Made by a program: the position numbers and the translations under genes. Shown in pieces: positions 1 through 64,000 of a stretch of DNA of 64,000 nt (the stretch's first letter is position 1; every line of letters begins with the position of its first letter). The notes below the pieces were generated by a model. It saw only the letters and a list, made by a program, of their open reading frames with translations, ran no database searches and was not told the origin of the DNA. Source of the DNA: Pempheris klunzingeri (taxonomy: Eukaryota > Chordata > Actinopteri > Acropomatiformes > Pempheridae); the NCBI RefSeq assembly GCF_042242105.1, contig NC_092028.1, positions 10,959,338 to 11,023,337 on the forward strand, given 5' to 3'.

Positions 1-82
1 TGAAATCCTGGTTACATCATCCACAACTTTTTTCCCCACAAAATACACACATCTCCACTTCCTTTTAGTCGGATCCCCTCAC

Positions 83-699
83 CTTGACTTCTGTGCCCCT
101 CTCTAAGGGGTTGTGTATTTCCCGTTTCTCATCGCCCCAACACCCGGCAATCTTTGAGTTGCAAACGAGAACAGATCCATCGGTGTCATCATGGAAACGG
201 GGGTTAAAGTGCAGAGCCACGTCATCTGCACCACAGCCGAGGTCGATCTGGAATCTGAGAAGTCACAATAAATGTATGGGCGTCTTATTATCCAGATGTG
301 TTGCAGAGCTTAGAGTTTTTATAAAAATATTGTTTTCTAGATTTTTACATGGATACCATAATATTATTTTATTCATTTAAGAAGCTAATATAAGATTCAT
401 TTACCTCTCAGCATCGCGCAGAATTTCCCCCTTTATTTTCAGCTGGTCCCCAGCTTTCAGATACACATTCTTCAATTCAAGTTGCTGAGAAACACAATTG
501 TACAGTTCAAGTTTTAAACAATTCAATCAAAAAATGAGAGCATTGATTAGCTGACTTTGTCCTAATGGTAGCAGATATAGAAGCAAATATTGATTCCCGT
601 CAGGTATTTTTATGACAATTTACAGGGGACAAATCCATACTCTGTTCATGTAGAGTGAAACAAAAGCAGAAACAAAGCAGATGAACTTACCATGCTCAT
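83..699 (-). CDS. Prototype galectin (galectin-1/2-like), 3' part off window
   Basis: Beta-galactoside-binding lectin, normally cytosolic and secreted without a signal peptide. Three coding exons can be read on the minus strand: 691-699 (Met-Ser-Met), 405-484 (80 bp) and 83-254 (172 bp), each with GT-AG borders and compatible phases. The 80-bp and 172-bp sizes match exons 2 and 3 of mammalian LGALS1 as I recall them. All carbohydrate-contact residues are present: His45, Asn47 and Arg49 in HFNPRF, Asn62 in VCNS, and Trp69, Glu72 and Arg74 in WGDEKR. The last exon (the final beta strands) must lie left of position 1, so the gene is cut by the window edge, not broken. The choice between galectin-1 and galectin-2 is open, so no symbol is given. 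Its start faces pick1 across about 2.5 kb. Confidence 0.9.
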
Positions 700-1869
700 T
701 TTGGCTGCTGGCGTTGGTTAACAGTCCTAATAGAAGTTATAAGAAGACGGCACACGGGCACAGGCCTCTGTCATGGAAGACAAAAATCAAGTGGCGTGAC
801 TGTGAAGTCTCACTTCATTTATAACATAAAGCACAAAAGATTCACTGAAAGGACTTTTATCAGTTACGCTGTGGCTCATTCATCATCATGACAGTCGAGT
901 ATTCAATGCAGATGCACGCCTCTATTTAATCAGCGCTGTTGAACTCATGTTGCAAATAAGATGAATTGCTCCCTTGATCAAGAGACAAGTTGTGAGTAAC
1001 AGCTGCCTCAATGGCACTGTGAAGGTTTGAAACATCCCCAGATATCTCTAGACTGGCAGCCAGTGAGTAGACTGAGGAAGGTCTGCAGATACGACTGAGT
1101 ACACTGGAGGAAGAACATCACCTGAGAGAATACTGTAACCAGTATTCAACCAGTCTATTAATACTAGGACGAAAAGAACATTAACATGTTTGATTTGTAT
1201 GTTTGATCATTAGAATTTAAACATAAGTATTTAATAATTAATTATGTTTTTTTTTAGGATTGATTCATTAACCGTGTGTGTGAGTTTGCTCGATGTCATT
1301 TTCAGTGACTGAACAATAGAAAATTCAAGGAGGATCTACTGTAACGTTTTTGTGGGACCAAATTTATTCTTATATCATTTAAATAGAATATGGTAACTTT
1401 GAGATTTACCTTTGGTTTTAAGGTTAATCAAGACTTATTCAGGTAATTAATGACTCAACATTAAATTAAAGTGGAAAACTGTCAACAAACAGTTCAGATG
1501 AAAACTGGAGGTTATTTAGTTACATCTAAAGATGACACAGGTCATAAATGTGTGATCAATCCTGCTGTCTTCATTACTGACAAGACTCCTCGCTTCAAAC
1601 TTTAGTGTTGATCCAAGAAGCTTTCTGATAAATTCACAGGGCATTGTGCCTTTGGGTCAGTTATCGGCTGATTAGTGATAATCTGTAAATTACAAGACAA
1701 GGCTGTGATACAGAGTCTTCACTGTCATCCAGTAGTCAAAGTCCAGGATGCCACATATTAAATTTGTAAATTCATAAATTGATCCTTTGGGCGACGATTG
1801 GCCTTTAGAGAGCTATCATGTCTGTTGGATTACTTCTACAGTTTGGAGACTTTATTTTGAAAGTATTTA

Positions 1870-2508
1870 CCGGAAGTCTTTGTATGCTGTCGTGTCTGCA
1901 ATAAAACCTTAATAGTGAGGGGTTACGTGAACATTTGAGGCAACTGAAAGCAGCCGAGGTTATCGATGAACTCTTATTTACTGTGTTAATGTTATTTAAG
2001 AAATATTAGAGCATATTGGAGACGCTTGCTAGCGCTAGCAGTGTTAGCTCGACTACGTCGTCGGTCACGTGACGGCCGCCTTGCACAACCTAACGATTCA
2101 CCAACTTGTAGTTTATGATTTTATCATAAACGTTGTAATTTATCCGCATTTCTGTTGCTTTGTTTATGTTTGCTTCAGTTGGGTCACTATAATTTGAAAG
2201 TACTTACCGGAAGTGAAAGCACGTCTATTTTGACGTGAGATGGATGAATTTCATGTGTTGCAGTTCCTAGCTGTGACCACTGGGGGGCACTAAAGGCCCA
2301 GGATTATAAAAATATTACAGGCTTGTTTAGACTACATTACATTGCTGTTATAGACTAACAAAGTGAACACCAACACAAACGGACCGTATAAAAATCTGTC
2401 GTGTGTTTACTGAGGTGAACTTGGTGTTTCTAACTGGGATCATTAACAGAAAGTAATAAAATTATAATATCCTCCCTCAACATCAACTTCCGCCTTTCAC
2501 CGGAAGTG
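1870..2508. promoter_or_regulatory. Candidate regulatory cluster between galectin and pick1
   Basis: This non-coding stretch lies between the divergent galectin and pick1 starts. It holds three copies of the ETS core CCGGAAGT (1870-1877, 2207-2214, 2500-2507) and one perfect palindromic E-box GTCACGTGAC (2064-2073). ETS cores and CACGTG boxes are typical of TATA-less housekeeping promoters. The rest of 731-3245 shows no credible coding exon; a 5' UTR exon of pick1 probably lies in 2500-3000, but I cannot fix its ends. Confidence 0.4.
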
Positions 2509-3245
2509 ACAAAATAAGGTAAACAGAGGAGCTGTCAGTGCATCCAGAAATTAAGATAATTGCGAGCAAAGGAAGCGATTTTTAGAAAATATTTTGTTTT
2601 TTTAGCACGCTGGGGGAGATTTGTATGACAGTTGGGTGCAAATACTACCAAAGGTAAATTTACGACGTATTAACGTTTCTTAAAAAGCAACATTTGCTAT
2701 CCCACCTGCCAGTAGCCTACAAGAGCTAGCAGCTAATAAACCAGCGTTAGCAAGCAGCTCTCCTCCTGTTGGCTTCCGTCACAACATAGAAATATTACAG
2801 TTGTCGATTGTAGATGCTTGTCGATGATGTAGAAGTCGATGTATTTTGTTCAGACTTAGTTAGACTCATTTAACGGACTAACATCGGGGTAATTGGCATG
2901 CACTTCAAGGTACCAGCTGTTTGTTCATCTGCTGCAGCAGCAAGCGTCCTCTCACTGACCGCACAGCTCTGAAATCACAGGGATCGGGCGAGAGAAGCTG
3001 CTCTCGGACTTCAGTCTCGTAGTCCTGAGGTCCTCACACGATGATCCGCTTTATCTTGAGCTCATTTACATTTTATTGACACTGTATTTCCCATCAGAGA
3101 GACCTAGCTTGGTAGCTCACACTGTCAGAAAAATGTCTCGATATTTCTGTCTTGGTTCCGTCCTCAGTCACACGATAGTTAACGGAATGGGTTTTGTTAT
3201 AACCGTTCACAGGTTTTAGAGGGACAGGAGTGACACTGTCCTGCA

Positions 3246-6200
3246 ATGTTCACAGACATGGACTATGAGCTGGAGGAGGACAAACTGTGAGTCACAATCA
3301 TGTTTTTCTGCTTATGATCTCAGCTATTCTCTTTTGTGTTTCAGGGTGTTTAACAGAAGAGGAATTTAAAGTCCTCAGTGTTCATCCAGGGGATCACATA
3401 TCCTGACAAATCAAACTAGATTGAGACTGTGTTACCACTAAAGCCATCAAACTTAAGATGATAGTGTCGTCACTCCCATTATTGAACTAATTTCTGATTG
3501 TTTGTAAAATTCAAGAGCTTTGTATCATAATTCAGTACTTCTGTATGAAAACAGGCTTAACTCATTGCGCCAAATCTCACTATATCACACTTTCTCCTCA
3601 ACAGGGGGATACCAACCGTACCTGGTACTGTGTGTCTGAAGAAAGATGGTAATAACCTTATTGGCATCAGCATTGGCGGTGGGGCACAGTACTGTCCTTG
3701 CCTCTACATTGTGCAGGTAGGCACAGAACACACAACTATAACTGTGTTTATCAATCTACAAAGCATTTCCATTCAGTATAAAATGTAATGTCTCAGTGTT
3801 AGACCACTGAACCAGATTCAGTAGAGATTAAGCTCAATTCATTTTAAGCTTAAGTGTCATTTGCACTATTTTGAATGTGGTTTCTGTTCTCTCACAGGTC
3901 TTTGATAACACCCCAGCAGCTCTGGATGGGACACTTGCAGCAGGTGATGAAATCACAGGCGTGAATGGGAAACCGGTGAAGGGAAAAACCAAAGTGGAAG
4001 TGGCCAAGATGATTCAAGCTGTCCAGGTACACAAATGCAGGGAGAGAAATCACAGTCCCTAGTCATTTACAGTCCTCCATAACACCAAGATATGCTCCGA
4101 TGGCTCACTCTTTACCCCCCAGTTGTGTGGAAACATACAAACTAGATTTGGACTGATTTCATGCAGTCTTCTTTGTTAGTGATTGAAGTAGTTGATGTTT
4201 AAGATCAAAATCAAACCCAGCCATCTGCCAGTTACAAGGTACAAGGCTTTTTTGCAAGGAAATGAGTTTGTTTTAATGTTGTTTTATGTTCAGACCCCCC
4301 CCCCAGTAACTAACTCAGCATTACTAATGGCATCTGCCTTTTAATGAATGAAAAAAAGAAATTAAGCACATATGGAAACGAGCAACTTTGCAAAACAAAT
4401 AAAACATCACTCACGTTCTTGTGTCTCACTGTGGCTGCAGATTTATCGGAGAATAGTCCAACTGTAGTCGTAGTTGTAGTAGGAATTATGGTGCAAACCC
4501 ACCATGCGACTGTGCAGAAGAGGGACTTTACTGGCTTGCGCAGCTATGCTAAAGAAGTCAGGACAATAGCCCCTGGCATTTGGCATAACGTCACCGATGC
4601 AGAGTGGCTGTGTTGTTTTTGGCATCCATTGTGCGCACCCAGAAAATTCCATGACTTCCTGCACGATGGATTAAAGACAGGGAGCAGTGTGGGATTTAGA
4701 GGATTAGATTGTGTTGCTGTTCATTCAGTGCAAATACTGCAAGCGAGTTTCGCCATGATGCTAAAAAAGTTTTCCCATTGTTGATTTTAAAACATGTACA
4801 CCAAATACCGCAAATATCCGACAGAATTAAATGAATAGAAGATTGATTTTTTTTTCTTGATTGAATGTTTATATTTATTTTTGTTATTGGTTCAGCTGTG
4901 TATCTCCTGATCATGTCTTTACAGGGAGAAGCAACAATCCACTACAACAAACTGCAAGCAGACCCAAAACAGGGGAAATCTCTGGATATCGGTATCTCCT
5001 CCACTAGACACACACTCACTATTAGTCTCAGTTCATCCTCTGTTTACATCACTGTGGTGATGTCGTGCGCATTAAACGCATATTTTGTGTTTCAGTGCTG
5101 AAAAAAGTCAAACATCGCCTGGTAGAGAACATGAGCTCAGGCACAGCAGATGCTCTTGGACTCAGCAGAGCTATTCTGTGCAACGGTCAGATTATTATTC
5201 TGTGCATTGTGATTTTATTAGTTGAATTATATATTGTTGCCTATAACGCTCTTCTCATGTGGATTCATTTTACTTTACAGATGGGCTGGTCAAAAGACTG
5301 GAGGAGCTGGAGAAAACAGCAGAGCTCTACAAAGGTAAAGAATAATCAACTCAAACTAGCCGTCAGTAAACCAAAGTGCTGTAGTTCAGTGCGATAACTC
5401 AGTATTGATCTTCGACTGTGTGTTCTGTGAAGCAGTAATAACTGGCAGCTGCTAATGTGTTTTAATCAGATGGACTGTGTTACGGTGAGTTACCGTGACG
5501 ATTCTCGTGCTATTGTTCAAACCGATGTCTCACTGTTCCCGTGTTTGCTTGTAGGGCTGATGGAGCACACAAAGAGACTGCTCCGAGCTTTCTTTGAGCT
5601 TTCTCAAACGCACAGAGGTCAGTCACTGTGATTGAAATAAACAACTGCTAAAGTAATGCTAATTTGTTTGGTGCGCTTTTTTAAACCGTCGACATATCAT
5701 CATCATCATCGTTCTAGATCTGAATTTATCTCAGCTTTAGTGTCTAATTTATCTCATTGCCATTTGAAAATCTACCCTTGTAGCGTTTGGGGATGTTTTT
5801 TCTGTCATCGGCGTCCGAGAGCCGCAGGCTGCAGCCAGCGAGGCTTTTGTGAAGTTTGCTGATGCCCACCGCAACATTGAGAAATATGGTATCCAGCTGC
5901 TGAAGACCATCAAACCTGTGAGTACAGATATTAAGTTTGGCTCCGAAGCACTTATCGCACTTGAGAGCGCTCCGTATCAAACCTCCGACCGATCACCCGT
6001 TGTTGTGCAGATGCTCCACGATCTGAACACGTACCTCCACAAGGCCATACCTGACACGAAGCTTACCATCCGCAAGTACCTGGATGTGAAGTTTGAATAT
6101 CTGGTAAGGCAGCAGTGGCATGTACAGCACAGCGCCATCACTCGTCAGTCTGTTCAACAAGTTCACCATCAGTCGACAGAAAAAAAAACAGAATGAAATC

Positions 6201-7206
6201 TTTGTGTCTTTCAGTCGTACTGCCTGAAGGTGAAGGAAATGGACGATGAAGAATACAGCAGTATTGTGAGTTGTCATTTGAATTCCAGTTTGAGGAACTA
6301 AATCCGTGTGGGATAAATGTGATTTACAGGTTGCCGACAGAAAAACATGTTGCTTTTTACAGTTCTCAGAGGAGTCTTGTACTCGAATCATCTGACGCAG
6401 CGAATAACATGCTTCTTCCTGCAGGCCATGGGAGAGCCCCTGTACCGAGTCAGCACCGGGAACTATGAGTACCGTTTGGTGCTGCGATGTCGGCAGGAAG
6501 CTCGAGCCCGTTTCGCCAAAATGAGGAAGGACGTTCTGGAGAAGATAGAGCTGCTGGATCAGAAACACGGTCTGTTGTTGTTATTGCTGGGGATGTTTTT
6601 CAGCTGCTTTTCCCACTCTGTCAGGCGTAAACCGGCACTGAGATCAGTTTCTCTTTATCCGCCACAAATGAAGCATTGTCAGTCACTCACTCCCTGGTCA
6701 CCATCCGGCCATGCCAGGGTGTATTAAATAACAGGTTTAAACACACAGAAAATCAAGTATTTGCTCAAATTGCCAGCTGATATTTAAAACAGCATGTGAA
6801 AGGTGAATGGGTGTTTTATTTTCAGGACTTAGTCAGTAAAACTGCATAAACATTACAAAGATATACAGAAATGTAAAAAATATGGAGCAGAAAAACTGAA
6901 AAAAAAAAATATAAATTCTTTCCCCTCCCGTCCTCTTCACCTGCAGTCCAGGACATTGTGTTCCAGCTGCAGCGCTTCGTCTCAGGCATGTCGCATTACT
7001 ATGACGAGTGCTACGCCGTCCTCAAGGAGGCGGATGTCTTCCCCATCGAGGTGGACCTCTCCCGCACCATGATCAACTACGGCAGCCAGTCGCTCTCCTA
7101 CACTGGAGATGAGGAGGAGGAGGAAGGAGGATGCGGAGAGGAAGGAGGAAGCAGTGCAGGCAGACAAGCAGAGAACGGCGCTGAGAAACTGATCGATGAC
7201 GAATGA
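3246..7206 (+). CDS. pick1: PICK1, PDZ and BAR domain scaffold protein
   Basis: Peripheral membrane scaffold that binds PKC-alpha and receptor or transporter tails through its PDZ domain and curved membranes through its BAR domain. Twelve coding exons: 3246-3286, 3605-3716, 3898-4026, 4925-4991, 5096-5185, 5281-5334, 5555-5617, 5784-5917, 6011-6103, 6215-6265, 6425-6569, 6947-7206. They total 1239 bp (412 aa; human is about 415). The PDZ domain spans about residues 20-105, with carboxylate loop LIGISIGG at 32-39 and the CPC motif at 44-46. The BAR domain spans about 145-355 and is nearly unchanged from mammals in the stretch read (YRVSTGNYEY, LLDQKHVQDIVFQLQR). The C-terminal tail is Glu/Gly-rich and ends in LIDDE. 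The ATG is chosen because the protein then begins MFTDMDYELEEDKLG, as in other vertebrates. The gene is complete with no frame damage. Confidence 0.97.
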
Positions 7207-7214
7207 GTGTGAGT

Positions 7215-7221
<7 letters not shown>

Positions 7222-7268
<47 letters not shown>
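7222..7268. repeat. (TG)n microsatellite in pick1 3' UTR
   Basis: An uninterrupted TG run of about 23 units starts 16 bp after the pick1 stop codon and would be transcribed in the 3' UTR. Confidence 0.9.
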
Positions 7269-8530
7269 AGATGAAGTTCACCCCTCTAACGTAACAGTTA
7301 TTCACTTGCATTTGATGTTGGTGGTCTCACCAGGCAGTGATCTTTGCAGTGGATAAAACTATAATCATGAAGGTGAAAACGACTGAAACTTGCTGCTCTA
7401 ATGCTCTTTGTTGGTCTTTCTGTGGTGTTTACTTCCTGGGACACTAACATCAGCAGCTCTGGGATTATTTAACCGTGGCATATTTTGGGTGTCAACTTTC
7501 TCACTGCTTGACCGCGAGAGAGAGACAACTATTAGAGGGCAACTTAATTTTAATCTGAATGTTATGGAGGGGTGTCGGTGTGACACAGTAGGATTTATAT
7601 GCATACGAGGTGTGCCTTCTTAGCTCTTAATGAAGTGAAATGGTTCCAGGTTGTGTGTCAATGTGCTTATTCTGGATTGTTGAAGTTATATCTTGATATA
7701 TTTACATTTTAATTTTGTTATTTTCTTTGCTACAAACTTAAACATATCTTGGACAGGGATTTATTTAGCTACCCAAAATGTTATTTTGTGGTAAATGTCC
7801 CTACAGAGACATTTTCTCCCCGGCTTAACAAACAACTGGACACAGGTGGATAAATGTACAAAATACGAAGGTGTTGTTGACGATGAGAACAGACGTATTT
7901 CTGCTCATCCATGAAGTGTTAAATGCAGCTGTTACACTCCTGTGTCCTCTGTGTTTTCTCTTCTTTGCACATTTTTAGTTGTTTCACAAACGAGAGCATG
8001 CATTTGCCACAATGTCCAGATCTTGACGCCTTTTTCTTGTTTTAAAGCTCATCCGGTCCGTTTCCCCCCACTCATACTGCACGCTTCAGGTTAAAATACG
8101 TTATTTTCATGTACCTCTCGCCTGCTGTGCTCGGCACGCTGGTGTTTCAGACTAAGAGGAGAGAGCTCACGCAGCCTCACAGAGCTTTACCACTATGTGG
8201 AAATAAATAAAAAACACTACATGTAAATATGTATGTACAGAGGGAAAGGATTTAAAACCTCTTAATGGTTGAACTTTTCTTATCATTCCCCTATTTATTC
8301 TTTTTGTCAAAATATTTAAAAGTTTTAATGACCAAGACTGATTCTATATTATGGTGAATATACTCTTGTGTGACTTTGTTGTCTTTGAGATTGTTTTTGT
8401 CCTAAGGGGGACCTGATGATTTTGTGCATTTTCATGATTTTATTGTTGGGATCAGTCACTTGGGGGCAGCATCAGATCACTTCACCCTGTCCTGCAATCA
8501 GCAATGAGGGAATAAAAAATAAAAAATAAA
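7269..8530 (+). other. pick1 3' UTR with candidate poly(A) signals
   Basis: No coding exon is seen here. Overlapping AATAAA hexamers occur at 8202-8211, and a run of AATAAA-like hexamers at 8511-8530 is followed by a T/G-rich stretch, as expected at a cleavage site. Either could end pick1. Confidence 0.5.
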
Positions 8531-8845
8531 AAACAACATTTTGTTGGTGTACTTTTCCTATTCTCTCCTGGATATCGTGAGTGTAAGAATGAATCAGAAG
8601 GACCGGCTGTTAATTACATACCTTAAATGGCTAAAAAGAATCAACATTAGATAAACTGTTAATAGATGTTATTTAGTTTCTTCCCTTAAGTATCAAGCTT
8701 TTGCGTTGTTTTGTGAATTACGTTGATGCAGAACCCTTGAAAATACCGAATGATGTTCTCAAGTAAAGTATAGTTGCAGAATAAAATATATAATTCATCT
8801 TTGGTGTCAATAAATAGTTGAATGACTCCTTTCAGCTTTTGCAGC

Positions 8846-8918
8846 GCCCCAGTGGCCTAATGGATAAGGCACTGGCCTCCTAAGCCAGGGATTGTGGGTT
8901 CGAGTCCCATCTGGGGTG
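8846..8918 (+). tRNA. tRNA-Arg (anticodon CCT)
   Basis: A 73-nt cloverleaf. The acceptor stem pairs GCCCCAG with CTGGGGT, with discriminator G. The anticodon stem CTGGC/GCCAG (8872-8876 and 8884-8888) encloses loop CTCCTAA, so the anticodon is CCT (8879-8881), reading AGG codons. The T loop TTCGAGT sits within the B box GGTTCGAGTCC, and the A box is in the D arm. A TTTT Pol III terminator lies at 8924-8927. CCA is not encoded, as usual in eukaryotes, and there is no intron. The sequence agrees closely with vertebrate tRNA-Arg-CCT genes as I know them. Confidence 0.97.
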
Positions 8919-9033
8919 AAAGCTTTTGCTCCCTCTTAAAGAGGTAAAATGCCGAATTAACACAAATTGAATGTGAAGCAAAGACTACCAACATTTAATC
9001 TGCTCATTTGATCGGTTCGGGTTCGTCTCAAAG

Positions 9034-9083
9034 CTCACGTGTCCGATGTGTTCTTCTCGTCTCCCTCCTGGTCAGCAGCCAAT
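9034..9083 (+). promoter_or_regulatory. Candidate plbd1 promoter: E-box and CCAAT box
   Basis: A CACGTG E-box sits in the context CTCACGTGTC (9034-9043), and a CCAAT box lies at 9079-9083, about 200 and 155 bp upstream of the plbd1 ATG. A TCACGTG core is the centre of the CLEAR element bound by TFEB-class factors at lysosomal genes, which fits the encoded lysosomal hydrolase. Binding is inferred, not shown. Confidence 0.4.
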
Positions 9084-9236
9084 CAGGAAACGCTCTGCTC
9101 CTTATCCAGCGAGGCTCCTCGGACTTTCCCTCTGCCACATGACAACTGACTTCCACCTCGCTTAAACCTCTCTTGTCCGATCAGTGTCTGTATTCTGTAG
9201 GTTTTTTTTTTTTTTTTACCTTTTACTTGCACAGCA

Positions 9237-12200
9237 ATGTTTTCTGTAAAGGAGATGCACGTCTTTCTGTTATTTGTGATGGCTTCGTCCTTCGCCTCTG
9301 CCGAGAGTAAGTAGCCAAGTTTATGAGAAATCACTAGAGGTTACATACCGATCTTTTACTTTTCGGGGTTTAACAAACAATGTTTTAGCCGTAAACATGT
9401 ATGCTGTGTTGTATTACTGATATTTACTCTTTGTCAGCTGTCGTGATTTAACGTGTGTCGGAGTCTGAGTTGAGGATTGTTGGGTAATCCCCAAACTCAG
9501 AGAGCTCCTGCCGCTGAAATGATTTAGCTGAAACTTTCATTTCCGTCCATAAAGTCACATTAACATTAGCCAATATAGAAAAATGTACACTGATCAAATA
9601 TGAGAAAGAAGAAATACAGATTTTTAGGGCATGTGACATCAAGTCTTGTGACCGTCAAGTTGATAAGTTAAAAAATGCAGAGCAAAGTATTTATGCACCA
9701 AGATACTGTTATGCAACTAGAGTCTGTCAGTATTGTCAGGTGTACTACACATAGGAGGAAAAACACATTTGCCAAACTGAACTGTGTTTTACATCACTTC
9801 TCCATGACTGATGTGAGGCAGATCTTGTGTATGCTGTTTGGTATTTGTTTGTTTACTGCAATTGCATTTCACTTCCTCTCAGAGATGACAGCAGCCACGG
9901 TGTACTGGGACCCCCAACACAAGCTCGTCCAGCTAAAGGAGGGAGTGCTGGAGACCGAGGGCGACGCATACGGGTATCTGAACGACACCCTGTCCAGTAC
10001 AGGCTGGAGCATCCTAGAGATCCGTGCAGGCTACGGGCAGAGCCCTGAAACTGACGAGGTCACTTTCTTCCTGGCTGGCTACCTCGAAGGCTTCCTCACT
10101 GCCCAGTAAGTGTCATGAATGTCCTCCTTCATCCCTCTTACTTCAAAGTGATTCATGCCACTGAAACATCTGATAATCAAAACAAATATCTGCAATCAAA
10201 TTGGCAATTGGATCAAAGTATTTTTGTTTTCTTCTTTTGTACTTTCCCTCCGCAGGCAGATGATGGACCACTACACCAACATGTATCCGCAGCTGATCCA
10301 CGACCCAAAGATCCTCGGCCTGGTTCAGAGTTTCATGGCGTGAGTTGGTTCTCTTTTCTCTCGAAAAATGAAAGCCACACAAAGAAAGAACTCTTTCATG
10401 TCCTCCCCTTGGAGTTCTTCAGTTTAGCTCATACAATAGTTTGCATGCAATATTTTGAAGCTTTTGAGTGACTGCATGGAAAGAAATATGATCCCCTTGG
10501 CCCAATTTATTAACATAAATCTGTCAGACTACATGTCTGCACAGCTTCTGACCATAACCTCAGTGTTTGGCTCTTTCCTTGTAAATGTTTTACAGTAAAT
10601 AATAATACTAAATTATGACAGCAGTAATGTGCAAATGTCGCTCTTGTGCTTGTAGAAAGCAGGATACATGGACCAGGCAGCAGGTGAAACTGAACAAGAG
10701 CTCTGATCCTCTGTGGAAACATGCAGGATTCATCGTGGCCCAGATGGACGGGCTGCAAGCAGGAGTCGCACACTGGGCCAAGAAACATGGCAAAAAGGTC
10801 TGATGGCCACATCTTAGCATTTTGACTCATGTTCCTACAGACTAATGAGAATGCCAACTCTCTTTTATGTGATTTAAAAACCCTGTGTTCACATCAAAAC
10901 ACAACGGTTTACAAAATATCCATGAACAAAAACATATCTAATGTATGAATCAATGGAAAAAATACAGAACAAACAACTGCAGCTGTCCAAATCAGCTTCA
11001 AGTGTATCCATATATGTAAAGATAAAACATAGCAGTGCCCTAATTGAGAAAAACGTATATAAATGTATGAATCTGATCTGTCTTTATGAAGGAAACATTC
11101 CACTCCAAGATCCTTCTTCACTTCATCTGATTGGTGCTTTATTTAATGCTCTGCAAGTTTTTATTTAAAATGAGGAACCTCCAAACCAAACTTGTGATCA
11201 TACGTCACATTTTGTCACTCTAAAATTTAAAGGGACATGAGATTGTATGCTTTATGTTCACCTAGTCGATACTTTAAGGTTTAAGTTTAAAATTCAATTT
11301 GAGTATAAAACAGCACCACGTATGGTGTCAATACTGCAGACTCATAATTGTTTCCCCTTTATTAAATAGCATATATATACCAGAGACTTATTTGCACCAG
11401 TTTAAGGTTAATAAGAGATTGTTTGTGGGACCTAAAATGAAACTGCCACTTGGATAGAGCAGATTTGGCAGTAAAGTCTCCAAATAGCTCAAGATTTAAG
11501 TCATTTTCAGACTGTTTTCTAATAGATTTGTTTATGGATTGGTGGCTTCCTCGCTCATTTTCAGTCGCTGACCAACCGCTGTTTATCTGATGTCCTTCCC
11601 ATAGCCGCTGTCCCTGTTTGACATCCAGTTCCTGAATGCAGTGGGAGACCTGCTGGATCTTATCCCAGCCTTGGTCCCCACCTCCAACCCCCCGCTCAGA
11701 CACTTCAAACTACCAGGGATGGGGCACTGCTCTGCACTCATCAAGGTCAGACGTCAAAACATCTTCCAGTCAGGGTGTAGGGCCTGTTGTATGCTCTACA
11801 TAAGGACTGCTCACAGTTACACAAAAGACACTGTTATATATACTCCTGTGTTAAAAACATGTCAGTAAAGCAACTCAAAATAAGTGTGCTAAATAAGAAC
11901 AGAACCGACCACTAATGAAGAATGAATTTCCTATGTAAAGGAATGTTCAGGTACATTGGAAAAATTTGATTAATGATTATTCTTCATCCTACATAACTGT
12001 ACAAGGACACAGCACTTTCTATCCTCCTTTTAAAGCTCCCTCTTCACGTCACTGAAGAATTTAATCTATGAAAAGTGCAAGTAATTCCACCTCTGTGACC
12101 CTTCCTGACACCCACAGCAGTAAAACAGACATTCCAGAGATGCAGTAAGTAATCTAATTTAGTCCTTAAACAAAGAACACACACACACTCGTGTTAGAGA

Positions 12201-15160
12201 AAATGTCTATTGTGTGCAGTAAGAAATAGTCCTTAGTGTCGCTTATCCAACATGCAAATATATTTGGTGACACTAACAGCAGACATGTTGTACCTTCATG
12301 TGCATTTTAGATCTGTGTGGAGAGCAGTATTGCTCTGTGTTCACCTTTCTCCTTGTTCCTATTATTGTGCCATGCCTGCGTATTGCAGCATTTGTGAAAT
12401 TCACATTACTTGAATTACAGTTAATTATGTAACTGCACAATCATTTTAATTCATTAACTGAAGTTGATAATTATTCAAAATGTCATCAGACACATTTGCT
12501 GCTTTGTTGAGCACGCGCCACATTTACATTGTGTTCCATCTTTTACAAGGTGTCACTGAAGCGATACGACACTTTGCAATGATGGTACAGTAAATAGAAT
12601 AATCTTTTATTCTTCTATTCATTTACTCCCGTGATTGAGTCTGATCTTTTGAGTTCCTTTGAAAATTTTGGGAATCAACAAAGACCTCAAAGGTGACACC
12701 CTGCCTCGTTACCTCTGACTCGAATTCTTCTTTGCATGAAGTACGGTGCTGTGGTGCTGTGAAAAACAAATGTAGTAGTGCAGTCATTTCCACTGACACA
12801 CGAATGAAATATTGACTGTTAAATCTAACTCCACTTTATTGTTTTCTGTCCTCTTCTTCAGATGCTTCCCGGCTTTGAGAACCTACTGTTTGCCCACTCC
12901 AGCTGGTACACATACGCTGCGACAATGCGAATCTACAAACACTGGGATTTCCGTGTCAGTGAGCCCCACACAGCCACTGGGAAACTGTCCTTCAGCAGCT
13001 ACCCTGGTATGTAGGCCCCAGGAATTCTCCTTAACAAGAAGGACAGCAGTGAAATTGCAGCTATTTGCAATCACAATTACTCGCAACTGTGGCTTGTTTG
13101 TGACAATTGTCAGAAATGGTCTCGGCTTGTCTTTTTCTTCAGGTTTCCTGGTGTCTCTGGACGACTTCTACCTCTTGGGCAGTGGTCTGATGATGACCCA
13201 GACCACTAACAATGTCTTCAACTCCTCTCTTTTTCACTCAATCACCTCCAACAGCCTGCTGTCATGGCAGAGGGTCAGGCTGGCTCACAGTTTGGCCCAT
13301 ACTGGAGAAGAATGGGCCAAAACCTTCTCCAAGTACAACTCAGGTGAATGATTATATGTTTTTATAGCACTAAACACAGTTACAAATCATTTTACAAGAC
13401 AGCAGTAACCCCAAGAAACGAACATGTGTAATATAATCCAAGAGGTCAATTATAGTTAATTAAAGGCTATTTTATTCAGGTGAAACAAGCACTAAATGAA
13501 TGTGTACTTTACACTACTGCCAGCCTTTCTCCAACTCCAACAACAATTCTAAATCTGTGGGGTACTCTTTTAAAACCTGAACCGTCCAGCTAGGTTCAAG
13601 TCAAGATTTGAAAGAGGTAATAAATCCACAATCTGAATCTTTAACATTGTGATTGTTAATTCATCACCGTAAGCATCATTTGTTTGGTTTTGTTTCTGTC
13701 ATTTCACATTACATGCGTGCTAATGCAGCTGAAAGTACAAACTGAGTTGAAGCCTGTGTCATGCAAAACTTAATGGACATTGTGAAAAGGATTTTAAAAA
13801 TCTGAATATTTTAGGCTTACCCTCCTTGTGGAGAGTGTCAATGACTACTGAACCAGACTGAGAGGCCTTTTAATGGGTCAGGAAACTTTTGCAGGTGTTT
13901 TGAATTAATTAGCTGATCAGAGTGCGACACAGTGAGTCTACAATATTGAACTTTTTCACCATATTCTAATTTTATGAGATACTGAATTTGGGGTTTTCAT
14001 GAGCCACAATCATCCCAATTAAAATAAAGGCTTGAGATATTTCATTTTGTGTGTAATGAATCTATATAGTATATGGGTTTCACTTCACGATATTCTAATT
14101 TTTTGAGATGCACCTGTATGTGAATTGGGCAACTTGAAGGATAAACTCCCGTTACCTTACTGACATTTTTGCTCAACTCTTTCTCCTCAACTCTTGCAGG
14201 TACCTACAATAACCAGTACATGGTGTTGGACAGGAGCAAAGTGAAGCTGGGCCACAGTGTTGATAATGGGGCTCTGACTGTGGTGGAGCAGATCCCGGGA
14301 CTGGTGGAGTACTCCGACCAGACACAGGCCCTGCGCAGAGGTAACAGCAAATCGTCTTTTCTGTTCTTTGATTCTTTTGGGCATTCGCAGAGTTTTCATT
14401 TCAGCTGCCTCTGTTTATGGCAGGTTACTGGCCGTCCTACAACATTCCCTTCCACCAAAAGATCTACATGCTGAGTGGTTATGGAGAAATGTGGAAGGAG
14501 TATGGAGAGGACTTTTCTTATGATCTCTGTTCCAGAGCCAAGATCTTCCGCCGTGACCAGGCTGATGTCAAGGACCTGAACTCCTTGAAGCACATCATGA
14601 GATTCAATGGTGTGTGACTGTGTCTCATTTTTTCAATATAGCTCACATTGAGCTGGTTCCCCATATCAACTGGAATCTGCTTTTTCTTTTTAAATATGTT
14701 TGATTATTTATTTTTCCCATCACTATTTATCCCCCAGTTGTACACGTTATGCTTGTTCTCAGACTTCAAGAAAGATCCATACTCCAAAGGTGACCCCTGC
14801 AAGTCCATCTGCTGTCGTAATGACCTGAGGGCAGAGAGGCCTTCACCAGAAGGTTGCTATGACACTAAGGTACTTCCCTGTAACCATGGTGATCTTGTAT
14901 TACTGTAACAGAGGTCACTTAGGTTTTGTAAAATCAAATGCTTTTTAGCACAGCTCAGATGTCCTGTGTTGTTCTTCATTCAGGTAACAGATTTCCATCT
15001 GGCTGGGGACTTCAGTGCGGAGGCGGTGAACGGGCCAACGACACAGGACGGACTCCCACCGTTCATTTGGGATGAATTCAGCACCATCAGCCACCAGGGC
15101 CTGCCACAGTACTACAACTTCACCTTCATCAGGATGCAGCCTCTTCTCTTCAGTCCATGA
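9237..15160 (+). CDS. plbd1: Phospholipase B-like 1 (lysosomal, N-terminal nucleophile fold)
   Basis: Secreted or lysosomal amidase/phospholipase B-like hydrolase of the PLBD (lamina ancestor-like) family, which matures by self-cleavage in front of a nucleophile Cys. Eleven exons: 9237-9306, 9883-10105, 10256-10339, 10656-10797, 11605-11745, 12862-13006, 13143-13343, 14200-14340, 14424-14609, 14763-14869, 14984-15160. They total 1617 bp (538 aa; human is about 553). Residues 1-22 form a signal peptide ([20 protein letters not shown]). The probable nucleophile is Cys215 in [10 protein letters not shown]. Other family blocks seen are [28 protein letters not shown] and YNNQYMVLD. Several N-glycosylation sequons are present (NDT, NKS, NFT). 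The start is set by the signal peptide. The gene is complete and all phases agree. Confidence 0.95.
13940..14120. repeat. Dispersed teleost repeat in plbd1 intron 7
   Basis: The block ends with TTTTTTGAGATGCACCTGTA and contains two copies of ATATTCTAATTTT (one ending ATGAGATACTGAATTTGG). I recognise this as a high-copy interspersed repeat of fish genomes; its class is not certain from this fragment. Confidence 0.6.
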
Positions 15161-15944
15161 GGTGTGTGGGTGAGTGTGGGTGAAACAGAGAGAGATGGTC
15201 TCTGTGTCACGTTTTCAGAGTAATGAACGATGAGAATCAAAAGTACAATCTCAGCATCTGATTTTTATTTTAACTATTGCTTTCAGTTCAGATTGCGTCC
15301 CACCTAAAAAAAAATTTTTCTTACATTTTTACATTTACAGTACCTATTTTCACCTGATAAAATGCAAATTGTCAAACTGCCAATCAGATTTTAAATCTGT
15401 ATTTTAGCAAGTAGATGTCTCAGTGTTGGGTGGATGATACAGTATACAGATACAGTAGAACCCAATCATATTTTTAGGTTTTCTGCCTATTTGCGCCTTG
15501 AACAGTGACTTTATGATTTTACAAAATGCAGAATGAGTCCATTTAATCAGTGGTTATGCCGTCTTAAATCCCTTTTAAATGCTTGAATGTCTTCATATAT
15601 GTGAACACTATCATTTGAATGGTAAATGAAACAATCGATGCTGAACTCAGGGCTGTGGATCTTCTCTGTGATTTATGTGAATCTATTTCTCACACTGCAA
15701 AATGAAAATATCTCAGGTTTGTATTTTTGTATAAGCCTGTGTTTCTTATGTAATATGATGCTCAGTACTGTCTATCTGAGTCATGCTGTTATTTCATGTG
15801 TTAATTTTAAATTAAATTTTTACAATTTTACCACTACAGTCCTGTCTTTTATCTATGCCTCGCCTGCAACAGTGAATCTGCTTTGGCTACACTGAACACA
15901 TAACATATACATAACAATTCAGGTCATTACACATGACCTAATTT
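15161..15944 (+). other. plbd1 3' UTR and flanking non-coding DNA
   Basis: A/T-rich sequence after the plbd1 stop, without a credible coding exon. A variant poly(A) hexamer ATTAAA occurs at 15811-15816; no canonical AATAAA was noticed. Confidence 0.4.
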
Positions 15945-16625
15945 GTTGTGCATTTATTCATCCATAATCATCTGCTTTGTCTGGGGTCGGGTCGCAGTGG
16001 TAACAGGTCAAGCAGGGCACTCCACAGGTCCAACGCTTTCCAGCTCCTCCTGGGGGATCCCAAGGTTTTCCCAGGCCAGATGAGATATGTAATCCATCCA
16101 GCGAGTTTTGGGTCTGCCTTGGGGTCTCCTCCCGGTGGGATGCGCCCAGGAGACATCCTGACCAGATGCCCGAACCACCTCAACTGGCTTCTTTTAATGC
16201 TCTATTCTGAGCCCCTGTTCTGATGCCCAAGCTCCTCACCCTGTCTCCAAGCCCAGACACTCTACAGAGGAAACTCATTTCAGCTGTTTGTTTCCTCAAT
16301 CTTGTTCTTTTGGTCATCACCCAGAACTCATGACAATAGGTGAGGACTGGAATTAAGTTCAACTGGTAAATCAAGAGCTCCCAACCCAGAAGAAAAATCC
16401 ACCAGCAGTGAACCATGGCCTCTTAGAGGTGTTGACCTAGAGACTAGAGGTGCTGACTCTCATCCCGACCACTTCACAGGTCACGGTCTGAGGAAGCCAA
16501 CAGAGCCACATCATCTGCAAAAAGCAGAGATGCAATCTCCAAACCGGACACTCTCCTCACCTTGGCTGTACCTTGAGATCCTGTCCATGAATCACAAACA
16601 GGATCGGTGACAAGGGGCAGCCTTG
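15945..16625 (-). mobile_element. 3' fragment of a LINE (non-LTR retrotransposon), decayed
   Basis: On the minus strand the segment at about 16500-16530 reads SLLFADDVALLA, the reverse-transcriptase FADD catalytic motif. The end of the ORF (15968-16183) reads RWFGHLVRMSPGR followed by a YLIWPGKTLG-like block, the C-terminal signature of a fish LINE family, and ends at a stop just before an ATGGATGA-like tail. In-frame stops and frame changes lie between these parts. It is a dead, 5'-truncated copy, and the clade is not assigned. Confidence 0.75.
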
Positions 16626-16826
16626 GCAGAGTCCAAAACCCACTGAGAATGCACTTGACTTTGTGCCAAGAATGCGTACACCGTTCTCACTTTAATTATA
16701 CTGGGACTAATTATACTGGGGTTTTTTGAATCGCGATTTGATGTTTTTGAAGCCTGTCCTGTAGAACTGAGAAAGTTGAAAGTCAAGATCTCTTTGTTTT
16801 TGAAACAGAAACACAAAATATCTCTT

Positions 16827-16828
<2 letters not shown>

Positions 16829-16865
<37 letters not shown>
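16829..16865. repeat. (TC)n microsatellite
   Basis: A pure TC run of about 18 units. The remaining stretch 16626-17788, up to the BAFF-receptor start, holds no other feature I can support. Confidence 0.85.
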
Positions 16866-16869
<4 letters not shown>

Positions 16870-17788
16870 GCACCCCCAGGGAGACTTTGGTTGCATTCAA
16901 ATACTCCTTCTTGCTGAGAAAGGTTCCTAACTTAGTGAAACAACCTGGACATATTTATGTTTTAGCCATGATAACACCTTATAACCAGAGTTATCTAAAT
17001 ACCAAGGAAGGGTGGTTCAGTGCTTCCTTTATCATCTCCTTCAGCATTGGACACACAGGACTGTCCCATCCTTTAGGAAAGGAAAGGAAGTAATAATTAA
17101 GCATTTTTCTCTCATGCCATAACATTTAATATACTTTTATGTTCTGAACTTTCAAAATGGTTGAAGTGAAGATAAGTTGTAGCACAACTTCTTTGACAAG
17201 CTGGAAGCCCCTTTGCTGTTGGTTTTTACAGAGAGTTAATGATTTTAGTGTTTCCTTTGCAGCCCATGGTCCTTGCATCTCTCACAGAAAGATCCAGTGT
17301 AATAAACATGAGAAACAACATTTGTTCTGGATGTGTTAATGTGCAAACAAAAATGTAGACGTGAAGTTCCTTAATTATTCATTCACTGTACAAAATTGTC
17401 CTGGTGTTGCAGAGGTGACAGCCGCTGGTTTGGGGCTGACACCTCTGCTACCACTCTGTCCCTGTAAAGATTACCTCCATGTTCATCCCTTCGCTCAAGT
17501 GGTGGTAGTGGCGCCGGCACTAGATTTTTTACTAAGTCCTTATGGATTCTCTGTCACATCTTTCCTTGACCTCACAATGTTTTCCACTGAGATTTAGAAA
17601 ATGAGGTAAGGCATACTATTAGAACGCAGCCGTACCCTTTCCTGTGAAATGGAGGAAGTGAAACATCTGTTAGGCTCTCTTGCAGCTCTCAGTTTTTTGC
17701 CACATTTTTTGGTTTGTTTGTGTTACACACAAGTATAGAGGAGAGTAATACAGGAACGGGTCTCCACATTGCTCAGTCCACTTCAGCC

Positions 17789-20351
17789 ATGGCCAAGAAG
17801 AACTGTCCCCCTGGCACTAAATGGGACAGCCTCGTCACCGAATGTTTGGTCGTCTGGACGGATATCACACCTGAACCTGAACCTGATCCTGAACCTGAAC
17901 CTGACCCACCAACAGGTGAGTTTAACTGAACCTCTCTGGACAGTTTATCTTTTTTTTTAATCTCTCCTGAGCAGAGTTGGTCTGTCAAAGCCTGCTGTTA
18001 TTCTCAAAACCTATTTTGACCTTGTTTTAGCTTTGTACTTTTTTTATTTATTAACTTGTGTTTTACAGCTGTTGAGAATGTAAGGTGTTGTAGTCAACAT
18101 GTAGTTCAATCTGTTTCACTCAGAGCCAGCTGTATCGATGCAGTTGAGAGTTACGGCCTCTGCTGCTCAGGCCGACTCAGTGATGGTGCTGAGTCTGTCT
18201 CTGTGGATCTTTGTGGTGCTGGCCATATTGGGGTCCATCCTGGCTCTGGCTTTCTGGCTTATCATATACAGACGACCGACTAGGCGCAGCAACACCCTAG
18301 GTAAGGACAACTGACATTGATGATTATATGACAGTATTTTTGTTTCAGTGAGTTTTGAATTGATTCTACATAATAGCCACACATATCCCAGCACAGCTGA
18401 AAAGAGCATTTCTTCAGCATTCTTTAAGGCCTCGCTTTTCTGGATTGTTTGAGGGTCACATGATGGTTGAAATGCTGTCTCAGAAGCTTTAGAGCAATTC
18501 ATTTTAAAATATTGGCATTTACAATCAGCTATTTGTGCCTTTATTCTGTCAATATTAAGATTTTAGCATCTAAACTGGGTTAACTGTCCATATAGATGCA
18601 GCTGCAAGACATATGTTAGTCACAGTATAGTCCTACACAGAGTCACATCAGATGCTACAATGTGTCAAGTGAAGGAATTTAAGCCACAGATATAATAATT
18701 TCAGAAATAATACTCGATCCTTCATGTCTTGAAATAAATCTCCCTCCTGTTATTTATTCTACATTAGAGCAAGATGTAGTTTTTTTTAAATGTATATCCA
18801 GTGTTAGCCAATTCTCTTAGTGTCAACGAGGGATCTGACATGTAGAGCAGGCATCTAAGAGTAGTGTGGAGGAAGTGGGGTTGCAGGCAGGCAAGTGATG
18901 AAGTGTGACGTTCATCACAGTAGAAACTCCACCGTTTCTGTTCTCTTCTTCTCAGCCGTCCCATGGGTCAGCCCCACTCTCTTACCAGCTATTCTGGTCT
19001 CAACACACATCCGTTGGTTAGCCAGAACAAATTAGGTCCCCATACAACCTTGAAAACACAAACTGACAAAAAGACAGACAGGTCCTAACAGAAGAATAGC
19101 TTTAGCTCAGTCATACACCACCCTTATGTATGAGACATCGTCTTGTATTCATAGAGATGAATATTTGAAAGCTGCCGATGTCTGTGTTTTTTTTACTTTG
19201 TGAAACATACTTAATAAACAGCAACTCATTTCAATGCCCCCTGTGCTGGTAAAAGCCTGGATCAGGCTGAAAAGCTTGATCTTTTATGCTTTTGTACAAG
19301 ATAAAAATTTGCCAGCATGATCATGACTACAGTTTTGACTGCAGTCTTGACCCAGTTTAATAAGATTTTAAAAAATCACACTACTGAGGAGAAACTAGAT
19401 TCACCTTCAATTGCATGCCCTTGTCTGATTAAATTGTCTGTCAATAGACTTTCATCAACAGGACAACCAGGAATGTAAAAAACTAGACTAGTGGAGGTAT
19501 TCAGCTTTGTCATCGTAGTAATAGTGAAACACAGCATTGTTTTACATGTGATAGAATACAAGAGTTTGGTGTTTAGCTTGTAATATTTAACAGTAAATAT
19601 CGATGGTTTAATTATGATGTAAAATGATCCTGGTTGATTTTGGTTTTTGTTTTTTTTTATTTTCAGGTCTTTTTTTTCAAAGGTGGTCAGGTTTTAATTT
19701 TTAGACCTAGATCCTTCAGTAGAGGTTTAATATGTTGGTATACTGGATGTGTGTGGTTACAGGACATTTGATGGTCATAGTGTATTCTGTATTATAAGAC
19801 CATAATGCTTCCTTTTCTCTTTTGTCCACTATATATTGAATGGTTTTCATAACTAAAAATAAATGGTAACTGTGATCAATGTCAGTGTTTAGAGCTTCAA
19901 TTAGTTGTAAAATCTAAATGTGTGTAAAAGGGGATCCTTTTACACACAAGATATTTAATTCAATTTGAATGTTCAGTGAGATTTGAATGTTCAGTGAGAT
20001 TTGAATATGCAGTGACGCACTCATGGTTTGTTTGTTCGTGTTGCAGAGGATGCCGGGCTGCAACAGGAACCTCTTCAGAAAACAGAGCCACCTGTGATAA
20101 TCTACCCACTGCCCCCGGAAAGAAACAGTCATGCAGCTAGGGCCCCCTCAGCTTGTCCTCATTTTCACCTTGGTGGCCAAACAGGCTCAAAGTGGGAGGA
20201 GGGCTTCATCGCTTACAGGGACTCTGCAAAGCATGTTGGAACAGAGGGGGGTGGAGGGCTGCCTGCTTGTAGCATGATGAGGGAACACAGGATCCCACTT
20301 CCTGCCACAGAGCTGGGTGGCACTGCTTTAGTTACAACTAAAACTGTGTAG
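17789..20351 (+). CDS. tnfrsf13c: BAFF receptor (TNF receptor superfamily member 13C)
   Basis: Type III single-pass receptor for BAFF, needed for B-cell survival; it signals through TRAF3 and non-canonical NF-kB. Three exons: 17789-17915, 18124-18300, 20047-20351, giving 202 aa (human 184). Residues 6-19 form a minimal cysteine-rich ligand module with the D-x-L motif (Asp13-Ser14-Leu15) between Cys6 and Cys19. A Pro-Glu/Asp stalk follows (about 28-40), then a transmembrane helix (about 63-91) and a cytoplasmic tail. The last residues, PLPATELGGTALVTTKTV (185-202), match the end of human BAFF-R (PVPATELGSTELVTTKT), which contains the TRAF3 site; this fixes the identity. There is no signal peptide, as in the family. 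The ATG at 17789 has a strong Kozak context; an in-frame ATG at 17714 is possible but less likely. Confidence 0.9.
19963..20016. repeat. 18-bp tandem repeat, three copies, tnfrsf13c intron 2
   Basis: The unit ATTTGAATGTTCAGTGAG is repeated at 19963, 19981 and, with changes, 19999. It ends about 30 bp before the exon 3 acceptor. A perfect 12-bp hairpin (19920-19931 with 19936-19947) lies just upstream. Confidence 0.75.
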
Positions 20352-20484
<133 letters not shown>

Positions 20485-22158
20485 TGCAGGGGCTATCTTC
20501 AATGTTGGGGGCTACCCTCTGCTTTTTTTGGGACAGTGGTCTGGGTTTAGGTTAAGGTTAGGCAAGTCATGATTATGATTAAGGTTAGAATAACTCTCCA
20601 AGATTAATTCAAGTCTATTTAATCTCCGCAAAAGTTACCTAAGTAATTGTTTGTGTGTTGTTTAAAACTGTTCTTCACTGCAGACTGGCAAGTTTTCCCC
20701 TGTTTTTAATCCAGATTTTGGATACTTTTATTTTCTGACATGTTTATATGGTTTTTAAAGAATGCTTGACTTTTCTACAGCTGTTGTTTTATTTCTCTGC
20801 ACTGCTTGATAAAGTACAAGTGTTTTGGTGTAGATTGGTGTCCAATCATACAACATAAGACTTTCTATTGTTTTGTGTATTTTAGTGTTGTTAAATGACA
20901 AAACAAAGAAACTGCTCTGAATCTTGTGCCATTTTTCAAACATCATTTAATAAAACAAAACCACAATTGCCACTGAAATATTTCCGATGCGCTGAAAACA
21001 AGGTAGCATTGTTGTGATGTGAAAGAGAAATATTCTCAGTTCTCTGCTAAGTGCTGTCTGGATATAGCTTCACTGTCTTTGCAGCTGAAAAGGCTATTTA
21101 CATGGTAAATAATTTTGCTAAACTTTCTCAATTATTGAGCTTCCTACAGGCAACATCTAAATATAAATGGAGAACTGTTCAAAGGAAAGTCAAGTAGAGT
21201 ACATTCAATACTATCCATCATTATTTGGATTCCTTTTGGAGCCGACCGTGGATTCTCATGCTAAAATCCATGATGTGACAGTAACTGTGTATGAGTTATC
21301 ATTGTCCACAGTTCCTGAGCCACAACAAAGGCCAAAATGTGGCCTGCAACAGACTAGGTACTGCTTGTTCTTAGCAGTAGCCAATTGTCGGAAATGCCTT
21401 TTGCTACGTGATGTCAAGCTGAAGTTGTTGATGATTGCTGACCCTAATAGGAGTTAATAGGAGTGAAGAGTCAGCATGATGGTATTAAAACAGACAAGGC
21501 ATACAGGCATAAATGTGCACAGTAGTATGTGAGATTAGCTCCGGACAGGTGGCCAAATTCACACACGCACACACAACCAAATGCAACATCCCCTCCACGC
21601 TTATGCCTGGCAGTGATACCGATGCCCCATTTCACACAATGCTACTCTTGAGGTCAGTTTTGCCATTTGGTCATGCTCCTTTCTTATTCCCATGAATGGT
21701 GTGTATGGTGTAGAGTACAACACAGCTGCAGTGATGTCCTCAAAAAGAAAAAGCGTGAAAATATGTCCCTTCTACACAATAAAGGAGGAGGGGCTTTTTT
21801 TATAGCATTTCTTTCACCACAACAAAACATAACAAACTTCTTGAATGATGTATAATAGTTTCTGTGTGTGACTTTTTCCATTTCATGAAAAATTAGATTA
21901 ATAAACAGTTGAACATTTTATGTGGTATAGGGATGGGTATTCAGGGAGAAAGAGACAACTGAGACTCTGTGGCAGGCATATTTATCATTGTATCCACATA
22001 TAAGTCTCATTTTTACACATGCCTGCTTGTTCCACGGTTGCTTTACTGCCACGCCCTTAAATGAACAGAGCTGTCAGATGAAACCCAACAGTGCTGATTC
22101 AGACAGGTATAAGCTATGACACACTCCTTGGCCGATTGTACAGAAAGCTCCTCTGTAA
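20485..22158. other. tnfrsf13c 3' UTR and convergent spacer to gucy2c
   Basis: No coding exon is seen. An AATAAA at 20949-20954 is a fair poly(A) signal for tnfrsf13c on the plus strand. gucy2c ends at 22159 on the minus strand, so the two genes converge here. Confidence 0.5.
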
Positions 22159-25100
22159 TCACAGGTAGGTACTGGGGTTATCAGTCACAGCCAGGTGGAA
22201 GTACTCAGGCGAGCCCTCACCCTGAAGGCTGCTGTTGGTCTCCCTCCGACGGACTTTGGTGGACAAGGTCTTTTTGAAGCCCTCCCTCTTGTCACCGCGC
22301 TTCTCCAGCCTGGACACGATCATCTCTGCCAGGTCCTGCTGAAGGCGTTGGAAATTCTCCCTGTTACAGTAACATGAGGATTATTTTTGATTATGGATGC
22401 TAATGTGGGAAGATTAAAAAAAAAACACCAGAAGCCTGTCAAACTTTTACAGTTTCACCAAAAACAACAGTACACTTTATATTAATCCATGCACGTGAAG
22501 TGTGGGTTTTTTGTACATATCATCTAAAGAAATATAGATTTTATTATAGTCATGTCAAATCCCAAATTTTCTAACAAAGTATTTGTTGTTGTATTGGCTT
22601 TGGGGATTTTAAGGATTTTGGGGCCAGACAATGTCTCTCTAGGTGTTTTGCTTACGCTGTTGGTGGTGTCGGCAGGTTGTATTTTCCCCCAGTCACACCC
22701 GTTAACCAGTATGTCATCTCTTTGCCTTTGCCCTGTAGGTCAAGTACATACGGACACAGACACACACGGGAAATGAGAGTAGTAATCGCTATCTGTAGTA
22801 TGTAGGGTAAACCATACAGATAATGGTACAGATAGTACTCATATCCAGGCATTTACATCAAATGCCTGGAGATTATGAGTACATAAAAGCCAAAGCAAAC
22901 TGAGCTTACCTTCAGGTACGTCTCTCCTCTTTTTTCATACTCAAACTTGCAGTCTGTTCTCTGTAGGATGTTGATGGTGGACTGGCTGATGTGAATTCTC
23001 AGAGCTGCAAAGACAACATGAGAAAGAATCATGAAACCGTCAGCTTTTTTTTAACTCTGCAGAAATTAAGTTGTACCTAAACTGCCTTATTGTGACAATT
23101 TTAAACATGTGCTGTCTCTTACGCAGGCCTGTGGACTCCATGCGTGAAGCAGTGTTGACTGTATCTCCAAAAAGACAGTAGCGAGGCATCTTGTTCCCCA
23201 CCACTCCTGCTGCACAAGGTCCTACACACATATATAGGTAAAACAAGCATTAATGTCTTATTTTTCATTTTGAAAGAGTTAAACACAAAACAAATGAAAT
23301 GATTTTACACTCCCATTTATCTCCTCATGGCTCCTTCATTCTCAGATTATCTTATTTTCTCACTTCTCACACATTTGATTTCCCACATTCCGCATAAAAG
23401 TAAACTATGTTACCTGAATGCACACCAATACGTATCCACAGAGGGATGCCAGGCAGGTGCTGCAACTCAAAAGTCCCTACAAATTCCAGGATGTCCAGGG
23501 CCATGTGGGCAATGTCTACAGCGTGCCTGTTGCCATTGCGTTTAGGCAAACCTGATGCAACCATGTATGCATCTCCTATTGTCTCAACCTGAGAGACAAT
23601 GGATAAACAGCTTTAGTGATAGGAACATTATCTGTATTTAGAAAACAAGAAAATAGGGCCTAAATTCAGACTGTCACACTAAAGTACCTTGTAGACATCA
23701 TGGTGGTCAAGGATGCTATCAAAGTTCTTGTAGATGTTGTTGAGCATGTCAACCACCTCCATAGGAGTGCTGTAGTGGCAGAGGGTGGTGAATCCCACGA
23801 TGTCACTGAAATAGATGCTCACCTCCTCGAACAGCTCTGGTTCCACTCTGCCCGTCTCCTTCAGGGAACGTACCACTGGGCTGAGGAGATGCAGTTATAG
23901 TGGAAAATATCGATGTTAATTGTTGTCAGTTAGATTTACACGAAGGATATATTGCATGAACATGCAAATACAGCTTGAAAAGATGAAATAGAACAAACAT
24001 ACATAAAACTACACCTTGCTGTAGTCATTTTGCAGTTTACATCCATGTCTGTCCAGATTCATGTAACATATGTAATGAAGACTTTAAAGGAATAGTTCCT
24101 TAACTAAGTTGAGGGTCCAAGGAAAGAGCAAGTCGTTTGCTGTGCACATTGTGATATCTCTTGAGCAAAGTTTTGATGTCTGATATAGGGATATAAAAAC
24201 AGAATTGATTTGACTTGGCTTTGTTAACCAATTTAATCAATCATAATAGTGACTGTAAAAATGTTTTTAGTCGTGAGGCTCTAAAAATGTTACTGAATGA
24301 TGCATCAGCATGCACACACATGCATACACATTCATATACACATAAAGGGCATAGCTCTTGTTCTACCTACCTTTCTACTCTTTTCCTTTCTTTCATTTTC
24401 ACTTCAAGTCAGTAGATATGTTGGATCTAGGTGACGGCTTAGACAAGTCATAGATAATCTTGAATTTCTTCACCCCTTGGACAAGATATACCTTCAACTT
24501 CTATGGAAGCCAAGGCGTCCTAGACAATGCTATGTCTGATTCATTCTGAGAGGTTTATTGTTACTCATTGACAGGAGTGCTTTTGTCCTCCTTTTACACC
24601 CATAGTTACTACACCATAGAAGTGGCAATGGCCCAAGTCCCTCCTATACTAGTTCCAACATGACAGAAGCTGTTTTAAGTCTCCTCCTCACTCCCACACA
24701 CCCGATTCAAATATGGATGTAATACAGATGTTTCAAACACATCTTCAACCCAGCAGCAGAACTGTCTATACAATCACCACAGTCTCAAGGTGGACACCCA
24801 AAGTTAGTGTTACCAATGCTGAACAGCTAGTTACTAACTTTCTGTCATTAAAACTAAACAATCAGCTAGTACAGATTATAATGCTGTCTAGGGCAAACTG
24901 TAGACTTGGGAGATAAATCTTTATGGGCTTGTCAATACAAGTGATTCTTTTCACATTACACACTGTAATTTGGTCCTTAGTAAATTAGAAACATTTTTTA
25001 TCAGTGCAGCTTTACAACACACCCTGGCTTCCTGCTTCCCTCTGTAACATATCAGCAGATACAGTATAAACCTACCGAGGAAGTAGCATAAAGTTGAGGC

Positions 25101-27857
25101 GATCAGCTCTGTCCCTCTCAGCTTTGTACAAAGAGGTTCTCTCCTCCACCAGATGCTCCAGAGTCCTGGAGTACATTTGCAGGCGACGGATCAGGTTGTC
25201 CATGTACGTCTCGCTGGCTTGGTTGTGCAGGTTACTGTGTCAGAGGAAAATATATTAGATTTGTGTCAATATTCATATCGTTTAATGATCTATGAGTATA
25301 GTGGAGCAGGGATGATTTTATAGTGATGAACGAGATAACATGCAAAATATGGTCATCCCTGTGTTTCACAGTTTGGGCTCCTGAGATACAGTTAATGTGA
25401 ATTCAAAGATACTTTTACTACAGTTAAGTCAAATACATTTGATTTATATAGCACCAAATTTTAGACGATAATGTGCTTTTCCCAGTTGTAAAAAGAGAAA
25501 TTCTTAAAAGTCAGCCTAAATGAATGTGTGGTGCTCACGTACCTGAAGATCTTACCCAGATTTAACTCTATTTTCTTAAAATCTGGTCTCCGATCTGGGT
25601 CTTCATCCCAGCAGTTTTTAATCAGCATGTACAGCTGCACACATTCATGAGCATACACAGGGACAAACAGATAAAAAAGAGGGAGGGAGTGTGTGGCCTT
25701 CTTTATTCTTGATTTTATTCAACTGATTCCAAGCAGTTTTACTAAATCAACTCTCAGGCTCAGACTATGTTACTGTATGTCCTCGCTTACCTCAATCTCT
25801 TTCTCTGATGCACCATCAAAGTTGAGGTCAGGTCTGAAGACGCCCGACCCATTGGGAAACTGCACTCTGTAGATTTTCTCTGAGGGATTGGATGACATTA
25901 AGATTATCACGGCAAGCAGAACTCAGAGCTGAGAATGATCACTGCAGTTACTGTGCAGCATGTGTATAAACTGCGTAAATATCCCATTTTACTGTAAATT
26001 GTCTTGTACTGACAGATTTTTATTGCAAAAGTGATGGCTTAATAGCTTAATTATTCAAAAAGCTCTTTAAATGTAATCATATTTGATAAAAAAAAATTTG
26101 GTTATTGCAGTTTAATGGTACACAGAATTATCCAAGGCTACCTGCAGGATTATTGCAGAGCTGTGAATAGAATGGGGCACGCCTCATAATGATCTCATGA
26201 GCAATGATGGCATAGCTGTAGACATCGCCTTTTTGAGACACGCCATCTTTACGAAGATGCTCTGGGGCCATCCACACATCTAAGAGGAGAGGAGAGGGGA
26301 GGCTGAGTAGCTGGTATTCTTAGTGTTTAGATCAATAATTGCCCTCAGTGATGAGGAAGAACTTGATCATCTCACCTCTGCCTGGCTTAAGGATGGTGTG
26401 ACAGCCAAAATCAGTGATCTTGACCACCATGCGGTTGTCAACAACGCAGTTGGTGGACTTGAGGCGACCATGTACCTCAATGTTACTGGAGTGGAGATAT
26501 GACATGCCCTAAAGCAGGAGGACATCATTGAGCAGGATGGTTGTAAAACGTTCTTATTTGTTGTGTCAACCTACTCTCCTTGAAATATAGAAAATAAAGA
26601 AAAGTCTAAAGTCTAAGTCTAAAGTCTATACCATAAGTGAGGTAGAGTGAGTAAAATAGTAGGACTGAGAAAACTGATTACATAACAACAACAATAAACT
26701 TTTGTAACAAATAATACCTTTGCTATGTCATACATGACTGATATCTTAAACTCCATGTCCATGAAGGTTTCATCAGGGTAGGAGATCTTGTCATTCAGAA
26801 TATACTGGGAAAAAGAAAACAGATAAAGAGGTTCATATTTGATCACTTTTTCCACTCTGATTATGGGCTGTACTCAGGTAATGGAACTGTGAAACACTTA
26901 AACACTTAACTAGACTGTGCATATACACGTGTGTGTGTGTTATTACGTGCATTCATGCACTCAGTATTAGTGCTCTTTAAACTGTGGGTTCATGGCTTAT
27001 CAAATGAACAGTAAAGTCATTGTGAGCAGTGAAAAAGGAGGCCACTGAACTCTGTCATAAACAACATGTATGTCCGTATTGTAGTCATGTCACATGAAGA
27101 GAAGTTCGATCAACATTGAACTAGATAGTCGTGTCCGTCACACGCAGAAGCACTAAAAGGCACTTAAAGGCAGACATTAAATAGAATGCAGATAAGAAGA
27201 TAGAAAAATACTAGATTAAACACATAGTTTTAACACCTCCACAAATACTGCTAAGAAGTTACTAAGTTCTTACTAAGTTACTAAGTTCTTACTAAGTTGT
27301 ACGTATGCATACATATGCATACATACATATACATGTCAGCTCAAGACAGTGCCGTAGGTCATGACTAAGTAGTGCAAAAGTTCAAAAAGCTGTTATTTTG
27401 CAATGTTAATGAAATGTGTGGATCTCCACAAGAAATAAATCACTTATTAATATTACTTTCTGAATTTTGCCAACATGTTTTTGAGATCTACAACTCTAAA
27501 ACAAACAAAATGAAAATATAACTGTAATGGTTAAAGATGTCTGTGATAAATAGTCCAACGTCTTGTCTGCTAAAAGCACATTTCCTCGCACAATATATAG
27601 ATAGATGAAGCAGCAGCAGGCTCTGATATGCAGGGAAAGTGTAAGACAGTGGGACTGTGAGAGTGTTGGTCTGCTCTTACCCTAAGGGAGCCCCTCTGAC
27701 AGAGCTCAAATACTCCAAACACACCATACTCAAACTTCACCGTGCCATAGAACTTAGTCAGGTTGTAGTAGTCAATACGCAACAGCTGAAATGGAAACAT
27801 GGAGTCGAGGAGAAGGTGACAGCAAGGATCAGGAGGGACAGGAATGTAAGACAGAAA

Positions 27858-27892
<35 letters not shown>

Positions 27893-30800
27893 GGATGATT
27901 TAAATGCACCATATTAAACATAAGAGTAGAGTGTACTGAATTTATATAAACTCTGAGGCATAATGCAGAGGCGTCTTACAGTGTTCAGCTCAATCCTCTG
28001 GTTCTCAGTGAAGTCTCCGTCTGATTGCTTCAGCTCTTTCAAAATGACAGGCTGAAGAATGCAGAGAATACAAAAATACATGACCATCATTTAATTTTGT
28101 CCTTTTAATGACTAAATATTGATTTCTGGAAGTTGGAGTGTTGGTACCTTTCTGTCATAGCGGCCTCGGTGGCGGAAGTATGTGCTATTCTTCCTCTTAT
28201 CTTCCTCAATCTGGTTATATACATGAACAAATCAAACATTGCATTTTCAATAAACTGACAGCATACTAGAGTACTATACTCTTTTTTCATATGATTTCAT
28301 TTTACTACTCACTACTCATATTCATAATCTAACTGACATTTATACTTGACCTTGTCTGAAAATGAGAATTTCAAATGGTGATGCAGGATTTAAGATGTTT
28401 TACAGGACATACGGGCAAGAAAGTGGCTGTTTTCCCCAAAGCGCCTAAAACACTTTTTTTTTAACAGCGCATCATATGACGTAAAGGGAGTCTCTGTCCA
28501 CTGCTGTAGTAGGTGGTAATGAGTCTGAGGTTGCGTTTCACTGAGTTGGTGGGTTTAATTGCATTTTACCATGTAACATCAAGGTAAATCATTGTGTTTG
28601 TGTAGGTTTCACAACCTCGAATCTGTCATGACAAGGAGGAAAGCTGCTAGCTTTGTGCCTGGATGCGTTTTGTGCATTTATTTGTGGCAGTCATTTTAGA
28701 CTGGAGGATTATCTTCCTGGTGATATGATGGAGTTTTAAGACTGGAAGCTGCTGCTTCAGTGGCTTCATCGGGAGCAGGAGGATCTGGTTCTGCCACGGC
28801 AGCAGATGGTGGTCATCAGACTTACTGTGCACCATAAGTCTGTTTGTCTACCTTTTGCTAAGTTCCAAATTTGTCAGCACAATGATTTCAGTAATGCAGT
28901 GTGTGACACAAAGTAATTGTGGTTAGGCAGCACTCTCTCTCTCTCTCTCTCTCTCTCCCCTCTCGCTGTAATGGTAGAGCACCATAAAATGTAACATAGG
29001 TGTAGAGTTATATCAGGCATTGCGATACAAGCTGACAGTAGCATCTTACTTTCTGTTATAGATAAGTATCAACACCCCTATTAGATAGCCAATGCTAACT
29101 TTGCTATAGCAAACTGATAGCACATGATAGCAAACTTTACAATGTAGTGATATGAACACAGCATTAGCTATAGCTATATAGATACATGCGTGTGGCTTTA
29201 TTGATCTATAAGCGAATGCTAATCACTCATGCAGACACCTGCCCAGTTCTCCACTGGTTCTCCTCACACCACAACTCATTTTCTCCTCTCTGACCGTTAT
29301 TCCCTCTAACCATAGTCTGTTCCTGGACTCTTGGACACCTAACAGGCTCAGAATTATACTGACTGTGGTCTGTCATAGTTGTATGAATAAATATTTCCAA
29401 CCTCCTCAGTATCAACATTAGCTTTAGATCAATTCATTACTATTGTTTAAATCTACCGCTCTCCCATAAGTTACGTCACTTTGGGTTTGTGGAAGTAAAA
29501 TTCTCTCCCAAAAACGATGCCCAAAGTCACTGTAGGGAATATGTGAGTATTTTTTTTTTTTTTATGAATATCTGGTTCCTAGATCATTTTCCTACACATT
29601 GATTGGATTGGGTCTCCAACCTGCAAGGTGCTCTTTAAGTCAGTAATAACACAGAATAGCCCAGCACGATTAATTAATGTTGACATGATTTCATACACGC
29701 GTTAAAAAAAACGCACAATAATGCTGCACAACAAACAACACAGCTGCTGTAACCAGTAACAACCTGGCTTACTGAGGACACCACAACAATTTGCAAGTGG
29801 TGTGGTGACCAAACCATACGTGTGTTCTGTTGTGAAAATGGGTATCGAATGTCAATCAATCAAGACGGCAGTGTCAAAATATGCTAAGCATAGTAGCACA
29901 TTTAAAACATACCTGGAGTACCTCCAAAAATCAGGGGAACTCTAAAATTTGTAAGTGAGACTGAGCAACAAAAGGCCTGGACAGGAATCACATGAATTAG
30001 TAAGCCCTGTTATATTTTAGCTCAACTATTGGGAGCCTATTGTTACAAAACGGTATTGTATGTGTGAATGAGCAATGGGGGATCCTATGCAAATAATAGG
30101 CCTGCAATTTTGTTATTAACAACAAAGTCAAACTTCCAATCATAGTTTAAGTTACTTATCATTAGTGCATAAACTGAAAATAACATGTTGAGTGATGAGG
30201 CCGTTTACCTTCAGAGAGACTTCCTTCTCATCCAGTGGACCAATCAAATGCGGTTCGATGTGAGACCACCTCTTCTGGATATGACGTTCTTTCCTGTTCT
30301 GCCTAACATTATTTATACACACATACAGTAAATCCACACACAATAAGCACATGGGATAACTCTTGCTTTCAGAGCGCATCCAGTCACATTATTGTTCCTC
30401 CATTAAAGCCTCCGTTTTGTCGCTGATAATTTACACCCCAGTAAGAGCTCTCAAAATAAGCTTTACTGATGCTAAAGGTCTCGATTTAGCATGTGTGATA
30501 CAGCTGTTTAATGTATTTGCTCTTTACCTGTAGAAGATGAGAGCGATGGCTGTCACCACGACAACACTGACACTCAGAATGATCACAATCCAATCCTGCG
30601 GATTTAAACCTGGAAACACAAAAATGCCATTTACGGCTGTTGTGACTCCTCAGGTACCGATGATGTGCAGATGATGAAAGGAAACGTCCGCTGACAACGA
30701 CTTGTTGCATTAAAATAGGTTTATTACAAAAAGATCAGTTGTGTAACAGGCACCATGGAAGCGTGGGAAGACGCTAAGCCAATTCTAGGTACAGACAGCG

Positions 30801-31501
30801 TAACCCCCAGCCAAATCTGCTGTCTCTGTCCTTGTCTTCCCCGAGCCACTCTTTGTTTAAAGGTAAAGGAATGCAACATAATCATCCACATCCTCCTGTG
30901 TCAAGATAAGGGGCTGCCTAGATCATGCTTTCCAAGGTCTGATTTGCTTTAGATAAGCCTCCACAAAGCAGGCACAAACACCAAGTAAACACAACCATAA
31001 ATCACACCCCCTAAATGCACATACCAGATACCATATACGGAATAAAGACTGTGAAATCACACTATATCTCTCAATCAAATCTGCAGACTTTAATAATGTT
31101 TATTGTTTGTATAGCCAAAGCTTCTTGACCTTGCAGCAGGGACTCTACATCACACTCACACAAACAAAAACTATGGTGTGAGGTCAGTTTGTGTGTGTGT
31201 GTATTACCGTCTGAATTTTCTGGCACGTCATTAGGCAGGCAATTATCTTTCCAGTACAGGGCAGGGTTCTTGTCTGTCGCTATGGTTTTATTTTTCGATG
31301 TGTCAAACAGTAACAGGGTTTCATACTGGAGGGAGACAGAGGCAAAGTATAAAAATAAAGTGTTCACACTGACTGTGTTAAACTGCTGAATGGACAGTAG
31401 TCTCACCTTGCCAGTCCTAGTTGATGTGTAGAGTATAGAGAAGTTAACGTCTCTGTCACCGTACTCATCGAGCACATAGTGTCCTGCCATACCTGCTTGA
31501 T

Positions 31502-31540
<39 letters not shown>

Positions 31541-34500
31541 GCAAATAAATCATCTCCTGGTTTAAGTTGGATAAGCTACAAATTGTTTGTTGCGAAATAT
31601 GTCTAAAAAAATTGCCACTAAAAAAGTGGCCTTCATGCTTTTGCTTTGGATTTTAAAGATTTTGAAAAAGCTAAGAACAAATAAATATTATTTCGTCAGA
31701 AACACTTGACACCAACCTAAATAGGAACTATTAGTAGACCTGTGATTCTTCTCATTATCAATTAACCAAAAGCTTTTTATTGCTGACAGACAGTCCAAAC
31801 CCCAAAGGTATTCAATTCACAAGACCAGGAAAAGGCCGCAAAGTATCACATTTGAGAAGCTGCAACCATCAACCAACAGCTATCAATCAAATTGATTAAC
31901 CAATTAATCTGCTAACTAAACTGTAAGCATCATAGAAATTTTACAGTATTCCAATTGAAATCAGGGAGCATGTTTGAAAACTTCCCTTCAAGGACATTTA
32001 TTAGCAGAGTTTTCAGAGTTGCCTTTTGAAACAGGCAATGTTGTCTGAAAATCAAACCAGCAAACAAACAAAGAAATCCTGGATAGTCATGAAAAGGACT
32101 GTGTCAATTTGGATGTGCAGTGCATTTCTGAGCTTGCTTTTCATCTCGTCTCACATGGCCAGACCTGGACCCCGTCACACACACACTTAATGTTTTGCAA
32201 AGAATCCAAAGTAATCAACATCTTTCAAAATTTGTATTTGCTGTGTTACGACGTGCATAACCACCTCAAACTGTTTTTACTAACACAAGTCAGTGAAAAC
32301 CCTAGATAAACTCCAGATAAACTAGAATACAATCTTCATGATCTGTGGCTTTATCCAATACATACAGTAAATATAAAGCTACAACAGTTATATCAACGCC
32401 ACCCTGTTTTGATGTGTTTTTCTGTTCCAGTTCGGCTGGTCATTGCTCTAAACTGTAAATTTGTGCAGAAGTAGGCCATAAAATAATTGTTTTCCTTTGT
32501 TTTGACGACCTGATCCATCAGTACATCCATACAGTCTCTGCCTTCCTTACCTACAACCCAGACAAAGTGCTGTAGATAAGGTATTAAGCCTGATGTCTGG
32601 GTTTGGTTGTGTTTTTTGAATATCTTTTGTGTTGTATTCCTGCATCCTGTTGCTAACCTAGAGTCGTCACTGATCATACGCACCGTAAAAGGAGATATTT
32701 CCAAATGGGTTGTCACTCAGGGGCACATCAGCGGCTCTCATTTTATCTTGCTGAATCAGCATCCTCTCTCTGAGCACTTTGCCAAACAGCAGAGCTCCAT
32801 CATGATAGCCAGCCACATAGTCATTTATCTGGCCATTAGATGGAAAGGCAGAAAAGAAGACTCAAAGAATTATACAAGCACTCAGAGCTGTTTCCCTGCA
32901 CAGTCTTGTTTGGGTGCGGAGGTTCTCACCGTGTCGTTGTATGTTGCGTTTGATCCATAGGTGTAGTTCCTTTGTGGCAGAGTGATAACCAGTACATCTT
33001 CCATAGTCTTACTGGATGTAGTGTTGACATAATACTCAGGGCTGGAGGAAGTTAAAAGGTGTTACTTTTACACATTCAAAATGTCACATCTCTAGAGTTG
33101 TTACAGTGTATTCTGATTTCTCTATATCAGGGGTGTCCAAACTTTTTTCACTGAGGGCCACATACAGAAAAACATACAAACTCACTAGAAGTGAGCTATA
33201 TTGCTTTTTTAATCCACTAGAGGTGATGTACATCGCCTCACCTCTAGCACCAGCATCAGCATCAGCATCAGAGAGGGAAGCTTGAAATAGTCTGCGCTAG
33301 AGCCCTAGTGCTCGTATCAACAGTCTTACCTCCACTTTCTTGCCCCTCGGCGGACACCGTAGAGGCCATTCCTCTGCGCTCACCTGTCCCAGCTGGAGCC
33401 CCATCCGTCGTACCTCCACCCAGTTCCTCCCATTTTAGTCCCATCATGCCAACTGCATCTGGCACAGCTTCAGAAACATCCTGTCGTGGTGCTCTTTAGA
33501 CTGCTAACATCAAGCAGCTCCTCCGTAATGCAAAAGTGATCGTCATTAGTTATTAGCTGTGCTCTCATCGCACACCGCGTCTGAAACTTTCTACACTCAC
33601 TTGCTCTCTTACGTTTCCTTAATTCTGCCATTTTGGGTCACCTGTAGCAAATTTCTTCTTCGATTACTCATTTTATAGAGAAGCTGCCTCGTTCAAGACA
33701 GTTACTCCACCTAGCGGTGAGACTAAGAAGTACAACACAGTCCATCGCAAGTTCCATGTGTGGGTCGTATTACAATACATTTTTAGAATTTCCTGCGGGC
33801 CAATGAAAATTGGACCACGGGCCGCAGTTGGCCCACGGGCCGTAGTTTGGACACCCCTGCTCTATATCATACACTGATACGACTCATGAAGCTTCATGGT
33901 TACAGTGTGTGGGCAAAATCGTAAAATCATAGACAGGCTTACTTGTAAATATCAAGGAGAAGGAACATGATGTCCTCATCAATTTTGCCCACCTTTTCCT
34001 TTATTGACACAACGTCATCAGGGCTCCCACACATGATGATAACTGAAATAATAAAGCAGTTTGACTATAACAGGAAGGATGGTGTTTGAGCTGTCAAGCA
34101 CATTTAACACAAGTCTTTTCAAGCACATGATACAGTATTTCAATGTTACTATCTACATAACAATTCAGGTTGTCAGATTGTCATGAATGTCTTAACATAA
34201 TTTGATCAATCTGTGTAATACTTGTTGAGATACTTCACATCAACAGACCATTCATTAATCTACATCACTAACATGAATTCAAACTGTTTTAGGTTAACAT
34301 AGTCCTTTGGTCAGGATCACTTTGTTGAAGGATTGACACAGAAGAAATGCTCCATGCACCGAGATGTAACTCAAAAATACCCACTGTTGCTGTGCCTATT
34401 GTTAGCATTGAGAGCCGCCATCAGCTCAGCCTCCCCACGCAGCATCTCTCTGTTTGTAGATGTGGCAAAGTTGGCAGAGGCTGCTTCTAATGCGTTGATG

Positions 34501-37500
34501 TACCTGTGGCAAAAATAAGGACGTTAAACAAAAACTGGCACCTGCTGGAGGGTGAGTGAAGCTACAGAGGTCATTCGGATGAACTGTTGTCTGTGTTGTC
34601 TCACCAGAAGCAGTCCTCGGTTACATTGGTGGACTTCTTGTAGACATAGAATTGCTTCCAAACCTCCTGCTTAAATAGTAAGGTTTCCTTCATAAAGTTG
34701 AGGAAGAAGTCTGAGATCTTGCGTGCTGGAGGCAGAATTCGAGTCAGTTTGGGCTTATAGTCACATGAGAGGCCGAAGCTCCCGGCTGAGATGATGGGAA
34801 TGCTCAGGTTCAGGCCAATTTCATCGCTGAGGCAGATAACGGGATGATAATCGATCAAACAGTTGTTGAATGGCACATGATTAAAGAGGAACAGAGCATG
34901 GCAATTATAGTTGACTGAGACTAAACTAAAAACTAAAACTAGCAGTGAAAAAAGTTGACTGAAACAGTCAGTGGCTTTTACAAAGTGCCTCTTACAAACA
35001 TTCCCCATATTGTAATTAAAAAAACCTCAAAACTAACACTTAAACCAGGGGTGTCCAAACTACAGTCCGTGGGCCAACTGCGGCCCGTGGTCCAATTTTC
35101 ATTGGCCCGCAGGAAAATTCTAAAAATGTACAGCTAATAACTAATGACGATCACTTTTGCATTACGGAGGAGCTGCTTGATGTTAGCAGTCTAAAGAGCA
35201 CCACGACGGGATGTTTCTGAAGCTGTGCCAGATGCAGTTGGCATGATGGGACTAAAATGGGAGGAGCTGGGTGGAGGTACGACGGACGGGGCTCCAGCTG
35301 GGACAGGTGAGCGCAAAGGAATGGCCTCTACGGTGTCCGCCGAGGGGAAAGAAAGTGGAGGTAAGACTGTTGATTCGAGCACCAGGGCTCTAGCACAGAC
35401 TATTTCAAGCTTCCCTCTCTGATGTTGATGCTGATGCTGATGCTGGTGCTAGAGGTGAGGCGATGTACATCACCTCTAGTGGATTAAAAAAGCAATATAG
35501 CTCACTTCTAGTGAGTGGCCCAGCCCTTTGTATGTTTTTCTGTATGTGGCCCTCAGTGAAAAAAGTTTGGACACCCCTGACTTAAACTAATAAAAGCAAA
35601 ACTAAAACTAAACATTTTCAAACAATAAAAGCTAAACAGAAATAAAAACTAATGAAAAATACAAAACTAGAATAACTCTGGAATAGAGTCATACTCACTC
35701 CACTAACTGGAAGGTGGCAAAAGTGCAGGAAGGCCCCAGCATGACACATCCAATATCACCATTATTCTGCCAAAAGAGACCGTACCTGTAGTTATTCCTC
35801 AATCACAGAAGGTTTATGTGTGCGTCACTCTCTGTGTGAAACTGTGTGAAGTTTTCTTTCCTATCAGTCTTTTGTAATGTCCTGCAAATAATTTACCTAA
35901 ATGCTTCATTTATATTTTTACATTTAACTACTTGATAACCATCCTGTCATGGAGCAACGTAATCTATGGATGATACTAACTACAAATAGGGAACTTGTTA
36001 TCGCTGTACACTGAGCCACAGCATTCACTGTGAACATAGGCTTAATCCCTTGGGTTCTACACCTTTTGACAGTAGCTTCAAAAAAGATTTTTGAAATCAT
36101 AAAGGAAGACAAACGTTAGAGCTAGGAGATTCACACTCCCACATCGGAAACTTTGGGTTTGTAAGCGGTCATTAGTAGCATCTCTAAGCCTTCCAGTGTC
36201 CCTTCACTTCAACTGTTTTTACCCCAAAACCCTTTGTTAATTTGACCATAATGTGTACGCGGAAACAAACACTTAAAACATCTAATTTTTTGACATCTCT
36301 TGACCACACTCACATGCAGCATCTTGAGTATTGCCACTCCCTCACAGGTGCTGCTCCCACAGCCCTGCCGGTTGTACCCGGTGGTGTCAAACCCGTTGTA
36401 GTTGGCTGTCAAAGTGAAGTTTAAACCTTGTGTCATGGAAAGAAGATAAGAGTTATTCATATTAAAAATGACTCATTAATCTCTTTGGGCTGTTGAGATT
36501 AGACTGGCTTCATGACCAACTGGTGTAAATGTAGCCTTTAATTCGTCCACAGAGAACTACAAACATGGCATTTACAGCAGCAGCTGAAATTTACAAAGAG
36601 AGAGTGAGAATGTGTTTAATTTCGATTATTTCTGTAAAGTAGCAAACTTAAACCTAAAAATATCTTTTTAATTAGAAAGCCAGCCACCAATAGGCAATAT
36701 CCAAAAATCTCCTATGGTTTCTTCAGAGTTATCAAACATGCTTTTTTGCTTCATGCATCTGCCACAAGAACAGCCAAAACATAAAGGGTATATAACTAGA
36801 GGTTCCATCTGTGCACCTGTAGGGTTGGGTATCAGAACAACCCTTGATACTTTTAGGACCAACCACAATGTGTCTATGTTACTAAATATTAAAAAGGTAG
36901 GTCTAACTATTGACTCTGGCATTGACTGTCTGGTCAGAGCCTTAGTAATTTTTATTTATTCTTTTATCGTAAAGTACTTGATTTAATCAAAATTTCAAAA
37001 TGTTTTCAGTTTGAAAGTTCTTTCTTGGCCTCAAAATAAGTTATGTCTATTGTTTAGATAATTGTATGACTGGTTGTGTTTAAATTTGACAAATGATATG
37101 AGAGAAATTTGAAGTTTTCGTTGAATAAAAAAAATGAATTTTGTGGAAAAAATGGTTTTTGGCACCAAAATCAGGTATCATATCAACACTAATACTGAAA
37201 TGTTTCAAAGGATTCCCAGCACTGAGCCCTTAACATTATTTTGTAATTTCCATAACATTGGTGAACTTGTGCCTATTCTTACTCAACAGGATCAGGCAAA
37301 ACTAGTTCATACATTCATAAACAACCATCCTGACTTTGTAGTGCTCTGTTTTTAATGGTTTCCTAGGAGCTGCTACAACTTGACTTCGAGGACACCTCTG
37401 ATGATGTTCAGCCATATCACAGGCTTCATCTCACAGCCAGGATTGATTCGTGATTCTGTGTTTTGTTAGGTTTTAACTTTAAATTGCTTTTTTTTTTTTG

Positions 37501-37842
37501 TCATTCCTTCACCCATTTTTTTTTATTGGCTCCTATAAAGCAACTTTTTGTAGATTATATCAAATTATCATTTATCATCTGCAAGGTCCATTCAGTTGTT
37601 TCTAGGAGATATTGTTCCATACCTTTATCAATGTTCTCCAGCCTGTCCTCTTCAATGGCTCGTTTCACAGCCGCCTGCACAAACGGCTGACTCCACGCAT
37701 AAGTGTTGTCCTCCAGCAGCACAACATTCATGGTGTATTGTCGGTGCACTTTCAAACAGTCATCCAGCATCTTGTTGCCAACCACCGTCATTATCAACAC
37801 TCCCAGATAAGGTAAACTGAGTGAGATGTACATCTTGATCAT
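22159..37842 (-). CDS. gucy2c: Guanylate cyclase C (guanylin/uroguanylin receptor)
   Basis: Single-pass receptor guanylyl cyclase that makes cGMP in gut epithelium. 27 exons from 37623-37842 to 22159-22360 total 3258 bp (1085 aa; human 1073, also 27 exons as I recall). In order: signal peptide (about 1-22); extracellular domain ([23 protein letters not shown]); transmembrane helix in exon 30528-30609 (about 441-460); kinase-homology domain in exons 28148-28210 to 25543-25634, a pseudokinase whose HRD site reads HGRLKSTN without the Asp but keeps DFG; dimerisation linker (25076-25234); and cyclase domain (23688-23880, 23414-23588, 23123-23221, 22910-23004, 22656-22732) with FSDIVGFT and [12 protein letters not shown]. 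Other exons start at 36426, 35766, 34826, 34503, 34042, 33041, 32828, 31492, 31325, 30302, 28051, 27785, 26804, 26508, 26279, 25879. The C-terminus STYL is a class I PDZ ligand. The gene is intact. Confidence 0.97.
27859..27880. repeat. Short (CA)n microsatellite in a gucy2c intron
   Basis: A short CA run. Other simple runs in gucy2c introns are (CT)n at 28932-28957 and (CA)n at 31505-31538, the latter just upstream (in gene sense) of the exon starting at 31492. Confidence 0.85.
33128..33859 (+). mobile_element. Non-autonomous hAT element, copy 1 (732 bp)
   Basis: The element begins CAGGGGTGTCCAAAC and ends GTTTGGACACCCCTG, a perfect 15-bp terminal inverted repeat. It is flanked by an exact 8-bp target duplication CTCTATAT (33120-33127 and 33860-33867), the signature of the hAT superfamily. 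No transposase was recognised; a 65-codon minus-strand frame inside is too weak to call. It sits in a gucy2c intron. Confidence 0.92.
35046..35579 (-). mobile_element. Non-autonomous hAT element, copy 2 (534 bp), inverted
   Basis: Same family as the copy at 33128, in the opposite orientation, with the same terminal repeat. It has its own exact 8-bp target duplication ACTTAAAC (35038-35045 and 35580-35587). It lacks about 200 bp of the interior present in copy 1, so it is an internally deleted relative. It also lies in a gucy2c intron. Confidence 0.92.
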
Positions 37843-39017
37843 TGAGATTTTCCTTTTTCCCTCACAATTTGTCTCTTAAGTCTTTTCCAGTTTCTACATG
37901 TCAAATAATATACAACTCTGTTCAGATAAACACAACGTTGAAAGCAAATCTTTTACATTTGTCCACCTGAAAAGATCCTCTCCATTGACGACTTAAATCC
38001 AAAACCAGAAGTGAAGAGGACTCTTCAGTGACTAAGCAGAAGTCACGCTGTCTCTTGATTCACTGCCCAGCATCCAGAGAAATAAGAGAAAAAATAAGAG
38101 AAAAAAAATGAATTCTTGTCTGCGATCTGGCACCCAGCCACTTTTAGTAAACTTTTAGTTGATTTAAGACAAGAAATGCAGTCTTCACACCAGTTGTTCC
38201 TCCAGGAAAAGCCTGAGATCAATAATCCTCCACCTTGGTACGGGCTGGTCTACCTATCCTCTATATGTTAATGAACAACTGTCGAGTGACAGTCAGTGCA
38301 CCAGCCAGGGGGAGGGTAAGCCAGCAAAGACTCCCACAATCCATCTGGACTGATGCTTCACTTAGACGCTTATTGAGATCATAATTCATCCTATTTGTAA
38401 ACATGGAGTTTAGACTTGCCTGATCTGCTGTCTGAATAACATCAAAGCTTATTCCCAATTGTCCATTGCCACCTGACACCTGTCTGTAGTAGCCTAAGTA
38501 AGGGAAAAGAATAAACCCTCAGTGTCTTTGTTGTCTGTTCATTTGACAATAGCAGACTAATTGTATACTGCCAGCAAAAAAAACATTTGTTGTTGATGTG
38601 AACAGTGGAATCAGTGCAGCAAATAATTTGCCTTTTTTGCACAATCTGGTATGTTCTGAAGACTTTGGTTCGAAGCAGAGGTGGGGGAAGCTGGCATTGT
38701 GAGAGGGGCAAAGGTTACTGTAGGCCATAAAAGTGAAGGCTTGTGTGGAGCTGATAAATATTGTCTGCTATAAAAGCATGGTGGATTAAGCCTATAAAAG
38801 TCTTGGCCAAACTACTCATAAACCACTGTCACTTCATTTTGAGAAAACCTGCTTTAATCTTTATAATAGAACTCTAAACCAAATCAAAAGTGTAGACTGC
38901 AAATAGAATTGTTTATATTTATTTGGGTGCAAGAGGATTCAGGTCATAATCTAACCAATCATAGTCTGATTAACAGCTATCTTAAATAATAAAAGGTATT
39001 CTAAATTGTTCTTATAA
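37843..39017. other. Upstream region of gucy2c
   Basis: Non-coding. A GTTAATGAACAAC sequence (38267-38279) partly fits an HNF1 site, and GCCATAAAA (38724-38732) fits a CDX site; both factor classes drive intestinal genes. Two plus-strand TATAAAAG motifs occur at 38769 and 38793. None is proven, and no 5' UTR exon could be fixed. Confidence 0.3.
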
Positions 39018-39430
39018 TCAACAAATCAACAAATCTCCTTTTTGTAGTTCTACACATGTTTGTGAACTGCAAGTTGAAGTTATAGGTACTTCTAGTTGTA
39101 GTTCAGGAGGGATGGTGCTCTGTTGTCTGGTGATAGCACAGCTTCTTGATCTCTTGCCAAACAGCAGCAGGGTGAACAGAGTGTGTCTGAGGTGGGTATG
39201 GTCTTTGAATATCCTTTGGGCTCTGTGCAGGCACCTCTCCAACATTCAGTAGATGGGTACCAACGATGTTCTGGGTGGTCTTGATCACCCTCCTGCCCTG
39301 GGCTGTGCACATTCAATGTCAATTTCTGATATCTCTGGTCAGGATGTTTTCTGTTGGTCCTCTGTAAATGTTTACAAGAACTTGGCATTCTGCTTTCTTG
39401 AGGTTCCTTAATAGAGACATTTTTGCTTTC
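39018..39430 (-). mobile_element. C-terminal remnant of a CR1/L2/Rex1-type LINE
   Basis: Minus-strand pieces, separated by frameshifts, read LLRNLKKAE, VNIYRGPTENILT, RRVIKTTQNIVGTHL and AQRIFKDHTHLRHTLFTLL. Together these follow the order of the last about 120 residues of CR1/L2-clade reverse-transcriptase ORFs, ending with a GKRSRS-like basic stretch. It is a dead fossil. Confidence 0.7.
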
Positions 39431-42400
39431 CTAACCAGAGTGGAGATGTCAGATGACCATGGCGATGCGAAAGACCATCATGAGTCACCCAGCATAGCAC
39501 ATGAGAGAGAGCCACCTTTCTCAAATGTGTGTCGTTTAGTGAGCACAAAGCCTCTGGGCTGAGTGATCAGTAACTATGAGCTAAAAGTAATATTACATGG
39601 ATGATGACTATTTGCTTGTGTGTTTATCTGTGGCATTTACTGGAGTAGCTTATTTGATTTGAAAGCTAACAGAGGCTGTCAATCAGCAGGTGTGCACAGA
39701 ACAAATGAAAGACCCTGTGGCAGAGCCACGATGGCGGTGGCTGGTCTCCTCATTGTCTTTGGAAAGCCTGGAGGGAGAGATGGGATATTTTCAGTTGAAC
39801 ACTTTCAAAATCTAGTTAGTCTTGCCAGTCACAGACAGTTTAAGCACATTTTCATATTTGAGAAGCTTGAACAAGAAAATCTCTGAATGTTTTCCCGATT
39901 TTGACGATTTAACAATTTGATTCGCTGTTGCACCTCTTAAAGCAGTTCTTGAAAAGACACATTCTCTGAGATGATATTACAACATGTTACAGGTTGCATT
40001 AAGGTTCATTCATTGATGAGAAAGAAATGTCTTTCTCAGTCCTTCTCTCATTGTGTAGCTCTGTGTATGCAATGTAATCCATGTAAGCTAATATTGGATT
40101 TTTGGTGGAATCATTTATTACTACACACAATGTTAATACTTTATTCAAAGTACTTTTAGATATTTTGATCTGCTGTTTCATTATAAATTTATTCTCTTCA
40201 CACATCTTCTAGAAACATTCTGTCGTCCTATTGCCTCATCCTAAATCCTACTTGTGTCAGACTCCTCTTTTATCACTCCATGAATGAATTGTCTTTCTCA
40301 AACTGTTTTATGCTCTTTGCTTCTCTGCTGATAAGAGGAGTTGAACGAATCATCATTGAGATAAAAGTCATATTTACACGACCGTTGCGTAAGTGAATTT
40401 TAAATGAGCTTGTTTTGTGTAGAATATCACATGTTTGTCAGAAAGTCATGTCACCTCTCTGAAGGCTCAGTTGCATACTTTGAGAACAACATGTGGAGCT
40501 TCACAAACATATGTAGTGTACTTTCAGTTCCTTCGGTAAACACCAGGCACACTATATTATCACGTTGTGTGATAATACCATACAAACAAACAACATTTTT
40601 TCACATTTCCAGCTACAGTACATCATCACTCAGCCTCCTGTCTGGCTGTCACCTTACATGGTCGTAAACGTCTTAAACAAACACACACGTATGACGTAGT
40701 AATAGCACGGTTGGCTTGGGGCACACAGCCATTAGTCCCATTACAGTATCATGTGAAGAGGCTTTCCATCTCAATACACCCTGGCATTTTATCAGGAAGA
40801 GGAAACAGTAATGTGTTAAAAGGAACAAGTCTCTTTGTTTTAGTGTTTCATCATGGCTGCTTAATAGCAACTGAGCGCTGTTAACAGTGGCTGTTATTGC
40901 TAGTCTGTGAAAATGGGTCCAAATGAGTGCTTTCCCCTCTGCATGAAGGTAGATAAGACAGATAGAGAGCACCCAAGTAGGCAGGTGTGCATGTAGGCTG
41001 CATACGCACATGTATTCAAGTATGAAAGAAGGGACTTGAAGTAAAAAGAACACGTTGTTAAATTCAAATATCCTTCAAAGAGTCGGATGTAGAATTTTTT
41101 GTGTCTCACCTCCTCAACCCAAATACAAACTCAAACTCACAAAAACACAAAATCACAAAGTCAACTCGCAATGACAAATAATTCTCCAGACCCACAGAAC
41201 TGTAGATCAGCAAGATCCCACAGGTACAATATATGCCAGGTTAAATTACAGCAGTATATAAAGTACAACGTATATAAAAAGATGCATATGACATGCTGGA
41301 TTTAGTATTTATTGTAGCCATATAACAATACCCTATTGAATTTGACTGCAGCACTCACTCCACATGTGATATATCTGGAATAAGCAGATACAGAACATTT
41401 CCTTTTTGAATGTCAAAGTCAGAAATTTCAAATGGACTTTGATGATGATTACATTTACAGTCAGTGAAAACGTATGACGAAAAGCAAGTCTGTTGTTTGG
41501 ACTGATGGACACATTTCTCTGAAAACATTATGTCTGAGCATGAGTTCAGGAGGCCTGTAAATCCACAAAAAAGATGCAATAGTCCAAAAATAGTCCCCAC
41601 AAAGCACACTATTTATTGTTGTTTGAGTAATGTTTGCTAAAAAACTACAGTTCCTTGCTGTTTTAAGAAATGACTTTTAAAAAGTCAAAATATTTGTAAC
41701 CTGGTTTTAAAGATTTGTGGCAAGCTGACAGATAAGGAAAGTCAGAAAGAACTGCCAAAAACAGCCAGCCTTATCCTTTGAAAAGGGGTTAAAGCTCTAA
41801 GACTCTGTCTGCAGGGATTGGAGGACACATGGGTACTGAGGTTAAAGTCAGATAAAGAGGCATGTTCATAATTGCAGAAGCTAATGATTAGTCTGTTTAT
41901 GAGTGGGCAACAATTGCCCTCTGCTGCCTCCTTACTCATACAATTTGACCATATCAATTGGCAGCTTACTAATAAATCAGGCACATAACTAACTGACTGA
42001 CCTTAATGACATCAAATTGTTTGTCTTTTACCACACTGAAGGGGACTTTGAAACTCAGACATCAATAACAAAATGCCTGTCGGCGTGGTAAAACACGCGA
42101 ACATACGTCCACATACCCTACATATGTCAAGATACATGGTAACATGTATGTATGGAATAGACCAAAAGGGGTCATACCACTTTGCCTTCTGATATTGTCA
42201 CCTTTTGTGAACCTCAGGTCCATGCAGTGGTGATTTATGATTCCTGTGAAATGCGGAAAAGATAAAACTTACAAGTGATTTACGATGCCAGTATTAAGCC
42301 TGTCACCTGTTGCAAAATTGCCCCGGTCAAGAATGCCTACAAACGATTGCATCACATGTTATCAAAGAATTCAATTTGAAGTTCTTGTCAGCAAAGATAC

Positions 42401-42846
42401 AATAGAGTCCAGGTGACTAGGGCACAAACAAACCAGCACACATTCAATACCTATCATCAATCAGATCAATCCATGCCAAACATCCAAATAATAAATTCTA
42501 AGAGGATTACATACACGTTTTATCAAAGATGTTAAGCTTCCAGTTCCACAAAACCCATTTTTGACCATTTTTTAAAAATTGTGGTAATTTCTCATTATAA
42601 ATCTTTTAAATCTAATTAAATCTAAATTTAATCTTTAAAATTTACAAATTATGTAAACCTACATTATGGATGAATGTTTTTTTTTTCACTGCTAACAAAT
42701 TCTTACACTTTTTTTTCTAGTTTTGCTTTCTTTCTTTATGCAAATAGAAAACAACAATTTGCAATTTGCTTCAACATTTTTCTCATGTAAACATTTCTCA
42801 TTCACACATGTAAAACAAACATTGTCATACATAATGGCAAGGGGCC
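39431..42846. other. Gene-poor intergenic DNA
   Basis: A/T-rich sequence with only short unsupported reading frames. I see no exon with credible splice sites, RNA gene or clear repeat in it. Confidence 0.5.
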
Positions 42847-44401
42847 CAGTGGCCGGCTCTTCCAATAGGCAATATAGGCAAATGCTAAGGGCGCCGTGGC
42901 CTCCAGAGGGCGCCACAAAAGGGGGAAAAAAATACCTTAAATATAATTATATTAAAACTAGTTATTACTATTAACTCTTAAAATGGAAAAGCTCACATTG
43001 ATTCAAATGTAAAGCATGTAAAGCCGTGACGGGGGCGCCCCCCTCCTCCTCCTCCTCCTCCTCCTCCTCCGTCTGATCGTTACCTGCTCGCTCTCTGTGG
43101 TGGGGGGGGGGGCGAATTTATTGATGTGTAGCAGTTATCACAGTGACCATCAGGTGTAGCAGTTATCACAGTGTAACATCAGGTGTAGCAGTTATCACAG
43201 TGACCATCAGGTGTAGCAGTTATCACAGTGTAACAGCAGGTGTCGCAGTTATCACAGTGACCATCAGGTGTAGCAGTTATCACAGTGTAACATCAGGTGT
43301 AGCAGTTATCACAGTGACCATCAGGTGTAGCAGTTATCACAGTGTAACATCAGGTGTAGCAGTTATCACAGTGACCATCAGGTGTAGCAGTTATCACAGT
43401 GTAACATCAGGTGTAGCAGTTATCACAGTGTAACATCAGGTGTAGCAGTTATCACAGTGACCATCAGGTGTAGCAGTTATCACAGTGACCATCAGGTGTA
43501 GCAGTTATCACAGTGTAACATCAGGTGTAGCAGTTATCACAGTGACCATCAGGTGTAGCAGTTATCACAGTGTAACAGCAGGTGTAGCAGTTATCACAGT
43601 GACCATCAGGTGTAGCAGTTATCACAGTGTAACATCAGGTGTAGCAGTTATCACAGTGACCATCAGGTGTAGCAGTTATCACAGTGACCATCAGGTGTAG
43701 CAGTTATCACAGTGTAACAGCAGGTGTAGCAGTTATCACAGTGACCATCAGGTGTAGCAGTTATCACAGTGGAACAAAGTTGTTCACTTGCTTCTGAGCG
43801 ATCAGCCTGAACATCGTATGCTAATCAGTAAATAACCAGTTTTATATTTCTGTAGCTGAGCGGCATGGAGAGGTCTTTACTGTTATGGATCATCTGTATA
43901 GATTAAACCTACTCAGTAGGTGTCTACATTGGCCTAATCTATGCATGTTTTATTAACATCTGGCATTCTGGCTAGCTAACGTTTTTCCTGCTTTTAATAG
44001 TCAGTCAAAATGCTGTTCCATTTTCAACCCTTCATGGATCTGATTGTTAACGCTAGTTGTTGGTTGTGTTACAGTTCATATTATCTAAAGCATGTTAATT
44101 GTTTTAAACTTTACGTCAGTCTTAAAGTACACATTATTATTATTATCATTATTATTCTTTATTCACTTATTTACAGGTTTTTATTTTGTGGTAAGGGTAT
44201 TTATATTGTATTTCAGATTTTTTTGTATTAATTTGTGATTTGTTAAGTATGTAAATTTGGTGACATGTTACCTTACAAATTAAAGACAATGATAAAAGCA
44301 ATGCTATTCGATTTCTTTTGTAAGTGCATGTAAATTGCCGATGGAGGGGGGCGCCATCTAAAATCTCGCCTAGGGCGCCACATTGGGTAGAGCCGGCTCT
44401 G
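42847..44401. mobile_element. hAT-like element with inverted ends, carrying a minisatellite
   Basis: The left end reads CAGTGGCCGGCTCTTCC, and the right end, reversed, reads CAGAGCCGGCTCTACCC. GGCGCC-rich subterminal blocks lie just inside both ends. The same start (CAGAGCCGGCTCT) opens the bona fide hAT copy at 45326. No matching 8-bp target duplication was found at the two outer edges, so the ends may belong to different insertions. No transposase was seen. A (CTC)n run lies at 43042-43070. Confidence 0.5.
43126..43771. repeat. 28/29-bp minisatellite, about 22.5 units
   Basis: The core GTGTAGCAGTTATCACAGTG is followed by either ACCATCAG (28-bp unit A) or TAACATCAG / TAACAGCAG (29-bp unit B). 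A and B mostly alternate, giving a 57-bp higher-order repeat, with AA or BB slips at three places. Because 57 is divisible by three, it yields spurious open frames. Divergence between units is very low, so the array is young or homogenised. Confidence 0.95.
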
Positions 44402-44551
44402 CACAGAGAAACATCTTGGACCTCCAGGCTAAGGGCCACTATGAAGCCAGGTCTGAACGAAGAGCTAGACCATGGTCCACATCCGTGAATACATTTGTTG
44501 TGACAAACAGTGCGTGTTATGTTGTTAGTGTTTGTGTGTGTGTATGTGCGT

Positions 44552-44587
<36 letters not shown>

Positions 44588-45183
44588 CATAAAACACCTT
44601 ATGACAATAACAAAGTTTGTGTTCCACTTGCCAGTCTGCCATTAGCAACAAGGGCATCATGGTTACAGATGTTTTCTAACAATCACTTATCACACACAAT
44701 AAGTTACTTCAAATAAAGTTCTTAAAGACGAAATACTTACAAAGTGTTTTGTGTGATTATGCACTTGGTTTGGGCACACAAAAGTTAAATTGCTGTTTTA
44801 TGATCTCTCAAATCTTAGCTTATTTCGACCCACCTAGTTGTTCTTTTTAACAGCTGTATTAAAACTCAATCATCAGGTTTGGGATTATTTTCCCACAGAG
44901 AAAGTGATGATACCGAACTTTGCTGCAGTGCTATGTTTTGGCTGTTGCACATGCTGCTCCTGCACTCAAGTTACAAATAATTTCAACATGATCCATTCAC
45001 CTAAAACCCTTAAAAGTCGGAAATCTGGTCAGATTACAGTTTAAACCGCTTTTTTTTTTAAATGTCGTACTCAAGTGACTTAGTAAACATCCTTAATATT
45101 CCCTAAATCGTTAATAAAAATCATCAATCATACATTTACATATTTCTTTTTCCAATTTTATTGAACACAGTTAATAAATTAAG
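44402..45183. other. Intergenic DNA with (TG)n run
   Basis: Contains a TG microsatellite at about 44528-44586. No gene was seen. Confidence 0.5.
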
Positions 45184-45325
45184 CAGAATATTTTAGAAGT
45201 GTGAGGGGAAACCGGAGCACCCGGAGTAAACCTCACGATGAAAAGTCAAAAGGGGAAAAGGCCAATTATTTGAATATTGTAGAAGTGTGGGGGGAAACCG
45301 GAGCACCCGGAGTAAACCCCACGAT
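45184..45325. repeat. Direct repeats related to the kinase gene 3' flank
   Basis: Two units each contain GGGGAAACCGGAGCACCCGG followed by AGTAAACC and CACGAT (at about 45199-45239 and 45290-45325). The link between them (CACGATGAAAAGTCAAAAGG and on) resembles the sequence spanning the kinase stop codon at 45598-45650. The GGAAACCGGAGCACCCGG core also occurs in a widespread vertebrate repeat as I recall it. Confidence 0.6.
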
Positions 45326-45594
45326 CAGAGCCGGCTCTAGTCATAATGGTGCCCTAGGCCAGATGCGCACCGATCACTCGCCCCGCGCCCCTTCCATGGT
45401 GTAGGACTGGGGGGGGGGGGTGCGTGCGCCTCAGGAGCACCGGACGGGGGGGGGCGTGCGTCTCAGGAGCGCCGGACGGGGGGGTGGGGGGTGGGGGGGG
45501 GTGCGTGCGTCTCAACAGCGCGCACCCCCCCCCACCCCCCCACCCCCCCGTCCGGCGCTCCTGAGACGCACGCCCCCCCCCACGCACGGCCCTG
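45326..45594 (+). mobile_element. Short hAT element (269 bp) with GC-rich foldback core
   Basis: The element starts CAGAGCCGGCTCT and ends CACGGCCCTG. An exact 8-bp target duplication CCCACGAT flanks it (45318-45325 and 45595-45602). The interior is a near-palindrome: G-runs with GTGCGTGCGTCTC on the left pair with C-runs and GAGACGCACGC on the right. It contains no coding capacity. The left breakpoint of the 2.7-kb duplication lies in its first G-run (about 45409-45420). Confidence 0.9.
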
Positions 45595-45624
45595 CCCACG
45601 ATGAAAGGGGAAAAGGGGAAACAG

Positions 45625-48285
45625 TCAGTTATTTTGACGTTTGAAGACAGAAACCAGTCTCATCTTCGCTCGACGAAACAGTTTGCAGGTCCTCTGAAAA
45701 AGATTTTTCTTCTTCTTCTTCTTGATGTTAGCGTCATCAGCAGATCCAGGGGCAGCTGCAGCTCCCTCAGTGTTGTCGTCATCTGTGTTTGTAGGGCTGT
45801 CATTGCGAGGAATAGCAGCACCTGAGTCTTCCTCATTGGCAATAGCAGTGTCTCCTACTGGCTCGCTGGAATGAGTGGGAGGGCTGTCACCTGAGGAGAC
45901 ACTGCTGGCTGACATTATAGTGTCTTTGTCACTGGAACTTGGAATTGATGAGTGTCCATTAAAGATGCAATTGGTGGCCGGTACTGCATCTTGGTTATGG
46001 GAAGAGTCAGCGTCAGTATTGGTACCACTGTAACCCTCAGTGGCTGAGGGTTCATCAGCGACACACTCCGAGTCCTTTACCGAGAGCCTGACAGAAGATG
46101 GCTCTCTGTCTGAGGGGACCTTCAGAGCTTCAGAGCTATCAAACCTCTGGACCTGAAATGGTTCAGCGGGTGTGTCCTTTTTCTCTTCCATGTTTGTAGG
46201 GCCGTCATTACGAGGAATAGCAGCACCCGAGTCTTCCTCAGTGGCAATAGCAGTGTCTGCTACTGGCTCGTTGTTCCAGCCTTCGTCACTGGAATGAGCG
46301 GGAGGGCTGTCACCTGAGGAGACACTGCTGGCTGGCATTATAATGTCATCAGCGAAATGCTCCGAGCCCTTTAGCGGGAGCCTGGCAGAAGATGGCTCTC
46401 TGTCTGAGGAGACCTTCAGAGCTCCAAGGTCTGCCTCCTCATGGCTGGAACTATGGGTGTCTGAGGCTCCAGCCCTTGAGTCAGAAGCCTGTTCGGCTCT
46501 GCGCTGCTTGGTGACAGAGAGAGGATTATCTGACTCATACAAAGTGTGGGAGAGGTTAACGGTCATGGGTTTAAGGCCAGCATTTGCATACGAGATGGTC
46601 CCAGCCAGGTGAGCCATTGTGATAAAAGGGTGTGCTAGGGCTTCCTTGGGTGTGATTCTCTTTCCAGGGTCCATATGCAGCATCGATTTTAGGAGGCTTA
46701 AAAATGCCATCCTATCTTCATATTCTAGAGTGCTGCTTTTCTCCGGGAAATTCTTCACTTCATACTCCAGATTTCCCATACGCTGGAAAAACTCCCACAC
46801 AACTTCAGGCTCGTTACCAGTGCCCTTCTTGTACTCCCCTGGTGACTTCAGTCTCCACCCTGGACTGCTGGATTCGTCCTCTCTGCTGAAAAACATCCAG
46901 GTGTACATGCCAGCACTCAGCAGGAGGTCCTCTGGTTGACCCAGCATGTGTATCATAGCTTTCATCCTATAATAGTCACAGTCTCCACCGAAGATGTCAC
47001 CACAAAAGTACAGGAAGGACATGATGCATCCCACTGACCACATGTCAACAGCCTCAGACGGGGGAAGGCCAAGGGTCAACTCTGGAGCCCTGTATGCTGG
47101 AACCTGTATGGTCATCCCAGTGTATAATTTTCTGACTGGAAGGGCCAGACCAAAGTCGATGAGCTTCACCCTGAACGGCTGATCCCTGTGGTTGACGAGC
47201 ATTATGTTGTCAGGTTTTAGGTCCGCATGTACGATGCCGATACCTTTCAGGGCGTCAAGTGCTACAAATAGCTGCTGCATCACAGGGCGAATTTCATTAA
47301 GACTCAATGGGGTTCTAGTTTCGTTCAGCAGGTCCCAAAGGCTCCTGTCCAGCATCTCGAAGGCCAGGCAGGAGGAGCTGTGGTATGTGAAACTGTCAGT
47401 GAATCTTACTATGTTTGACTTTTCTGGGTCAAGAGAGCGGATTGCTTTCAGCATCTCCAATTCCCAGCTGCAGGCATTACTGTCCTTGAGGATCTTAACT
47501 GCCGCCAATTTGTTTGTTGTCATATCGACACACTTGACAACTTTGCCAAAATTTCCCTCACCCATAAAGTCCCTCACCAGGTAGCGGGTGGACTCGCTGG
47601 GGAGGATATCAAACCTCTGGACCTGAAATGGTTCAGCGGGTGTGTCCTTTTTCTCTTCCATGTTTGTAGGGCCGTCATTACGAGGAATAGCAGCACCCGA
47701 GTCTTCCTCAGTGGCAATAGCAGTGTCTGCTACTGGCTCGTTGTTCCAGCCTTCGTCACTGGAATGAGCGGGAGGGCTGTCACCTGAGGAGACCTTCAGA
47801 GCTCCAAGGTCTGCCTCCTCATGGCTGGAACTATGGGTGTCTGCGGCTCCAGCCCTTGAGTCAGAAGCCTGTTCAACTCTGCGCTGCTTGGTGACAGAGA
47901 GAGGATTATCTGACTCATCCAAAGTGTGGGAGTGGTTAACGGTTATAAGCTGAAGGGCAGCATTTGCATACGAGATGGTCTCGGCCAGGTGAGTCTTTGT
48001 GATGAAAGGGTGCGCTAGGGCTTCCTTGGGTGTGATTCTCTTTCCAGGGTCCATATGCAGAATCGATTTTAGTAGGCTTAAAAATGCCATCCTATCTTCA
48101 TATTCAAGAGCGCTGGGGGGGTGCGTGCGCCTCAGGAGCACCGGACGGGGGGGGGCGTGCGTCTCAGGAGCGCCGGACGGGGGGGTGGGGGGTGGGGGGG
48201 GGTGCGTGCGTCTCAACAGCGCGCACCCCCCCCCCACCCCCCCACCCCCCCGTCCGGCGCTCCTGAGACGCACGCCCCCCCCCAC
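45625..48285 (-). pseudogene. 5'-truncated tandem copy of the HIPK-like kinase gene
   Basis: Open frame of 886 codons. From about 48113 down to the stop at 45625 it is the same protein as the neighbouring 1154-aa gene from residue about 327 (SALEYEDRMAFLSLLK) to the end: the tail of kinase domain 1, all of kinase domain 2, the stub of a third unit and the basic C-terminus. The first about 57 codons (48285-48114) are a chance reading of the GC-rich hAT fragment (MGGGVRLRSAGRGG...), not kinase. The copy has lost the N-lobe and active site of domain 1, the original start and the promoter. It could be expressed only by read-through from the upstream copy or from a new start, so I call it a probable pseudogene, although domain 2 is undamaged. 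Confidence 0.75.
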
Positions 48286-48296
48286 GCACGGCCCTG
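48114..48296 (+). mobile_element. Half copy of the hAT element at the duplication junction
   Basis: Repeats the right part of the 45326-45594 element (G-run to CACGGCCCTG and then CCCACGAT) but lacks the left terminus. This shows that the element was already in place when the tandem duplication occurred. Confidence 0.9.
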
Positions 48297-48326
48297 CCCA
48301 CGATGAAAGGGGAAAAGGGGAAACAG

Positions 48327-51300
48327 TCAGTTATTTTGACGTTTGAAGACAGAAACCAGTCTCATCTTCGCTCGACGAAACAGTTTGCAGGTCCTCTGAA
48401 AAAGATTTTTCTTCTTCTTCTTCTTGATGTTAGCGTCATCAGCAGATCCAGGGGCAGCTGCAGCTCCCTCAGTGTTGTCGTCATCTGTGTTTGTAGGGCT
48501 GTCATTGCGAGGAATAGCAGCACCTGAGTCTTCCTCATTGGCAATAGCAGTGTCTCCTACTGGCTCGCTGGAATGAGTGGGAGGGCTGTCACCTGAGGAG
48601 ACACTGCTGGCTGACATTATAGTGTCTTTGTCACTGGAACTTGGAATTGATGAGTGTCCATTAAAGATGCAATTGGTGGCCGGTACTGCATCTTGGTTAT
48701 GGGAAGAGTCAGCGTCAGTATTGGTACCACTGTAACCCTCAGTGGCTGAGGGTTCATCAGCGACACACTCCGAGTCCTTTACCGAGAGCCTGACAGAAGA
48801 TGGCTCTCTGTCTGAGGGGACCTTCAGAGCTTCAGAGCTATCAAACCTCTGGACCTGAAATGGTTCAGCGGGTGTGTCCTTTTTCTCTTCCATGTTTGTA
48901 GGGCCGTCATTACGAGGAATAGCAGCACCCGAGTCTTCCTCAGTGGCAATAGCAGTGTCTGCTACTGGCTCGTTGTTCCAGCCTTCGTCACTGGAATGAG
49001 CGGGAGGGCTGTCACCTGAGGAGACACTGCTGGCTGGCATTATAATGTCATCAGCGAAATGCTCCGAGCCCTTTAGCGGGAGCCTGGCAGAAGATGGCTC
49101 TCTGTCTGAGGAGACCTTCAGAGCTCCAAGGTCTGCCTCCTCATGGCTGGAACTATGGGTGTCTGAGGCTCCAGCCCTTGAGTCAGAAGCCTGTTCGGCT
49201 CTGCGCTGCTTGGTGACAGAGAGAGGATTATCTGACTCATACAAAGTGTGGGAGAGGTTAACGGTCATGGGTTTAAGGCCAGCATTTGCATACGAGATGG
49301 TCCCAGCCAGGTGAGCCATTGTGATAAAAGGGTGTGCTAGGGCTTCCTTGGGTGTGATTCTCTTTCCAGGGTCCATATGCAGCATCGATTTTAGGAGGCT
49401 TAAAAATGCCATCCTATCTTCATATTCTAGAGTGCTGCTTTTCTCCGGGAAATTCTTCACTTCATACTCCAGATTTCCCATACGCTGGAAAAACTCCCAC
49501 ACAACTTCAGGCTCGTTACCAGTGCCCTTCTTGTACTCCCCTGGTGACTTCAGTCTCCACCCTGGACTGCTGGATTCGTCCTCTCTGCTGAAAAACATCC
49601 AGGTGTACATGCCAGCACTCAGCAGGAGGTCCTCTGGTTGACCCAGCATGTGTATCATAGCTTTCATCCTATAATAGTCACAGTCTCCACCGAAGATGTC
49701 ACCACAAAAGTACAGGAAGGACATGATGCATCCCACTGACCACATGTCAACAGCCTCAGACGGGGGAAGGCCAAGGGTCAACTCTGGAGCCCTGTATGCT
49801 GGAACCTGTATGGTCATCCCAGTGTATAATTTTCTGACTGGAAGGGCCAGACCAAAGTCGATGAGCTTCACCCTGAACGGCTGATCCCTGTGGTTGACGA
49901 GCATTATGTTGTCAGGTTTTAGGTCCGCATGTACGATGCCGATACCTTTCAGGGCGTCAAGTGCTACAAATAGCTGCTGCATCACAGGGCGAATTTCATT
50001 AAGACTCAATGGGGTTCTAGTTTCGTTCAGCAGGTCCCAAAGGCTCCTGTCCAGCATCTCGAAGGCCAGGCAGGAGGAGCTGTGGTATGTGAAACTGTCA
50101 GTGAATCTTACTATGTTTGACTTTTCTGGGTCAAGAGAGCGGATTGCTTTCAGCATCTCCAATTCCCAGCTGCAGGCATTACTGTCCTTGAGGATCTTAA
50201 CTGCCGCCAATTTGTTTGTTGTCATATCGACACACTTGACAACTTTGCCAAAATTTCCCTCACCCATAAAGTCCCTCACCAGGTAGCGGGTGGACTCGCT
50301 GGGGAGGATATCAAACCTCTGGACCTGAAATGGTTCAGCGGGTGTGTCCTTTTTCTCTTCCATGTTTGTAGGGCCGTCATTACGAGGAATAGCAGCACCC
50401 GAGTCTTCCTCAGTGGCAATAGCAGTGTCTGCTACTGGCTCGTTGTTCCAGCCTTCGTCACTGGAATGAGCGGGAGGGCTGTCACCTGAGGAGACCTTCA
50501 GAGCTCCAAGGTCTGCCTCCTCATGGCTGGAACTATGGGTGTCTGCGGCTCCAGCCCTTGAGTCAGAAGCCTGTTCAACTCTGCGCTGCTTGGTGACAGA
50601 GAGAGGATTATCTGACTCATCCAAAGTGTGGGAGTGGTTAACGGTTATAAGCTGAAGGGCAGCATTTGCATACGAGATGGTCTCGGCCAGGTGAGTCTTT
50701 GTGATGAAAGGGTGCGCTAGGGCTTCCTTGGGTGTGATTCTCTTTCCAGGGTCCATATGCAGAATCGATTTTAGTAGGCTTAAAAATGCCATCCTATCTT
50801 CATATTCAAGAGCGCTGGTTTTCACCGGGAAATTCTTCACTTCATACTCCAGATTTCCCATCTCCTGGAAAAACTCCCACACAACTTCAGGCTCCTTATC
50901 AGTGGCCTGCTTGTACTCCACTGGTGACTTCAGTCTCCACCCTGGACCGCTGGAGCCCTCCTCTCTGCTGAAAAACGACCTGGTGTACATGCCAGCACTC
51001 AGCAGGAGATCCTCTGGTTGACCCAGCATGTGTATCATAGCTTTCATCCTATGATAGTCACAGTCTCCACCGAAGATGTCACCACAAAAGTACAGGAAAG
51101 ACATGATGCATCCCACTGACCACATGTCAACGGCCTCGGACGGGGGAAGGCCCAGAGTCAACTCTGGAGCCCTGTATGCTGGAACCTGTATGGTCATCCC
51201 AGTGTATAATTTTCTGACTGGAAGGGCCAGACCAAAGTCGATGAGCTTCACCCTGAACGGCTGATCCCTGTGGTTGACGAGCATTATGTTGTCAGGTTTT

Positions 51301-51791
51301 AGGTCCGCATGTACGATGCCAATACCTTTCAGGGCGTCAAGTGCTACGAATAGCTGCTGCATTATAGTGCGAATTTCATTAAGATTCAATGGGGTTCTAG
51401 TTTCGTTCAGTAGGTCCCAAAGGCTCCTGTCCAGCATCTCGAAGGCCAGGCAGGAGGAGCTGTGGTACGTGAAACTGTCAATGAATCTTACTATGTTTGT
51501 CTCTTCTGGGTCAAGAGAGCGGATTGCTTTCAGCATCTCCAATTCCCAGCTGCAGTCATCCCTGTCCTTGAGGATCTTAACTGCCACCAATTCGTTTGTT
51601 GTCATATCGACACACTTGGCAACTTTGCCAAAACTTCCCTCACCCATAAAGTCCATCACCAGGTAGCGGGTGGACTCGCTGGGGAGGATATCAAACCTCT
51701 GGACCTGAAATGGTTCAGAAGGTGTGTCCTTGTTCTCCACCATTGAAGATTTCTTTGTAACTAACGTCGAAGTAGAAGTTGGGGAAGACAT
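48327..51791 (-). CDS. HIPK-like protein kinase with two kinase domains, intronless
   Basis: Serine/threonine kinase of the CMGC group, closest by motif to homeodomain-interacting protein kinases (HADLKPDN, YRAPELTLGLP, EAVDMWSVGC). One 1154-codon exon encodes two kinase domains 460 residues apart. Domain 1 has the glycine loop GEGSFGKV (50-57), Lys72, HADLKPDN (161-168, catalytic Asp163), DFG (185-187) and APE (208-210). Domain 2 has the same set with GEGNFGKV at 510-517. Acidic Ser/Thr-rich linkers follow each domain. After the second linker, DTPAEPFQVQRFD starts a third unit that stops before any kinase sequence. The C-terminus is strongly basic (KKKKKKNLFQRTCKLFRRAK). All key catalytic residues are present, so both domains could be active. 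Substrate and role are unknown. The start at 51791 is the first ATG of the frame. Confidence 0.85.
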   Translation of the reverse strand: MSSPTSTSTLVTKKSSMVENKDTPSEPFQVQRFDILPSESTRYLVMDFMGEGSFGKVAKCVDMTTNELVAVKILKDRDDCSWELEMLKAIRSLDPEETNIVRFIDSFTYHSSSCLAFEMLDRSLWDLLNETRTPLNLNEIRTIMQQLFVALDALKGIGIVHADLKPDNIMLVNHRDQPFRVKLIDFGLALPVRKLYTGMTIQVPAYRAPELTLGLPPSEAVDMWSVGCIMSFLYFCGDIFGGDCDYHRMKAMIHMLGQPEDLLLSAGMYTRSFFSREEGSSGPGWRLKSPVEYKQATDKEPEVVWEFFQEMGNLEYEVKNFPVKTSALEYEDRMAFLSLLKSILHMDPGKRITPKEALAHPFITKTHLAETISYANAALQLITVNHSHTLDESDNPLSVTKQRRVEQASDSRAGAADTHSSSHEEADLGALKVSSGDSPPAHSSDEGWNNEPVADTAIATEEDSGAAIPRNDGPTNMEEKKDTPAEPFQVQRFDILPSESTRYLVRDFMGEGNFGKVVKCVDMTTNKLAAVKILKDSNACSWELEMLKAIRSLDPEKSNIVRFTDSFTYHSSSCLAFEMLDRSLWDLLNETRTPLSLNEIRPVMQQLFVALDALKGIGIVHADLKPDNIMLVNHRDQPFRVKLIDFGLALPVRKLYTGMTIQVPAYRAPELTLGLPPSEAVDMWSVGCIMSFLYFCGDIFGGDCDYYRMKAMIHMLGQPEDLLLSAGMYTWMFFSREDESSSPGWRLKSPGEYKKGTGNEPEVVWEFFQRMGNLEYEVKNFPEKSSTLEYEDRMAFLSLLKSMLHMDPGKRITPKEALAHPFITMAHLAGTISYANAGLKPMTVNLSHTLYESDNPLSVTKQRRAEQASDSRAGASDTHSSSHEEADLGALKVSSDREPSSARLPLKGSEHFADDIIMPASSVSSGDSPPAHSSDEGWNNEPVADTAIATEEDSGAAIPRNDGPTNMEEKKDTPAEPFQVQRFDSSEALKVPSDREPSSVRLSVKDSECVADEPSATEGYSGTNTDADSSHNQDAVPATNCIFNGHSSIPSSSDKDTIMSASSVSSGDSPPTHSSEPVGDTAIANEEDSGAAIPRNDSPTNTDDDNTEGAAAAPGSADDANIKKKKKKNLFQRTCKLFRRAKMRLVSVFKRQNN

Positions 51792-51814
51792 TTATGGCGT
51801 CAAATGTTTCCAAA

Positions 51815-51937
51815 TCCTTTCCAAACACAGTATAGTTGTACGCTCTGGCTCTCACTTCTTTCCAAACACAGTATAGTTGTACGCTCTGGCTCTCACTCCT
51901 TTCCAAACACAGTATAGTTGTACGCTCTGGCTCTCAC
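51815..51937. repeat. 41-bp tandem repeat, three copies, before the kinase start
   Basis: Unit CCAAACACAGTATAGTTGTA followed by CGCTCTGGCTCTCACTCCTTT recurs at 51821, 51862 and 51903 with almost no change. It would lie in the kinase 5' UTR if transcription starts upstream of it. Confidence 0.85.
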
Positions 51938-51971
51938 TCTGAAGGTAACAGAAGGTGTCTGACCAGCTTTA

Positions 51972-51979
51972 CTTATAGA
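51972..51979 (-). promoter_or_regulatory. Candidate TATA box of the kinase gene
   Basis: On the minus strand TCTATAAG lies about 180 bp before the kinase ATG, with a TGACATCA (CRE-like) motif close upstream (51985-51992). It is a reasonable core promoter by position only. Confidence 0.35.
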
Positions 51980-52149
51980 CTAAGATGACATCAGGGAGTT
52001 CCGGGAGAACAAAGAACAAAGCCAAAATAGAATTCTGAGTTTCACTTTGAAAACAAACAAACAAACAAAATCTATTCAAAAAAGAACTTTATTACCATGA
52101 CAACTGGTTGACTGTTTTTCAGTTCAGTTCAATTCACTTCAACAGGCTT

Positions 52150-52490
52150 TACTGGCATTTAATTCAAATCAATTCAATTCAATTTATTTTGTATAGCCCA
52201 ATATCACAACAGAGTTGTCTCACAGTGCTTTACAAAGTTCACTGAAATAAACAAGAAGTGTAAGCAAACAAACAATCTAATAAAGAGTCCAGCAGTCGAT
52301 GAGGCCAATGGATTAATGCTGTCCAGAGCAGTTATGGTAGTAGAAAAGCTGTCTCTGAGGTGTCTGGGGGCCAAGCAAAATAACTTCAGTTTTATCTGAA
52401 TTTAGCAGCAGAAAGTTGCTGCTCATCCAGGACTTTATGTCCTTAAGGCAGATTTGAAGTTTAGCCAACTGGCATGACATTTAACAACAA
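52150..52490. repeat. Dispersed fish repeat fragment
   Basis: Contains AATTCAATTTATTTTGTATAG followed by CCCAATATCACAA and CACAGTGCTTTACAAAG, then a block with GGGGGCCAAGCAAAATAAC. I recognise this arrangement from many teleost intergenic regions; the element class is unknown. Confidence 0.5.
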
Positions 52491-53316
52491 GAAAGACAAC
52501 CATCAATTAATGAAATCAACTAAAAATAATGTGAACAGCAACACGAGTCATTAGAGATGATTTACAATAAATAAAAAATTAAAAGAAATAGAACAAATTC
52601 ATAACAGTAAAAAATAATAGTAAAAAATAGTGAACACTTGCTATGAATATTTGTAAAATACTGTGGATGTCACGACCCGGACAGACAAGACAAAGGAACC
52701 CACTTGCACGATCTCAGGGGATCTCAAGTACAAGAGTTTGTTTTCAGCCAGAGTGAATCCACAGTTCTGATGAAGCGATCAAACCCAGGGAGGCGGCATA
52801 AGAATGAAAGGAAAGTATGACCTACATATATAAATATATATATATAAACCTTTGACTGATATTGTAGATTATACTTAAGTACTTAACATTACAGCAGCCA
52901 CACACACTCACACAGAGACACGCTTAAAATGGGCTTCTGTACATCAACAGAGCCAGGGGCGAAAATCCCATTTCATTGTTGGGGGGGGGGTGGACAATGA
53001 ACAGTAAAATTTCAGAGAGTAACTCCTGGGGGGGACATGAAAACATTGCTGTCTGGCCCTATCTACCTCTCTCTCCTTTACGCTCCTTTGCAACTTGTCT
53101 TGCAGGGTTGAGCCCTCAGCATGTTCAAATGCTTTAAATAATGTTATTAAAAGTAATAATAGTAGTTATAGCATTGTTCCGTATTAGTCCATATCCTACC
53201 TGCATACAGGTTTTTGTATGTTCAACCAGCAATACCAACACTGGTATTAGGTGGAAGGTGGCAGTGTAGACTGGAAAGTATGGAAGCCCGTTTCCGCCAG
53301 TGAAAAAAAAAAAAAA

Positions 53317-53380
53317 GATAAAAAGTCATAATTACGAGATAAAAAGTCATAATTACGAGATAAAAAGTCAAAATTACGAG
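53317..53380. repeat. 21-bp tandem repeat, three copies
   Basis: The unit GATAAAAAGTCATAATTACGA is repeated three times after an A-run, the third copy with a single change (CATAATT to CAAAATT). Confidence 0.85.
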
Positions 53381-53959
53381 AAAGGAAATGCACATGCGCT
53401 TCAGTTGTACTGACAGAGCAGCAGTTCTTTGTATGAGTGGCTGTTTGTTGTCCAAGTACCCCACCCTCCTCTGGTAAACACGACCAGATCATCACTTCAT
53501 TCAACTCAGTGTGACCGTCAATGGACGTCATATGCATTTGTATGCAGTTGGTGAAAATGTGGCGACAGGGAGTACTGGAGTACTGCCTGAAAACAGCAAT
53601 TCACTTTGGCCTATAACAGCCTACTTGCCTAGTCAGATCACGACTGTGTTAAAACTTACATGAACCCTATGATGTTTTCTGATGTATGTATATTTCCATG
53701 AAACTTGCTCACTAAATTTACAGTTTTAAACAAATATAAAACGTGAACAAGCACTATGGCGCTCCTGAGTGGCACCGTGGCCATCTCTCTCTCTCACTCT
53801 GCCCTCTTGTGGGTGTGTTAGCTCAGTGGAGATGATGCTAAGATTTATTGTGTTGTTTCTGAAAGTATTAGTGTGTGTTTGTTGTCTATTATGTGAAACT
53901 GAGTCCTTGTGACACAAGAAAAAAAATCACACGAATCTGTCAATACAGTGCAGTCTACT

Positions 53960-54260
53960 AAAATGTAATCTAATATTTTGCAATTTAATCTAATTCAATC
54001 TGATATAATATGATTTTCCAAATCTATTCTAATCTAATCTGATATAGTTACATCTTAAATTCTTAAATTAATCTAAATCCAATCTATTATGATCTAATCT
54101 AGCCTAATCTACTATACCGATACTATAGATAGCTTTTATCTAATCTGATCTAATCTAATCTAATCTAATCTACCTGGTCTAATCCAATTTTGGCTCAAAC
54201 TATGTTTTATCAATTCAAATTAAATCTAATCTAATCTTACATAATGTAATATTATTAAAG
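53960..54260. repeat. Degenerate (TCTAA)n low-complexity tract
   Basis: Many imperfect copies of TCTAA/TCTGA (as in AATCTAATCTAATCTAATC) over about 300 bp. Confidence 0.8.
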
Positions 54261-55218
54261 TAACCCAACCTTATTTTACTTTATTTCCTCACTATTTCTA
54301 TTTATCTAATTGAAACAAATCTCAATTTCATTTTATTCAATTTTAGATTAATCCATCTTGAATTGATATTGATTCATAACTCCCGAACCAAACAAATGAG
54401 CCCACTTTTTTTTAAATATACTTTTGACAACAGGAATCAAATGGAAAGGTCATTACCGTGGCAGAGCCACTGTTTATTGGTGTAAAAGGGAAAATAACAA
54501 ATTGTAGGCTCATACAATATTACAGTAATTTCACAATAGCTTCCTGACACAGATGGCAATCTGATAATACTTGCTAGCTGAACATTAAAGTCATCATGTC
54601 AGTGATCATCATCACTGTCAGTCTCTTCCCCTTCCTCCTCCTCATCATCATCCCTGATGACACCAGCAGGTCATGACCACTCTTTTACCAAAAATAAAAA
54701 CGAATTAGAACTCATGAATTTAAAACTATATCCTTGTTGCATACAGCATTTTTAATTTTTTTAATTACCTCTACAGAATCTACTTAGCATTAAAGACAAA
54801 TTACAAAGTCACTGAAACGTGAATTTTAATCATCATACACTGAAGGGAGGAGCACAAGAATTATTGACTGGTTCGATTGATTTGGGGTCTGTAAATGTTT
54901 GATTATAAAGAACTCAAACTTACAAACAGATGCAATATGAAGGCATGTTTTGGTCATTTATATCATAATGTTGTACAAACATGTAGCTATTCATCATTTT
55001 ATACTATACTTTTACTTTTTACTTCCACCGCTCTCATGCATCTTTATTATTCATTCGTATGCAGTTCCCTGCTGTAACACAGTCTATTCTCCCTGATGAA
55101 TAAAGTATTACTCCTCTCTGATGAACAATGTTTACTCCACACTTCCTCTGTAGTGTGTTTCTGTGCTCCATCCTCCACTTGAAGCTAAAAATGTCAACAC
55201 TGGCATGTTAATTGAGTT

Positions 55219-55268
55219 GCCCCGCCCACTTGCCTGACGTCACGGCCCACACTCCTGCTGTGATTGGC
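55219..55268 (+). promoter_or_regulatory. Candidate pmm1 promoter: GC box, CRE, inverted CCAAT
   Basis: CCCCGCCC (55220-55227), a perfect CRE TGACGTCA (55235-55242) and an inverted CCAAT, ATTGG (55263-55267), lie within 50 bp, about 330 bp before the pmm1 ATG. This is a typical housekeeping promoter layout. Confidence 0.55.
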
Positions 55269-55595
55269 TGCCGGGTGAGTTACAGTGTTGCGAAACAGAC
55301 CCGACACGTCCCGCACGCTGTGTTTGTGTGTGAGCTGCACAGCTCCACCGAGCCGATCTGAACCGAGACGATCCGGGCCATCAGGACTGTAGACTCGAGG
55401 AAGAAGTGGCGCGCACGAGACTTCATCATCTACATCCATTAAGACCCTAGTCCCTAGTCCCTAGTCTATTCATTAGTCTTTTTATTTATTTAATTAGCTG
55501 AGTTTTCACTGAATACTATTAATTTTTCCCTCGCGACGATTGCAATCATAAGCGCGACTAGTAAATTTGGAAAAATTCGAAGAGAAGAAGAAGAA

Positions 55596-58500
55596 ATGGA
55601 GAAAACAAACGGCTTCTCGCCGGACCGAAACATCCTGTGCCTGTTTGACGTGGACGGCACACTGACACCACCCAGAGAGGTGAGCTCACATCTCATCGAT
55701 CAGTGCGCCAGCAGCGTGTTCGCTTATTGATAACCACAAGCTTTCACAATACCAGCCGGCTGCTGTCCTGCGGTCAGATCGCGCTCCTCTCGCTCATCCG
55801 AGATTTATAATTAGCCTCTGAATCACGTTCAAGGTGGGGGACAGAGTCTGAGAGCACACTGTGTCCTCTTGACCTCATGCACTGTTTTCATATCTGTGAG
55901 CTCCTTCCCACCCTCTGCACCAACATCAGTGTGGACCCGGTGCTGTTTACTCTACACAGCACTGCCGTGACACATGGAGGGGCTGCGTGGTGTGTAGTCT
56001 GCTAATGTGTAGGTCTGCTGGTGTCTTCGGACTTATATAGATCCTGCACGTTAATGCATAAGTAAATATGGACGCTGCCCTGATACTGTGTGCTTTTTTA
56101 AAAGTTATATACTTTAATTAATGTAAATAAAAGCCACGTCTGTGAGTATAATTCTTGAGCTGTATGTTTTAAGGGAAAAGTCATCTCATCTATCATTGAC
56201 ACTATTCCTTATGTTAGGTAATTTTGTAATGATCCATGTTCCTTTGTTTGCTCCATCTTTCCTCATTAGGTTTGAATGCTTGGGTTGGCTTAGGTAACTG
56301 GTGTGTGCATGTGTGTGTGTATGTGAGCTCCCTAATATTACATAATACAGTGTCTGTAGCAGCTCAGCCCTTCTTCTTCCATTCTAATAAGTGGAAATAT
56401 GTTACAAATTACAATTGGCTGCCACAAAGGCTTAACTCAGCAGTTGTGACCATTTTCTCAGCACTTTCCATGTTATGATGCATTGATAAGTCAATAATTG
56501 ATGATGATACACGTGTGCGTGTTCGGGTCTGTGTGTCAATGATAACGCACAGTGCATTCTCCTGTCATCTGCAGAAAATCGACCCACAGCTGGATGAGTT
56601 TTTCCAGACTCTGCGGAGGAAAGTGAAGATCGGCGTTGTGGGAGGGTCAGACTATTCCAAGATAGCAGAGCAGCTTGGCGAGGGGGATGATGGTGAGCGG
56701 TCCTCTTCCTGTCCTCATCACAGGCGGTTTATACACCGGATGATGTATCGTTCACTCATCAGGATCACGCTGCACGACCTGACACTTTTTATTGCAACCT
56801 CTGTTTAATTGGACACCAGTCCATAGAGAGTGGAGCCGAGAGGATGGTCCGTGGGAATAATTTAGGATTTAGGGCATTGGTCCCTTGAGTGCTGCTTATG
56901 TGGCTTAAAAAGAGTAACACAACATCCTTTAACACCATTTGAGACCCACTATAAAAGGATGATAACACAAGACTAGAAGTTAGTTAGGCCTGATCATCTT
57001 TCATTTTTTTTATGTAGCAATTAATGAGGCCGGACTAATCATCGTTTTACGATGGTTGAGTTTCAACTCACAATGGATGTCTTAATATGATTTGGCAGCA
57101 GCACCTTGGGGGCAGTCCAAAACAATGAATAGGCTAAACTTAATGCCGTTGCTGACATCTGAACTCAAGTGACAACTCCAGTGGTTTGATTTACCTTATT
57201 TTATCAACCTGTGGCTCCCAAACTTGCTGCCAAAACACACTGTAGCACCAACAGCCTCCCAGCTGAGTTAACACGTGGCTGCACTGACAGACTGAGAACT
57301 TGTCTCTCAGTAAATATTAGACTACAACAGGAATGCAGGTGTATTGTGCCAACAGGAAGCCACGTGGTTTCATAACCATGCCAAGTGTGCTAAAGGGAAA
57401 TCTTTTCAGACTTCATGAAGCACACTGCTAGTTGCAGGATGATGTGATGAAAAAAATACCATAGAAATATACCATAAAATGACCCTCCAATGAAATGAAA
57501 ATGAGTGAAAAGCTGTTCGTGTTGTTATAACATTGCATATTTTTTGTATTTTTTTATTGACAGTGAACAAAGTTATTATAGTCGTCAAAGTTTGTGAGAT
57601 TATCAGTTAAAATTTGTTACATCCTGTATGAACTAAATATTCACTGAACAGTTCACTCCAATAACAGGTTTTTAACCAAGTCAGAAGAACATTTTGTTTG
57701 ATAATTCATCAAGTTGTAACGTGATCCTCTAGTTTAAAGTTACATTTGTCAAAGCAGACTTTTAACCACGCAAAGTTGCAGACTATTCCTGGCGAGTGTT
57801 GGCAGACAGCACACGGGTCAAAGTGAATGGGAAGGTCAGACAGATTAAACCTGACTTTTCCAGGCAGTGTTACATACACCATAATCAGCTACTGGGTAAA
57901 TATAGCAGGCTGTTCTATTCTTCCGTATTCACATTTCACCTGTCTCCTCTCTTGCAGTGATACGCAAGTTTGACTATGTATTTGCTGAGAACGGAACAGT
58001 GCAGTACAAAGATGGGAAACTCCTCTCAAAACATGTGAGTAAGCACAGACGCACATTTTTCATGTTCTGTCACTATGTCAGCTCATTTGCAACGCATTAC
58101 CTGTCTTCAGAGTAAAGCAAGGTTCTGCATGCATGTACAACAGACACTTCACATGTTCTTCCTATAAAGCAGATTATTTCATAAGAAAATAGAGTAGCGT
58201 GTTATAAGATATCTTTATGTGGTAAGACATATTCTTTATATTATATGTGATGAAAAGAGTTCTTCTACAAAGAGATAAGACAAATTCTATCAATAATAAG
58301 ATGAAAAGTGGTTTTGTTCCGTAGATCATGATTTAAGAGTGGAAAGTGAGAAATCCTGCAAAAGAGGCATTTTATTTCAGACTACATTCAGGATTTTTCT
58401 ACACATTAAGTATGCTGTTGCACAGTATATGTAGTAAAAAGAAAGTAAGAAGGTAAAAGTCTACTTATGACTATGAATCTACCTAGGCAAACTCTTTTCC

Positions 58501-60595
58501 TCATTCCTGACCAACCACACTGACACACAGGGAAAAGTTTCAGTTAACTAAGAGTGTGACAGAGTAGATTACGACATTGTCTTTAATAACAAAGTGCATT
58601 TTCATCCCATTAGGCCATCCAGAACCAGATCGGGGAGGAGCTGCTGCAGGACCTGATCAACTTCTGCCTCAGCTACATGGGGCTCATCAAACTACCAAAG
58701 AAAAGGTGAGACTTTGACCAAACTCTCACAAGATAGTTAGTTACTTAAACCCCCGAGGACACACACACCTTTGACCTGCCGTGCTGGTATGCAGGAATGC
58801 CTAATCTTTTCATTTGTCAGAGCCGATGTGTTGAAGCAGAAAAAAACATGCATCTTGTGATTTCTGTGTAGGAATAAAGCTAAAGCATAATTGTTAGCTT
58901 GTCTTCTTCTTCTTCTTTATAAATGGGGCGAGGTTCATGTTTATAGACTTGTTTTTATGTCAAACCAAATCTAGGTTTCTGCCTTTATCAAATAAAAATG
59001 TGTGCGTCCTTTAAGCATGCACCCTTTCCTACTTGCAGGGGAACGTTTATTGAGTTCAGGAATGGAATGCTCAACATTTCCCCCATCGGTCGGAGCTGCA
59101 CATTGGAGGAGCGAATCGAATTCTCCGAAATCGACAAGGTAAGAAACTTACAGTGCATTAACGGCGACCAAATGGAAATTTTATTTGTTACGTCCGTCTA
59201 TCACTCTCTCTTGATGTGTGATAAAGCGTCTGCAACATGCAACATTTTATAGAATAAAGTTATTAAAATATTGCACTCATTCACCAATAGCTGCTGGTAA
59301 TGTTCAATCTTATTCTGATGTTGTGGATGATGTCATTCTCTGACACCACTGGCCATTTTGCCTAAATTGCAATGAAACTGAAACCCACTAGAACTTAATC
59401 AATGTGCACGAATAGATTAATTCCATAAACTAAACATGTATTTACTTAACACATCATACGCTGAGAGTCATGAACCGCCTCACTCTGTCTCTCTGGATCA
59501 GGCAATGTGCTCAATTAAGCAGACAGAGAGAGGCCAAACAATGTTGAGCTTTCAGGACAGCTTAACAGGCCGTCCATTGATGCTTCACAGAGCTGCGCGA
59601 TACGGAGGAAGCTGTTAGCAGCAGAGGAAGAGAAGTTTAACCCTTCAGATACCTCCTGACATATAGCACAGCTGGATCCCCTGCCGCGTTCATACACAAA
59701 ATAATGTATAGTCGGATCACATGAACACACATGATCTTGTACATGACAAATTGCATGAGGAGGAGAGCAGATAGTAGTAATGACCAAAGTCTCACTTCTT
59801 TGTCACTTACTCCGCAGAGAGAGAAGATCAGGGAGAAGTTTGTTGCTGCCCTGAAAGAGGAGTTCGCTGGAAAGGGACTACGGTTCTCTAAAGGTGAGAG
59901 GGTCCTAAAGTGAAAGCCCATTTACAGACTTAAGATGGGCTTAAGTCAAAATAATGGCATTTGTAGCCATCCTGCTGTGATAAGGTGTTTCTGAGTGATG
60001 CTTATTATCTGCCAAATGTGTTGTTATGTTAAGTTGAGGGCTTGGAATAAGTATCAGGAGAGAAAGGGGCAGATCAGTGCATCCCCATTCTCTACTACTC
60101 ATTAAACTCTGAAGTCCCTTTAAGAAACCACCTCCCCCTCCAATGACGTGTATTTGACCATTTGAACCCTGATATTCTCCTGAAATTTCTCCCAAAGTGG
60201 GGTAAAGGAAATCAAAATAGTAGATGACAGTATTCCATGAAAAATGTACTTGTCATGTAAGTGATTTCAGACACATTGCTCGTCGTAGCCTTGAAAACTG
60301 TGCCTGCCTCTAGATTTTGAAATACAGTTTTGTGAAAGATTGAACGAAGCTCAAATCTGTGTATCAAAAGGAGCCCAACGATTTGTCTTATAGGCTTCAT
60401 GTTTGGAGAGTTTTAACTGCACGGAAGTTTCAACACTTGTGCTCTCTGAATAATGGTGGTCAGACCAGTATAGTCTTCCTGCTTACAGAAGTATTTTCAT
60501 GACAAACCAGTCTGTTGTGTCTTATCAGTGTTAAAAAAGATATGTGGAGGACCTTGTGCTGGACGTTGGAATCCACAGTTAACTATTACACACAA

Positions 60596-60643
<48 letters not shown>

Positions 60644-63600
60644 ATCCCCCTCACTCTCTCTCTCTCGCAACACAGCAGCAGTGAGGTGAATCAGGCATTT
60701 GCTGTTTGCTTACGTGCTCTGAGAGGTGTGAGCCTCTGCTGATGACGCGTGAAGGCAGTTCACAGCTAAAGCAAACAAATGAGACAAACGGGCTTGTTTA
60801 TACTCACTGCTCTTCCTGTTATAGATCTCTACCATGTAACATATGTGACATTATTTCTTGCCTGCTGACTGAGTTCACAGAGTTTAACATGAATATATTG
60901 TGTCTGGTCTCATCAGCCAAAGCCCAGGCTTTTATTTGTTACTGTGTCTTCAAGGAGGTTTTACTTTTTCTAGATGGTGGATATAATATGCACACACACA
61001 CAGGTTTACTGAGGTGGAAAGCAGTTGTGTGTTTTTGCGACAACAGGGCCATTTGCAGAGGTTTTACTGTACGCTCTGTTGACTTTGACACTGAGGAAAC
61101 AGGCTGATGGGTCTGGAGGATGCACAGAGTTTGAAATTCAGTGTTTACCTGCTTCTGCATGGCTGCCCTTGTTAGCTGATACTGCGGATCCCTGCGATAG
61201 GTGTTATATAAACCTGACACTCTACCCAAACTGCACAGAGTGTACAGAACGTAAGGGACACTCTGTGTTTTCATTACAGAGACTAATTAGCAGAGGTGAA
61301 AGCCATTATCCTGTATTGATCTTTCCTTTTAAATATTAGCAATCACAGAAAAGGAGATGTAGTTGAAGAGATTCTCTTTGAGACTTGTTGTGTATGTTTT
61401 TTTGTGTTTATACATGTCCTGCCCTGTATCTATATCAGCAATGTTGCACATTCATTGCCCTCAAATACTCATTTTTCACATAGTGGTCATTAAGGTTTTA
61501 TCAGATTTACCAAATGCTTAGTAACCCTTATTTATTAAGGCAGGTTGTGTAATTGATTTAGGTTCATTTAAAGCTTTCAGGACTTGGCTAAAGGGATGAT
61601 TTAAGAATGGAAATGGGATGTCAGATGGTTTATCTCTGTGTGCAGACTTCCTGTTAGAGCTGTGATTTATTTGGAACTGTTGCGTAAAAACTAAAAATGA
61701 GACGATGATGAGGCACAACACCTCCTGATACCTTGTTATAGATATGTATATATCTATATATATATACTTGGATGCTCACTCAAAACCAACTTTTACTGTT
61801 TACTGACAGTGACATGGTAGTGAAACATGTACTGGAACTTCAAACAGTCTCTGCGGTGGAATAAACTGGATATTTATTAGGAATAACAATGAATTCTCAC
61901 ATCTCTATTGCAGTACTTGGTACATTTTTATGGTTGTATTATTGTACTGAACTGTCACCTCCTTGTGTCGCCTTTTTTTTCAAAATAAGAAAAGCATTAA
62001 ACGCTGGTAATGGGATGCAGACGTGTGGAGGGCGTGTGAGCCGAACAGCCTTCTGATTGGCTGGATGCTTCTCAGCTGTTGCCTTTTGTTACTGGCTCTT
62101 TAAACCATTAAGCTGAGAAGAGGCAGTGAAAAAAACTTGCTGATGGGAAGGGGGCAGACCAAGACAACAAACTACATTTCACAGTTCAAATGTCACTACG
62201 GGAATCCAACTCACAGCTGAGCCACAATAGGGTTTATTGTGTGACGTTTAAAATGAAGAACTAGTCAGTGATGCAAAATAAAGTGTTCGGAGAACCAGAG
62301 CTGCACTGTGTAGGAAGCTTTTCTCAAAACATACATTACAGATGTGATCTTTTATCTGCACTTTTGTCATAACTACACAGTTGTCCGTTGAATAAAGGGA
62401 ATGTTTGGTATGTGTGCAGTGTCTCTCTCTGCTCATAATTAGGCTGACAATTATAAAAATGTCCTGTTTGTCATCATCTTGTTTTAGGTGGTCTCATCAG
62501 CTTTGACGTTTTTCCAGAAGGCTGGGACAAGAGACTGTGTCTAGAGGTACTGGAGAGTGAAGGCCTGGACACCATCTACTTCTTTGGCAACGAGACCTCA
62601 GATGTAAGTTCTTCTTTGGAAATTGTTTATATACTACACGTCCAACAGTATGTGAACTCTTACACACTTATGTGATTGAACATCTGATGATGAATATCTC
62701 AATTCCAAAACCATTAATCTGCTGCTGTAACAGTCCCCCACTCTTCTGGGAAGGCTTTCCATAAGATTTAGGAGCCTGACTGCAGTGATTTTCTTCCATT
62801 CAGCCAAAAGAAAATTAGCGTTGGTTGATGAGGTCTGGCTCACACTCAGTGTTTCAGTTTGTCCTAGAGGCTGTAGATGGGGTTGAGTTCAAGGCTGTGT
62901 GCAGGACAGCCAAGTTCCTCCGCACCAAAGTCAGCATGGTGACACAGGAAAAAGCCTTCCCCAAACTGCTATCATACAATTGGAAGCACACTGCTGTCTA
63001 AAATGTAATTTTTGCTGCAGCATTGAAATGTCCCTTAATTAGAAACAAGGGGTTTTAAAATTTCATCAAGCTTGTGTGGTCCACCACTTTGCTGCTGAGT
63101 TGTCTTTCTTAGATGTTTTCAGATCACAATAACAGCACTTTTTAGTTGACCATTGAAACTCTAGCTGAGCAGAAATTGGACAAAATTACTTTATTACAAA
63201 GGAGGCATCATTTCATAGGATTTTTTTTCCATCTCATAGAAAAAGATCAGTCCAGCAGCAGAGTTTGAATATGATTTCAAAAGAGAAATTTGCACATATC
63301 TTGTACACAAATATGTGCAGTGTCCAACCTGTTTGTCTTCCTCTCCCTCCTTTTTTCTTTTTAGCTTGTTTGTCCTTAGTACACATTTTCTAGTTGTAAA
63401 TTTGGAAGTAGTTAAACTGTTTGGAAGTGTAACAAAAACATTTTTATTCATATGGATATCCATCTAACTGGTATGAGAGAGTCCGTCATACTTTTGTCCA
63501 ATAAAAGTGAGGCCGTCAACTGTCCAGGGTCAGGGGTCAAACTTCAAATGTTTGAAGCTGAGAGAGCCTCGGCTGCAAGAATGTTGATCTGTGTTTATAA

Positions 63601-63744
63601 TTTTGATGATTTTCTTTTTAGGGAGGAAACGACTATGAAATTTTCAACGACCCACGGACCATCGGCTTCACAGTGTACTCTCCGAAAGAGACGGCCAGGC
63701 TCTGTCGAGAGCTTTTCTTTGATGCTCCACCACACGAGTCCTGA
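55596..63744 (+). CDS. pmm1: Phosphomannomutase 1
   Basis: Cytosolic HAD-superfamily enzyme that interconverts mannose-6-phosphate and mannose-1-phosphate for GDP-mannose and glycosylation; vertebrate PMM1 can also act as an IMP-stimulated glucose-1,6-bisphosphatase. Eight exons: 55596-55679, 56575-56692, 57958-58034, 58614-58705, 59039-59138, 59818-59893, 62488-62603, 63622-63744. They total 786 bp (261 aa; human PMM1 262). The HAD motif DVDGT holds the nucleophile Asp18 and acid/base Asp20. Family blocks [56 protein letters not shown] and [16 protein letters not shown] are all intact. PMM1 rather than PMM2 is favoured by [26 protein letters not shown] and the length. A poly(A) signal follows at 63912. 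Confidence 0.95.
60598..60641. repeat. (CA)n microsatellite in pmm1 intron 6
   Basis: A CA run of about 22 units followed shortly by a short TC run. The rest of the 2.6-kb intron shows no other feature I can support. Confidence 0.9.
62620..63060 (-). mobile_element. Tc1/mariner-type transposon remnant in pmm1 intron 7
   Basis: On the minus strand a frame at about 62920-62860 reads LELNPIYSL, matching the transposase block DLNPIEHLW near the last catalytic acidic residue. The plus-strand text CACTCTTCTGGGAAGGCTTT and CCTTCCCCAAACTG matches the fish Tc1-like family as I know it. Stops and indels are frequent, so it is inactive. Confidence 0.7.
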
Positions 63745-64000
63745 TGTCCCGGAAGCCTTGTTTACCCACAAACCCACAGCCTGTGAATCCCTGCTGGTTT
63801 GACAACAAGCAACTCGAACACAGGCTGTTAATGAACTGCTGAAAGGTACCACTACTGATATTTTCTCCTTGTTATGTTATGTTCTGTTGTTACCCTGCTT
63901 TTTTCTTGTCAAATAAAGGGACAGTAAGTGAGGAAGTGTTAAAGTTTTAAGTACTGTGCCAGAGGTTTTGTATAACTGCACCACACCGCTACATTGTATA
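63745..64000 (+). other. pmm1 3' UTR with poly(A) signal
   Basis: AATAAA at 63912-63917 lies about 170 bp after the stop. The window ends in flanking DNA with no further gene visible. Confidence 0.7.

Follow-up and report, generated by a model that had tools for sequence, protein, structure and literature searches.

Does the kinase locus described here carry two genuine copies of a 2.7-kb segment, or a single copy that was written twice during assembly? An earlier note on the window (by which we mean the whole stretch of DNA analysed, 64,000 nucleotides) had described two adjacent copies inside a kinase gene, offset by 2,702 bp and differing by one base of a C-run, and had offered a recent duplication and an assembly artefact as the two ways of accounting for them. 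These are the right alternatives, and sequence alone decides neither. The two alternatives were drawn up without the identity of the gene, which is HIPK-like and lies on the minus strand, with its 3' part and stop codon taken and the second copy start-less; they also left aside an older in-frame kinase duplication and a breakpoint in a palindromic hAT-like element, the position of which bears on both of them. A real duplication would be so young that its junction still tells how it came about, the element that seeded it being intact, and it would concern a kinase family that has been reported as expanded in some fishes. A false one would show how a single hairpin-forming element can give rise to a spurious gene copy and inflate the counts of such families.

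The duplicated unit

When the window was compared with itself at offsets of 2690 to 2714, a 120-base run starting at 45414 (offset 2701) and a 2592-base run starting at 45525 (offset 2702) were obtained. Local alignment and self-BLAST set the following two segments against each other:

45414..48116, minus strand: unit, left copy (self-alignment)
48115..50818, minus strand: unit, right copy (self-alignment)

The alignment comprises 2704 columns with no substitution and one indel, in a C-run that counts 9 C at 45525 and 10 C at 48226, and the remaining seven homopolymers of at least 6 bases within the unit have the same length in both copies. The near-identity first noticed by eye is thereby borne out, with the copy coordinates given at the time accurate to within 3 bases, and the approximately 830 residues said to be conserved in both copies correspond to 830.7 shared codons of coding sequence. 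Chance similarity is ruled out by the 2.7-kb length and the near-identity of the copies. The unit runs from the C-lobe of kinase 1 via its tail, kinase 2, a second tail and the stop codon to the 3' flank.

A complete two-kinase gene and a copy of its 3' part

It had been proposed that the duplication lies within a kinase gene. The copies are indeed present in the sequence, but the gene is not interrupted by them, its reading frame being complete in the right-hand part of the locus:

48327..51791, minus strand: complete ORF of 1154 aa with two HIPK-like kinase domains and a tail (ORF list; Pfam PF00069 in 2 stretches; PDB HIPK2, E = 1.3e-77)
50592..51743, minus strand: kinase domain 1 with the first part of its tail (phmmer to HIPK2, 3.5e-77; tblastn)
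49212..50363, minus strand: kinase domain 2 with the first part of its tail, 89% aa identity with kinase 1 (tblastn)

In a search of solved structures with this ORF, HIPK2 and HIPK3 took the top three places (1e-77 to 3e-75), followed by DYRK at 1e-40. The stretch that best matches the HIPK2 structure 6p5s (E 1e-77) falls in kinase 2, and kinase 1 searched alone returned the same three HIPK2/HIPK3 chains as its sole matches below 1e-60. The glycine loop, the AVKILK lysine, HADLKPDN with its catalytic Asp, and DFG are kept in both domains. An activation-loop tyrosine is a feature of HIPK/DYRK kinases; that of HIPK2 (in STYLQSRYYRAPE) aligns with a threonine in kinase 1 as well as in kinase 2, and we have therefore filed the gene as HIPK-like and not as an orthologue of one of HIPK1-4. 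It is probably a fish HIPK-type kinase; the types of repeat in the window suggest a teleost. It resembles the HIPK family (HIPK1-3) in that these are its closest solved kinases, well ahead of DYRK, and in its catalytic motifs, whereas it differs from them in having two kinase domains in one ORF and in the activation-loop threonine. A narrow phrase search of the literature for HIPK combined with two kinase domains found no paper, which is weak evidence of absence, and the two-kinase ORF merits annotation whether the duplication is real or false.

HIPK expansion in fishes is already in print. In the available text of the reports concerned, HIPK genes make up 14 of the new genes of Pleuronectoidei in flatfishes (PMC8618825), the yellow goosefish has a HIPK-like expansion (PMC7729161), and a Hipk1 gene is listed among the unique families of the marine medaka (PMC7493909). 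The likeness to the present case lies in the family that has expanded; the accessible parts of these reports count or list the genes only, and describe neither a two-kinase ORF nor a junction of the kind found here. Recent tandem duplicates as such are described as abundant in teleosts, above all in zebrafish, in the part of a further study that was available (PMC3464592). Among genome contigs, 520 stretches encode a relative; the 80 of these 520 that were listed are bacterial, at 25-35% identity, and were set aside as uninformative on this locus. Six stretches of viral contigs fit the search pattern, none of which was confirmed as a relative.

The two kinases of the complete ORF are themselves repeats of each other, with 94.6% identity over 1252 bp and without a gap or stop. 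The 67 substitutions that separate them give a dS of 0.079 and a dN of 0.049, and the resulting dN/dS of 0.62 is below 1, though not significantly so (Fisher p = 0.13); the substitutions create no stop codon, against 2.5 expected, and the balance of synonymous and replacement changes does not differ significantly between the inside and the outside of the kinase domain (p = 0.20). Between the catalytic loop and APE there are neither synonymous nor replacement changes, so that conversion and constraint are inseparable there. This interval is covered by an identical run of 164 bp (51157-51320 in kinase 1, 49777-49940 in kinase 2), free of synonymous change and longer than expected from shuffling of sites (mean 85, p = 0.003), which is a possible trace of gene conversion between the two kinases. 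A further repeat lies in the tail:

48839..49025, minus strand: 187-bp block, 100% identical to 50309-50495 and to both corresponding places in the left copy (self-BLAST)

This block matches the start of repeat 2 at 100%, and tblastn places the N-terminus of a third repeat, deprived of its kinase, at 48840-48893. Taken together, the 94.6% identity of kinases 1 and 2 and the start of a third repeat in the tail indicate that in-frame tandem duplications had enlarged the gene ahead of the 2.7-kb event.

Since the unit takes the 3' part of the gene together with its stop codon, the complete ORF is left as it was and what has been added downstream is a copy without a 5' end. We infer that both the two-kinase ORF and its own 5' side were unchanged by the duplication. 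Two features describe the added copy:

45625..48285, minus strand: left-copy ORF, 5'-truncated, with a C-lobe fragment of kinase 1, a tail, the whole of kinase 2 and a tail (ORF list, self-BLAST, tblastn)
45157..45162, minus strand: first AATAAA past both stop codons (AATAAA/ATTAAA search)

From stop to stop the left-copy ORF spans 45625-48330, and the palindrome and flank account for the first 72 residues of this reading. Its first in-frame ATGs lie at 48090, 48054 and 47661, of which the last is the start of repeat 2, and initiation there could yield a product with a single kinase. The search for poly-A signals was limited to AATAAA and ATTAAA. On the coding strand of 44001-51799, AATAAA occurs at 45157, 44180 and 44158, all beyond the left copy, and ATTAAA does not occur; neither hexamer is thus found on this strand within the unit or between the two ORFs. 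Because the extra copy lacks a 5' region of its own and no such signal separates it from the complete ORF, it would, if it is transcribed at all, probably be the readthrough 3' part of the complete gene's transcript.

The edge of the unit

The three edges of the unit, when compared, reveal direct, adjacent copies with one novel junction and with both ancestral edges present, which is the arrangement expected of a true tandem duplication. The features at these edges are as follows:

48113..48121, unstranded: novel junction of kinase-1 sequence with a 7-G palindrome edge, GG microhomology (three edges compared)
45409..45581, unstranded: G-run, 32-bp G-rich repeats and palindrome with 56-nt arms (repeat, inverted-repeat, G4 and fold searches)
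45326..45594, unstranded: 269-bp hAT-like non-autonomous element with the target-site duplication (TSD) CCCACGAT on both sides and the breakpoint within it (TSD and ends)
48115..48296, unstranded: second copy of the element, truncated, its left terminus missing (self-BLAST, element ends)

The ancestral order can be read as left flank, complete hAT-like element, gene end, complete kinase 1 and right flank, and the sole new join is that of kinase 1 to the palindrome edge. The two edges share 2 bp (GG) at the join, a microhomology that is uninformative, being no more than chance often gives. The G-run counts 12 G at the left edge (45409) versus 7 G at the junction (48115). The window, the junction included, is made up of A, C, G and T, without an N.

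One end of the unit falls inside the palindrome, the 56-nt arms of which are 96% complementary and which is accompanied by a G4 motif at 45478-45501. With the pattern used (four runs of at least 3, loops of 1-7), all four G4 matches in the window, two per strand, fall in the element and its copy. The DNA fold of 45405-45600 has an energy of -116.6 kcal/mol; shuffled versions average -62.3 (z = -16.5), and 0 of 200 came out as stable. When the whole sequence was folded in 639 overlapping 200-nt windows, the two lowest values (-116.6 and -112.5) came from the palindrome and its copy; the third (-42.1) overlaps the palindrome, and the best one that overlaps neither copy reaches -36.7.

The element itself is flanked by a perfect 8-bp TSD, CCCACGAT, at 45318-45325 and 45595-45602, and apart from these sites the octamer has just two occurrences in the window, at 23794 and, in the second copy, at 48297. 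Its ends, which were chosen by eye, read CAGAGCCGG and, at the other end in reverse complement, CAGGGCCGT. The 8-bp TSD and the CAG(A/G)GCCG-type ends of 45326-45594, which we take to be hAT traits, liken it to the non-autonomous hAT elements, from which it departs in that its two ends agree in 7 of the first 9 bases, with little likeness beyond. A literature search for hAT MITEs linked with duplications brought up a single paper, which is unrelated. The truncated element at the junction stops at 48296 and shares its right flank with the complete one, but it has no left end, which is what a breakpoint inside the element predicts and which identifies the left element (45326-45594) as the original. 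A diverged, uninterrupted relative of the target (...GGAGTAAACCTCACGATGAAAAG...) lies just left of the element, within 45180-45330, and looks like an unfilled version of the same target site. We also observed a 39-nt inverted pair, 44363-44401 and 45326-45364, at 82% and with AGAGCCGGCTCT; the arm at 44363-44401 resembles the right terminus of a further element of this type, which would end at 44401.

Origin of the second copy

Inverted-repeat hairpins stall replication forks, and error-prone repair of replication breaks yields tandem duplications, as stated in the available portion of a review (PMC12708500). In birds, according to another paper, regions with G4-forming and inverted-repeat sequence went undetected with Illumina and were strongly depleted in PacBio data (PMC6792250). 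Given that such structures can both stall replication and hinder sequencing and assembly, an edge at this place speaks for either of the main readings. We nevertheless lean, with due reserve, towards a real and very recent tandem duplication at a locus that had been duplicated before. It is favoured by the lack of Ns and by the earlier tandem layers at the locus (kinases 1 and 2 at 94.6%, the 187-bp repeat at 100%), and the copies are identical bar one C-run indel. Against it stand an edge that coincides with the type of sequence on which sequencing and assembly fail, the fact that the only internal difference is a poly-C run inside the hairpin, and the unproven constraint on the older kinase copies (dN/dS 0.62, p = 0.13). 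In a rival explanation, a contig from the same haplotype broke at the hairpin; one end was carried on across the unit as far as kinase 1, and the contig that follows, which begins at the G-run, was attached to it with the overlap left unmerged. Such 'homotype' false duplications are a known class, described in the available text of PMC9516828. One end of the unit lies exactly at the G-run/palindrome edge, the G-run differs (12 versus 7), identity is otherwise near-perfect with the sole internal difference in the poly-C run, and G4/inverted-repeat DNA is the kind reported in part of the bird study as poorly sequenced (PMC6792250). However, no N marks the junction, and the other tandem repeats at the locus are, by their divergence, not assembly copies; moreover, of the 6 assemblies tabulated in PMC9516828, 5 have homotype as the smaller class. 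We regard this artefact as doubtful, albeit one to be reckoned with. The false duplications of that study, in the text available, resemble the present case in having their copies on one scaffold and differ from it in the gap, which is usual between false copies, if not required, and is absent here.

The two remaining explanations are both very improbable in our judgement. 'Heterotype' false duplication, in which two alleles of one locus are set end to end, was the main source of false duplication in the same study (PMC9516828), but the chance of finding no substitution in 2703 bp would be 0.26, 0.067, 0.0045 or 1e-6 at a heterozygosity of 0.05, 0.1, 0.2 or 0.5%, respectively, and here too the absent gap speaks against it. 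This allelic case, the one that would give half-depth coverage, was judged unlikely at usual heterozygosity on account of the zero substitutions. The copies could also be older and have been kept identical by gene conversion, which the 164-bp identical run of kinases 1 and 2 (51157-51320, p = 0.003, mean 85) and the fully identical 187-bp block make plausible between repeats at this locus. Conversion would, however, have had to extend over the whole 2.7 kb, the non-coding hairpin too, without a remainder, and a single recent event is simpler.

If the duplication is real, as we are inclined to believe, replication may have stalled at the G4/hairpin of the hAT-like element, and the fork would then have restarted approximately 2.7 kb away on the 2-bp microhomology, so that the unit was copied a second time by template switching or by microhomology-mediated break-induced replication. 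A stalled fork followed by a template switch predicts a single new join and the survival of both ancestral edges, which is what is seen. With no substitution, and assuming 1e-8 to 3e-9 mutations per site and generation, the event would be younger than approximately 55,000-185,000 generations (95%), an age at which polymorphism is plausible, and the duplication, if real, may well be polymorphic; gene conversion could, on the other hand, make it look younger than it is. Our fuller proposal, which we advance tentatively and would not ourselves count as probable, is that the palindromic hAT element behind the gene acts as a local seed of duplication, that stalling at its G4/hairpin has only just copied the 3' part of the HIPK-like gene, perhaps polymorphically, and that this gene had before gone in-frame from one kinase to two, a third having since been lost.

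Surroundings of the locus

The only Rfam hit at the gathering threshold in the window is a tRNA match at 8846-8918. Of its 69 stop-to-stop ORFs, 10 neighbouring ones were searched in Pfam and two matched; pieces of a phospholipase B-like gene lie on the plus strand at 9672-13351 (Pfam PF04916 in 2 ORFs). A minisatellite (43126-43771; 57 bp, 11.4 copies, 96% matches) lies close by on the left side of the locus, and three 41-bp direct repeats with 97% matches lie directly upstream of the kinase ORF's ATG (51815-51939). Finally, a large inverted repeat at 33116-35591, with arm pieces of 315, 91, 85 and 65 nt at 91-100% and 1.2-2.3 kb between them, is probably a foldback element or an inverted duplication.
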